This document shows positions 1 to 64,000 of a DNA stretch of 64,000 bases, piece after piece. This DNA comes from Boswellia sacra (Eukaryota; Streptophyta; Magnoliopsida; Sapindales; Burseraceae), in the NCBI GenBank assembly GCA_013180625.2, contig SNVD02009651.1, positions 62,001 through 126,000 of the forward strand, given 5' to 3'. Within the stretch, counting starts at the first letter, position 1, and every line of letters begins with the position of its first letter. The notes beneath the pieces were generated by a model, which was not told where the DNA came from, did not search any database, and worked only from the letters and a program-made list of their open reading frames with translations. A program made the translations under genes and the position numbers.

Positions 1-1154
1 AAATTAAAATAAAGAGAAAAAGAAGCTCAAATGATTTCTTATTGTGTAATCAAAGACCATAGAAATGTGTACAGGAGGCCACTGCAGCTTCTCTTTCCAG
101 TTTTCCATTTTATCGAGTTGCATTGACTCTCTTTGGTGTGCATGTGAGTGGCCAATGTTGGTGTATCTGTTAACTTCTTGTTGGCAACAGATTGTATTTT
201 ATCTAAACTTCAATGATTTATGTGTCTGGAACTTTGTACCTCATCCTAGGTCCATTTACAGTGAAAAGATCGGTTAAGCTGTGTCATTTTTTGTCAATGG
301 AGGAGTTTTCTAACAGAATGCACAGTTAGAGAAATTGTTGTAGAGTATAAGGTATAAGTAGTAGGAGGATGAAGGGAAGGCTTTTAGAAAGAATTCCAAA
401 TGTCATTGCATGTCAATTGAAGAATATCATTTCTCAACTTTATCCCATTCTGATTTGGTTGTGGACTTCTGGTTGATCAATGTTAATGTTCACCATTACT
501 GGTTGGTGACTCAAGCAGTTGTCTGGTGTAATTAAATGAACATGCCACCCTGTATCCTCTGTGTTTGCCATTTATTGGTACCCTCTAGGTTCCCTCTTCC
601 AGTTTCTGGTTCAGCCTCAATTTAATTTGCAGTCCTGTCATTCAAGTTCCCTTGCCATGGCTCCCTGTTTCAAAAACTCAGTGAACAAGGGAAAGGATGA
701 GGATTTCTGTGTTAAAAAAAAAACTTGCTGTGGCCCATGGCATATTGGCATGTAATGGCTATGGTTTTATGAGGTGGTTTGGTTTAGTTGGCAATTCAAT
801 ACAATTACTGTTTGTAGCCACATTGGTTCGTATTTGTTCCACATGGACTTGTATGTGTATCGTGTGTTAAGAGTTGGTAATTTACCTTATATTGAGCTGC
901 TGTTTGTCTTATAATTGGCAACTTGTACGTTGACTTGGGAAATGGATTTGTAGATTTAACAAAAAAGCTTTGGTTGTAATATATTATGGGGATGGTGAAG
1001 TGAATTTTAGGACACTGTGGAACAATTATTAAAAAGGGGATTATTATTACACTCAACTAATATTTAGTCAGTTTTGTGTGTTCTCTGATGTTGCTTTGTT
1101 GTTTTGCTAGTTTAATTTGACTTTTTTGATTAACACTTCTTATTGTTTTTTCAG
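1..1154 (+). other. probable intron 1 of the FQR1-like gene (partial)
   Basis: The stretch ends in a pyrimidine-rich tract and an AG acceptor at 1153-1154, directly before the first recognisable coding exon. No coding match to the short first exon of FQR1 genes (start codon plus about seven residues) is visible here, so that exon probably lies upstream of the window. The small open frames in the stretch have no recognisable similarity. I see no repeat or RNA gene. Confidence 0.6.
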
Positions 1155-2392
1155 GTACTATTCCATGTATGGACATGTAGAGAAACTAGCAGAAGAGATT
1201 AAGAAAGGGGCGTCATCTGTTGAAGGTGTTGAAGCCAAATTGTGGCAGGTAAGATTTGGGCCATATTATTTATGCATCATTATCTGTTGCTATTTAGTGA
1301 ACGGCCAGGTTTATATTGTGTTGTAGTTTGCCTGGTATATGGTATAATTTTAACTCATCGAAAGCAACATGCAACTTGTTTAGGAGAAAGGATGTCCATT
1401 TGTTTCAAAAATAAAGGGGTTTAGTATTGGATATAAACTTGGTTGCCTTCTCACCCAGAAAAGCCTTTGAATTGACACAGCAACATTTTCAGCTAGGCTT
1501 TGAGCTTTCATTTTTTCTCTTTAACCATATTCATGTCATTGCCTCTCTCCTCATGCCCTCTTTTAACATGCCACCTCCACCATAGCACCAGTCCTTCCAA
1601 AATCAGGCATGTTAGTTTGTTTTGCTTGTTCTGTTTTGTATAGTGTCATTACTGAATATATTATCTTATGGTTTTTCCATCTTGTTTAAGTTCAAATTGT
1701 AATTGACATTTTGTTAGAAAGTACACTCCATGATTTTCTTATTTTTCTTTGTAGTAGTTGATAAGGATGTTTAAACTGACTTTAGCGTGCATGTGGATCA
1801 GGTCCCTGAGACACTTCCAGAGGAGGTGCTTGGTAAGATGAGTGCACCACCAAAGAGCGATGTACCGATCATCACACCCAATGACCTTGCTGAGGCTGAT
1901 GGGTTTGTTTTTGGCTTCCCAACTAGATTTGGAATGATGGCTGCCCAATTTAAAGCCTTTTTAGATGCAACTGGTGGCCTCTGGAGAACCCAACAGCTTG
2001 CTGGGAAGCCTGCTGGCATCTTCTATAGCACCGGGTCACAAGGTGGTGGACAAGAGACTACTGCGTAAGTCCCTATATCACGATCAAATATTGATTGAAA
2101 TTTCTGAATTAATTCCTTTAAACGAAGCAAGGAAAACTAATCATTGGAGACATTTTACAGGTTGACTGCAATCACTCAGCTTGTTCACCACGGAATGATA
2201 TTTGTTCCCATCGGTTACACGTTCGGTGCTGGCATGTTTGAGATGGAGAAAGTTAAAGGTGGAAGTCCCTATGGTGCAGGGACTTATGCAGGCGATGGCT
2301 CAAGACAGCCATCTGAGCTAGAGTTGGAGCAAGCTTTCCACCAGGGAAAGTACATTGCCGGCGTCACAAAGAAACTGAAAGGAATTGCTTAA
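1155..2392 (+). CDS. FQR1: FQR1-like NAD(P)H:quinone oxidoreductase, 3' part (exons 2-4)
   Basis: Flavodoxin-like quinone reductase of the WrbA/FQR1 family. The family uses FMN and NAD(P)H for two-electron reduction of quinones, limiting semiquinone radicals; Arabidopsis FQR1 is an auxin-induced protein at the plasma membrane or cytosol. Exons read from splice sites are 1155-1248, 1802-2064 and 2161-2392, with GT-AG introns and consistent phases (the first exon starts with the third base of a split codon). The FMN phosphate loop ([15 protein letters not shown]), the block [32 protein letters not shown] and the C-terminal [15 protein letters not shown] block are intact. About 195 of the usual ~203 residues are present; only the start codon and first beta strand are missing, upstream of the window. 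The ORF is undamaged and looks functional. The family assignment is very secure; which paralogue it is cannot be decided. Confidence 0.95.
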
Positions 2393-2498
2393 AATTTCAA
2401 AAAATTATAGTATAAAGAAACTATATGGTTGTACTTCCCAATTCCATTCTTTTCACCTTTAGAATTTCTATTTCCTCTTATATCTTCTGGTTTGAAAC

Positions 2499-2504
2499 AA
2501 TAAA
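2499..2504 (+). terminator. poly(A) near-upstream element of the FQR1-like gene
   Basis: AATAAA lies 107 bases after the FQR1-like stop codon and is followed by T-rich and TGTTG-rich DNA, the usual arrangement for plant 3' end formation. The cleavage site itself cannot be placed. Confidence 0.5.
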
Positions 2505-4400
2505 TATTCTTGCATTGTTGGGTATATGCTTTGTACGTGTGTTACACATACAGTTGTTTTTCTTAATACAAAGTTCTATTAAGTTGTTTGTATCGTAAAT
2601 TCTCGTTCTCTTCTTCTCTTTGGCCCCCATTTTTTCTCCCAACATCACTAGCCTCGTCTTTTGCGATGCGGGTTTGTATAACGTAACAAGCAAATGAAGC
2701 ATTTGGAAACCACTAGCCAACTGGATTTTGCAAATCAAACCTAATATCAACCTAATAACAACTCAACCTATATGTGCCGTATAAGAAACTATAAATATTT
2801 GATTTGACAGGCACCTAATATACACTCAGAGAAGATAGAAACCAACTCCTTACAACAAAACACTAATCTGGCACATCACTTGAAAATCTAAATTTGGATA
2901 GAAGAGCAAAGAGTTTATACACAGATTGCAATTTATAGGGGTTTCTATTCTATCGTATCTACCGAGATTACCTAACTTGAAAAATCATACTTGCAATGAG
3001 TTGGCTGTCACATTAAAGGAAGGAAATAAGACTATGATAAGAGCTTGTTTCAATTCACGCCCATTTACCCAAAAGAGTAATTATAAAAATGGAAATTAAT
3101 GAGGTCAAGCGTTGAGCTTTATTGCCTTATTAATTGCGACTTCTTAGTAAATCTACCTACCCTGCCCATGTGAATGCAAGAGTTTTCTGAATTTGGTTTT
3201 GCTTATAATCGACTCAATTCATCTTCTTCTCAAAGATGTTATATCAAATTTAGCCTGCTTTTAATAATAAAACAAAAGATTATTATATCAAGCTCGAATC
3301 AATTAAAGATTAAGCAGTACTACCATTTGGAGTGCAAGTTGACCATGTATGTTAATTATTTAGTTCTCATTATTAACTTTTGATCCATTAATTGGCTTGC
3401 AAGCTAGAAGAGAAAAGGGAACAAAGAAACAACTGATGAGATTTTAATTATGACACTCATTCCAAACTTTCATAATAATTACAAGATTCCAATAATCTTA
3501 TTCTTTGGCATATTATACTTTTTTATTTTAATTTATTGAGAAAATTCACTACTCGATCATACTTGTGCATATGCTTTAGCACTAAGTGACAAAGAATGAT
3601 TAGTTAACAACTTTTAAAAGAAGATTTCTTTTCGATGGAATCAACAAATTAATTAAAGAGAAAGCAGTTCCCATTCGAATGAAACAAATTATTCAAATGG
3701 TGGCTATAAGAAGCAGCTATGAATCATTATTATTTAACTTTAAGGGGAAGTCTTAGAATATGCTAAATATTTACATGGTTTTTATATCTCGATATGGGAA
3801 TATTTCTCATGCCTAGCCCATAGATATAATATTATCAATATTCGAGAGTTACATTAATTTACGTCATGCTAGCTAGGAGACATTAATCAACCTAAACCAA
3901 ACGTATTTTAATTTAAAACCCAATATTGAGGGTAATATCACTTTTAGCTAGCCAGAGTACAAAATTTTCTATCAATTAAAGTAGTGATCTTTGGTTCAGT
4001 TATCATCAGGATCAGAAACCAATTTAAAAGGACATTGTTACGATTATATATAAAACCACAATTCTTAATTAGAGACATTGTTTCAACGAAATTTATATCC
4101 TCTCAAAGTTTATTGCACATACGTATTTTTTATGTTTAAAAGTAGTAGATAAATTAAAAATTACATTGGAATTAGATACGACGCACTTTAAGAGAAGATT
4201 TAGAAGAAGGATTTGTTAATTATGTCTATTAGTCATGTTCCATGCACAGATGACAATAAAATAATGATGCACATAATACACATAATATATATATATATAT
4301 ATGTATGTATGTATGTATGTATGCATATGTATTTAATGGTTCTTTAACAAACAAGGCATCTGTGGCAAACATAAGTACAAATCAGTTTGTAAACTTATGA
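2505..4400. other. intergenic, no gene seen
   Basis: AT-rich DNA between the FQR1-like gene and an inverted-repeat element. The short open frames here have no recognisable domains, no splice-supported extensions and AT-rich low-complexity translations. Apart from a microsatellite at 4284-4321, I see nothing in it. Confidence 0.6.
4284..4321. repeat. compound microsatellite (AT)n-(GTAT)n
   Basis: A run of AT dinucleotides passes directly into about five GTAT tetranucleotides. It is a simple sequence repeat and probably length-polymorphic. Confidence 0.95.
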
Positions 4401-5576
4401 TCCGTTTGTTTCGATCACTTAAAAACATATTTGTTTGTTTTTTCATATATAACTTAAAAAAAGTGATAGGGACATGTCTTATTTTTAATGTGACTCTTTT
4501 ACCCTTAAAATAGGAAATGTAAAATATTTATATTATATTTGTTACAATTCTTTAAAAATTAAATAAATAGTTAACAAAATTAAATCAAAATTATTTTTCA
4601 TTTAAATAGTTAATATTATATATATTAGAATTCTTTAAAAATTAAATAATTAATAAAATTAAACCAAAATTATCAATAATTATGCATTTAATATTTATTA
4701 ATTACATTTATTAAAATTAAATCAAAATTATCCTTGATTACATATTTAATATTTATTAATTACATTTAATGAAATTAAACCAAAATTATCCTTAATTATA
4801 TATTTAATATTTATTAATTACATTTAATAAAATTAAACCAAAATTTTCTGCTTCCAAACCAACATCCACGGCAACCTTCTCTCTAACTAGACTGAGATCA
4901 CGTTGTTTGATCCCACAAAGCTAAAGGCGTCGTCTCCCTCTCTCTTCCTTTACTTTACATCCATCGGCCCATCACCTCTTTTTCTCTTCTTAACCAGCTC
5001 TGCTTTCCGAGCCTCCATGAGAACCACTTGAATTCTACCGTTCTACCCCTCGCCAACTTCATCAACCTCAAACTTGTTTGTCTCTTTGGAAACGCTCTCT
5101 GCTAAAATCCCGCCCGAAATCTTGCCTCTGAAGCGAATTATTTGCTTGGTGATTGTCGATTGGTGAAGCTGAAGGATGGCGAGGATGCGTGTCTACTTGA
5201 GAGTGAGTAGGATGCTTGAGGTTATGGTGGGTTGAGACAAGAGCAAAGAGGGATATTTAATGGAAATGATTTGACGAAGCTCGCCATTGTTTTTGCCAGA
5301 TTTTTGTGAAGATCGTCGGTGTCATGCTCTGCAAATTGATTGAAGAAGAAGTGGCAGCTAGGTTTGGTTAGGTTTCACAAATTTGTTTTCATAATATGAG
5401 TGGGGAATTAAAGACATTTCAATAGATTCAGATGTTTTAAGGGAAAAAAAAGTGATATTTTTTTACTATTTTAATTCGGACAAAAATATCTAAAAATAAG
5501 TGATTAAAACTTAAAACAAACAAGATTATCATTTATTTCTATTCAGATTTAAATTTAAGTGGTTAAAACAAACAGC
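4401..5576. mobile_element. 1.2-kb non-autonomous inverted-repeat element
   Basis: The left end (GTTTGTTTCGATCACTT, from 4404) and the right end (AAGTGGTTAAAACAAAC, to 5573) are imperfect inverted complements, sharing GTTTGTTT and CACTT blocks. The inside has an AT-rich tandem array (4561-4850) and then a less AT-rich part (about 4860-5400) resembling a gene's 5' region, with no long ORF. No transposase is present. A clean target duplication could not be fixed, so the exact ends are uncertain. The small element at 16376-16750 has similar terminal sequence and may belong to the same family. Confidence 0.55.
4561..4850. repeat. tandem repeat, 58-bp period
   Basis: The motif ATTAATTACATTTA recurs at about 4697, 4755 and 4813, exactly 58 bases apart, each time followed by AAATTAAAYCAAAATTATC. 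More degenerate copies precede them from about 4561. It lies inside the inverted-repeat element 4401-5576. Confidence 0.85.
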
Positions 5577-7817
5577 TACTTAGCCACGATTTTATTAGAA
5601 ATCTTAGTTAAAATTGATGTTTCTATGTAACTTTTTCTCTCCCAAGTCAGAAGATTGCATGTGTCAAGCACGTGCATATATAGCTAGAAACGCATTCCAC
5701 GCTCCATTCCACAATCATGGTGTTGGGCAACAAGTGCTTTTTCCCTTTGGAAAAATTTCTAGCTTTTGCCTATTGAACAATTAATTCCAGTGGTAAAAAG
5801 TGCTTGCCAACAATAGCACTCTTGAAAGAAAGCACACGTAGAAAACCACAATTCGTTCCTTAGGGAGAACAAATTAATACATATAATAGCTTAGCATAGT
5901 AATAATAATCTTCACATATCTTGGAGTCACAAGAAACACTATATTAGCATCACAATGATCAATGCATTAATTGATATATACAATCTTTTTTCTGTTTCTG
6001 AATCATGCTTCGTTTCTCAGTAAAGATGATGGTATTAAAGAATTTAAAGTTTCCATTCCTAGAAGTAGTTGATGGCAGGGCAAAAATCCCTGGGCTTGGA
6101 GAGAAGATTTTTGTTTACAGTAAAATTTAGCCAATAAGTTCAAGAGTCACATATACTTATATAAAGGGAAAGTGGGAGAAAGAGAGATGCCAATCAAGTA
6201 GATTTCGGAAGAAAGATCTTTTGCTTTTCTTTATTTTTGTTCTTTCTTTTAGAGAGCCTTCATCAGTTGTATATTAAGCTTTCTCTCCTCAGAGATGCCA
6301 TAGCTTCTAACTTTGTGGAATATTATTGAATTAACCTTCACACTCACTCACATATATACTTATACTTCTTTAATTCATCAAAATATATATTTGGAGATAA
6401 TATATCAGAAACTATATATTAAATGCTCTGAAAGATCGATGCATGATTCTTTAGGAACCCATTATATATCCATGTCATGAAATACATAACTATTTATAAA
6501 GCCCTTTGCCATCACCATTGAATAAATTTGTAATAACTCAGACCCATAATCTAATAACATTATAAAGTCATGAACATTAAAGGAATCTAATTAAATTGTA
6601 TGATTTGTGGACATGTGCGATATTTATATATACCTAACCTGAGATCCATTTGAAAAAAATTTAGTCAAATTTTCGCGTCAACCAAAAGGAAAAAGAAAAA
6701 TCGATCAACTAATTGTACCATTGTTGTACTTATCAACATCAAGAATATTTTCACCTACTAATAGCCAGATATATGCTTTTAGAAATGTGAGTCCAATTAC
6801 AAGCCCTAAAAGTTATATAGATAGAAAGATGATGAGAACCATATACATATTTTTCACGGTTTTTATAGTGTGTAAATTAAAATGGACATTTATGGATGGA
6901 TTTTATATAAAATCTTCCAGCTTGAAAGAAAGAGAGAGGCTTTGAATTGGCTTCTCTTTTTCTTCCAATGGAAGCTGCCCTATGTGACCATTGGATTAAA
7001 AGCATAAAAGCATTTCTGATAGCATCTGCACAAGCATTTCTCAAATTTTAATGATATTATAAAGTCTTTTAAAAAAATAAAATAAGCCTGAAAGGAAGAG
7101 CTGTGGGTCACCTTCTGACTTCCCACTAACATATATTCCAAACACATGAATATATAAATCAAAAGTGAGATTTCCAATCGAATGACATCCCCACAATCAC
7201 TGCTATTCTGGAATTCAATTATATTCCTTCAAGTTTTTCTTTTCTCCTTCCATTTCTTTTACCTAAAAATAAAGCTAGTGCCAGCTCTATTCACAATTAA
7301 TGTAGGAACAAGCATGAAAAATTAAAGCTCCTTTATCATCCCTATTAATGTACTACCCTAGCTCATGATCAGGTAGCTAACAAATCTTTTCTAAACTAAT
7401 CTTATTACACTTCTAAAATCAGAACCTAAGGTCTCATGATCCCTATAGCCCTATTACCAACCTTAAAAATCATAATTCTTCAATTATTACAACAATTAAA
7501 AATGCCTCCCAATGGTCCCAAAATTGGGCAAACCTACATCATTTTGCCTGTAGCTGGCCCAACAATGGCTTTTCCTTTGAGGGGTCATACATATTTCTTT
7601 TTGTTTCTCCTCTTTTACAAATTCTACCATATATATTTTCCCTTTTCCTTCCTGGAGTGGACAGTTACGCGGGCTTCTCGTGCTTTGATTCTGTTCATTC
7701 TCCATTGATTCATCTTATCTTCCAATTCCATCTCCAACTTAGCTAGGACTTGCATACATAAGATGTAGCAGAGAATCAGTTCCACGCCCGAATTAATTGT
7801 CACCTCTTTGTTCGCCC
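5577..7817. other. intergenic, downstream of the bHLH gene
   Basis: AT-rich DNA downstream of the minus-strand bHLH gene and containing its 3' UTR near 7818. The open frames around 6721-7177 and 7436-7851 have no recognisable similarity; those overlapping 7818-7851 are shadows of the last bHLH exon. I see no repeat or RNA gene. Confidence 0.55.
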
Positions 7818-10014
7818 CTATCTGAATGTTCCTCCAAATGTAGGGGTCCAAAAATCCACAGTTGTCTCATGAGTGACCGGGAAGGTGCTTGAAACTGGTA
7901 CTAGACATAGTCCCCGGCTTCTAAGATCTTGTTTAGGTCCTTCATTTTCCTTCGATTTATCAGAATTATTCTGCATTAATTGATCAAATTAAAATATATA
8001 TTTAGTTACCGTTTCAAGAAATACTTTTAATGGAATATTTTTCATATAATGCAGCTATTTATGTATGTCAATGTCAGTTTTAAAAAATTAATATATTACC
8101 TGCTGGTGCGGCTGTTGTAGAGGAGCCCCATTTTTCATGTATGGAGTACTTAAGACCTGATATGATATTGCAAAGAACATACATATTTCAGAATGGCTAA
8201 GATCATGTTGTGACCATTACATAAATTTTATGTTTTTTATATACATGAAAGTACTTACAGTGACTTGTTCATGGAGGAACTTGATGTATTCAATAGCTTC
8301 AGATAGCACCGAGGCTGTATCAGTCTGAAAAAAATATATAATACTACATTATAAAATTATAATTTAAGAACATTATTTCATGAATTTGATCGGAAAGAAA
8401 ATGGAATGAAAACTCTCACATCTCTTACATCCACAAGTATGTAGACAAAAGTACATAGTGTGTGTGTGAAAGTAAAGCAAAATTGGGAGAAGCTTAAATT
8501 ACCTTTCCGAAAGGTGAAACCAATTGTTGGAGTGCAGTGATTCTGTCCCCCATCTTCTCTTTCCTCACCTAAGATCAAAGCTACTGATTCTCATCTATGA
8601 CTATGACCATTTATAAACATTTATGTAGCTTAAAGTTTCCTCTTCTATATAAAATTTTTTTTTTTTTTAACCAACTTACTGTACCTACCTTAAAAGCTGG
8701 TACAGTCGATGCCGTTTCGTTTCGAGCCCTCTTTGCTGTTGGCTCGCTTCCACTACTTTTCTTCGCCACTGTGCTTGATGAGTCCCGAACTTCAGATGTA
8801 TTACGCTGAAATATATAAATTAATGGAAACGTTAATTCAATCAAATACTCGAAACCCTAATCATCATCAAAGTTTATTATGTGTATCTTTTTCAAGATGA
8901 AAAATCGTACCTTTGGCTTTTCATCAAAAGTTTGTGTTTGATAAGTTGTTGTCTGCAACGATGGAAAAAAGCCTGTTCGAACATCATTCATGGAGGCAGC
9001 AGAAGCGTTCCAGAACGGAGCGTTATTGGAGAAATGCAACTGGCTATGTTGCGGCTGCTTGGGAGGTGAAGTTCTCAGAAACTGAGGAACTTTAGACCAA
9101 GAAGGGACGAGTTCATTACTGCTCATCCCATAACTACTTGCCCCATATTGATAACTCATCGATCGATTCTCAAACGAGGATGATTGCTGTGGCTGATGGT
9201 TTTGATCAGATCCTAATATCCCTTGCAGAAGAGTTGAAGGGCTACCGTACAAAGCTGAATCCATTTGGAAAGTGGATGCCAAACCCTGGCATGTCACTGT
9301 GCTGTCGCTGGAGCTGCCATGAGGACTAAACTGCGGTTGATCCAATGAAAAGCCTCTGTTGATTGGTTTGAACTCGGTTACAGTTGAGTCCCCACTGACC
9401 CCGGAAAACACTTTCTCTGATCTCCACTGGACTTGAGACGATCCCATCCCGGTTTCTTGATAGTTTGCACTTGAATTCAAGTTCTCTTGAAGCATGGATC
9501 GAAAACTGTTCTCTGATTTATCACCACGACTGCCAAAAGCAAAAGAGTTCAAGTTGTTCAACAATAATTGAATCCATTGCCTTATCCTATAAAATATATA
9601 TGAGGCTCTAAAGTTTCTGAAATAAAAAACAAGTCAATAATCATTAATTACCAGACCAAGAGAAGCTTTTTCTGAACGCTTATAAACTGAATCAATTACT
9701 TACAGTAAGGTTTGGTTCCACTCCATGGAAGGTGAAGAGAGGCCTAAACCCATCATGTGCAAGTCAGCACCAGCAGCGGCGCCAGGAGAATCAGCAGGGC
9801 CTTGTTGCAGCTTCTGGGTATCTTGAAAAACAACCGAACTACCCGAAACCGATACGGAAGAATCTATGGCGGACCTTGCTTTGATGTCCACCATTTCTGT
9901 TGGCCAGCCAAAGCTCCCCAAGCTGTTAAGTCCTGAGGATGAAGAAGATCCGCTATCAAACCTATTCCTCGATGAATCCCACCAGTTCGTGGTCGTATTG
10001 TATTCATCAGCCAT
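7818..10014 (-). CDS. bHLH transcription factor, bHLH112/bHLH123 type, complete
   Basis: Nuclear DNA-binding factor of the plant bHLH112/bHLH123/bHLH68 group, whose members act in stress response and root development. Seven exons (minus strand): 10014-9704, 9529-8911, 8805-8689, 8568-8503, 8324-8259, 8156-8100 and 7970-7818. All introns are GT-AG and all phases agree, giving 462 residues. The N-terminus (MADEYNTTTNWWDSSRNRF) and the LHMMGLGLSSPSMEWNQ motif are typical of the group. The bHLH domain (about residues 350-393) reads VRKEKMGDRITALQQLVSPF, then TDTASVLSEAIEYIKFLHEQ. Its basic part lacks the classic H-E-R contacts, as in this group. The conserved tail ends DFWTPTFGGTFR. Exon 2 must start at 9529: the open frame continues upstream to 9564 and beyond, but that part is intron. 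No damage is seen. The exact orthologue is uncertain. Confidence 0.95.
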
Positions 10015-10185
10015 GGCTAGATAGCACAGTTGTTGCTTAATGGTTGCTATCTTGTTTTGCTCTCAAATCAATCTTTCTCTGGTTTGTTTGAGAAATTTTC
10101 AGCTCCTTTGATGATCTTTCACTGGCTTCTTTGAGCTTTTAAGGTTACATAAAATGATGAGAAACGGTTCGCTACATATCAGCAG

Positions 10186-10196
10186 TATATATATAA
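10186..10196 (-). promoter_or_regulatory. candidate TATA box of the bHLH gene
   Basis: On the minus strand a TTATATATATA run lies about 170-180 bases upstream of the bHLH start codon. This would put transcription start near 10150-10160 and give a 5' leader of roughly 140 bases. Only position and sequence support it. Confidence 0.45.
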
Positions 10197-13100
10197 GCTC
10201 CAACCGACTGTTCCAAGGCACTGTTCAAGTAAAAGAAGAACTAACAGGAATGTTGTGGTTGACATTTCAGGGCCTGATTAGACAAGGGAAAGCACATTTT
10301 CAAATTGAATTTCTTCTCTCTTTCTTTCTTTTTTTTTTGTTTTTCCCTAACTTTACTGTTATTGATATTATTATATTATTATAGTTTTCTTTTTTGGCGT
10401 CATTACTTTATTTGGTTGTATTTATAAAAGAGAAAAAAATATGGTGGCACTGCTTTGCCCGAGAATTCCTTGCCAAATTAGGCCTCCGCAGCCACATGGA
10501 GCCCATTGATTGGCTAATCATGTCATAGCTAGGGCAGAAATTTCCCCACGATCTCAATCGCGTCCTTCCTTGCTCCCTTCAGCAAGCCCAAAATTGGATG
10601 AAAAGCCAAGCTCTTCTCTCTCTATTTTTTTCAATGGTTACCAAGTTCAATAGAATTTATATGATTCGATTTTGCACTTTTTTTCTTAAAATTGTAAATT
10701 TTACTTCAAAGAATTAATGATACAAATTGATTGTTGGATTTTCTTCTAGCACCACCAGGTATATATCAAAAGAAAGCTACGATGTACATACAAGGTGGTT
10801 GACACAATGAATCGAGCACAATAACACATGGAGGAGGAATATAATTGTAAAATTCGTTGTTGATATTTCAACCAATATTATTCTTTAGTGGTTTGAGATC
10901 ATCAGCAACCTGTACTCGAAAAGACTAAAACTGATCATCTTTGACCCAGAAGCATTGATATGCAAAATTGTTGGCTAATGACTCAAGTTAACTCGTGTTG
11001 TATCTTACAACAAGTAGGTGAAAATCAACATTTTTCTCAAGAGTTTCCATCGGTTTCATAGTCCTTTCTCAATTATGTCAAAATGGAATGTTTGTATATA
11101 ATGCATAATGGGATTTGGATACTTTATACTTGCCGTCATGAAAGATGAATCAAGATAAGAAGAGCATAATGGAAATTTCATTTGTTGCATTATAAGTTAG
11201 AGTCGTCAAAAATTTTAAGAATTTGATGGACAAATGCTCAATTGGGTCATTTCTATAGTGATTAATTGTCTGCCATATTCGATCAATATTCAACACCATG
11301 CATGCTTTACGTTTCCCTCTACAATACGTAAAGAAAAAATCGTTATTTTTCAAGACTAAGATCTTAGCTCACAAAACCTCCAATAGACATGGATTTTTAA
11401 TTCTCCAGTTGATCTCAATTGGTGATATGAAGGGTGGGGCTAGATGGGTTTGAGAATAGTTTCAAACAATGAAATTTCGAAAGATTAATAGTAAATTAAG
11501 GAAAATTAGAGTAAAATTAAGGGATTAAGGTTAAATTGTAAGGAGGAATTGACTAAGAAAATAATTAAAATAATGATTAGGAAAGGAAATTGACTTGGGG
11601 AGGCTGGTCGAAGACTAAAGGGGGACTAATGTTGTCTAATGGGGGCGTCATGCTTAGAAGTATGACTTTTGGATCAAAGTCAACGAGTGGGGTCCACGCG
11701 GCGTGCACGCGTGCAAAGACACCTGGGTCCCATCTTCCTCACCTAAGAGTCAGAGCCCTCAAACTGACGCTCTCTTCCCATTTTCTTCTCTCCTAATCAT
11801 TCGGCCTACCCATTTTGACACGTACCCCTTTTCTTTTTCTTTTATTAATTTTAGTTTTATACGTACAAAGTACAATGCATATGAATACGCCCTTTCCTCA
11901 TATAATACGTACATTATTATTTATATTATTATTACAAAAATATAAGAAAATAACCTAGTTGATAGGGTTGTTTTGAGTTTTGACAAAACCCTAATCTATT
12001 TTTATGGTCCACCTAAGTTAAACATCTAATGATAGAACAAGTAGTTAAACACTTTTATACATGATGTTCATCCCTTTTGTAGTGCTAATGAGAGCCACCA
12101 TCAAAAATACCAAATTGACGAGCATTGATGTTAAATTAAGACGGTGAGCTAACAAACACTGCTCACCATCACTAACAAAGAGTTTAAAATCACCACTCAT
12201 TTCAACAATGACATTTCTTAATTAGCGCCTTCAAAGGACTTAATTATCTAGACGAGTATTTTTTATCTTTTTAAGTTAAATTCAACTAGAAAAAAAATCT
12301 CAAGAGCCATGCATGCATCTCAACTTTACCATATATAACAATTATTACATTATCATTTATGCACAACAATTATGTAGTGTAGGTTATTTAATAAAACGAT
12401 ACATGCATCATTAAATAATATTATAATGAAATTAAAATTGCACATAAAAAAAATTACATGTTTTTAAAAATTTTTTATGTATATACGTGAGAAATAGAAG
12501 AAATGTATTGCCTATTTTACCCTTTTTTCATATGTTTTTTGGTTTGGTTTGGTTTCGTATGCATGCGTTGTTTCTTGGGTTTCGATCGATAAGAAGTTGT
12601 TCTAAACAAGTTCCCTCAGCCCCTTTTTTGGGGCAACGAGTGGTGGTGGTTGGCAAGTGAAGGGTCTAACAAGGATACATTTCTATTTTAAGAACCAGTT
12701 ATTATCCAATATTAGATCTAATCAATTAAGTAAAGCTTCGAGACGGATATTCATTGGTTGAATCTTTTTGTGGACAACTTGGCACTGAATCGAATATCAT
12801 TATTAGAACTTGGATCTTTAAAGTGTATGTTTCATTGCATGTGCCCATGTCTTTTTAATTCCAATAACACATTATATACGCATGCATAGCCATCAATTTA
12901 CAATAATTTAAATTATTTTAACTTCCTTTTGTCGCATTGATCAAATCAATACCATTATCCCTTGCTACCCATTGATTAAAATTTAATAATTATTGATAGA
13001 ATTTGAATCTAGTTTCATATTTATTATTATTCCAACTATTTATTTGTTTAATTAGTAATAGAAATATTATATATAGGACGATCTAGAAGTAGTAGAAATA

Positions 13101-16100
13101 CTTCCTAATGAAATGAGGTTGTAGAATACAAGTGAGACTACATATAATATCGTATTAGAATCAAAATGATGAACAAGTAGATGTTGTTATATTGTAGCAT
13201 GATGAAGAATTGACAAGAGTGTGGGAGCTTAATTTGCGCTTGTTGGAGCCTGCGGCTGCCTTCATGTCCTTTTCATATTAAAAGGTGGTGGTGCCATAGT
13301 CCATATTTCAATCTTCATGAATTGCAATATTTCATATTCACACTACTATTCTCAATATACAACTATATAAGTTGACATCAATTTCAACATAACTTTAAAA
13401 AAAAATAAAAACTAAAGTATTTTGCATTTCTTTATAATGTACAAATAATTATAGTTAAAGAAAACGTTTATAATTAATTAGTTAGACTATTAATTATTTG
13501 AAGTGTTTCCTTGTTTTGTAAGATTATTTTTTAAGATAGTACTGATGATGTTATGATAATATGGTTTTAATAATGTCGATAAATCATTAGATAATACTTA
13601 TAAGAGAATATAATTAATTACCTTGCTCATATCTATTATACATCATTATTACTATAATTAATTTGATGTGGAATTTGGTTGATTTGTATTATTACCGAAG
13701 CAACAACACAAACTGATGTCAGGATGGTGTAAGCTAGTGGTGTGCATATAGACAAAATGTGAGGCTTGCTTGCATTTTGACACAAAGTTTTGTCTATTGT
13801 CCTGTCCTCCACGAAAGAGAGATTCCACGACCAAGACTTAACAAAGAGCAACCTACTTGTAGATATTATAACGGCAACTTGAGGCTTGGGCTAACAACTA
13901 AGCAGATTTTCATCCCTTAGACGATATAATGCATCGTTATTTTGTTCTTCTTATAAGACTTTCGGAGAAATGTCTAAATAGGACAACGCGGCTTCGTTGA
14001 TGGCCCATGTGTGTTTAACTTTAAATTTGTCAAAATGACAACGTGGGGTGCCCCCTAGCTACAATTGCTAGCTGAGGTATCTTGCAAACATATGTATGTA
14101 ATCAAATAAAAAATTTTATGAAGTCAAACCGGATCACAAAAATTGACACTAGGAGGAGTAAACACGCACCGTGTTTTAACAAATGTCAAACAACATAGAA
14201 TTTAATTTAATTAGTCAATAAACTAGATTAATTGATTGGCAGATTAGATGGTAAATTAAGTACATATATTGGTGAGATACATAAATAATAAATTAATTAA
14301 TTGGATATGATTAACAATGTTGGCAATTGATGCGATAGAGATAGATAGATATTGTTGTGGAATTAATCGTGGAATGGTCATCTTTATTTTATTTTATGAC
14401 TAAGCAATATTGGTGATCATCATCTGCTTGATAGCTAGTTAACTATTTGCTATTTAAGTCAATCAATGCTAACCATTTAAGTGTTGTGAACTGATATAAT
14501 TCTCGGTTGACTAACCTTAAAACACTCATCAACCCAGCTGGACCAATTTCGACGGTCCAGATTCCTTGGTTTTGTTTTCATCCTTTGCTTTAATCGATTC
14601 TTTTGGTTTTCCTATTTCTGCTTCCAAGAAATATTATTTGCTGTATTGAATGTTACTGAAACATCATTGCCCATTACTAAAATATTTTCCTTTCTACATA
14701 ATAATTTATATTAGTATATTTTCGTACCAATCATAACAGTAATATCACTAAGATTGTAATCATGATATAAACTTAGAAATAATCATTTCAATCTTACTGA
14801 GAATTTAATGAACAATATTGATTAATGGCGTCTTTACAAACATAAAAATCATGTCGAAAATGTGTTTAATGACATAGAAACTACATATATAGCTAGCTGA
14901 CTAGCTAGCAAGCAATTGCTAGGTGATCGATGAAAGCACTTAGAAGAGATAGTGCAAAACCCTAAAGAGAAATTAAAAAGTCTCTATGGGACAAATAGAA
15001 ACAAAATGGTACCCTACCACTTAAAGCTATAATTAAAGCTAAACAAATTTTCTTATTAAAGAAGGAGAAATAAAGGCTTACAATTAGTATACAATAGATT
15101 AGAAACATCTATTTCAATACAAAAATAATAAAGATTTATATTATTAAACTTATATATTTCCAATTCATCCAACTTTTAGATATCTTTTCTTAGGTATATT
15201 TTTTATATTTATATGATCATATGATTTACTATTAAAAATTAATAAATGTAGCCGTTCCTTCCCACTCATTATACACTCTACTTACAAAACCAACTAAGAT
15301 TTCCACTTGGTGTGTAATAGCTAGCCAAAAGATATATTAATTTGCCATCTTTCTGAAAGTTGGCTCTAGGTCGGACAAAGGGTTATGGATTGAAATATTG
15401 TTTAATATTTTAGTTATATATAAAACTAAGAACAATTGTTAAGTAATATATATTTATAACAATTAACAAAAACAAAGGCAGATCCATAGTTTCTTATTCT
15501 AGTAAGATCTACAATTGCGTTTAGTGACTATAACATAATAAATATTTATAAGTTGCTTTACATTCTCATTAAGAAAAGAAGATTAATCATTAAAAAATAG
15601 CAATAGTCTAATCTAGCTTTTTATCTATCAAATGTGGAATTCTCATCTTAATTCATGATATATCCCTTACCAACTCTCTTCAACCTTATCATTTAATCTC
15701 ACCATATTGCTACTGTTCCCTTTTTATCATTGTAACAATTATAACTACAAGTTAACATATTCAATCTTATTTGAAAAAAAAAAAAAACATTAAACATATA
15801 TATGGTTGATGGAAGGTAACTCTTGTTAAGGGTTATGGTGCATATGCCCTATAAGACCATCTCTCTTGTCATTGACTTAGTTTTGAGTTGAAAAATGGAA
15901 ACTCAATTTCAACCATAAAAGAATTGGAAAGGAGTGTTGTTGTTGTTGATATCTTTATAAATTTTCTAACTTTCTTTCTTTCAAGAAGTGATGAGTGAAT
16001 ATAAACAAATTGACTAGGGGTAGTGGGCATGTGTCATGTCACCAAAAATTAGTCATCTTTCAAACTTTGGTGGGGTTGACTTAGTTTTGATTCTTGACCC

Positions 16101-16375
16101 TCTTTGATGAAACATTCCTTTTAGTCATCATTCGGACCCACTACTTATCACAATCTTAGTTTATTTTTAATTTAATTCAAATATGTTTCCTTTGCTTGTC
16201 TTCTTCTGCTTTCATGATTCACTATTTTACTTCTATTTTTCTCTTGGTCGGTGAATTCTTATATATTATTTGACTTTATAGATTGATGATGCTATGATGA
16301 TGGTTAATTTATAAGCTAGACAAATTTAATTTGTAATTCAAATGCTCTTTACTCTATATGTCAATAAGAACGCAT
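10197..16375. other. long AT-rich intergenic region with no gene seen
   Basis: About 6 kb with only short open frames, none with recognisable domains. The first part is upstream of the bHLH gene and may hold its distal promoter. A small GC-richer island at about 11580-11830 has CpG-containing DNA around CACGCGGCGTGCACGCGTG but no convincing coding potential. The rest is AT-rich with homopolymer runs. I find no tRNA, rRNA or clear transposon here. Confidence 0.55.
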
Positions 16376-16750
16376 CTGTTTGAACTTCTTTATTGATTAG
16401 AAGAATTGTTTTTTTTAATGTTAAAAACTGTTTTCACTTTATTTTATATTTTTTTGTTATGAAAAGCTTATAAATGATTAAAAAAGATATTTTATGCCTT
16501 TTAGGAAAAGAAAAATTGAAACTTTTAATAAAAACTTTTTTTGAGCTTTTTTTTAATTTAATTTTAAATATTATACTTGACTCTTTCCTTACAACAAAAT
16601 TATATATTGGTCATTTAATTATAATAAGTATTTATATATTTATCTCATCAAATAACCAATAACTTTTTAATAAAAACTCTACTTTTAAAAGTTCTGCTTT
16701 AAAAAGGTCTAGTTTAGTAAGCTCTACTTAAAGAAGCTGAAACAAACAAC
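16376..16750. mobile_element. short MITE-like inverted-repeat element
   Basis: The left end (CTGTTTGAACTTCTTTA) and right end (TAAAGAAGCTGAAACAAAC) are imperfect inverted complements enclosing about 375 AT-rich bases with no transposase. The terminal GTTTG/CAAAC blocks resemble the ends of the element at 4401-5576. No clear target duplication was found. Confidence 0.5.
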
Positions 16751-17313
16751 CCTAACTTTCTTTGTCAAATCAAATAAGGAAAAAAAAAGAATTTTTTTTT
16801 TTGTAAATATATTTAAGTTCCAATAATCTAACCTTGTATATATAACGAATCCTTGATTGATATAAAAGCTCATTTTAACCATTTAGTATTTCTTTCAAAA
16901 ATATTTAATCCCTTAAAAAGTTATATTTGGCTTTACATATTCAACCATAAAAAAGATTATTATATACAAGTATATACGAAAATATATGTTTGTAACATAA
17001 GAAAACCATTTGTTATAAACCAATGCATCTTTGCTTGCTCTTGTCTATATCAATTATTTTCGAGATTTTGAATAATCATCCTCCCAAATTAAAGGACAAT
17101 TATTAGTTAGAAGTGTCATCATTTGTCAATTGTGATGAATTGTTATTTATTTAGCATTAATGACAAAACTCTTAATTACAATCAAGTATATATGCATTCA
17201 TATGGGAAATTTTGATCTAATTAGAGATCGAACCAAGTGGATCAGTTTCTCAAATTGGAGATGCCAACAAAGGCATAGCTTGCATGACTTCATATTTACA
17301 TCATTCCAAGACG

Positions 17314-17362
<49 letters not shown>

Positions 17363-17880
17363 AGTATAATAATTGGTCATTTTATTATGTGAATAATAAT
17401 ATTATAATTTTTAAGAGAACCATATGTATATATAAATAAATAAACAAAAGAGCGACCATGGAGAGAGTGAGTTATATAGGTTTTTTTATATGTATTTTTA
17501 TAAAGCTTTCATGATTGTATAAAGAATATAATAAGAATGAATGAATGGACCTTCTTGTAGCATTTCCTTGGTTTCTTTGCTTGCCATCATTGATGTTTCT
17601 GTTCAGACCATCATGGATTATACATTTTCTCATTCAAGCGGGTGTGCGCATTATTAAGTTGTACATTATTTAGAGAAATGGGCTTGTTAGAAATTAGTTT
17701 GGAGCCATTCAGTAAATCAGAAAAGCTTTGGGCTAAGCAAAAATCAAGCAACACGAAGGCCCAGAGCAGGTGGTGAGTGAAGTGAATCAGAATAGAGGTC
17801 CAATGCATTTGATCTTTTGAAATTTCGGTCAAGGTGGCCCAAATTTCAGGAAGGCCGATAAAGAATGGAGAGTCCTCAAA
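16751..17880. other. intergenic, no gene seen
   Basis: AT-rich DNA between a MITE and a Mutator-like element. The overlapping short frames around 17160-17380 owe their length to the AT microsatellite. The frame at 17611-17832 (minus) has no recognisable similarity. Confidence 0.55.
17317..17359. repeat. (AT)n microsatellite
   Basis: An uninterrupted run of about 21 AT dinucleotides. Confidence 0.98.
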
Positions 17881-17889
17881 ATCTTTTTT

Positions 17890-19237
17890 GGGATAATTAC
17901 ATTTTCTTCGCTGAGGTTCGTTAAAAAAAAAAAAAAATTCCCTCTTGAGAGAATAGATATTACAAAATACCCTCTAAATTTTGATTTTTACTGTTAAATT
18001 AAACAGTAAAAAAAAAAAAAGAATATAAGATTTGCAATATGATCGAAATACCTGTATAAACCAAATTAAACCAAACAAAAAATAATACAAAACTTAATAA
18101 AAATATAAATCTGCTTCCACTTGTCTCTCTCTCCTCTCCCTCAACGCTTCTTCCTCTCTCTCTTCTCCCTCTGTACCACCTCCCTCCTCCCTCTCCTGGC
18201 GTTCCTCCTGGTCGCCCATGCCACCAAAAACTGTCACCATCTCCTCCCCCTCTTCCTCCTTTTTCCTAAGCCGCCAACACCTTCCACCTCCCTTCTCCTA
18301 CTTTTCCTTTCTCTCCTCTCGCCCAGCACCTACTCCCCCAGCAAGGCATCGCTAAGTCAGTACTTTGTGTACCTTGAATTCGATTCGAAATTTGAGACCG
18401 CGAGATTGTTTGAGTCGCTGCTTAGGGTTTTTGTAGGCAAGAGTGAAGAGTTGAAGAGGATCGTGAAAGTCAAGATTCCCTCCTCAACAACGATTCCCTC
18501 CCCAGCAACGAACCGCCACCAGCCCTGCCATCACTCTGCTTTGTCTTTGCCTCCTTTTTCCTTCTCCTTCTCAACGCACACAATCCTGGGGTTTGAATCA
18601 AGTGGTTTTGGGTTTTGTAGTATCATTTAGGGATTTTGGATTTCTGGGTCAGCTTGGTTTGGTACGGTGATTAATAGGTTATAATCAATTTTGGCTTTTT
18701 GAGTTAATTTTTCGTATTTTTTGGTTGGGATTTTGTGATGGTAGTGTGTTGCTGGGATTTGGTTGTTGATTGGGTTTGGATTTGTGTTTGGGTGAAAGGA
18801 CGGTGAAGGTGAGCTATAGTGATGATGAAGAAACAATGATGATGTGGTTCTGTAATGATTTACTAAGAAAATTTGGGTGTTTGGCTCTTGGGAAATTGAT
18901 TATTTCCTGAGAAAATTTTGACTTGTGGACGGAAGAGGGAGAAAGGAAGAAACTGATGATAAAGTGTAAAATTTTGTATTCATTGTTGGATTGTCGGGGA
19001 TGAGGATGACAGTGAATGCATTGGTTTTTTATTGATTATTTATATAATTTTTAACTATTAATATTGTCCCAGCTTATTTGTTTTTATAATTCTTGTATCA
19101 TGAATTTTGTTTCCAGTTTTACCCTAACACCATTTAAGATAATAGCGGAATTTAGAAATTAAGAAGCAATTTGCAATAATCAGTCTCTTGGGGGGAAGAT
19201 TTTTTTTTTTTTTACTGAAGAATGGAATTATTATCCC
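17890..19237. mobile_element. non-autonomous Mutator-like (Pack-MULE-like) element
   Basis: The left end reads GGGATAATTACATTTTCTTC. The right end, read from the minus strand, is GGGATAATAATTCCATTCTT. The GGGATAAT termini are typical of plant MULEs. The 9 bases flanking each side are identical: ATCTTTTTT at 17881-17889 and at 19238-19246, the duplication length expected of Mutator transposition. There is no transposase. The interior (about 18110-18850) is less AT-rich and pyrimidine-rich. Its 510-base open frame at 18121-18630 (plus) encodes a Ser/Leu/Pro-rich protein of no known family. This composition is typical of Pack-MULEs, which pick up 5' ends of host genes. The donor gene was not recognised. 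Confidence 0.85.
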
Positions 19238-19246
19238 ATCTTTTTT

Positions 19247-20309
19247 AAGCCCTATTTTAATTAAAAATAAAGTTCAAAATATCTTTAAAACGTGAATGAT
19301 TAAAAAAAATTGATAATTTTAGGTACACCTAGTATAATATTCTAACAGTTTTTTTTTTCCTTTTAACTCTTCAAATACTTAATTTGAAATTGATATTTTA
19401 TTTTTATAGAATAACTTTGAAATGATGGATGATAAATTCAAGTATTAGAATTATAATTATGAGAAATAAGTTCATATTTTGATTTTAATACACCTTTTTT
19501 TAATAGTTTTTGTTCAGTCTCTACGAACGGAACATTTTCATTTTTATGAGTTCAACATGATCGAACAAGTAAGTATTGCGTGTATTTAAATAGTTTTATT
19601 GTTTATAAGAATATGATTTGAGTATATTTCATGAAAACCCTTGAAGAAAAAATAAAGTTTTAATATATCCTTACACATAAAAGAGTAAAACCATAAGTAA
19701 ATAATTAGGCGAATAGCTTTTAAGTTCTAAAAAAAGAAAATAAAATTATACCAAATGACTTTGAAGAAGAAGGGGATAAGACAATTTCAATAAATTATGA
19801 GCTGATAAGTTTATAACAATAAATTATGAGTTTTATAGATAAATTTAATTTCTAGATAAGTAAGACGGGTAGTTTTGCTATTATATAGAAAGAATTTTTA
19901 AATTATAATTTTTAAATATTTTTTAATTAAAATTGGGTTTAGAAAAGATTTTGAGGGGCTCAAATAACAACACTCAAGAACGGAATGTTAGTTTGTTATT
20001 GTATGGTCGATTAGAGTTCTTCAAAGTTCATTTCATTTATTCAATCTAAGTTCATTTAATTTAATTCAATATAATATATTATAAATACATTAAATCATCA
20101 TTAAATTAAAATAACTGCTAAATTAATATCAAGTTAGAAGAAAAAAGTTGTGATGGATCAAATTTTTTTCATCCAAAATTCTTTTTGGAACATTGTTATT
20201 TAAAAAAAAAAAGCTAACTATCAAATCAACGTACTCAGTCTAATTCCAAAATTTAATTTTAGAAAAAAAAACTCATCAAGTGAAGGTAAGTATATGAAAT
20301 TTATGATTA

Positions 20310-20345
<36 letters not shown>

Positions 20346-20719
20346 TGTATGTATAGTTTGGATTATTTTGAAAAAAAAAAATAACAAAGTGATTAACATA
20401 ATTTTACCATCAAAATGAGTTAAACTTATTTATGGACAATAATGTATTTCTTAAAATGATAAAGTTCCACTAAATACTTTAAAATGATAATATACATATA
20501 TGGTTAAATAAAAAAGTACTTAATTAAGGCTAATATTAATAAATATTATACCAATTCTATAACAAGTTCATAAATTGATAACTATAAATATAAGTTATTG
20601 ATTTTAAATCTCAATCATTATACTAAGTGGGATTAATTGTTAAAATTTGTGTTGTACCATATTTAAAAAAAAATAAAAAAGAAAAAGAGACGTAGACTCG
20701 CTTTGAGAAAGAGGACAAC
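19247..20719. other. AT-rich intergenic, no gene seen
   Basis: No open frame of note and no recognisable element between the Pack-MULE-like element and the first LTR retrotransposon. A short AT microsatellite lies at 20312-20342. Confidence 0.55.
20312..20342. repeat. (AT)n microsatellite
   Basis: An uninterrupted run of about 15 AT dinucleotides. Confidence 0.95.
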
Positions 20720-23361
20720 TATTACACCTTTAATACTTACGCATGCCAAGCATAGTTTGCCTTGCGCTATGCCAAGGCTTGAATGGGGCAGCAATAGTAT
20801 ATGTCAACGAGGAGCCTATATGTGAGTGCTTAAACAAGGTGTGGAGACGTTGCTTGGCATAATAAAGGTATTGACGTGCGAGGCTAAGCATAAAGCAATG
20901 TGAATGCTGACACAGAGGAATGTTTAACACAATGAGCAATATGCATACACAGGTAGCAAGTGTAATGTGGCATGCGCATGGTGATAGGCATGGCACAATG
21001 AGATAACCTATACGCACAGGTAGCGGGCGTGGCACGTGATGCGTAAAAGGGAGTTGGGAGTGACACAGCAATGCAACGCGCACGTTGGGGTAACGTAGTG
21101 CGCAAGACTAGCACAAGTGCACATGTAGGCTGGGACTCTTGCGGGGTAGCAGCATGTGCACAAATGGCGCAAAAAAGTGCAGCGACATAATGCATGGCAT
21201 TGCTTGACATTGCACGCAGCAGCAGTGGCTCATGATGCAAATTGGTGGTGTTAATGGGCATGAGTCATGGCAATTATCCAGGGGGGATAATAGTTCCTAT
21301 TTTTGAGGAGATAGTGGGCAATGACTTGAGAAAAATGAGATGTTATACTTTCCTAGAGTGTAGAAAGTGGTAACACAATTTGGGGTTGCACTTTGCCATT
21401 AACTTGGTGGCTGGATGGGATAGCCACAACGGAACATGGAAAGTGACTTGGCTAACTCTTCCCTATGATTAAGGCCATGATCTCCACTCATAGATAGTGG
21501 AAGACATATGTGACAGCGTAGGAGAGCACTATAACACCTAGTAGTTAGGGCTATATAGACCATGTGACATATTGCCCTGGATTAAACACCTAACAGCCAA
21601 GGGTATTGGTTGGTTTTTGCCTATAAATTGTGCCAAATGGGTAGACTAGAAACACACAAGACAACAATTGATATGCAAAGTTGAGAGCCTAGAGAGTTGC
21701 TTAGGAAAGCAATTGAGCTTATAGCTGTGTGGGTGATGAGTTTAAAACTAGTAAGCATACTAGTCGCACAAGTAATAGATTGCTAAGTGAAGTATCATTC
21801 CCTCAAGGATTGGTTCTAATCAATTTATTATTAAAAGTAATGCTAAAATAAAAAGAGGGTTTTGTGAATACGAACTAAATAAGATATAAAGGCAAACAAA
21901 GAACAATAAAAACATAGAATTAAATAATATAAAAATAACAAGGATAAAAATCTAATCAAGGGATCATTCTCTGCCACTAAACACAAATTTGCACTCCAAT
22001 TACAAAATTATTAACTAATTTTCTATTGAAATTATCAACGTAGATAACAACAAGCTTTGTTATCCCAATCTTTCCTTAGTTCATCATTAAATAAAACAAG
22101 TTCTTTATTTGATCTCTATCTATTAAATAACCGACAACAAGCTTTTTAAATTTAATTCAATGGATGCATTAAGAAGAGAAAGATAGGTTGATCTAAGTAA
22201 CAAACACATAAGCTTAGATTATTTAACTTAGGTATGTTCTTCAGTTGTAATCTCTGACTACAACCTGCTATTAATGAATAAAAATTCAAGACAATTACGG
22301 ATTAAGATTTCTAAACTAGCAATAAATAATGATCAAGTCATGTTTAGTTGGCCACCTAAACAAAACAAGAAAATAATCATAGACAATTATTATAGAAGAA
22401 CAAAAGCAACTTTAATTAGAGAATTGGATAAAAATATCTTGAATAATCAATTCATAACATCCATATCTAGGGTTTTGAAATCACCTTTAACCAAAAGAAA
22501 TCTAGCTACACATAATTATAAAATAGAACACAAAACAAATATGTAACAATATCAAGAATTCCAAAGATTAAAAGGGAAAGGAAGAACTTAGTCGCAAGCT
22601 TGAGAAAATCCTCTATGCAGACGAATTTTCTCAACTTCCTCTGTTCTCTTTCCTTCCAACCCTTTATCTCTTTCAAGAATTGATCTCCAGATGTTGGCCG
22701 ACCATAATTTGGTCTTCCAAGGGTTTATTTATATCCCTTGTACATTTTAGAGTGAGAAAAATTAAGCCCTAAGCCCAAAGAGTCATATTTGTAAAGTCTT
22801 TTATCGCGCTAGATCTACGGCTTTAGAACTATATCTATACTTTTAAACTCAGAGTCATAACTTCAATGAGGCCGTGGCCTTGACTTTCTAGAACCTCTCC
22901 ACTTTTATTTGACAAAACCGAATGCTAGAGCCATGGCTCCGAGTTTGAGGATGTGGCTTCAAGTTACTGTTCACAACTTTGCCAATTTACCTCTTTTTAT
23001 GCTAACTTTCTCCAAAACACCTGCATACATCAAAACAACACAAAAAGACATAAAATACCAAGAAACATAGCAAACAAGCATAGAAAAATTGATATGAAAT
23101 AATATCTAATTAACCACCCATCAATAAGTGAGTGTGTTTTCAACATAATACCTTAGGGTGAAATTTGTAATCTTTTCTTTGAGGGAATAAAGAAGAGTTG
23201 GAAGTTGGTGCTTCCATAAAACATCACTATGCAATTGAAAAATTTGTGTAGATTCATGTGTTAACCTCGAGTGCGGTTTATTGAGTAGCTAGCTAAGTAA
23301 GGGCTTGGTACTATCACAAGGAAATCCACAAATATATTAAAAAAAAAAAAGCCTTGTGACA
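20720..23361 (+). repeat. 5' LTR of the old Gypsy element, interrupted by an insertion
   Basis: It starts TATTACACC, where the 3' LTR has TGTTACACC (the TG end has mutated to TA), and ends CCTTGTGACA as the 3' LTR does. Without the insertion at 21741-23128 it is about 1.25 kb, matching the 3' LTR length. The minus-strand open frames at 20730-21261 are chance frames within the LTR and have counterparts in the other LTR. Confidence 0.85.
21741..23128. mobile_element. 1.4-kb insertion in the 5' LTR, class unknown
   Basis: This segment is present in the left LTR and absent from the same place in the right LTR (near 27120). TGAG borders both sides (21737-21740 and 23129-23132), consistent with a short target duplication; in the empty site TGAG occurs once. 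The insert begins TTTAAAACTAGTAAGC and ends ACCACCCATCAATAAG. It has no coding capacity: the one frame at 22274-22546 is AT-rich and unrecognised. It could be a solo LTR or a non-autonomous element in either orientation. Confidence 0.75.
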
Positions 23362-23363
23362 AG

Positions 23364-23375
23364 TGGTATCAGAGC
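23364..23375 (+). other. primer binding site (initiator tRNA-Met type)
   Basis: TGGTATCAGAGC starts two bases after the end of the 5' LTR. It is the standard sequence complementary to the 3' end of plant initiator tRNA-Met, used to prime minus-strand DNA synthesis. It fixes the LTR end and the element's orientation (plus). Confidence 0.92.
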
Positions 23376-23739
23376 ATGACTGAGATAACAAGTGATATCC
23401 AAATCTGTCTAGAAACAATTAGGTAATTTTTAGAGCGTTATGTTAGGCAAGATTCTCAAGAATAGATTGGCACGGTTAGAGGCACTGATTGGCATACCAC
23501 AGGCTTAATAAGTAGGGAGTCCAACGGAGCAATCAAAGATGCATGGGGCTGAGATTGCAACCTTGCATGGAACATTGGAAGAGTTTATGCATGAGGTAAA
23601 CTAAAAATTTGATTCAATTTCAGAGGATATCGTTGCTTTGACTGATATAGGTAAGCGAAGCCTTATTAACATGGAGGATGAGCCTAAAGTAATCAAGTAG
23701 GTAGTGAGTAATGGACCAGAAGCGGGTGAGGCAACTGCT

Positions 23740-24830
23740 TCTAAAATTAAGGTGGCAAAATTGAAACCCTTTGGCAGAGCAAGGAATGCCAAGGAGCTGA
23801 AAATTTTCTTATAAGAAAAGAAGCAGTACTTCAAGGCTGCTAGAGTGCCTGAAGCTGAGAAAGTGATCACCATCACAAACATGCACTTGGTCAGTGATGC
23901 TAAGCTTTGGTGGCATACTCGTATCTTAGAGGATGCCAATGTAGCATGACCAGCTAGTGAGACATGAGAAGCATTGAAGCAAGAATTGAAAGTTTGATTC
24001 CTACCTTGTAACTCAGGATAAGAGAATGCCTAAAAAAACCCATGCATACAGGTTCTATACATGAGTACTTGAAGGAATTCAGCTCTTTGATGTTGGACAT
24101 GAAAAACATGTCCGATGAAGACAAGCTTTTCAAATTTATGTCAGGATGGCAACCATGGGCACAAGTGGACTCGTGTAGGCAAAAGGTAAGGGATTTACCA
24201 ACTGTAATAACTATTGTAGATGGTTTGGTTAACTTCAATTTTAGGGTATTTTCCATGCATGAGAGGGAGAAGCCTAACAAAAAGAAGAAGGCTAGAGTTT
24301 CCAAAGGAGATAACATGGAAGTTGAATCCAGTAAAGCCAAGCAAAGGGATTTGCAAAAGAGGAAAAACAAAGTTATGGGGTGCTTCATCTGTGATAAGCC
24401 TCATGGGGCAAGGGATTGTCCAAAACATTGTGAGCTCACTGCTTTTGTAGTGGAAAGCAAGCCAAAAAATATTGAAAAGCAGGTAATTCCTATTCGTATA
24501 AGTCATTTGATGTTGAACAACATTTATAGAATGTGTGATTCGATGAGGCTCTTTCATATATAGGTATTTATCAATGGGTATTTTGTGCATGCTATGCTGA
24601 ATAAGAGCCTACACACAATTTCTATCTTCAAAAGAAGTGGAGAAGTTGGACTTGTGTCTAGAGAGCTCATCACTTGGAATCAAAGTAGTAAACTCTACAA
24701 TGCTGGTTGGTGGAACATTATCATGAGTATATGGATTAGCTTGTGGGAGGGGCCATTAAACTTGACGGTAGTGTCTTTGAGTTATTTTAAGCTGATATGG
24801 GAATGGAGTTTTTCCTTTAGTACTACATAA
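23740..24830 (+). pseudogene. gag (and start of protease) of the old Gypsy element, broken
   Basis: Read across stops, 23755-24030 gives plant Gypsy Gag features: KLKPFGRARNAKELK, QYFKAARVPEAEKV and DAKLWWHTR. The frame at 24042-24563 continues with SIHEYLKEFSSLMLDMKNMS, then a Lys-rich stretch and a CFICDKPHGARDC zinc knuckle (CX2CX3HX4C, the spacing usual in this group). The following frame (24585-24830) contains WEGPLNLTVVSL, resembling the aspartic-protease region that follows Gag in these elements, but the catalytic motif is not readable. Several in-frame stops and at least two frameshifts make it inactive. Minus-strand frames over the same bases are shadows. Confidence 0.8.
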
Positions 24831-26067
24831 GTTTGATTCCTTATGTGTGTATAGTGTTTATACCAAGTCTGAAGAATTCGATAGAAATGAAAGCTTAACT
24901 GTTAACAAGAGACAGACATGGAGTAAGGCCATTCTAGTCAACTAGGCAATTGAAAAAATGTTTCGATATGATAGTAGAGTCCTTTATGATGGTACATATG
25001 GGTCCAACAGAGTGGTTCAAGGTGTTGGCTATCGAAGATGCAAATGAGATGCATCCTGGACTTCCAAAAGCCTTTACCAATTGATTTACATGAGTGATCG
25101 CTATAATGAAGAGGACTAGTTTTAGGATGATCCCTTGACATCAATTCTTTACCAGTGGCATATTTTTGGGCTAGAGAGAAGTAGATGCTGAAATGAGCTA
25201 CTGAATGTGGCGTTTACTATCAGATTGTAGTGTCAAAGTGGTGCTTTCATGGGTAATTAAACGTATCGATGATAATGAAAAATGAATATGAGAGTCTTCA
25301 ACAGCTTTTAGGGCATGATAAAAAACTAATCCAGTCATTTTTTAGGGGAAGTCATTCATGCGTAGCAAAGGTTAGCAAAGAATCATTCTTGTGGGGATTA
25401 ATTGATTCAAGAAACGTAAAGTTCCATGCAACACTACATACCTGCCGATGGACTAAGGAAGTGGAGTTGTTATATGGTGGCCTGCTTTCTAAATCCAAAA
25501 GATAGAGAACTATTGGGATGGTTCATAAGCTGATTTTAATGGCATGTTTCAACACCATGAGGATAGAGTTGAGTGAAGACTGCAAATCATCATCAATTTG
25601 ATGGTAAATTAAGTGGGAGATGATTATGCTACGTGGGAAAAATTTGTAACATTGTGTGACTGGATTCACATCAAACAATAGGTTTTGGGTGTCTTGATGA
25701 AGCCCGATAAAATGCAGTAGCAAGGAGAGCAACTAGCACAAAGCATCAAGGCCTAATATAAGCTAGATAGCTAGGGCTAGTTGTCAAATCATGTAGTTTT
25801 GGGTAAAGCTAAAATTGAGGTTAATCGTTTCAGTCTCTAATGCCTTTAGAGACTTGGTTGACTAGGTGGATACTAACAAGCCAAAGGGTTCTGGGGAGAT
25901 CCTTGATCACAAGGTTGACTAAGCTAGAGAAAGGGAATATCTAATTCAGAGGTATTAACATATGGGATTGCTATTTGGGAGAGGGAAGGCATATGATGAT
26001 GAAAGATACGATGGGTAGCAGCAAAATCTTTCTGATGAGGACGTCGGGCTCTTTTGGTGGAGTGGTT
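24831..26067 (+). other. decayed internal remnant between gag and the 3' LTR
   Basis: No reverse transcriptase, RNase H or integrase motif can be read in any frame. A stretch near 25590-25670 reads GDDYATWEKF and could be the remains of an integrase chromodomain (the ...TWE signature), but this is weak. The interior must have lost most of pol by deletion. Confidence 0.4.
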
Positions 26068-27358
26068 TGTTACACCCTTAATACTTGTTCGTGCCCGGTG
26101 TAGCTTGAATTGCATAATGCTGAGGCTTGGATGAGGTAGCATTGGTGCATGCCAATGAGTAGCACACAAGTGAGTGCTTAAGTAAGCTGCAGAGATGTTG
26201 CATAGCAAATAGAGGCATGGACATGCAAGGCTAAGCACAAATTAATATGAATGATGACACAAGAGGACATGTAGCACAATGTAGTAATACGCACACATGG
26301 GTAATAGGTGTAGTGTGGCGCACGCATGGTGATGGGTATGGCACAGTAGGACAACGTGCATGCATGGGTAGAGAGTGTGGTGTGTGGCACGCACAGGGGA
26401 GTTGGGCTCAACACAATGATAGAATGCTCACGTAGGGGTAACCTAGCACGTGACACTAGCATAAGCATGCATGTGGACTGGGATACTTTCGGGCCAGCAA
26501 GCAGGTGCATAGATGGCGCGCAACATTGTAGCAACATGGGGCATGGCATCGAGTGTCATAATCGCAGCAATAGCTCATGATACAAATTAAAGGTATTAGT
26601 GGGCATGAGTCATGGCAATTACCTAGGGGGATAATGTTTCCTATTTTTTAGGAGATAATAGGCTACTACTTAAGAGAAGTGGGCTATTATGTTTTCCTAG
26701 AGTGTGGGAAGTGGCAGCACAATTTAAGATTGCACTTCCCTACTAACTTGGTGGCTTAATAAGCATAGCCATGTCCCTATAAAGTAAGAGCGAAAGTAGG
26801 AGAACATAGGAAGTGGCTTAACTAACTCTTCCTTTATGATCAAGGTCATGATCTCCACTGATGGATAGAGGGGGACACTTGTATAGCAGTGTAGGAGTGT
26901 GCCACAACGTCTAGTAATTGGGGCTACCAATTATATAGACCATGTAGCATTTGCCTACGAATTTAAGACCTAACAACCAGGGGCATTTGTTGGTTTTTGC
27001 TTATAAATTGTACCAAAGAGGTGGGCTGGAAACACACAACAAGACCACAGTTGATATGCAAAGTTGAGAGCCTAGAGAGTGTTACTTAGGGAAGCAATTG
27101 AGCTTATAGTTCTGTAGATGAGTGTGCTTCCAACACAATACCTTGGGACAAAATTTGTGATCTTTTCTTTGAGGGAATAAAGAAAAGTTGGAAGTCAGTG
27201 CTTCTATAGAAACATAGCCATGCAATCAAAAAATTTGTGTATGCGTTGCATGCAAAATCATGTGCTAACCTCAGGTGTAGTTTATTAAGTAGCTAGTTGA
27301 GCAAGGGCTTGGCGTTATCACAAGGCAACTTGCATATCAAACAAATATCCTTGTGACA
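26068..27358 (+). repeat. 3' LTR of the old Gypsy element
   Basis: 1291 bases, starting TGTTACACCC and ending CCTTGTGACA, paired with the left LTR. It lacks the 1.4-kb insertion. Open frames on either strand within it (25924-26580) are not genes. Confidence 0.88.
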
Positions 27359-27600
27359 ATAACCGAGGTTTGTCCCAAACACAGCAAACTATTAAGTTCT
27401 ACTTCTGAGAATAAGAGGACAATTAAGGTTTGTCCTACATAAAGTAAACTACTAAAATCCGCACTAAGAATCAGAGGACAATTGAGGTTTGTTCAAACAA
27501 AGTAAACTACCAAGCTTTTCACATAAAATAATTGGACAACTGAGATTTGTCCAAAAAAGACAAACTACTAAGCTCTGTATTAAGAGTAAGAAGATAAAAA
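27359..27600. repeat. minisatellite array 1, about 65-bp period, about 4 copies
   Basis: The motif GAGGTTTGTCC (with variants) is followed by AAACTACTAAG and then by a GAGGACAA-type motif. It recurs about every 60-65 bases in divergent copies. It begins immediately after the 3' LTR of the old Gypsy element. Confidence 0.75.
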
Positions 27601-28115
27601 ACCGAGGTCTCTCGTTAGAGAGCTTTGTATTAACTTACGGGGAAGAATAAAAGTTATATAAAGCTTAGAGAGCTTAGCTTTGTAACTTATTATGGAAAAT
27701 AATAAAAACTATAGAAAGCTTAACTCCGTAGCTCACTACATATAAGAATAAAAGCTTAGTGACAGCTTAAGAAAAGCTACAGAAGCTTAGCTCCATAGCT
27801 CACTAGGAAGAAAATAAAAAGCCACAAAAAGTTTAAATAATTTAGCTTTGTAGCTCACTACAGAGGAGAATAAAAAGCTATAGAAAACTTAAAGAGTTTA
27901 GCTCTGTAACTCACTATAGAGGAGAATAAAGAGCTCAATAAAGCTTAAAGAGTATAGCTCCGTGGCTCACTACAGAGGAGAATAAAAAGCTAAAAAAAGT
28001 TTAGAGTTTAGATCTATAGCTCACTCTAAAGGAGAATAAAAAGCTGAGAAAGCTTAGAGTTTGGTTCCATAGCTCACTACAAAGGAGAAGAAAAAGCTTT
28101 TAGCTTTCTAACTCA
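27601..28115. repeat. minisatellite array 2, about 58-65-bp period, about 8 copies
   Basis: The unit contains TAGCTCACTACAGAGGAGAA, then TAAAAAGCT and AAAGCTTAGAG. Eight or so copies diverge gradually, the best conserved lying at about 27830-28080. AAGCTT recurs throughout. There is no coding capacity. It may be the tandem-repeat part of a retrotransposon LTR or untranslated region. Confidence 0.85.
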
Positions 28116-28973
28116 ACTCACAGAAAAGGAAAAAGGCCTATAAAAGGTAATCTAGTGAGCTCTACACCTTTGTAGCTCCATATAAGATTAAACTCAATAG
28201 AAAAATGAGCATAAAGCCTTGCAGCTCTAATTTTTACACTACGAGTATAAGCTACAAAGCCTAGGTCACAAGCAAGAGCAATATTAGGAAGCCCATAAAA
28301 GAGCGTTATAACCCACAAGGCCCATTTGATAAAAGATAAGTTATTCGTCATAAAAGACTTTCCACAAAGTAGAAAAGAATTTCTTAAAAAATGAGGATAA
28401 TAAACTTATATTCAAGCCAAGATGGAATCAATAACTTTCAACCATACAAGGTAAGTCTGTTATCTTATCAAATTAGAGGACATACTTTATTATCTTCTTA
28501 TTCAATCAATAACTAATACAACTTCAAGGAGAGGATAAGGCCACAACACTCAACTATAAACAGCCTATGTTTCTTATAAACCAGGTATAATAAAATAAAA
28601 ACACTAAGCCTACTAATCTCTTATGCTTGACTATTAGAAACCTGACTTGAGCATCAGAGTCGTTTCATTAGCAACACTGCATGTACTCCCTTCTCATTTA
28701 TTTTTCTTTGTCTTTTTTAGGATCATCCATAACAATTCCTTGAAACCCCTCCATGTGTAATTCATTTTGTTCATGAAAAATCAATGTCAACAATTGGTAT
28801 TAAGATGTTATGTAAAAAATTTGTTCTGAAAAATCTTATGTCACTAAAATATGACAATTTTTATGCAAAAGATTTGTTCTAATAAATCATAACTTTCATG
28901 TAGGTGAGGGTATTTGCCCTCAAACTTTTACTCTTTAACACATATTTTTTAAGTACACACTTTACAAACTAAA
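28116..28973. other. non-coding, possible end of a decayed LTR with a primer-site-like motif
   Basis: No gene is seen. At 28795-28806, TGGTATTAAGAT differs from the initiator tRNA-Met primer site only by C-to-T or G-to-A changes plus one more base, and CAACA-type LTR-end sequence precedes it. This suggests that the two minisatellite arrays are part of a truncated LTR. The Athila-type element has inserted immediately downstream, at 28973/28974. Confidence 0.35.
28969..28973. repeat. target-site duplication (left), CTAAA
   Basis: Exact match to 40141-40145 on the other side of the Athila-type element; five bases is the duplication length for Ty3/Gypsy integration. Confidence 0.9.
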
Positions 28974-30485
28974 TGATGAACACTTAAATATATATGCTTA
29001 ATAAGAGCTTAATTTATCATGTTGCATTAATAGTGTCTTTAAATTCCTCAACTTAACCATATTTGTAGTCTTTGCATCTTTTGAATTAACTTCATCTTAA
29101 TTTTGGTTTTTGTTACAGGTTCGGTAAAATGAACATAACTTTCTATTTATAGATCAAAATGGTACAAATCTTGATTTGCTAGAAAGCTGATTGAATTATC
29201 TACAAGATCATATTTCACAAGAACCAGGAAATCTGGGCTCTTAGTGGACCAAAAATGGGCTTGAAGTGAACCCATCTACAGTTTCGGTCCAGCCTGACCA
29301 TACCTTCGTATTTTGACCATAACTCTTGATATACGTATACAAAGAGTATGAATCAAGATGTTGTAGAAAGCTGAGAGAAATATCTACAATTTTTATGAAG
29401 AAATGTGATCAAAATTCTAAATAATTCGATGCCAAAATCGGTGGTCAAAGTCGGTGCAGATGATGATCCAAATTGTCAACAAGATATTTTACAATTATCC
29501 CTTTATAATTTGACAAGTTTGCCCCTAAATGTATCCATAAATAAAAGTGTATTGCGACCTATTAGGGCATCTTGGCTTTGACTGAAATCTCTTATTATTG
29601 TGTTTTTCTCTTGTGTTTTATTCTCTTAATGTTATTAATAAATCATTTTCTTTTTGCAATTTATTTTCTTTCTTGCACAATGTCTTGCTAAATTCTCTTT
29701 TGCTAAAGTGAAAGGGTGAAACCCTTGATATGTGCTTTATAATCATAATCTTTTGTTATTTATTCTATATGATTTATATTTGTTTCTCTAATTAATCTTG
29801 ACACCACTCGTAAAATAGAAGTCTTGATCCATTGTAGACAATCCTTGGCATATCAAATGCTTGGATCTTTTCTAGATGTCATATGGTTCTTCCTTACCAA
29901 CACAAGTCTAGTTAGAAACCTTGATTTGTTGTAGACATATGATGATTGGCATATTGGATACTTTAAACCCATTTACAAGAAGTAGTATAAATATTGGTAA
30001 CGAAACAAATATAATTCATGTGACTAAAATGGGCTTAAATGACATATCTTCCGATTGGAACCTCCTTGATGTGTAGATTTCAATTAAGTTATAATTGAGT
30101 TATGTATCCTTATTTGATATATCAAGGGTAAATCCCCTAACCTTAGCCTTCATTGTTATTGTGTTAATTTATCTTACATTTGTACTTTAATTATTCTTAT
30201 GAAATTGTTCTTTTATTTGCTATAGTAGGTTTTACCTCCTATTTTCATGGATGGTTTTACCACTTTTTGTTTTTGCTTTACATTTGAATGGTCGGTAGTA
30301 CCGCCTACCATCTTTACTTTTATTTGTTAATATTATCTTTTTATTTATTTGCATTATTTATATCACATTTCTCATCATTTAGTTTGTACCACTAAATCCC
30401 TTCCTCATGAATTGACCCCGATCTCACCGAGTTTATTACTTCAACATTCCTATACTTGGAAGATAATCCTTTTTTGGATGTGTTA
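28974..30485 (+). repeat. 5' LTR of the Athila-type element
   Basis: 1512 bases, from TGATGAACAC to GGATGTGTTA, matching 38601-40140. Both copies end TA rather than CA, so the change predates this insertion. The promoter is expected within it but no specific box is claimed. Confidence 0.93.
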
Positions 30486-30491
30486 AGTTTT

Positions 30492-30509
30492 TGGCGTTGT
30501 TGCTGGGGA
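30492..30509 (+). other. primer binding site (tRNA-Asp type, decayed)
   Basis: TGGCGTTGTTGCTGGGGA, six bases after the LTR, is the Athila-type tRNA-Asp primer site with three C-to-T changes, as expected from deamination of methylated cytosines. Confidence 0.85.
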
Positions 30510-30577
30510 AGGTAAAATTTGGCATGCAAAATTGTAAGTGTTTTCTTTTCTTATTTTAGATCTTAACTTTTTCTTTA

Positions 30578-31730
30578 TTGTGTGTTCATCTTTTCTTTTC
30601 TTTTCTCTTTCAAATTTGCATGAAAATTTGGTCACGAACATCTAGTGGTGGACTTATTAGGAAAACATCATCTTCCCTAGAAAACATGGTTGACAATCAA
30701 GTGGAGGAGAGGTTCACGGATAAAGGGGATAATTGTTCCCAACAAAATGACCAAAATCAACCAAGAACCCTCAAAGATTACATGAATCCGGTAAGGATTA
30801 GTGCGCCATCTTGTGTAGTTTCTCCTCCCGATGCAATCCATTTCAATTTCAAACCGAATTTCATTCGACTTTTACCCACCTTTCATGACCTTGATGTAGA
30901 GAACTCATGTCCACACTTAAAAATCTTTGAAGAGGTGTGTAACTCCTACGGTGATCCAAATTGTAGCATAAACACCATTAGATTAAAGCTTTTTCCTTTT
31001 TCTTTAAAAGATAAAGCTACAACATGGCTGCAAAATTTGAGGTCAAGTTCCATCAGTTCGCGAGATGAGATGAAACAGCAATTATTGAAAAAGATTTTTC
31101 CTACCCATAGAACAAATTCTCTTAAAAGACAAATTACCACATTCACTCGAAAACAAGGAGAAACTCTTTACCAATGTTAGAAAATGTATAAAGAATTACT
31201 TAATACCTGTCATCGCCATGGTTTTGAAACTTGGAGAATAGTTGCATACTTCTATGAAGGGTTAACACCTCAAGATAGGCAACTAGTAGAGCTAATATGT
31301 AACAGACAATTTGGAGATGAAGACCCTGAGGAAGTAATTGACTACCTAGATTCATTAGTAGACAAAGCCCAAAATTGGGACTCTGCTGGCACCTATGAGA
31401 TACCAAGCAAAGCCCCACCCTCGACATCTAATAGAGGTATTTACAACCTTAGGGAAGACTATGGCCTTCAAGCCAAATAGGCATTCCTAGCTAGAAAAGT
31501 CAAGGCTTTAGAAATGAAAAAAAAGTGGTCAATTGAATTATATTCAAGAAATTGTCTATCACATTTGTAATGATAATAACCATCCTACTGATGAGTGCCC
31601 AACTTTGCCTGCCTTTAGGAAATGTCTACATGAACAAGCCAATGCCTTGAACACTTTCAAAAGGCTAAATCACAATCCATACTCACAAACCTATAATCCC
31701 GATTGGAGAAATCATCCGAATTTTAATTAA
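30578..31730 (+). pseudogene. Athila-type gag, broken
   Basis: Capsid-type Gag with typical blocks: LKDYMNPVRISAPSCVV, HFNFKPNFIRLLPTFHDL, IRLKLFPFSLKDKATTWLQN and FPTHRTNSLKRQI. A stop at 31178 splits one frame (30578-31180 continues in the same frame at 31184-31480). The nucleocapsid part (31533-31730) is in another frame and holds HICNDNNHPTDEC, a zinc knuckle that has lost its first cysteine. The Gag-to-protease spacer (about 31900-32250) is also interrupted. It cannot yield a full Gag. Confidence 0.9.
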
Positions 31731-32291
31731 AAAAATGACAATCATGCACAATCTTCACAAATACCTTTTCAAACACATCAAAATTTTCAAAATTCTCATG
31801 ATCATGCATATGCTCCTTCTCCTAGGAAGGACCTTGAAAAAACATCGTATTCATTCATTACAAAGTAAGAGACTTTTACTAGTCAAACTGCTCAAACATT
31901 AGCAAATTTGTCAGACACTCTTGTAAAATTTACATCTACATTTAGCATTCAAGAAAAAGAGAAATTTTCTTATCAAACATTACAAAACCCCAAAGACCAA
32001 TCTAACTCAAATGCGGGGAGTTCAAGTAACCATTATATGAACCAAGCTAAATCGCATGAACTTCGCAATGGTAAGGTTGTTGAAAAACACATTTCAAAAC
32101 CTTACGAGAAAGAAGATGAATCGATCTCTAAAGGTCAAGAACCAAATCCCCATCTGTGCCTCCATTTCCTCAAGCATTAGCTAAACAAAAGAAACCAACT
32201 CACAATTCTAAAATCTTTGAAATTTTCAAACAGGTAAAGGTTAACATTCCCTTGTTAAATGTGATCAAACATACCTTCTTATGCAAAATTT

Positions 32292-33149
32292 TTGAAAGAT
32301 TTGTACACTGTGAAAAGAAAATTGAATGTGAAAAAGAAAGTCTTTCTAACTGAGCAAGTAAGTGCTATTCTTCAAAACAATAATACAGTGAAATATAAGG
32401 ACCCAGGTTTTCCTACAATTTCATATGTTATTGGAGACTATAAAATTGAAAAAGCTTTACTTGATCTTTGTGCTAGTGTGAATTTGCTTCCATACTCGAT
32501 TTTTCAGAAACTAAATCTAGATGAGTTAAAACCAACTTCTGTGACTCTTTTGCTTGCTGATAGATCAATTAAAGTGACAAGAGGAGTAGAAGAAGATGTG
32601 TTAGTTCAAGTCGATAAATTCATTTACCCAATGGATTTTATCGTCTTGGATACACAACCAGTGGAAGTATGTTATTCAATTCCCGTGATTTTAGGGCATC
32701 CATTTCTAGCTACCTCTAATGCTTTGATTAATAGCAGGAATAAAGTCATGAAGCTATCATTTTGGAACATGACATTGGAACTTAACATTCTTAATATGTG
32801 CAAACAATTGCATGAAGAAGATAATGAAATCGAGGAGGTTAATATGATTGAAACTATTGTGGAAGACCACATCCAAAAAGCGAGTTTTTCTGACGCTTTG
32901 GAAACTTGTTTAGTCAATTTATTAGAATCAAGTATGCAACTAGAGCCTGATATTTCTAATAAATGTTCTTTATTGGATTGTGCACAAGTGATGAAAAACA
33001 AAGGCTCGAAGCCACAATTTGAAGAATTGGGACAAATGAATGAAAGTAAGGAAGAGGAAGCTCCCAAGTTAGAATTTAAGCCTTTACCTGAAGGACTAAA
33101 ATACGCATATCTTGAGGAGAATCAGACATATTCAGTTGTAATTTCTTAA
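32292..33149 (+). pseudogene. Athila-type aspartic protease region, catalytic motif damaged
   Basis: The 285-residue frame contains KALLDLCASVNLLPYSIFQK and later VILGHPFLATSNALI, the two signature blocks of the retroviral-type protease in Athila Pol. In the first block the glycine after the catalytic Asp-Leu is a cysteine, which should disturb the active-site turn. The frame itself is open, but it is cut off from gag and RT by stops. Confidence 0.88.
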
Positions 33150-33317
33150 TCCCTCACAAGCAAGCGACAAGGTAAATTGATAGAAGTGTTTACAAGGCAT
33201 AAAAATGAAATTGGGTAGACTTTAAAAGACATAAAATGCATTAACCCTTTGATTTGTACACATATAATACATTTAGAAGAAAACACCAAAACATCCCAAT
33301 AACCTTATAGGAGATTA

Positions 33318-34530
33318 AATCCCCACATGAAAGAGGTCATTAGTGCTGAAGTTCTTAAACGCCTAGATGTGGAAATTATCTACCCTATTTTTTATAATAA
33401 GTGGGTAAGCCCTACACAAGTAGTACCTAAGAAATCTGGCATTACAGTAATCAAAAATGAAAAGGGTGAATCATTACCAACTCGAGTCTCATCTACTTGG
33501 AGGATGTGCATTGATTGTAGAAAATTAAATGTTGTCACCAGAAAAGACCATTTTCTCTTACCATTCCTTGACCAAATTTTAGAAAGAGTAGTAGGGCACT
33601 CCTACTACTGCTTTTTCGATTGATACTGAGGCTATTATCAAATTTTTATTACACTTGAAGACCAAGAAAAGACCACATTCACGTGCCCCTTCGGCACTTT
33701 TGCATTTAGAAGAATGCCTTTTGGACTTTGCAATTCTGCAGCTACTTTTCAAAGATGCATGTTAAGCATTTTCAGTGATATGGTTGAGCATTGTTTAGAA
33801 GTTTTTATGGATAATTTAACTGTCTTTGGAAATTCTTTTGATAATTGCCTTGAAAACTTAGAAAAAGTCTTAAAAAGATGTTAAGAAAAAGGTCTTATTT
33901 TGAGTTGGAAAAAATATCATTATATGGTTACTTCGGGAATTGTCTTAGGTCATATGGTATCTTCCAAGGAAATTGAAGTGGACAAAGCAAAAGTGGAATT
34001 AATTTCTCATTCATTCTTAGGATATGCTGGATTTCATAGGAGGTTCATAAAAAATTTCAATGCTATATCTAAACCTCTTTGTAACCTCTTAATAAAAGAC
34101 ACTTCTTTTGAATGGACTCAAGAATGTCAAAATGCCTTTGATAAGTTAATTGGACTTTTAACAACTACTCCAATTATGCAATCTCCTAATTGGTCCTTGT
34201 CTTTTAAATTGATGTATGGTGCGAGTGACAATGCTGTTGATGCTGTCTTAGAACAAAGAAAAGAAGGTAATTCTTATGTGATATACTATACAAGGACTTT
34301 AAATGATGCACAAATGAATTACACAACAACTGAAAAATAACTACTTGCAATAGTATTTGCATTGGACAAATTTTGATATTACTTAATTGATTCTCCAACG
34401 ATTGTTTACACTGACCATGCTACTTTGAGATGTTTAATGTCTAAACAGGATGCAAATCCTAGATTGATACGATGGATCTTATTGCTCCAAGAATTCAACA
34501 TCACAATAAAGAATAAGAAATGAGCCAATG
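33318..34530 (+). pseudogene. reverse transcriptase-RNase H, broken
   Basis: RT blocks in order: WVSPTQVVPKKSG, WRMCIDCRKLN, FTCPFGTFAFRRMPFGLCNS, ATFQRCMLSIFSDMVE and VFMDNLTVFG. The last is the RT active-site loop, with the second Asp changed to Asn, so it should be inactive. Two stops follow FFD at about 33621, another lies near 33882. RNase H blocks follow: GASDNAVDAVLEQR, VIYYTRTLNDAQMNYTT, then (after a stop at 34340) IVYTDHATLRCLMSK. The first RNase H Asp position is also altered (YGAS). Confidence 0.92.
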
Positions 34531-34689
34531 AATTTTATTCTCCGTTGCTGTAGTACCTTGGTCTGCTAATATTGCAAATTTTTTTTGCAATAGGAGAAAT
34601 GCCACCTCATTGGAATGTCAAGACAAAAGGAAGTTTTTGATCGATGTGCAAAATTTTTATTGGGATGACCCATATCTATTCAAATATTT

Positions 34690-35886
34690 TCTGAACTGAA
34701 TAATTAGAAGATGCATACCCGACAATGAGGTAAGTAGTGTCATTAATTTTTGTCATTCTGAAGCATGTGGAGGACACTTTTCATATAAAAAAAAAAGGGG
34801 CTAAAATCTTGCAATGTGAAATTTTTTGGCCCACTTTATTAAAAGATGCACATGCATTTTGCAAAACTTGTGAAAATTGTCAAAATTTGGGATCTATTAC
34901 AAAACAAAACATGATGCCTTTGAATCCCATTCTTGTTGTTGAAATCTTTGGCTGTTCGGGTATTGATTTTATGTGACATTTCCACTATCATTTGGTTTTG
35001 TATACATTCTTGTTACAGTAGACTATGTTTCAAAATGGGTCGAGGCAATTCCATGTTGAAAAATGATCACAAAACAGTTATCAAATTCTTGAAAGAGAAT
35101 ATCTTGTGTAGATTTGGAATTCCTCGAGCCATTATTAGTGATGGGGGTGCATATTTTTGTAACAAACCATTTGAAACTCTAATGAAGAAATATGGAATAA
35201 CCCATAAAGTTTCTACACCTTATCACCCGCAAACAAGTGGACAAGTTGAATTAGCTAATAGGGAGATAAAATAGATCTTAGAAAAAACATTTAACCCAAA
35301 CCGTAAAGATTGGTCTTTAAGACTTAATGATACACTTTGGGCTTACCGAACTGCTTTCAAAACATTATTGGGAATGTCTCTTTATAGATTAGTTTATGGA
35401 AAACCTTGTCACTTGCCTGTGGAAGTTGAGCATAAAGCTTATTGGGTCATTAAAACATTTACCACAAATTTGAATAATGCTTGCAAGTTATGTAAACTCC
35501 AACTAAGTAAACTTGAAGAAATTAGGAATGAGGCTTATAAAAATTCTAAAATCTACAAAGAAAAAATGAAGGTTTTTCATGACAAATTCATTGTTAGAAA
35601 ATCTTTTGAATCTTCACAAAAAGTTCTTTTGTATGATTCAAGATTGCATTTATTTCCTGGTAAACTTCGATCTTATTGGACTGGGCCTTTCGTTTTTAAA
35701 AATGTTTTCTCTCATGGAGCAGTTGAAATTAGGAACCCAAAGAATGGTAATGTTTTTAAAGTTAATGGACAACGGTTAAAATCATTCTTTGAAAATTTTG
35801 ATCAAAATGAAGAGTCTATTGCTTTAATCGATCAAGGATTAATTTTTCTTGGTCAAATGGCGGATACGGTACTCTGTGACTTTTAA
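34690..35886 (+). pseudogene. integrase, broken
   Basis: The HHCC zinc domain is seen as HSEACGGHFS... and CKTCENCQNLG at about 34750-34890. The catalytic core follows in another frame: [20 protein letters not shown] and [20 protein letters not shown] (34933-35274), with the second Asp and the Glu region visible. Then come [14 protein letters not shown] and the C-terminal block [14 protein letters not shown] (35368-35886). One stop at about 35272 and a frameshift near 34970 inactivate it. Confidence 0.92.
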
Positions 35887-36836
35887 AGTCGGTTTTTTAG
35901 TTCCCTAAAAACTGTTGCTCATCTTGCATTCATTTTCTTTTCTTCTCTCTCATTTTCTTCACATGGGTACCATTCTCTTGAATCTGCACAGACGTTTTCC
36001 CTCTTTTCCTCAAAATGATTTGTTTAAAATTTACAAGTTCACGTATAAAGACTTAGGATGTTGATACGCAAAGGTATTCCTACTGATTTAAGATGGTTAA
36101 TTGAAGCTAAGGTTCGATTTTCTTTTGAATTTTTAGATGATCTTGTTTCTCACATGCTAGGTTTTTAAAAAAGCTCTTACGTCAAAAAGCGAAGAGCGAA
36201 AAGGTTACAAGTTTGTCACAAATGTGCAAGATAGACTTATAACCAGCATTGTGCTCCTTGGGATATTTGTCTAACAATCGAGAGGATAAGCTGCAATTCA
36301 TCAAGAATGGACTAAGTAGGGAGTCTTTGGATAATATCCAATTGACTATTGAGACGCATTCTTGTGGAATTATGCATCGTGAAATTTTGAAATTATGGAC
36401 ACAATTTTGAGAAGAGAAGAAACGTTAAAGTCTCTGGAATCTGACTTAAAACGATCATATTTTTCAGTTTATAAGAAAACTAGATGGGAAGCATATCCCC
36501 AACTCATAGAAGGTGTTTAAGCCATTTTTGGACGTAAAACCAGATGAAGATGCGAGCCATAGTCACAACTAACTGTACATATGCATGTGTGCTATCATTT
36601 TTAAATTTTTATGCCTTATAACTGTCATTTTTTAATTTATATCTTTCGGTTGACTTGTGCATTTATGCTGTCTTATTTCTATCATTGTTTTTGAATTTCT
36701 ATGCTTTATTGTTAAACTTTTTCAACAAACAGTCAAGCTACCTATAGATGTCATCATTAGAATACCTTTTTACACTTTATAAATATGACATCTCTTGTTC
36801 TTCACTTCACACATATAGTTACAGAGTTGCATAGAC
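35887..36836 (+). other. decayed segment between integrase and the LOG copy, with a Cys-rich fragment
   Basis: Frames at 36060-36412, read across stops and one shift, give IRKGIPTDLRWLIEAKVRFS, then KKRRAKRLQVCHKCAR, a Cys/His cluster, and REDKLQFIKNGLSRESLDN. This looks like the remains of a protein-coding unit with a CX2C pair, but I do not recognise the family. The rest is AT-rich and non-coding. Confidence 0.35.
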
Positions 36837-37459
36837 ATGGAAGGAACCTTAAAACGTCGAATCCAAAAGATATATATATTCTGTGGATCTCGACCTGGAA
36901 AAAGTGAAGAGTTTTTAGTAGTAGCAAATTATCTTGGTAGGCTATTAACTGAAAGAAAGATTTATGTGGTTTATGGAGGAGGTAACCTCGGGTTAATGGG
37001 TTGTGTGTCAACAGCTGCATTCGTAGGAGGCAGTCAAGTTTTAGGTGTTATTCCTAAAGCTTTGGTTGTAGAAAGTATCAATGGAAAAACGGTTGGAAAG
37101 GAGTTACAGGTCTCCTCTATGTATGAATGCATGGCATATATGCTTATAATTCGGATGCCTTTATTGAGTTACCAGGTGGCTTCGGTACTCTCGAAGAAAT
37201 TTTTCAAATTGCTTCTTGGGCCCAACTAAATCTCTATAAAAAACCCATAGGTTTGTTGAATGTTATAAATTGTTTTGATCCTTTGATATGTTTTGTTGAT
37301 GCAATTGTAGAAAAGGATTTTATCCCTCATTCGGTGCGACAGATCCTCATTTCTGCCACTAATACTAGTGAATTACTTGACAAATTACAAGCAGTCGAGT
37401 ATGAACCTGACCCAGCTATAACTGAAATTAATTGGTCAGAGGGACAAAACAAAAAGTGA
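36837..37459 (+). pseudogene. intronless LONELY GUY (LOG)-like gene captured by the retrotransposon, frameshifted
   Basis: LOG enzymes are cytosolic phosphoribohydrolases that turn cytokinin riboside 5'-monophosphates directly into active cytokinin bases. The first frame (36837-37145) gives KRRIQKIYIFCGSRPGK, VVYGGGNLGLMGCVSTAA and VLGVIPKALV. After a one-base loss near 37146 the next frame gives NSDAFIELPGGFGTLEEIFQ, IASWAQLNLYKKPIGLLNV and DFIPHSVRQILISA, ending at 37459. The PGGxGTxxE motif is intact. In the block after VSSM the conserved Arg and Lys of the family are Cys and Met (ECMAYM), so catalysis would probably fail. The copy covers essentially the whole ~200-residue protein with no introns, although plant LOG genes normally have several. 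It lies in the sense orientation of the element. Confidence 0.93.
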
Positions 37460-38585
37460 AAATTGGATCTGAATCTCTGTTTGTAATCTTTCTTGTCTTT
37501 TATTTTATTTGTAGCATTTTATTTTTGTGTTTTTTATGTCGTCTCTTTTGAATAACTGAAGCTTCAAGTAATGTCTCCTTTATTTTGTCTCTCTATATTT
37601 AAACATTGAGGACAATATTTCATTTGGTTGGGGGAAAGGATAGCAGACATAAGTGTGTTTTATATTTTCTTTTCTTACAAAAAAAAAAACGAGTTAGTAA
37701 TTAGATTCAGAGTGCGGTGTAAGGAGTTCAAATCCTCTTGAGACGTATTCTGGGTTAGGAATGACAGAGTAAAGAGGGCTATTTTGAGGTTATCTTATAC
37801 ACTTCACTTTGAATTATTCAAATCTATGAACTCTCACAACTTTGTCATTTAATAAATTGTTTGCTTATGTACTCATTAGGCAAGTATTTATGAACCTTTC
37901 TTCACACGCACACATACCTTGATGTATGATTATGGGTTACAAAATGAAATGTTGCAATATTTGAGTTCTTTTTTTGTTTAGGATAACAACAAAAGGAAGG
38001 GGAAAGTAAATAAAAAAAAGGAGAAAAAAAACGATTGTGGATAAGTACGGTCTCGTAGCCTCCTTAATTCGAGCAATTAAGCTTGAGGGGTGCCCAACAC
38101 CTAATACCCTAAGACCAACTAGTTTGGGAGTTATTGGCCAAAAGCTCATTATATAGATTAAGGAGAAAGCTTAAGGGGATTGAATATTACACTATACACA
38201 AGTTTCTAAGTGAAAATAAAGCATCGGCAATCCAAGTCGTTAAGCTCGTAAGGGCGTTTTAACACCTAATGCCCTAAGGCCAACTGGTCTGGGAGTCATT
38301 AGCCTAAGGCTCGTTACATGGTTAAAGATGTATTGTTTCAAAAAAAAATAAAAATAAAAATAATGATGAATGAATGCCCCCCGCTAAAGGATGTTAGCCT
38401 TAACAAATATTAGAATTGCTATGGCTTCTTTCTAAAAAGTCCCATAGTTATATGTTGACTGAGTACAAAAAGAAGGTTTGTTAGGGGCTAAAATCAAGGA
38501 AAGTGTAATAATGATCACCTTGGATGTAAAATTCTATAAATCACTTCTAAATAATAACTCTTTAATTGCTAGGGGCTAGTAATAA
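37460..38585 (+). other. non-coding 3' part of the Athila-type element
   Basis: No ORF of note. An ACATTGAGGACAATATT motif followed by GGTTGGGGGAAAGG (about 37600-37640) resembles the purine-rich stretch usual downstream of Athila coding regions. Two related segments are listed separately. Confidence 0.6.
38040..38335 (+). repeat. pair of diverged direct repeats
   Basis: The segments at about 38040-38160 and 38220-38335 share ACACCTAATRCCCTAAGRCC, then AACTRGTYTGGGAGTYATT and a CCTCATTA/CTCGTTA tail. They look like two copies of a ~120-base unit within the 3' non-coding region of the Athila-type element. Confidence 0.8.
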
Positions 38586-38587
38586 GC

Positions 38588-38600
38588 TGGTTGGGGGGTG
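38588..38600 (+). other. polypurine tract
   Basis: The G-rich run GGTTGGGGGGTG sits directly before the TGATG start of the 3' LTR, where plus-strand DNA synthesis is primed. Confidence 0.75.
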
Positions 38601-40140
38601 TGATGAACACTTAAATATGTATGCTTAATAAGAGCTTAATTCATCATATTGCATTAATACTGTCATTAAATTCCTCAACTTAAGCATATTTGTAGTCTTT
38701 GCAAATTTTGAATTAACTTTATCTTAATTTTGGTTTTTGTTACAGGTTTAGTAAAATGGGCATAACTTTCTATTTATAGATCAAAATAATGCAAATCTTG
38801 ATTTGTTAGAAAGCTGATTGAATTATCTACAAGATCATATTTCACATGAATCATGAAATTTGGGCTCTTAGTGGGCCGAAAATGGGCTTGAAGTGAACCC
38901 ATATGCAGTTTCAGCCCAGCCTGACCATGCCTTTGTATTTTGACCATAACGCTTGATATACATATCCAAATCGTATGAATCAAGATGTTCTAAAAAGCTG
39001 AGAGAAATATCTACAACTTTCATGAAGACATGTGATCAAAATTCTAAATAATTCAATGCTGAAATCAATGATTAAAATCAGTGCACATGATAACACAAAT
39101 TGTGAACAAGATATTTTACAATTATCCCTTTGTAATTTGACAAGTTTGCCCCTGAATGTATCTATAAATAGAAGTGTATTATGACCCATTAGGGCATCTT
39201 GGCTTTGACTAGGATCTCTTATTATTATGTTTTCTCTCTTGTGTTTTGTTCTCTTAATGTTATTAATAAATCATTTTCTTTTTGCAATTTATTTTCTTCT
39301 TGCATAATGTCTTGCTAAATTCTCTTTTGCTAAGGTGAAAGGGTAAAACCCTTGATATGAGAATAAGGATTTTCTAACCCTTGACATGTGCTTTATAAAC
39401 ATAATCTTTTGTTATTTATTTTATATGATTTATATTTATTTCTCTAATCAATATTGACACCACTCGTAAAATGGAGGTCTTGATCCATTGTAGACAATTT
39501 TGGCACATCAAATGCTTGGATCATTTCTAGATGTCGTATGGTTCTTCCTTACCGATACAAGTCTAGTTAGGAACCTTGATTTGTTGTAGACATATGATAA
39601 TTGACACATTAGATACTTGAACCCATTTACAAGAAGCGGTATAAATATTGGTAACGAAACAAATATAATTCATATAACTAAAATGGACTTAAATGACATA
39701 TCTTCCGATTAGAAGCTCCTTGATGTGTAGATTTCAATTGAGTTATAATTAGGTTATGTATCCTTATTTGATATATCAAGGGCGGATCCCCTAACCTTAG
39801 CCTTTATTGTCATTATGTTAATTTATCTTACTTTTGTACTTTAATTATTCTTATAAAATTGTTCTTTCATTTGCTATGGTAGGTTTTACCTCCTATTTTC
39901 ATGGATGGTTTTACCGCCTTTTATTTTTGCTTTACATTTGAATGGTCAATAGTACCACCTACAATCTTTACTTTTATTTGTTAATATTATCTTGTTATTT
40001 ATTTGCATTATTTATATCATATTTCTCATCCTTTAGTTTGTACCGCTAAATCCCCTTCCTCGTGGATCGACCCCAGTCTCACCGAGTTTATTACTTCGAC
40101 ACTCCTATACTTGGGAGATAATCCTTTTTTGGATGTGTTA
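38601..40140 (+). repeat. 3' LTR of the Athila-type element
   Basis: 1540 bases, TGATGAACAC to GGATGTGTTA, aligned with the 5' LTR throughout. It has an extra ~28 bases at about 39350-39380, where a CCCTTGAYATG segment is repeated. Confidence 0.93.
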
Positions 40141-40145
40141 CTAAA
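40141..40145. repeat. target-site duplication (right), CTAAA
   Basis: Exact copy of 28969-28973, immediately after the 3' LTR. Confidence 0.9.
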
Positions 40146-40567
40146 AAATTTAAAATCATATTTTTACTTATCTTATTTTCATAGTTCCCAAAATATTCTA
40201 ATATAGGCAATATAAATCTAATAGATTAAACATTAATGGAATTAAACATGTAACAAAAATAAATTAAAACTTCACAAACTATATGAGATATAAGATATTG
40301 ATATAAATTCAGTAATGATTTTTCTAATCAGAATTTTGTAAAAGATTATTATTTTTTATTAAATAAAAGTTTAATCTACTAAATTTTATTAGTTGATTTA
40401 ATGATATTTTTAAAATTATAGAGAGAAATTTGTTACAAATTAAGTTCTAAAATCTTCAGAAAGGATTGTTCTTATAATAATGGGTGGTGTTAAGAAGAAT
40501 TTTTTTTTTTCAAATAATCTCACCCATCACCCATTATATATAAGTAATAATGACAGCATAAAATAAA
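40146..40567. other. short spacer between the Athila-type and Mutator-like elements
   Basis: About 420 bases of AT-rich host DNA, with no gene or element seen. It ends with the 9-bp duplication TAAAATAAA (40559-40567). Confidence 0.6.
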
Positions 40568-40680
40568 GGAATAATGTCTATTTCCTCCTCGAGGCTTGGC
40601 TTAAAAGACCGATCATCCCTCACTTTTTTGGAACCTACTTTTTGCCCCTTGAGGTTTCAAATCGGATGTTAAACATAATT
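40568..40680. repeat. left terminal inverted repeat of the MULE
   Basis: Pairs with the reverse complement of about 57940-58048. Shared blocks include TCTATTTCC, GAGGCTT, CACTTTT, ACTTTTTGCCCC/ACTTTTGCCCC and AGGTTT. Confidence 0.85.
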
Positions 40681-41317
40681 GAGTAAGGGCATTTTGGTCA
40701 TCTCACATGCAATCTAATTTTAAATTGAGAAAAGTCTGCTTCACTCTCTACGTTCATGAAATCCTAAAAGGTGATTTCAATGATCCAATAAAATCTCTTG
40801 TGCAGTATTTGGGTTAAGTTATTAACCATGATATAAAAGACTTAACTAATCTAGCTTCTCCTTTTGTATAACCTTGTTTAACCAATTCTAAAATTCACGC
40901 ACAAATCCTTATCCTGATTGGAACGCTGAACTAGTGGCATCGACCTTTGTCAGTTCGAAAGGCCAATCATTATTGTTTGTGCGAAAGGAGAGCAGAATGA
41001 GGTTAGTGTTATTATCTTTGTTTGATATTGCTTGCAATCATAGATACTTAAACAGTGGATATTAGTTATAAAGTACGCTTGTAAAAAATGTCTTTAGTCC
41101 ATATATGGTGTTATTTTTCAATGTTATGTTCAATTTTTGTAAAAAGGTCGTTCCTTTTTCTTGTCTATATGTGTCTTCTGTCAATCTGAGTTTACTCATG
41201 GTTATTATTATTACATGCACCCATGATATTTTATGGGTATGGGTCGTGGTAATTGTTATCCTTGTGCATGCATCTCTGTATAGTCTGAGTAGCTTGTTTA
41301 ATGTATGATTGATGCAA

Positions 41318-41321
41318 ATAT

Positions 41322-41359
<38 letters not shown>
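41318..41359. repeat. (TA)n microsatellite
   Basis: A TA dinucleotide run interrupted once by AAA, within the left part of the MULE. Confidence 0.95.
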
Positions 41360-41539
41360 GTTTTCTTGTATGGATGTGTTTAGTGATCCATAAAAATCGT
41401 TTATTGTATACATGGGTTTAGTTATAATGAGTATAGATATGTTTCGATTGGTTTTGATTTGCATGTTTGATGCATATACTACAACAAAACTGGCATTTTA
41501 TGTAGGCCAAAAAATGATATATATCACTATATATGTCGG

Positions 41540-41870
41540 TTTTTGCGCGACATAAAGTGACTTGTCACATATTCCTATACGTGTCATTTGGTCAAACCGA
41601 CACAAAATATTATGAAATATATGTCATTTAGAAATAGACATGTATAGAGTAAATAATTGCCATAAACTTGTCGGTTTTCAATAAATATGTGTCTATTCGT
41701 AAGTGACACAAATGTAGTGTCAGTCGTCGAACGACACATGGATCAAATCTTTTGTGTCACTTACGAAGTGACACCTAGTTTATATGTGTCATTCACATAA
41801 AATATTATGTGTCACTTATGAAGTGACACTTGTTCATTAACTTGTGTTATTTTTTGGCCGACATGTAAAT
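41540..41870. repeat. left subterminal repeats of the CACTA-like element
   Basis: Repeated short motifs GTGTCACTTA, AAGTGACAC, CGACATAAAGTGAC and TGTGTCATT occur in direct and inverted order; one copy forms the palindrome GTGTCACTTACGAAGTGACAC apart from its centre. Confidence 0.85.
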
Positions 41871-42169
41871 TTGACCATATATAATACATGTCAGCCTAAA
41901 TTTGGAATTCAAGCCGACAAGTATTATATAATTATTATTTTTAGAAATCTGGTTTTATATGTGTATATATATAGAAGAACACCTAGATAACAAAAACAAT
42001 GTAATAACTTAACAATTACAAAAAAAAATTTCATCATACACAACTGTGCATTAATTCTTTCACCTAAAAAGCTTCAAAACCAAATCACTCTATTACTACC
42101 AAACTGCAAAAATTGATCATGTCATAAACAACTTTAGTGAGAGTTTTAATAGCTTACTTGGGTAATGGG

Positions 42170-42809
42170 GTCTAAACCAATAGTGCCTCTTTCGAACCAC
42201 ATTAGAAAGAAAATGATGAGAATATTCCAAAAGAAAAAGATATTGGCTACAAAATGGAATTGTCATATGCCTCCCAACGTGAAAGCTGATGTTACAATTT
42301 TGATGAATAAAAGTAGACAGTTAAAGTTGATTCATTAGGGTCACTTGGAGTTTGAGGTCTTGGATGGAACTAGGACATTTGAGATTAGGCCTTCTAACAA
42401 GTGATGTAACTATGGTGCATGGTCAATTGCTAGAATACCATGCAAACATGCCATGGGGGCTATTTGCTACTCTAGGATAAGGGTTGATGATTACATTGAT
42501 CCATATTTGACAGCTCATGAATATTACATGAAGACATATACAAGGCTGTTTCACCTCATACCAGATCAGACTAGTTGGCCTGAAAGTAATGGAGCTCCAA
42601 TTCTACCACCTATAAAGACAAGAAGGGTTGGAAGGCTTAAGAAACTAAGAAGAAGAGAGGCACATGAATCTACTTCAAGGAATAAGAGATCATTCATGCT
42701 TCATTACAGCTTTTGCAACTCTTCAACCCACAATAGAAAGACATGTAGGCTTGTTCCATCCAATGCAAGAAGACTAAGGGCTAAGGTAACTACCAATTTA
42801 TTCTCTTAA
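42170..42809 (+). pseudogene. mudrA-type transposase fragment (SWIM domain and C-terminus)
   Basis: The open part 42453-42809 reads HAMGAICYSRIRVDDYIDPY, then YYMKTYTRLFHLIPDQTSWP, APILPPIKTRR and SFCNSSTHNRKTC. This is the end of a MULE transposase: SWIM-finger tail, PP-rich linker and zinc knuckle (first cysteine missing). Upstream bases (42400-42450) encode the Cys-containing part of the SWIM domain, with stops. It is homologous to but distinct from the copy at 52090-52440. It lies inside the CACTA-like element, so it was probably carried or captured by it. No catalytic part is present. Confidence 0.82.
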
Positions 42810-43486
42810 GTATTTTTCATTCTTACTTTATGCAGAACGTAAATTAATATTTTCTTCATATTTAGCAGGGGCAAGTAACAGGACGAGCTATTATTGAGGA
42901 CCAGGTACAATATAACCATCAATATAATGTTAATCAATCCTTCCAAGTTAACTATGTTACTACCAATCAAGCAAAAAGTGATCTTCAAACAGAATACCTA
43001 TCAATGAAAACAGAATATAAATTTCCAGGATAAGAAAGAAATGCTCCACTTGCCTCTATTAATTTTTGAAGCTAGCATGCATTACTTGATGGAAAAGATA
43101 AAAGATGGAAAAAGGATGTCTGAACAATACTACCCAATGAAAACACAATCAATGACCATCTAAGAAATCCTAAATATTTCATCATCTAGTTCACATCCAA
43201 ACAATTATCAAACTACCAACAGGAGCTTGTTTTGACTAATATCAAAATAGAAGTAGCAATGAGTTAACTCAACTTTAAGCCCAAAATGGCTAGCAAAAAG
43301 TGCAAACCTAGCACATAAACTAGAAACAGATAACCTTTAAAGTTTAGATTTTAATGCCTTTCATGCTGGTCATCCATTCTCTACATTAATCCCAACCCCC
43401 CATGCCAATTCACAACATATGTTCTAGACAACTCTTAACAGAAATTTTGAACCTAAAATAAAACATGCAATTTCAATATGTAAATG

Positions 43487-46400
43487 CTCGGGACAATAAC
43501 TTTGTCAAACAATTTATGCAAGTAACAAGAGTTTTCTCATCCTCAGTGACAACCAAAGGGACAATAACCTGCAGAATGCAGAATTAGTAATTAATAGCAA
43601 CATTCATATTAGTACACTAAAACCATAAGACAAACAAATCCAAAACATTTAATTTCCACTGCTATTACTAGAAGACGACAAAGGCTAAAAGCATCCAAAA
43701 ATGAGATACACGAGAATATGAGAGAGAAAGAGAGAGAAAGAGAGATAGAATGGTCAGAACTATATACACTTAAACATCTGAATGGATCATATTGTGACAA
43801 AACCACAGTCAAGTAGTGTTCAGCTTCATTTGAAACCTGAAGATGGATTTATAACATTAAGAACAAAACATATGGCAGGAGAATAAAGTAAAAATCTAGC
43901 TGAGTAGAAGTAAAATTACTTTAGGAACAACATCCTTTGTAATGTGAAGCAGCTTCTCAATCACAATCTCGATAGAATCTTCCATGGCATCTTCCTGTAA
44001 ATATGAAAAATATAAGGTAAGTTATAATTTCATTAGAGATGAAGAAAAGACATAAACTGATATGCACATACCTGATTTTTTAGCATTTCATTAATCAATG
44101 AAAGAGCAACTCCCAAATTGAGGAATCAGAATCATCCAACACCTCAAGTACAGTCGTCAAAATCTGATTGAAGTACTGCCAGTATTTGAAAAGATGACAT
44201 CAATGTATAGTTCAATGTCAATTGTAGTGTAGTAGAGAATTATTTTACCTAATGGACACAAAAATGTTCACTACACAATTAAAAAATTTCAAACACAGAA
44301 GTAACAAACATCACACAGGCTAGGTACATGAAATAGTAGGATTTCAGGTCAGAGTGACTTACATATGAACAAATTTTAACTAAAAAATGGAGATAAAAGG
44401 AATTATGGAGAAAAAAACAGCGGACAATTCTTTCTGAAAGACTAAGCTTTGAAGTAAGGAATTATAGAGAAAAATGCAGTGGACAATCCTTTCTGAAAGA
44501 CTAAGCTTTGAAGTATAAAAACTTGGAAATCCGTCAATTGTATTTTCTAGCAAAGAGATAGAAAAGCAGAACAAATCATTTGAGATTCAACAATGTCTTA
44601 AGCATGTCTCTGTACGATCTCGAGTACACCTGATAATGATATTACCAACTGCTACTTACTCATGCATGGTTGAGTCAACCAATGAAATGAATCTAATCAA
44701 AACAGTCAAATTAATGGCAGATCATTCTTGTGAAGAAATTTTAAAAAGCTAACTCATATTAGTTTTCACACAGAGAATGAGAAGGGGAACGAGCAAATTC
44801 TAAAAACTAGGATCCATATAATAGTCATACAGATAGAGAGATAAGGAAGCATAGGTGTGGGTTAAGTGCTTATTGCAACAATCTAGATTGTCAAAAATAA
44901 TGCGCATGCTTGAGTTCCAAACAAGGTAGCAGAATGCGAGATTTAGTGAAAATGCCAAGGATGACAAAGTGAAAATTGGAACCCAACATTTTCATTAGCC
45001 TGAAGGAAAAATAAAAAGATAAAAAACAATTCCATATAAATTCATTCACATAAATCATGTACATCTGCATGTGCACACACATGAAAACAAACATAGAGAA
45101 CGTAATACAGAAACAGATCATGCCTTAGTCCAAATTGATTGATCACTAGCCACAAAAGCTTCAATTAGTTGCTGAAGTGCATCATGCTTACTTGCAGAAG
45201 GGTTTCCATCATGACCATTGCAAATCTAAAAAAAATAACAAGGAAACCCTTCATAAAGATGAAGTTCTTTTAAATCAATATTATCAAGTATTCTAAAAGA
45301 AATAAATAATTTCTATGATTTTCTGTTCTTTTCCCTTTTTTTTTCCTTCCTTTCTTTTGCACAAATTTGAATAACTAACTCATAACTACTAAAAGAAGGC
45401 TATGATGTCACAAAGCTCACCAAGTGAAGAATTTGGGGAATGCTAGGACTAGCATCTGTGAGAGATTTGGTCTTTATAGCTGATGGTTTATGATAATTAA
45501 GATCCAAATGAGCTGACATTTCATTATTATGCCCAACACCTCCAGAGACTTGTAAGGGGTTGTCAGAGCTCACTAGACCAGTAATGTCCAGACGCGGTGA
45601 AGACAAACCCTCCAAGTATTTGTTCAAACTAGTCAGATCCTTAGCTTTGGAAGTAACATCAGCATTAGAACCAGTCTCAAAGTTTTGACATGCACTCTCC
45701 TTAGTTTCATTAGAAGTTGTATGGCCCATACTGCCTGTGATCAGGTTGATTCTTGGACAGAGCTCCACTTCCTTCCACCAGCACTGTCAACAGAACCAGA
45801 AGAATACCTCCATAGTAATGACTCTTTTTGGAGGCGACAACATAGCCTTTTTCTGAAGATGTTCCGATAACATCCGATGGGTCATAAGAGGACTTGGCAC
45901 GCTGCCTCTCTTTCTTGCTCTGCAAATAGTTCATTAGATCCACCTTAATACGAGGAGTAAATTGTTTAAGTGATCATCTCAAGGAATTTTGTTCTTCAAC
46001 TGATAAACTAAGAATAAAATTAAGCACAGCCATTGAATCATAGTGAGAGTAGACAGATATAATGCATGTAATAGCTGCTTCCTTAAGCTTAGTATTTTTA
46101 TCATGGACCAATGGTGTCAACTTAGCAAGCCACAACTTCAGGATGCCAAGATTACCAGAACCTTCAGAATGCATTGCATGCTTGTTAAAGGAACTAATAG
46201 CAAACTCAATAACAGCCAATTTGGCCTTTGGTCACCACTGTTCATCAAGCGAACAGAGCATTGCAGGCAAGAGGGAATCGACACTATAACTTTTGCTCAC
46301 AATGTCCAATGTTGTTGAGCAGGGTTGCCTAACTAAATCCTTTGGGTCTGTCAGCCTAGAAAAAACATGGGGCAAGATTGTTTCCATATAACTCTCAAAG

Positions 46401-48984
46401 GGCTTCCGACAATTTGGAATAATATCTGCAAGTGTTGAAAGAGCTGCCTGCGCAACTTTATGATGGGGGTCATCCAAGTGCTGGAAGAACAACTTCATCA
46501 CCTTCTCAAAACTTTGAGTTATCTCCTGAATACCTTTTGGGCCTTGCTGCAGCAATGACCGGAGATAATTAAAAGCAGTAACCCTAGCAGACCAATCAGA
46601 ACTTGGACTGAGTCCTTCACTTAAAGCATCGTTGAGAGAGGCACGACCATCTGTGTAATTTGAAATCTCTCCAAGTGATAGCTGGCTATCATCAAAACTC
46701 CTTCTCCTGCTAATAGCATCCGTCCAGATACATGCTTCCTCAAAAGTGGCCTCTAGAAATTTGGAATGTAACTATTTTGTGAATCTCTAAAGTTTCCATC
46801 TTTATATGGTGTGTCCAGATATGGTCCGTCGATCTGCGAGTTCGTGAAACGCCTAGCCTCCCTATTGTCATTAGTCTATTCAACAGAACCTCTTTCTTGT
46901 AGCTTCTCAGAAGGCCTTCTAGCTGAATATGATGAAAAGGATGGCAAAGACTCGGTTGGCACATTACTGCAATACGATAATCTACTAGAATCTTTGGAAG
47001 CTTGAATTTGAGTAATGATATTAGACAATATCAGACCACCATTGAGGCTACTACCTTTATTTACACCACAAGCAGTTGATTCCACTGAGGTGTTTGTATG
47101 ATCATTAGAAGCTGGAACAGCAGCAGGGAATGGTGGATCACGAGATGATGGAGGGTCAACTCCTGCACTAGGGAGCAATAAGAAATATAAAAATTAGCTG
47201 CTCACAGATGATTCAAACTTTAACTCATTAAACAATCTGACAAATAGCCATCAATTCATCCTGAATGATTTAAAGCTGGTCCCATAGACTGTGAAAGACA
47301 TTAAAGTAAGCGAAATAATTTGATACCTAGATCCAAGCTCGATGATCGAAGAGTTGAAGGGTTCTGTTTGTCAGATATCTCCAAACCCCTAAGCATGCTT
47401 TCAATTGCAGTAACTTTCTGTTTGCTTGCGTGCAGTACACTTTCTAGACTCCGCTCACTGCCTTTACTAAGGGACTTTGTTTATGAGAGCAATCCAGAAG
47501 AAAGAGATGTTCCTGAGGATAAACTTGAACTTTTGTCCATCGCAACAATAGCAGAAGTTCCATATCCAGGTAGATTGGAAGAAGTTGATGTATAAGGGGT
47601 AAAGGACATATGTCCATCTCTGTCGCGGAGAGAAGGAGAAGCATGTCATCTATGCATGCCCCCATCCTCTTCAATTATTATCTGTCAAAACCACATTCTC
47701 TTTTAAAATATGGTCTACTCTGTGGAAGTACATAAAAACATTCTTCGAATAGAAAACAAGCTATATACCCTTTGAATGGCAGGATCAAAGGATGAAAACA
47801 ACCGACGGGAGCGCTCTGGCCAAGTCTTTGCAAACATTCTGTAGCACATCCTTGCAGTAGATCTCACCTGTAACAATTGGAATAAAACTTTTTAACTAAA
47901 ACAGAAGAATAGTGAGGCTTCAATTTATATACAGGTAATGTAAACAAAAGTAAAGCCCTTACATCCATCTATTTCCTAGTACACTCACACCTCAGCAGCC
48001 AGTAAAAGATTATATGACAGGAAGTATTTATCAATTAGGTTTAAACAATAGCTATAACATTTATGATATAAGATGAAAATATCATTCATCAATGAACCAT
48101 TGACCACATAACAAGAAAATTTTAACCTCTACCAAATACAATCAATGTTCACCCGTAACCAAGTGAACACACACATTTATCCATACTTCCTCATCCTCAA
48201 ATCTCATCTCATCTTTTTTTTTTGTTGCAATAGATTATGAATTTTTTTTCAAAGGCAACATCACTCATGGACACAAGAAGTACACAAGAGAAGCTCCCCA
48301 GCTGAGACTGGGAACAACTACACCCTCCCATTAAGAATATCAATCAATCTAAAAGGAAAAAAGAATGAATCAGGACTAAGACATATAGAAAAGCCACATA
48401 AAATGCACAAGAATCCAAACTTCAAAGAAAGCAAAACAAAGCTCAACAAATAATTTGCCATCCCTTGCTTTCCAAGTAGAAAACATCTGATGCACAGAAT
48501 ATGTCAAAGATTAACAGAAGAAATTTCAATAAGTACCTCACTCATTGCATCTGCTACACAACACCTAATCAGATTTTCGTATAGATCAGCAGATCGCTGT
48601 ATTTCTGGGGCATCAAGCCAATGTTCTAATATCAACAGTGCATATTCACAACACCTACAATGTGAAAAAGAAAAATTACAGTGATTTAGAGACCAGCACA
48701 GAAAATTAAACAAGGCAACAATAATTTTCAACTAATTCATCAAATATATTCACTTTAACCCTGAAAACACTATCCAAAAACAACAAGTGGATACTAAAAG
48801 GAGATCGAATCAAACTTGACCTACAAAAATAGATCTAAAATAAACACAAACCAAAATCAACCCATATAAAACCATGCTAAAGTAATCACAAAATGAGCAA
48901 CCCCACTAAATATTTCCACGAATTTAACTCTACCCACATGTAATAAACCAAAACTAAACACAAAACAAAATGCAAGTGATTACC
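43487..48984 (-). pseudogene. CLASP: multi-exon fragment of a CLASP (CLIP-associated protein) gene, broken
   Basis: CLASP is a TOG/HEAT-repeat protein that stabilises microtubules at plus ends and cell edges. Exons read on the minus strand are: an uncertain first exon ending 48984; 48654-48537 (YALLILEHWLDAPEIQRSAD); 47867-47769 (ARMCYRMFAKTWPERSRRLF); 47681-47327; the long 47162-45421 (HLDDPHHKVAQAALSTLADI, ILKLWLAKLTPLVHDKNTKL); 45226-45124 (GC donor); about 44176-44075; 43994-43920 (EDSIEIVIEKLLHITKD); about 43838-43773 (LSQYDPFRCLS); and about 43568-43487. Intron positions and phases are kept, so the capture was of genomic DNA. Stops lie at 47646, 47481, 46876, 46753, 46232 and 45974, with frameshifts near 46715, 45800 and 44110. 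Most stops look like CGA to TGA or CAG/CAA to TAG/TAA. It covers roughly the middle to C-terminal parts; both ends of the gene are missing. Confidence 0.93.
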
Positions 48985-49714
48985 TGTGCCAATCAGGGCC
49001 AAGAACTACAGTGACAAAGAGGAGGAACAGAGCTTCAAAGAGAAGAGCAGAGAGCATGAAAATCATAGAAGCAACAAATGGTATGGCAGCTGAGAACTCA
49101 GCAAACCAGTGTTAATCACTGATTGCTTTCTAATCAAATGAAAGATGAAAAGATTGAAATTTTCTATAAATCCCATCAACAAGATTTGTATTTTGTTACT
49201 TTTAGTTAAAGATGTTTCAAATGCAATAATAAAAAATCGAAATAAAAAGAAAAAGAAAACCAATTAACACATATCCATCGCTCAACTGATAAAATTACTA
49301 AAACAATCAAATATAAGAGTGGAGATTTGAATCTAGGTGGAATTTATTAATTTTAGAAAGCCAGATACGTAAATGCAAGAGAGGAGTGAGTTACTTCTAA
49401 ACATGAAAATTGAAAAACGAAGATATGAAAAACCCAAAACAATCCTGTAGATAGGGACGTGGCCTTAGAGGATGGATTTGGAGTTAGTAGAGGAGCAACA
49501 GGCGGCCTTGGAGCTAGAGCGGCCTTGGAGCTGGAGCAGCGAAGCGAAGGACATTGAACGGGGAAGAGTTAGCGACACAAGAGAGGTGGCAGATGAGTTG
49601 CTTCATTGAGAGAAGAGGGAAGAAAAAATTTTTGGTGAAAAATGTTAAGTGTTCGAAAGAGGGAAAGAGGAGAAAGGGTTTGAGATCTTTCATTTTTTTT
49701 ATTTTTTAATTGAA
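48985..49714 (-). other. region upstream of the CLASP fragment, possible chimeric first exon
   Basis: A minus-strand frame from an ATG near 49058 (MLSALLFEALFLLFVTVVLG) ends at a GT donor at 48984/48983, whose phase fits the next CLASP exon. The encoded hydrophobic segment does not clearly match CLASP. It may be a foreign or degenerate exon joined to the fragment. The DNA at 49440-49620 is less AT-rich, but no gene is recognised. Confidence 0.35.
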
Positions 49715-49862
49715 ACATATGTGTCACTTGAAAAAATTATGACACAAAAATTTACACATACTCCCAGAATAGTGACATATATAAATTTATCTTGGTTTAA
49801 CTGGGTCATAAATGTCACTTTCTTAGAAACTAACATAAACTAAGTGACACAAAAGACTAGTT
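49715..49862. repeat. right subterminal repeats of the CACTA-like element
   Basis: TGTGTCACTTG, TATGACACAAA, AGTGACATAT, AATGTCACTTT and AAGTGACACAAA repeat the motifs found at the left end. Confidence 0.82.
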
Positions 49863-50289
49863 TTCTTGTAGTGCATGTTTCGATTTGTTTTTGTATGAAC
49901 GGGTTTGATATATTTTTTGATTGGTTTTTAATGGTTTTACTGATATAAGGGATAGATATGTTTCATTTTGTTTTGGTATATATAGCTTGATGCATGTTTA
50001 GGTCAGTTTTAATTGGTTTAGAGATACAGGGTATGCATATGTTTAGCTAAATGGAAAACTCAATTTGTTTTGTTTACATGAATGAAAAACTCAACTGCGT
50101 AGGCATTAGATGATATATTAATGCATGTCTTTATTGTTGTAAGAACCTACTAGATTGTAACCTCTTTAGAATTATCTAATACATGTCTATATTTTTTTGG
50201 ATTGATATACTAATGCACATCTTTAGTTTTGTAAAAACTTGTTTTTTGTAAGCATTTGTTTCTAAATTGATATATGATTGGCCAAGATC

Positions 50290-52445
50290 ATGAGTTGGAA
50301 AGAGTGGATCCATTTTTCTAGAGTAGGAAAAAGTTACTGCAAGAGTGTAAGCTTAAAGCTTGTGGATTTTCTCTTGAATCAAATGAGAGATATTTAATTT
50401 AGTGCCTTCTGCCTTAGGAGCCGACTAAGCCTACCACAGATGATGATTTAAGGATGATGGAGTTGTTTAATGAATATGAAGACATAGGGTTTAATACCAT
50501 TCACATGACGTTAGAATATTTGCTATTTGGTGTAAGAACAACTAGAAGTCAGCAATATAAGAATAATACAATCGAACAACAACCTGCCAATGTCCATACA
50601 ATGGTGTCTTTAGTGGATGTAGCTTCCATGATGCAAGTTAATAGGGCTGGGAATGAAGAAGATATGAGGGCTGTAGAGATTAGCATTCTATGCATAATAG
50701 TGAAGCTTCAGATGATTTAACTAGCTCAGATGGCAGTTAAAAAGATAATAAGGATGACATTTCAAATCTTTCTGATAAAGATTCAGAAGATATGATATAT
50801 GACAACCACTCAACTGATGATGACTTTGTGGGCAGTGGGTCAGATGAGGCAGAAGGGGCAAAAGCTAGACTCAATAGAGAGTTTACGATGTTCAAGGTAA
50901 AGATTTACATAGATACTCATGATTGCCAAAGGGTATGGAAGAATCCTACTGCAACTCCAAAATGGCTTGCTATCAAGATTGTTTCCATTGTCAGGGAAAA
51001 TTCTAAAATATCTACCAAGGACATTGCTGCATTTGCTAGGTGTAATTGGAGTATTCATGGAGAGAAATACACACTGTATAGGGCTAAAAAATTTGCTTTA
51101 GAGATGGTTGGGGAGCACTATGATGAGACGTACAATCTCTTGCCTAAGTTTACTGCCATCATTTAGTATAGAAACCCAAGCAGCTTTATAGTGGCAAAAA
51201 CCATATCAACTAATGAAAATGTAGAAACCAGATTTCACAGATTCTTCATGAATTTTCTTGCCTTGAGAGATGGTTTATAAATGGGGTGCATGCCTTTTAT
51301 AAGGTTAAATATGTGTCATTTGAAAGGTCAATTTAGTGGTATGTTGCTGAGCGCCATAGCTCTAGATGTAAATAATGGAATTTTCCCTTTAGTTGTTTGT
51401 GTATGTGAGGTAGAAAGAGAAGTCTCTTGGTGCTGGCTTATAGAGAGGTTGTATAACTATATCAGAGTGCAACATCGTAAGCCTATCACTACGATAAGTG
51501 ATAGGTAAAAAGGTCTTGTAATGCACTATAGGAGCATTGGCCTAATGCTATATTTTGAATATGGGCTAAGCACATCCATTTTAACTTCAAATCAAGGTTT
51601 TTTTGTTTAAAAATTGATGATCTCTTTTGCGAAACTGCAAGAGCTTCTAACAAGATTGGCTATTTGAAAGCTTTACAAAAAATAAGAGAACAAAGTGTAG
51701 TTGTATCCAATGGCTTTTGGACATTGACCCCTCAATTTGGTATAAGTGGGCACTAGACACCTCCTTAAAGTCAGACCATATGACTAATAACTTCACAGAA
51801 AGCTTCAATAGTTATCTAGGTTAGTGGCGTTCAAACCCATGACTACATTGATGAACCATATAAGGAGAAAGATGATAAGAAAACTATAGAAGAAAAAACA
51901 GTTGTCTGCCACATGGACATCTAAAGTTCCTTCAAGAGTGAAGAGTCATATGACCATATTAATGAATGAGGGGAGGCAATTAAAACTTGTTAGCAGTGGA
52001 AACAATGAATATGAGGTGATAGACAAGTTAAGGGTTTATGTCGTCCAACTACATTAGCAGGTGTATGATTGTAGTGAATGGCAATTATTTGGTATACCAT
52101 ATAGGCATACAATGGCTGCCATATGTTACACAAGGTTGAATGTAGAGGATTTTATTCACTCATTACAGACAACCAAAGCCTCCAAAAGGACTTATGCTGG
52201 AATAATAAATCCATTGCTTGACCAAAGCAGCTAACCAAAAGGCAAGGTACCTAGGTTTTTACCCCCTTATAGGGTTAGGAAGGTTGGTAGGCCCAAGAAA
52301 GTTAGGAGAAGTGAGCCTCACGAAAGGGTTGCTAGACAAAAAAGGTCTTTCATGCTCTATTGCAGCTTCTGCAGTGGTGATGGGCATAACAGAAGGACTT
52401 GCAAACTTACACCATCTAATACAAGGGCATTAATGGCACAAGTAA
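50290..52445 (+). pseudogene. mudrA-type MULE transposase, broken
   Basis: Read across stops, the parts of a MuDR-family transposase follow in order. An acidic N-terminal region (50454-50880) is followed by the MuDR DNA-binding block (ATPKWLAIKIVSIVRENSKI, YRAKKFALEMVGEHYDETY; about 50950-51160). Then comes the start of the catalytic domain (RLNMCHLKGQFSGMLLSAIA, 51281-51508, where the catalytic Asp before CHLKG appears as Asn) and TTISDR followed by a stop. A degenerate middle part runs to about 52090, then the SWIM tail (RHTMAAICYTRLNVEDF) and an intact CX2CX4HX4C knuckle (CSFCSGDGHNRRTC, about 52360-52400). Stops and frameshifts are scattered throughout. It is the natural transposase of the surrounding MULE. 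Confidence 0.88.
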
Positions 52446-53154
52446 TGAAATGTATTAAATAAACACTACATTTAAAACGTCTATTGTTATATTAAATTTT
52501 TTTTTCATGTTTGACAGGGATTTGGTGGTCCAAATTCAGGATTAGGAGAGCCAATAACAAGTTAGCCAAAGGCACAAGTAATGCATGGTATTAAACAAAC
52601 ACTGCATTTAAAACATCCACTGTTTTATCTTATGATATCTTTTTTTTTCATTTTTTTGTAGGGATAGAATGTGTGGAAGAGGGTTCCAAGCAACTGTCAC
52701 TAAAATCATATCTATACAGCCCTAACTTAGCAACCAACCAAGCCAGAATCAAGTCTAACATTGATATATGGTTTAAGTCTAGTAATGCATTTTAAATTAT
52801 GTTTAAAGCGTTTCTTGGCTTCTCAAACTAAATTTTTTTGGAGTATTCATGCATATTTTCTTGTAATGCATGCAAAATGAACATTTTGGTTCTTGTGGAG
52901 AAGCAGTTTATTAATTACTCTTTTCTGATACTTTATTGTTAAGTATTTTGGATATTATGGATTATAGCTATCATTTTAAATATTGTTAATGCTACTACAG
53001 CCTGTTATTATGAAATCTAGTGTTTTTTTTAGAGTATATGTTAGATATTGTTAATGCTACTATTGCTTATTATTATGAAATCTAGCTTGTTTTTTCGGGC
53101 CATGAAATCTGCTAGACATTGTTAATGCTACTGCTGCTTGTTATTTCAAAACTT

Positions 53155-53661
53155 CTATTCCACTAAGCATTGCACGGCATAGAATCTAGACCACATTGCA
53201 TGGCTTAGATTCTTCAACACATTTAGTTTCATGAACACAATAGCTACAATTGTAAGTATAATAAATTTCCTCAAAGCTTTATGTTCAGCTTCCAGAGCAA
53301 GAACGCTAAACATCATCTTTTCCATCCCATCCTTTTGCTTATTTTTAAGATTTTCCTCCTTATCAACAAGATCTTGCATTTCTTGTAGCCCACGATGTAT
53401 CTTTTATAGTTGCCTTTCTATGATTTTCATTGATAGAAGCATCTTTAGATCAATTGATGGGTTGAATTCCTCATCATCAAGGTTCCACCATGAGTACAAT
53501 GAGCACTCTCTTGTTTGACATGTGAAATACAATCTCCATGGATTTTTATTTGACTCTAAAATCCTAATAGTAGTCTTCCTTTCACATTTGCCCCTTTTAT
53601 TTTTAAACTTAATCAAGCCTCCACTAATTTCATTGTTTGCATTTAATGATGAAGAAGACAC
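53155..53661 (-). pseudogene. GRF-type zinc finger protein with C-terminal membrane segment, one stop
   Basis: The minus-strand frame runs 53661-53404, then past a single stop in the same frame to 53155. Its first half has a GRF-type zinc-finger pattern: CERKTTIRILESNKNPWRLY, FTCQTRECSLYSWW and then DDEE. The second half has a charged, probably coiled-coil stretch (DLVDKEENLKNKQKDGMEKM) and a hydrophobic segment (FIILTIVAIVFMKL) that could cross a membrane. Plant genomes hold many such small GRF-TM proteins of unknown function, often near transposons. No ATG start is obvious. It is convergent with the transposase and ends about 700 bases after it, inside the MULE's own DNA. Confidence 0.7.
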
Positions 53662-55326
53662 GTTGAGATGCTATATTGCATGTTATTGGCAGTGAATTTA
53701 TGTGTTTTTGTATTTGTTGAAATAGGTTAATGATTGCATATGATGAACTGGGTATGTTGATAGAATTGAAGGGAATGGTGAATCTATTGGAGATGTTTTC
53801 TGGTTGAGGTTTGCCTGATTATTCTAAAATGGGGGTGTTCAAAAAAATCCAATTCGATCCGACCAGATCGAATTTGATCAAGTTGGTTGAGTTATATGCG
53901 AGTTGTAATTTTGAAAAACCCAAAATCGGGTTAAAAAGATCGAGTTTGAGTAAGATTGGGTTTGTTAAATAAAACCCTAAAAAACCCGACCCAATCAATA
54001 TGTTCTTATAAAAAAATTAAAATTTGACACATGTCAATCTATTATTAGTTGAGAGCATAATATTATTGTAAAGTCTGCCACACCAGATCAGTTATATAAA
54101 TTTAAATCACTTCTTATTTTTAACCCTAATTCTACTTCTCTTTCTCTTTCACAAATCCCATCCACCCGTCTCCTTCACAAACCCCAATGGCCTCTGCTTC
54201 TGCCTCTTCCACTTCCGTTCGTAGCCTTCACTCTCCTCTCTTGCCCTAGCCGCCTCCACCTCCACTTTTACTTGTGCTCTCCGCTCTCCTCTCTCGCGCT
54301 CACGGCCACCTCCACTGATCTTCCTCTTTGTTGCCTCTATCGTATCTCTTAGTTAGCTAATTGCCACTTACTTGTAATCACAAGTTTTTGCTATCTACCC
54401 ACTATCACTGAATGCTATTTCTCTAAGCCAAAATTCTCCTTCTATGTTTATTTATCTCCAAACCAAAGATCTTCAATGTTCAACTTTTTCTTTCTCATGT
54501 CTTTCTAGCTATCCAAACGTAATCTATTTTCAACTTTGTGTACGTTAAATAGTTTTTCACTAAAATGAGATTCCAACATGATTAAATGAGTAAACTTTTT
54601 AGATTTTCTATAAACTATTTCTGTTCTTCTTTTTAATTCCATTAAGTTTTTTCCTCTCATATTTGAAATTTAAAGCTTTTTAGTAAAAAAAAAAACTCCT
54701 AGAAATTTTTTTCTCAAAGTCTGTTATCATGAAATCCATTTCAAATAAACATTTGGATGTTTAAAAAAAATGTAATTTTGATTTTTTGCTAATGATATTG
54801 GGAATGACGGTTAATTACATATTGGTGGGTGTGATCTAGATGAAGGCATGGATACCAATTAATGTTTCTAATTTTGGTGCCAATGGTTGAGCAAACCAGA
54901 GGGGTAGTAAAGTTGGTGGTGAGTTAATTGAAGTTGCTAATACTGATGGAAGAGCTACAGGATGTTAGGAAAAGAGAGAAGTATGAGTTTTTTTATTTTT
55001 ATTAATACATTTTATGTAAAATGATATAGTTTTCAATGAATTGCAAAATGTATTAGTAGGGGTGGGCATTTTTAATCGACCTGATTAGATATACTGGATC
55101 CGAGTTGGGTTAGTTCGGGTATATGTGTGTATGAAACCCGAAATCGAGTATAAAGTGTGAGACCCGATCTTTGTCGGGTCTGTATCAGATATGTGGCCTT
55201 TTACCTGATTTAAACTCGATCGAAACTTTTTTTAATTATTGATTTTTTTGACGTGACAAAAATTTAGTGGCTGTTTCATATTATAAGCGTAGGCCTTATC
55301 ACATAGGATCATCAATATATATATTA

Positions 55327-56147
55327 GCGGACCCAGGATTTGATTGAAGGGGGGGCACCATTAATATTTTAATGTTTATAATTTATTTGATAAACTTTAA
55401 TAATATGATAAATTTTAAAAAAATAAAATAAAAAATACACCTAAATGAGGGACATTATGACTATAACGGTTCGAAATTATAAAGTGTTAATTTTCTTAAA
55501 TTTGATATAAACTCAAAATAGCTTTTCGTTTAAAATATATCTCTATAACTATTCAAAAAAATTATTTTATAACATACATTACTTTTTATCTAAAAAAAAT
55601 ACAAACCAATGAAATAAAATATAAAGTCTCTTAGAAATAATTTCTTAAAATTATATTACTATTTTTAAAATCTAATTAATGCAAATAAATAAAAAATAAA
55701 AAGAAAGACATAATAAAAATATAATATGTGATTTTATTTTAAATTATAAGAAAAAGACAGTTATTATCCAATACGAGGATCATCAAATTTGTACTCTTTT
55801 AACAATAATTCATTGAGGTATTTTTTAGACTATAAAAAAATTTATATAAAGTAAAACATATAATTTACATAGAATTAAATAAATAAAAATAGAAAACTAA
55901 AATTATATTTATGAATCAGCTAATAAAAGTTAATTAAAATATAATATCAACTTATATTATTATATGCCTCAAGTAGCTTAAATGATTAGAAAAAAGAAAA
56001 GAGAAATGTAAAACTTGAATCGATTATTATTATTATTTTTTAATTTTAAGAAATGAATGTAAAGGTACTAAAGCAAAGTAAAGGGATTTTATTGAAGTTT
56101 TTAAAATTGAGAGGAGCCAGGGGCCCCCTGTCCTAGCGTAGGTCCGC
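55327..56147. mobile_element. AT-rich MITE-like element inside the inner hAT
   Basis: It begins GCGGACCCAGGATTTGATTG and ends GTCCTAGCGTAGGTCCGC. The outer seven bases (GCGGACC/GGTCCGC) are perfect inverted repeats, followed in both arms by a run of five or more G. The interior is very AT-rich and non-coding. Confidence 0.6.
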
Positions 56148-56153
56148 AGCTTA

Positions 56154-56184
56154 TTATATATATATATATATCTCTCTCTCTCTT
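56154..56184. repeat. compound microsatellite (TA)n-(TC)n
   Basis: A TA dinucleotide run passes into six TC dinucleotides immediately after the MITE-like element. Confidence 0.9.
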
Positions 56185-57939
56185 TCCCCCAAGCCTCAAT
56201 TTACAATTAAAATCCTAACCCAAGTTGCCTCCTCTCTCTCCCTTCCTCCTCCCTTGAAGCCAAATCGTTCACCGGTCGCGGCCCGTTTCAACCCCACTAT
56301 CACCACTACCGTCACCACACCATCTTAATTCTTAAAAATATCTCCTAGACTCCTTCATCTATCTTTGTATAATGATTCTCGACTCTCACCTTTCACTGCC
56401 ATTGTCGCTCCGCTACCACCGTCGTCCTGCTGTCGCCGTCTCCCCAAGGTATGAAGTATAAACTCCTCCATTCCTTTCTTTGTTATTTACATTTTTGGGG
56501 TTTCATTTGTATGTTATAGCACAAGCAAAGTGAAGAAGAAAGTGAAGCAAGAGGAAGAGAAGGCGATCCAAAGAGATATTTTGGTTTTCCATATTTATTG
56601 TTTTTGTTTGTAAGTTTGTGTTGTAAGTTTGCAAGGTCTAGCTTTTTTTGTGCTTTGTTGGTATTTTTGAGGTGCATTTGGAATCTGGTTTTTGATTTGT
56701 GAATGTTTCTAGTAATGGCAGTAATGACAACGTTATGCACGTCCTCTTATTTGTTCCCTTCCCCCAATTTAATTAATTATTTCTCACCCAACATCTCGAT
56801 TCTGTTAATTGTTTGTTTATTTTGCCTATCCACTTGTCTGATGTATAATTAAATAATTTAATGAAGTCATTTTTTATAACCAGATAGACGACACTCCGAT
56901 GCTCAATGCCATGCAATGCACGTAGCTCGTTCAGTTATATCATTTAGGATCAAGGGTCCATTTACAACATAGATGTAGAGCAGTTATTTTATTACTTTTT
57001 TTTTTGTTTTTTTAAATCAAGCAAAATTATTTGTAAAAAGAATAGCCTTTTTGCGAAAGTTAGCTTTACATCATTTGTGGTGTGTTCAAATAATTTTTCT
57101 GGTTTTTATTTAGTTAAAAACTTGGTGTGTGCTTTAAATTCTCTAAATGTTCAACTGAGGATTATGTATTTTGAAGATGCAGTGTATTCTCTGAGACCCA
57201 CATAACCCGAGTCGGTTCTAGCAATTAAAATACCAAACCTCAGGTAAAAACTATGCTACCCGAAATGTGATCGGGTCTACTCGGTTGGGTCCGAATCTAA
57301 CCCGATCTAACCTGATAAATGTCCACCCCTAAGTATTAGATTAGAGGAGAAAAATATTGTTGTGGTATTTTTTTTTTTTTTTACCAAGGTGTTTCCCCAA
57401 ACCCCTTCTATGTTAATTTATTTGTTATTAGTAGGAGGAACGGAAATGTTGAATGCAGCTAGTTCCTACTCTTTGTTTTTCAACCTAATTAACCCGACAA
57501 ACCCGATTCGACCTGAGGGGCAGGTTGTATATGGGTTCTAAAGACTCGATCACGAGTATATTTTTCAAAACCTAAAGGATGATCGGTTGAGTCAGGTCTG
57601 GTGAGACCCAACCCGGCTTGGGAACCCTTCTATTCTATAATTTATCAATGGTGAATATATGTTCATTGTATGTGTTTTTATGGGAGAAAAATGTGCTTTT
57701 GTGACCGTTGGAGATCCAACAGATATGTTTGATTTAAGAGCTAGTCAATTCAGCTTTTACGCTGAGTGTATTTTGATCAAGTTTGCTAATTAAGAGGGGT
57801 AATATTTGTAACAATATTCTTCTTATTATTATATATTACAAAGTAATGCAAGTCATTAACATTACATTATGAAGTTTCAACCCAGAAGGGAATTTTGGTC
57901 TATTAGTAGTCTGTATTGATAGACTTGTGTCAGAGTGCA

Positions 57940-58048
57940 TGTTTTCCGTTACTTTTAACACCGGCGATAAACCTTAGGGGGCAAAAGTAAGTTTCAGAAA
58001 AGTGGGGATTGATGTAGAAAGCCTCAAGGGGGAAATAGATATTATCCC
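57940..58048. repeat. right terminal inverted repeat of the MULE
   Basis: Inverted, diverged copy of 40568-40680, ending ATTATCCC directly before the 9-bp duplication. Confidence 0.85.
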
Positions 58049-58078
58049 TAAAATAAATAAAGAAACTATTAATTTTAA

Positions 58079-59312
58079 GGGAAAATTGAAAAAATAGACA
58101 CAATTAGGGGCCCTTAATGAAATTTGGACACATCTTGAAAAATTTTCATGTCATAGACACTTTCTTTGAAAAAAGACTAAAATACCCTTAATAATTCAAT
58201 TTATTCCGAAATGCCTCATTTCTCTGTTCCCTGCACTTACCTCTTCATATTTTTATATCCGTCTGTTGCAGTAACAATAAAACAAAGAAAAAATTTTCAT
58301 CTTCTTCTCTCTTCTTCACTTTTTCTCTCTCTGCAATTCCAATATCTCTCTCATCTCTTCTCTCTTCTTCTCATATTTTTCTGCACTTTCTTCTTTTATT
58401 TAAAACTAGCGTCAATTCATGTCATCAAGTATCGATTTTATATCATAGAGTGTCAGATTTCATGCTTTCAAGTGTCAGATTTAATGTTATCAAGTGTCGA
58501 TTTTATGCTATAGAGTATCAGATTTTATATTATCAAGTGTCAGATTTCATGCTTTCAAGTGTCAAATTTAATTTTGTCAAGTGTCGGATTATGTCGAGTG
58601 TCGGATTTTATATCGTCAAGTGTCGACTTTCATGCCTTCGAGTGTCGGATTTAATGTTGTCAAGTGTCGGATTATGTCGAGTGTCAGATTTTCATTATGT
58701 CGAGTGTCAGATTTTCATGCTGTCGAGTGTTAGATTTAATGTTATCAAGTATCAGATTATGTCGAGTGTCAGATTTTCATGCTATCGAGTGTCGGATTTA
58801 ATGTTGTCGAGTGTCGGATTTTCATTATGTCGAGTGTCGAATTTTCATGTTGTCGAGTGTCGGCTTTCATGTCTTCAAGTATCGGATTTAATGTTGTCAA
58901 ATGTCAGATTATGTCAAATGTCGGATTTTCATGCTGTCGAGTGTCAGATTTCATGCTATCGGATTCCAAACCGTTGTTTGTTTCTCTCTTGCCTTCTTTC
59001 TTCTCCTTTTAAAACTTAAGTTGATGAATATATTTGATAATAAATAAGATAAAGAAAATGCAGTAAAATATAAAAAGAAGAGAGAAAAATATGAGAGAGA
59101 TATTAGAATTACAGAGAGAGAAAGGATAAAGAAGAGAGAAGAAGATGAGAGAGAATTATACAGATTTTTTTTTTAAATTCAATTATATAAATAAAGATAA
59201 GAGTAATTGAGTCTTTTTATCCAAAATATATCTATAATATAAAAAATTTTTAGAATATATTTAAATTTAATCAAAGACCCTTAATTTTAATTGTGTTCAT
59301 TTCAATTTTCCC
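58079..59312. mobile_element. inverted-repeat element with internal minisatellite, upstream of the WDR25-like gene
   Basis: The left end GGGAAAATTGAAAAAATAGA and the right end (minus strand GGGAAAATTGAAATGAACAC) start inverted repeats. These can be followed, with mismatches, through ACACAATTA, AAGGG and AAAAAGACT blocks for over 100 bases. The form suggests a MULE, but the flanking 9-mers do not match, so class and exact ends are uncertain. It has no transposase. The right end lies 82 bases before the WDR25-like start codon. Confidence 0.6.
58415..58965. repeat. minisatellite, about 22-bp unit
   Basis: The unit AAGTGTCAGATTTCATGCTTTC varies (GAGTGTCGGATT...TGTCG) and recurs about 25 times. 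A shorter 17-base form (AGTGTCGGATTATGTCG) is interspersed. The long open frames over it (58450-59019 and 58779-59012) arise from the repeat and are not genes. Confidence 0.92.
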
Positions 59313-59394
59313 TCGTCTCAGTGACAAGATACCCCTGTATAAGAGATATATTCTCAAGCCAAAGCCAAACGCCTTACACTTAGGCGGTGGCGCG

Positions 59395-61717
59395 ATGGAT
59401 CTGCTTTGCAACGCATACGGCACTACCTCCGACGATGAAACCGAACCCGAAATCAAACCCGAACTACAACCCGATTGTCAAAATCACATCTTTCCTCCAT
59501 CAAAGCGCCCCAGACCCGATTACCTGTATCCCCTTTCGAAGCCCCAGCATGCGCCGCACCCCAACCAACGATGTTCAAGTCTTCAAGGCGGAGCTCCGGT
59601 TGCTGGCAGATACATATCAAAGAGAGAGCGCGTTATGGCTTCCACTGTTTCCACCGCTCCTGAGCCTATCCCGAGCCTGGACCCGAGTGCCCCTGCTGTC
59701 AGTGCACAAGGTATTAGCTTTCTTTCGTCTAGTTATTGCTTAATGGTTAGTGTAGCATTAAAAGTGCTTTTAATTTCCTAGTTTTGTGCATTTAACTTAA
59801 CAATTGTGAAAGAAATGCTTTTGACTCACTTGGGCATTTTTATTTTTTTATTTTTATTTTTTATATTCTTCTGTTGTTCGTATTTAATTGTAAGATAGGG
59901 ATGAATAGATGAACAGATGTCTATATATCTGTATCCATGTAGGAGTGACATGAAGGCATTGGAGAATGGAAGTTGTACAGAAGTGTCTAGCTGTATGAGA
60001 GGGTTTATTTAAGATTTTTGGACGAGGGTTTCTGTATTTGTGTAGTGTGAAGAGTTCAATTAGTGTTTGAACAACTACATTTTCAAGTTTGATGTAAAAG
60101 ATTTTTCAGAAGTACACGAGAAATTGGTTTATAACTTGTTGCAATTTTTTTTTAGATGAATTTTTTGTGCATTATTTTTCTAGGTTATGAATTTCATCAC
60201 TAAATTGCTACAATTTGTGGTTTACCGTGGTTGTAGATGGATATTAAATTTATAACCCTATTGATAGTGTTTCACCTAGTTGTCAAAGAGTAATACCTAT
60301 CATTTTTTGGTGTAAGTCCAGCTGACAAAATTAAGTCGAAATTTTTTAATCTTGATAAAGGGAGTAGATATTAATCAACTATACTACGGAAATAGAGGGA
60401 AAGCAGTGGGAGTTAGATTATTTCTACTTAGTCTGGAATTAATCTGCGTTGCTGCCAAAATTGATTTTAGAGGTCTATGAGATTCATATTGAATAAATAT
60501 GTTGTAAGCAAATGCATAGACAAAATAAGTGGATCCAGTTTTGGTGCAATAATAATATTCTGAGGCTGCATGGCACAAATGTGTGTGATCAGTTGGGATT
60601 ATATGTCGATTACCGCTTGTAAAATTCAACTTTGGTGGGATATGTGATGGATAATTGTTTATGGAAACAATTTTTGCACATCTATGATGCTTCAATTGTG
60701 TTTTATGTTGAATCTTGTTCTTCTGGTAGAGATTTGTTTCTTCACTAGTGCATTTCATCTTTGTTGCAGTCCTCGGAAGTATTTCAGATTCAGATTTACC
60801 ACGTGATATTTTTTCATCATTGAGACATCGGCAGAAGGGCCATGCACAACAAAGCAGAGTTTCTGGAAAGCTGTCTTCAGCTCTTTCTAGCCACCGAAAG
60901 GCTGTAAATGCTATACAGTGGTCACCAAATCATGGTATGCTTTAATTATTGGTAAATAGTTGAAATGATGTTCTCCTTTCCACGCCTCCACCTCTTTTAT
61001 TTTGTTTCATTTTTTCCCCTTAATTTTCTTGTAACTTTGTATCTGAATCTGGCCATGGATGTTAAGATGCTTATGCAATGTCCCTTCAGTTAATTTCCTA
61101 TTGGATTGATTGAGTTTCAGCCTTTCAGGGCATTGGTTCCTAGTATTTATGTTGAAGTGTTAGTTGTTAAAGTATTTGCTTATTTATTATATTGCTGGCC
61201 TTATTGATCTGTTTATTAGAGTTAGTCTGCAGCTCATCTTCTTGCATCTGCCAGCATGGATCAAACAATCTGCGTATGGAATGTCTGGAGTAGACATCAG
61301 AAGTTAGCACGTGTATTTAACTTCCACAATGCAGCGGTGAATGATGTCAAATGGTCACAGCAAGGACTTTCAGTGCTTTCTTGCGGCTATGACTGCTTGT
61401 CGAGGTTAGTTGATGTTGAAAAAGGGATAGAGACACAGAATTTTAAGGAGGAACAGGTTGTTAGAGTTGTAAAGTTCCATCCGGACAACTCCAACATCTT
61501 CCTTTCTGCGGGATCAAAGGGCTCCCTAAGATTGTGGGACGTTAGAACTGGCAAGATTGTACATGAATACATTCGAAGTCTGGGTCCAATTCTTGATGTT
61601 GAATTTACCATCAATGGAAGGCAGTTTATCTCTTCCAGTGACGTATCTGGAGTCAACATGAGTGAGAATTCTGTTATCATTTGGGATATCTCGCGAGAGG
61701 TTCCATTGTCTAATCAA
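59395..61717 (+). CDS. WDR25-like WD40-repeat protein, 5' part (exons 1-3)
   Basis: WD40 proteins form a beta-propeller that acts as a protein-binding scaffold; the WDR25 type is conserved but poorly characterised. Exons are 59395-59710, 60770-60934 and 61233-61717, with GT-AG introns and agreeing phases (1, 1, 0), giving 322 residues so far. The start is the ATG at 59395 (MDLLCNAYGTTSDDETEPEI), the usual N-terminus of plant members; the frame stays open upstream, but that part looks non-coding. WD repeats begin at HRKAVNAIQWSPNHAHLLAS ASMDQTICVWN and continue with NDVKWSQQGLSVLSCGYDC, VVKFHPDNSNIFLSAGSKGS and SSSDVSGVNMSENSVIIWDI. After LSNQ the gene must continue, but no further exon was recognised in the last 2.3 kb. 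No damage is seen in the present part. Confidence 0.93.
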
Positions 61718-64000
61718 GTAAGAGTTTCCTCCAGCATATTCTTCTTTAGTCAGAATTGTTAACTATGTCCTTGGCTCCCCCCTCTTTCCATTTAGAAGTC
61801 ATATTACAGCTGTATTTCCATTTTTATATTCCTAAGTCACCCATATGAACCTTCTGAACCTTTTTAAAGAATTCTATTTATTGTTAAAAAAGCTATTATA
61901 TATTGATGAAATTTTTATTGTTTAAAGAGTGATAAACAGCAAACCAATTTGCTAAGCATTTGTAAGCAAAGAATTGGGGATGCTGATCTTTTTTGACTAG
62001 CACACTTCCTGAGTCGAGTAGACTTCGCCTGAATTTACCAAGGGGTATCCTTCGGCAGTAGCAAGATCATTTTCCCCACTCCTCTTTTTATTCATTTATT
62101 ATATTTAAATTTATTTATTTATTTATTGGCTAAGAAACAAACTCTTGCTGATTTGTTGTTGATCTACATCTTTCTTTCACTTCTTGTAGATAGACAAAGT
62201 AAATTAGTGGTTGCTTAACACATAATGGTTTTCCTTTCATACTTTTTATGCTAAATTCTTGAATGTAGACTGCCTGGTTCTACTTTAGCCATCATGTATC
62301 TTGTGGATTTATCTCGTGAGTGATGATTGGAAGGATGATTGCTTATCCACAGATGGGGAAAGTCCTCCACTAAAGATTCTCCGCTCCATTCACTTTTCTG
62401 TGGATTGTTTGCTCTCTGCTCAGCTTGTTATATTAATTCTGAAAATAGGTGGCTACTGAATCAAACTGTGATTCAAATATTATGTTCTGCTTAAATTGAA
62501 GACACAAGCTCAAAGATTCCCTTTCCCATTTTGCCTCACAAAATTTGATGACTTATTTGCAGGTCAAACTATAATCCTAATCATTCTAATTGCTTAAACA
62601 GATGCAGGACTTAATATGTCACTTGCAGTCTAATGGATTAATTGTATTCCATGTCAAATAATGATTTTTTTGGTTAGGCTAGATATGATAACTCTTGCCT
62701 TTTCAATTGTTAGGATTTAAGTTCTGATTCACATACAGAGAGTCTGCTAGCAAATAATTAAAATAATAATAATAAGCTGAGTGAGCTAAAATGATAATGT
62801 CGATATAAACAGGGGTTGACAAGTTAAAAAAAAAATTGTAGATAGGAATAGTGGATAATTAGTAGTAACTGTTGGGAACAAGACGACAATGATGGTAAGT
62901 CTAAAACATGTCAAGAGCAGCTGTTGACTAAACTGGTGACTAAACTGGTGAGAGTACTCGATATAGTTTATGTCAAAATGTTGCTAGGAAATGTGATCAC
63001 TGAAAACCTCCAATGTTAGATGTTGCTCTTTTGTTGCTGCACGTGCGCTTCTCAAAAGCCTTGAAGGATGGAGGCCTTATTAGAATTAAGACATGATTTG
63101 TCTACTTCAAAACTTGAAATGGCTTGAGACAGATTTATGCTGTTAGAAACATAAATAATACAATTTTATAATTTACTCTTCTTGTTTATATATATGTTGT
63201 GTATATATAAAGGCATTCTAGGTGAAATGAGTGACCTTTGTTGTTATATATTTCTGCTTCCTTAGGACAATTTAATTTTTATTTAATATATTGCCAACTT
63301 TGTGTGCAAATTTACTTGTATCCTTGCTTGCACGCACACTTAGTTATGCCTTTTCTTTAACTTTTTGCAAGTATTGTTTAGTCATGAAGACTGGATGTGG
63401 CAGCGAGATATACTGGTTTCAAGGATAGCAATTTTACACTAAGGAACTTCTTTTTAATTATTATTATTTTATTTTATTTGTGTCTAAATTGATATAATGA
63501 TTGTCTTAAATGTGAGGTGCTGAAATTGCTTCTGGAATTCTTATTGCTTTCTAAATTTGCATATTTGGTAAAGAATTTAGGAAATAAATCGATTTTAGAA
63601 TGAATAAATTCATCATAGTTTGTTTGGGCATCATTTATCTTTTCTCACCTTTTTGGTAGTCCAATTGCAAAGCCTTATCGTTCAGATTTGAGAATATAAT
63701 CAATCTTATTTGTAAATAACCTTTTGCACTGCTTTCTGTACTCAACTCTAACCATCAAAACCTCATCAAAATTTTAATTGAGGTTGAACACTTTATAAAA
63801 TAAACTTACAATATACATAAGGTTTAAATATATGTTTAATCTATTGTCTACAGATCCAAAACACTGCTGGGAAGCACCTTGTGATAACCTCAAAATTATT
63901 GATCTTATGACCCTGATAGATGCACCAATGAGTTTTATGAGTGAGGTAGCAAAATTTGACTGTCCAAGTTGGCATTCAAGTAATGGAATTTTTTTATAGC
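61718..64000 (+). other. long intron of the WDR25-like gene (3' end not in window)
   Basis: It starts at a GTAAGAG donor after exon 3. I searched the region by eye for the next WD40 exon (the family continues with a conserved propeller blade) and found none. A short stretch at about 63855-63960 is less AT-rich, but no translation fits WDR25. No clear transposon ends were found. Confidence 0.5.

What the first reader, a model, noticed from the sequence alone, without database searches (positions are those of the whole stretch)
36837..37459. cDNA-like LONELY GUY gene captured inside an Athila-type retrotransposon
A whole-length, intronless LOG-like coding sequence lies in sense orientation between integrase and the 3' LTR of an element with intact LTR pairing and a perfect 5-bp duplication. 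Known plant LOG genes are split by several introns, so an RNA-mediated capture is the simplest explanation. Retrotransposon capture of a cellular gene is known (for example maize Bs1), but a cytokinin-activating enzyme carried by an Athila element is, to my knowledge, not described. A whole family of such elements could change cytokinin biology or spread LOG copies. This copy has one frameshift and lacks the family's conserved Arg and Lys, so it is probably dead, though active sister copies may exist.
Basis: partly seen in the sequence, partly recalled or inferred. Interest (0 to 1): 0.88.

Follow-up and report, generated by a model that had tools for sequence, protein, structure and literature searches.

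The report
Hormone-enzyme relative riding a plant retrotransposon
A plant retrotransposon family has carried an intron-free relative of a cytokinin-activating enzyme long enough for it to change its binding pocket and gain a repressor-like tail, next to a second gene resembling one from plant RNA viruses, which suggests a small accessory-gene set for dealing with the host.

Summary
The window has a decayed Athila-type element (28974-40140, TSD CTAAA) with a LOG-family gene in sense between integrase and the 3' LTR. The same gene sits at the same place in 39 of 39 other scored copies in this genome. A second, younger subfamily (98-100% alike, often open) carries it too. A host LOG gene read in the same assembly has at least four introns in 801 bp; the element's gene has none, so RNA-mediated capture is supported. 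Between subfamilies dN/dS is 0.25, so it was kept by selection. LOG-domain Ty3/gypsy elements are in print (Citrus, Populus), so the kind is known. (3) A companion gene between pol and LOG matches Pfam Viral_NABP/Carla_C4, a protein family of plant RNA viruses, and is also under purifying selection (0.20-0.23); print was not searched for it. Best reading: an ancient accessory gene, probably nuclear and corepressor-recruiting. Untested at the bench.

The parts
28969..28973 (.). 5-bp target site duplication, left (CTAAA)
28974..30485 (+). 5' LTR (1,512 bp)
30492..30509 (+). candidate primer binding site; resembles the complement of the tRNA-Asp 3' end (tRNA sequence recalled, not tested)
   Evidence: sequence; assignment recalled
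30560..31480 (+). gag, broken (Retrotrans_gag PF03732 in the first piece)
32265..33146 (+). protease region (weak Asp_protease_2 match, below the Pfam cut-off)
33303..34337 (+). reverse transcriptase / RNase H region, broken (PF17919 E 2.5e-18 and PF17917 in the last piece; the RT pieces were named by eye)
34734..35883 (+). integrase region, broken (rve PF00665 E 8e-10 in the piece 34924-35274)
35975..36506 (+). decayed remnant of the companion accessory gene (Viral_NABP/Carla_C4-like in open relatives)
36837..37486 (+). LOG-family accessory gene; one frameshift, premature TGA at 37457-37459; the family's frame ends at the TAA 37484-37486 after the EAR-type tail
38589..38600 (+). polypurine tract-like stretch just before the 3' LTR
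38601..40140 (+). 3' LTR (1,540 bp)
40141..40145 (.). 5-bp target site duplication, right (CTAAA)

Best explanation
The segment is a dead copy of a standing accessory gene of an Athila-type retrotransposon lineage. A LOG mRNA (closest sampled host group: LOG8) was captured long ago, probably once. The lineage then kept and re-made it: the Rossmann nucleotide-binding fold, PGGxGTxEE motif and the catalytic Arg and Glu stayed; the Lys and Glu lining the adenine/prenyl pocket changed; a basic stretch and a C-terminal LxLxLxL (EAR-type) tail were gained. Shown by sequence: shared place in the element, missing introns, purifying selection, tail, pocket change, companion gene. Inferred: the protein is a nucleotide-binding or hydrolysing LOG relative that goes to the nucleus and offers EAR tails to TOPLESS-type corepressors, shifting host gene expression or silencing in the element's favour; it acts beside a second accessory protein related to plant-virus cysteine-rich nucleic-acid-binding proteins.
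For: Own genome: 40 of 40 scored DNA hits near full length, 39 besides the window at 89-91%; spacer-LOG-spacer in the same order in 39 of 39, same-strand 3' LTR downstream in 35 of 39. Young subfamily: 40 of 40 scored copies full length at 98-100%; 9 of 20 fetched loci hold a 216-aa open frame. dN/dS old versus young 0.245/0.966 = 0.25, codon bootstrap 0.17-0.37 on three of the nine pairs. Tail: LxLxL in the last 15 residues of 129 of 163 family sequences and 0 of 120 host-type LOGs; the four Leu near-invariant while the residues between them vary. Catalytic Arg 154 of 163, Glu 157 of 163; pocket Lys kept in 12 of 163, pocket Glu in 12 of 163, against 117 of 117 in host-type LOGs (residue roles from passages of PMC4979012). 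One clade, support 1.0. Fold: pLDDT 88.7, best match At2g37210, end of the tail below pLDDT 50. Companion gene.
Against: No expression, localisation, binding or enzyme data. LxLxL is a short motif. Within the window's own subfamily, variation shows no third-position excess (singletons 108/104/100; variants in 4 or more copies 44/29/31), so these copies are decaying neutrally now. Only one complete frame in 40 copies of that subfamily. The element context of the relatives in other species was not seen; they are judged by sequence and copy number only. The young loci were found by protein similarity, so the within-young ratio (0.14) is biased low. One relative nested inside the family (P0128) has the pocket Lys, so the pocket change is not a single clean step.
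Confidence: 0.6

Rival explanations
1. The element's LOG is still a cytokinin-activating enzyme: raising active cytokinin keeps cells dividing where the element is expressed, which helps transposition and inheritance.
For: Catalytic Arg and Glu are kept in 154 and 157 of 163 sequences; the fold matches plant LOGs at 0.7-1.4 A; basal relatives keep the full pocket.
Against: Pocket Lys and pocket Glu are each replaced in 151 of 163. In C. glutamicum LOG alanine at the AMP-binding and catalytic residues, except one Ser, gave almost complete loss of activity; the passage lists Lys among the AMP-binding residues but does not say that the second pocket Glu was tested (PMC4979012, passages). The NCBIfam equivalog for the enzyme scores 119 bits against a cut-off of 300, though host-like P0137 (127.5) also falls short, so this is weak.
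Confidence: 0.2
2. Passenger: a captured gene that merely hitch-hikes and decays.
For: The window's subfamily shows neutral decay; capture of gene pieces by plant elements is described (PMC7264820, passages).
Against: dN/dS 0.25 over a synonymous distance near 1; conserved tail and changed pocket across Malvaceae, Populus, Melia and Rehmannia relatives; open in 2 of 3 pol-deleted young copies.
Confidence: 0.1
3. An independent retrocopy inserted into one Athila copy.
For: None found.
Against: Same place in 39 of 39 other scored copies, and similarity to the companion gene in 40 of 40.
Confidence: 0.01
4. The tail is structural (for example a strand that locks a LOG oligomer), not a corepressor motif, and the protein works in the virus-like particle or on nucleotide pools during reverse transcription.
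For: The alternating Leu pattern would also suit a strand; the LOG fold binds nucleotide monophosphates (PMC4979012, passages).
Against: Residues 204-210 and 213-216 have pLDDT below 50 (monomer model only); the adjoining basic stretch looks like a nuclear signal (inference); the pattern fits the EAR definition given in the abstracts of PMC6283911 and PMC9956375 (search listing).
Confidence: 0.2

Closest known systems
LOG/YgdH-domain LTR retrotransposons of Citrus and Populus trichocarpa (PMC9289625, section 12; Steinbauerova et al. 2011 cited there)
   Same: LOG-family domain carried inside plant Ty3/gypsy elements; the 2011 abstract, as I recall it, names two Athila-like elements with similarity to LOGL4 and places extra ORFs of Athila elements in the 3' region.
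   Different: The section read mentions no tail, pocket change, selection test or companion gene for it. The 2011 paper is not held and was not read.
Plant LOG cytokinin riboside 5'-monophosphate phosphoribohydrolases (At2g37210, At5g11950)
   Same: Fold, PGGxGTxEE motif, catalytic Arg and Glu.
   Different: No introns, changed pocket Lys and Glu, added basic + LxLxLxL tail.
Additional 3' sense ORFs / env-like ORFs of LTR retrotransposons, Athila among them (PMC7264820, passages)
   Same: Position between pol and 3' LTR, sense.
   Different: Here a captured enzyme relative and a viral-NABP-like protein, not an envelope-like protein.
Orchid Ty3/gypsy elements with an AlkB-type RNA demethylase ORF (PMC9289625, abstract and passages)
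   Same: Enzyme ORF acquired and kept by a Ty3/gypsy lineage.
   Different: Other enzyme, other lineage (Tat); its activity was shown in vitro, here nothing is tested.
Carlavirus and related cysteine-rich nucleic-acid-binding proteins (PF05515, PF01623)
   Same: The companion gene scores above both Pfam cut-offs in 5 of 5 open copies tested.
   Different: Found in a retrotransposon; no function shown.

Membership tests
Athila clade of Ty3/gypsy elements | Paired LTRs, 5-bp TSD, gag and pol with integrase last (Ty3/gypsy order) | tested here: met
   the RT itself was placed by eye, RNase H and integrase by Pfam
Athila clade of Ty3/gypsy elements | RT/RH/INT phylogeny placing it in Athila, no second RNase H | not tested
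LOG (TIGR00730 / PF03641) family | Rossmann LOG fold and PGGxGTxEE motif | tested here: met
Cytokinin-activating LOG enzymes | Catalytic Arg and Glu | tested here: met
   Arg 154/163, Glu 157/163 in the family; the window copy has lost the Arg
Cytokinin-activating LOG enzymes | Adenine/prenyl pocket Lys and Glu | tested here: not met
   Lys 12/163, Glu 12/163, against 117/117 in host-type LOGs
Cytokinin-activating LOG enzymes | Enzyme activity on cytokinin ribotides | not testable with these tools
   needs protein
EAR-motif proteins | LxLxL or DLNxxP motif | tested here: met
   129 of 163; column conservation
EAR-motif proteins | Corepressor binding and repression | not testable with these tools
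   needs a binding assay
Viral_NABP (PF05515), companion gene | Score above the curated cut-off | tested here: met
   32-42 bits against 23, 5 of 5 open copies
RNA-mediated gene capture | Host gene has introns, captured copy lacks them | tested here: met
   One of 15 host-type sites read over 801 bp, at least 4 introns

The most novel reading that the evidence does not exclude
This Athila-type lineage carries a two-gene host-interaction cassette assembled from two sources: a plant RNA virus-type cysteine-rich nucleic-acid-binding protein and a host LOG enzyme turned into a nuclear, EAR-tailed corepressor recruiter with a changed ligand pocket. Both are kept by purifying selection, and the LOG gene stays even in pol-deleted derivatives, so a plant retrotransposon would use virus-like counter-defence.
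Probability: 0.35. Interest if true: 0.93.

Novelty: new variant of a known kind. Interest (0 to 1): 0.8.

Why it matters
The origin of most additional ORFs of plant retrotransposons is unknown (said of antisense ones in PMC7264820, passages). Here one has a known ancestor, a suggested order of changes (basic tail, then EAR-type tail, then pocket change) and a measured selective constraint, so its role can be tested directly. It suggests that plant retrotransposons may recruit host corepressors and carry a gene type known from plant RNA viruses. On a practical side, relatives are named as LOG genes in databases ('LOGL10' in Populus) or occur in large clusters (327 member sequences, named member from Pterospermum); if they are element-borne, as here, they inflate counts of cytokinin genes.

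Tried and rejected
Independent retrocopy in one element: rejected. Chance similarity: rejected. Purifying selection within the window's own subfamily: not seen; it appears between subfamilies and among young copies. IMG/VR scans with the LOG alignment and with the companion protein: no relatives. No solved-structure match for the companion protein. A first count of pocket residues by regular expression was out of register and was discarded; the aligned counts replace it. A copy-number count by motif pattern and a PF05515 search of the genome did not complete, so no copy number is claimed. LTR dating of young copies was given up. The host species was not identified.

Papers: PMC9289625: passages, outline with abstract, section 12. 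PMC7264820, PMC6317226, PMC4979012, PMC11593424: passages only. PMC6283911, PMC9956375, PMC7446885: listing only. Steinbauerova et al. 2011: not held; title and reference seen in the reference list shown, its abstract recalled.

Full report
WHAT IS IN THE WINDOW. The two frames at 36837-37229 and 37127-37456 match PF18306 (E 4e-6) and PF03641 (E 8e-22), and the best solved structures are the Arabidopsis LOG proteins At5g11950 and At2g37210. They lie in sense after the integrase region of an element with LTRs at 28974-30485 and 38601-40140 (127 mismatches in 1,527 aligned columns over two slightly overlapping BLAST pieces, plus one larger indel) and a perfect 5-bp duplication CTAAA. gag and pol are broken into many frames.

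Relatives read on past the position of the TGA at 37457-37459 to a short tail. In the window the same frame continues KLDLNLCL and stops at 37484-37486. An LxLxLxL tail can be read in one of the three frames in 34 of 40 copies of this subfamily in the genome. The lost Arg is not a family trait: 28 of 40 copies keep it, 11 including the window have Cys, 1 has His. The missing Lys is Met in all 40.

A FAMILY, NOT ONE COPY. The genome that holds the window (638.6 Mb, 7,431 contigs, no name given) was searched with the LOG DNA: of 2,746 first-look candidates 40 were scored and all 40 matched, the 39 besides the window at 89-91% identity. In 5.1-kb pieces around these 39, the pol-LOG spacer, LOG and the downstream spacer stand in the same order in 39 of 39; integrase similarity lies upstream in 27 of 39 and a same-strand 3' LTR match downstream in 35 of 39 (recounted). 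One of 40 has a complete 216-aa frame. Variants in this set show no third-position excess (singletons 108/104/100 by codon position; variants in four or more copies 44/29/31), so these copies look like one burst that has since decayed neutrally.

A SECOND, YOUNG SUBFAMILY. A search of the genome with a host-type LOG fragment scored 150 of 10,453 first-look candidates; all 150 matched at 58-61% and 149 had no stop in the matched stretch. The 20 loci cut out are about 70% identical to the window's LOG in DNA, and 18 of the 20 also match the window's pol-LOG spacer; 9 of 20 hold a 216-aa open frame. A DNA search with one of them scored 40 of 2,947 first-look candidates, all full length at 98-100%; 21 of 40 are exactly 651 bp long and 19 differ by 1-3 bases. 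In 3 of 3 young copies read further upstream (1.6-1.9 kb each) most of pol is missing: two jump from protease and the start of RT to the region after integrase, one from gag to a piece of integrase (the RT start was recognised by a 36% match to the window's pol and by eye, with no Pfam match). So these three are non-autonomous, yet carry LOG, open in 2 of 3. First-look candidate numbers are loose and are not copy numbers.

CAPTURE THROUGH RNA. A motif pattern for host-type LOG (MH[QE]RKAEM) has 15 sites in the genome and 0 in the reversed control. One of the 15 was read, over 801 bp: the coding sequence is cut by at least four introns, after ...GGRHVLG...TLMPRE...FIALPG and ...IHDKP. The open element copies run through all four places without a break.

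SELECTION. Between the open old copy (L012) and the nine open young copies dS is 0.97 and dN 0.245, ratio 0.25 (codon bootstrap 0.17-0.37 on three of the nine pairs). Differences by codon position are 57/39/91 per pair. Among young copies pN/pS is 0.14, but these loci were found by protein similarity, which biases that ratio downward. The old copy carries neutral decay, which biases the between-subfamily ratio upward. The gene was therefore kept by selection while the lineage was active.

TAIL AND POCKET. Two searches of the protein collection with element LOGs listed 162 different proteins, 120 per search being the listing limit; named ones come from Reevesia, Diplodiscus, Pterospermum (a cluster of 327 member sequences), Populus, Melia, Parasponia, Xanthoceras and Rehmannia. 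A third search with two Arabidopsis LOGs listed 120 host-type LOGs. After dropping 3 + 3 proteins above 300 aa and adding 4 own sequences, 163 family and 117 host-type sequences were aligned. Residue roles come from passages of PMC4979012 on C. glutamicum LOG. Catalytic Arg: 154 of 163, host 117 of 117. Catalytic Glu: 157 of 163, host 117. Pocket Trp: 161, host 117. Pocket Lys: 12 of 163, host 117. Pocket Glu: 12 of 163, host 117. Pocket His: 88 of 163, host 117. LxLxL in the last 15 residues: 129 of 163, and 0 of all 120 host-type. In the tail the four Leu columns are 135/150, 136/140, 132/138 and 135/137 while the residues between them vary, and the three residues before are mostly Lys or Arg. 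Of the 34 without the motif, several are shorter or have one Leu replaced (listing), and 10 keep the host pocket.

ORDER OF EVENTS. In the tree (FastTree on that alignment) the family is one clade, support 1.0, next to the LOG8 group (0.90; the host sample is limited to the top 120 hits of a LOG3/LOG8 profile, so another donor group is not excluded). Sequences with the host pocket and no EAR tail (Xanthoceras; P0121, P0123, P0127, ending KKRRLA or KRRRLD) branch at the base, though the deepest split is poorly supported (0.11). P0126, next, has the host pocket plus an EAR tail. The rest have both changes or are shortened, except P0128, which sits deep inside the family and has the Lys (kept or regained), and the truncated P0069, which reads Glu at the pocket Glu column. 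This suggests basic tail, then EAR tail, then pocket change; loss of the EAR tail in the basal sequences is the alternative. Whether the Xanthoceras copies sit in elements was not seen.

STRUCTURE. AlphaFold2 on a hand-picked alignment of 51 sequences gives mean pLDDT 88.7; the core is the LOG fold (At2g37210, 57% identity over 178 columns, 0.7 A), and residues 204-210 and 213-216 are below pLDDT 50.

A COMPANION GENE. Young copies hold an open frame of 184 aa between pol and LOG (complete in 3 of 20 loci). It passes the curated cut-offs of PF05515 Viral_NABP and PF01623 Carla_C4; so do two open 182-aa frames of the old subfamily (5 of 5 tested; 32-42 and 24-30 bits). Similarity to it is found in 40 of 40 old copies, including the window at 35975-36506, where it is broken. 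Old-young dN/dS is 0.195-0.23 with dS near 1. In viruses these cysteine-rich proteins are known, from memory, as nucleic-acid-binding silencing suppressors and nuclear regulators; none of that was tested here.

WHAT IS KNOWN. PMC9289625, section 12, reports the YgdH/LOG domain in LTR-retrotransposon consensuses of two Citrus species and, with its filter off, P. trichocarpa, 'in line with' Steinbauerova et al. 2011. From memory the 2011 abstract names two Athila-like elements with similarity to LOGL4. So the capture itself is not new. Searches for LONELY GUY with retrotransposon, Athila with lysine decarboxylase or cytokinin riboside, YgdH with LTR retrotransposon, LOGL4/LONELY GUY-like with Athila, LONELY GUY with EAR motif, EAR motif with retrotransposon, and phosphoribohydrolase with gypsy listed no other report that I recognised, by title and start of abstract among the rows shown, as dealing with these elements, the tail or the pocket change. 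The library is open-licence PMC only, and no search was made for the companion gene.

HOW IT MOST LIKELY WORKS. Shown: capture, retention, constraint, re-modelling, companion gene. Inferred: a nucleotide-binding LOG relative with a nuclear signal and EAR tails that recruits TOPLESS-type corepressors. A pathogen effector that binds TOPLESS is the subject of PMC7446885 (listing only), so the strategy has a precedent. The plain cytokinin-enzyme reading is less likely because of the pocket, but the kept catalytic pair means hydrolysis of some nucleotide is plausible.

Noticed in passing
window 35975-36506; L051:2678-3229, L058:2680-3231, L065:2667-3218, L017:1672-2217, L033:2960-3505: Second accessory gene between pol and LOG matching Viral_NABP and Carla_C4, similarity present in 40 of 40 old copies, under purifying selection between subfamilies.
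   Followed up: partly
L067/L068, L052/L069, L056/L070: Young LOG-bearing copies with most of pol deleted, by at least two different deletions, while LOG is retained (3 of 3 looked at).
   Followed up: partly
proteins P0001, P0002, P0017, P0129, P0130, P0137, P0139, P0143, P0149: Xanthoceras LOG-like proteins, some in clusters of 35-39 members, with the host-type pocket and, where complete, a basic tail without the EAR part (the first three look like tandem or fused gene models); may be the ancestral form or a separate amplification.
   Followed up: partly
window 42405-42809: Open frame that looks, from memory, like the C-terminal part of a MULE transposase; no Pfam match at E 0.01.
   Followed up: no
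window 8857-10062 (-), 45400-46771 (-), 61226-61762 (+): Exon-like frames that look, from memory, like a bHLH factor, a CLASP-type HEAT protein and a WD40 protein: ordinary host genes around the element.
   Followed up: no
G000: 19 of 40 young copies at 98-100% identity differ in length from 651 bp by 1-3 bases; decay or assembly errors.
   Followed up: no
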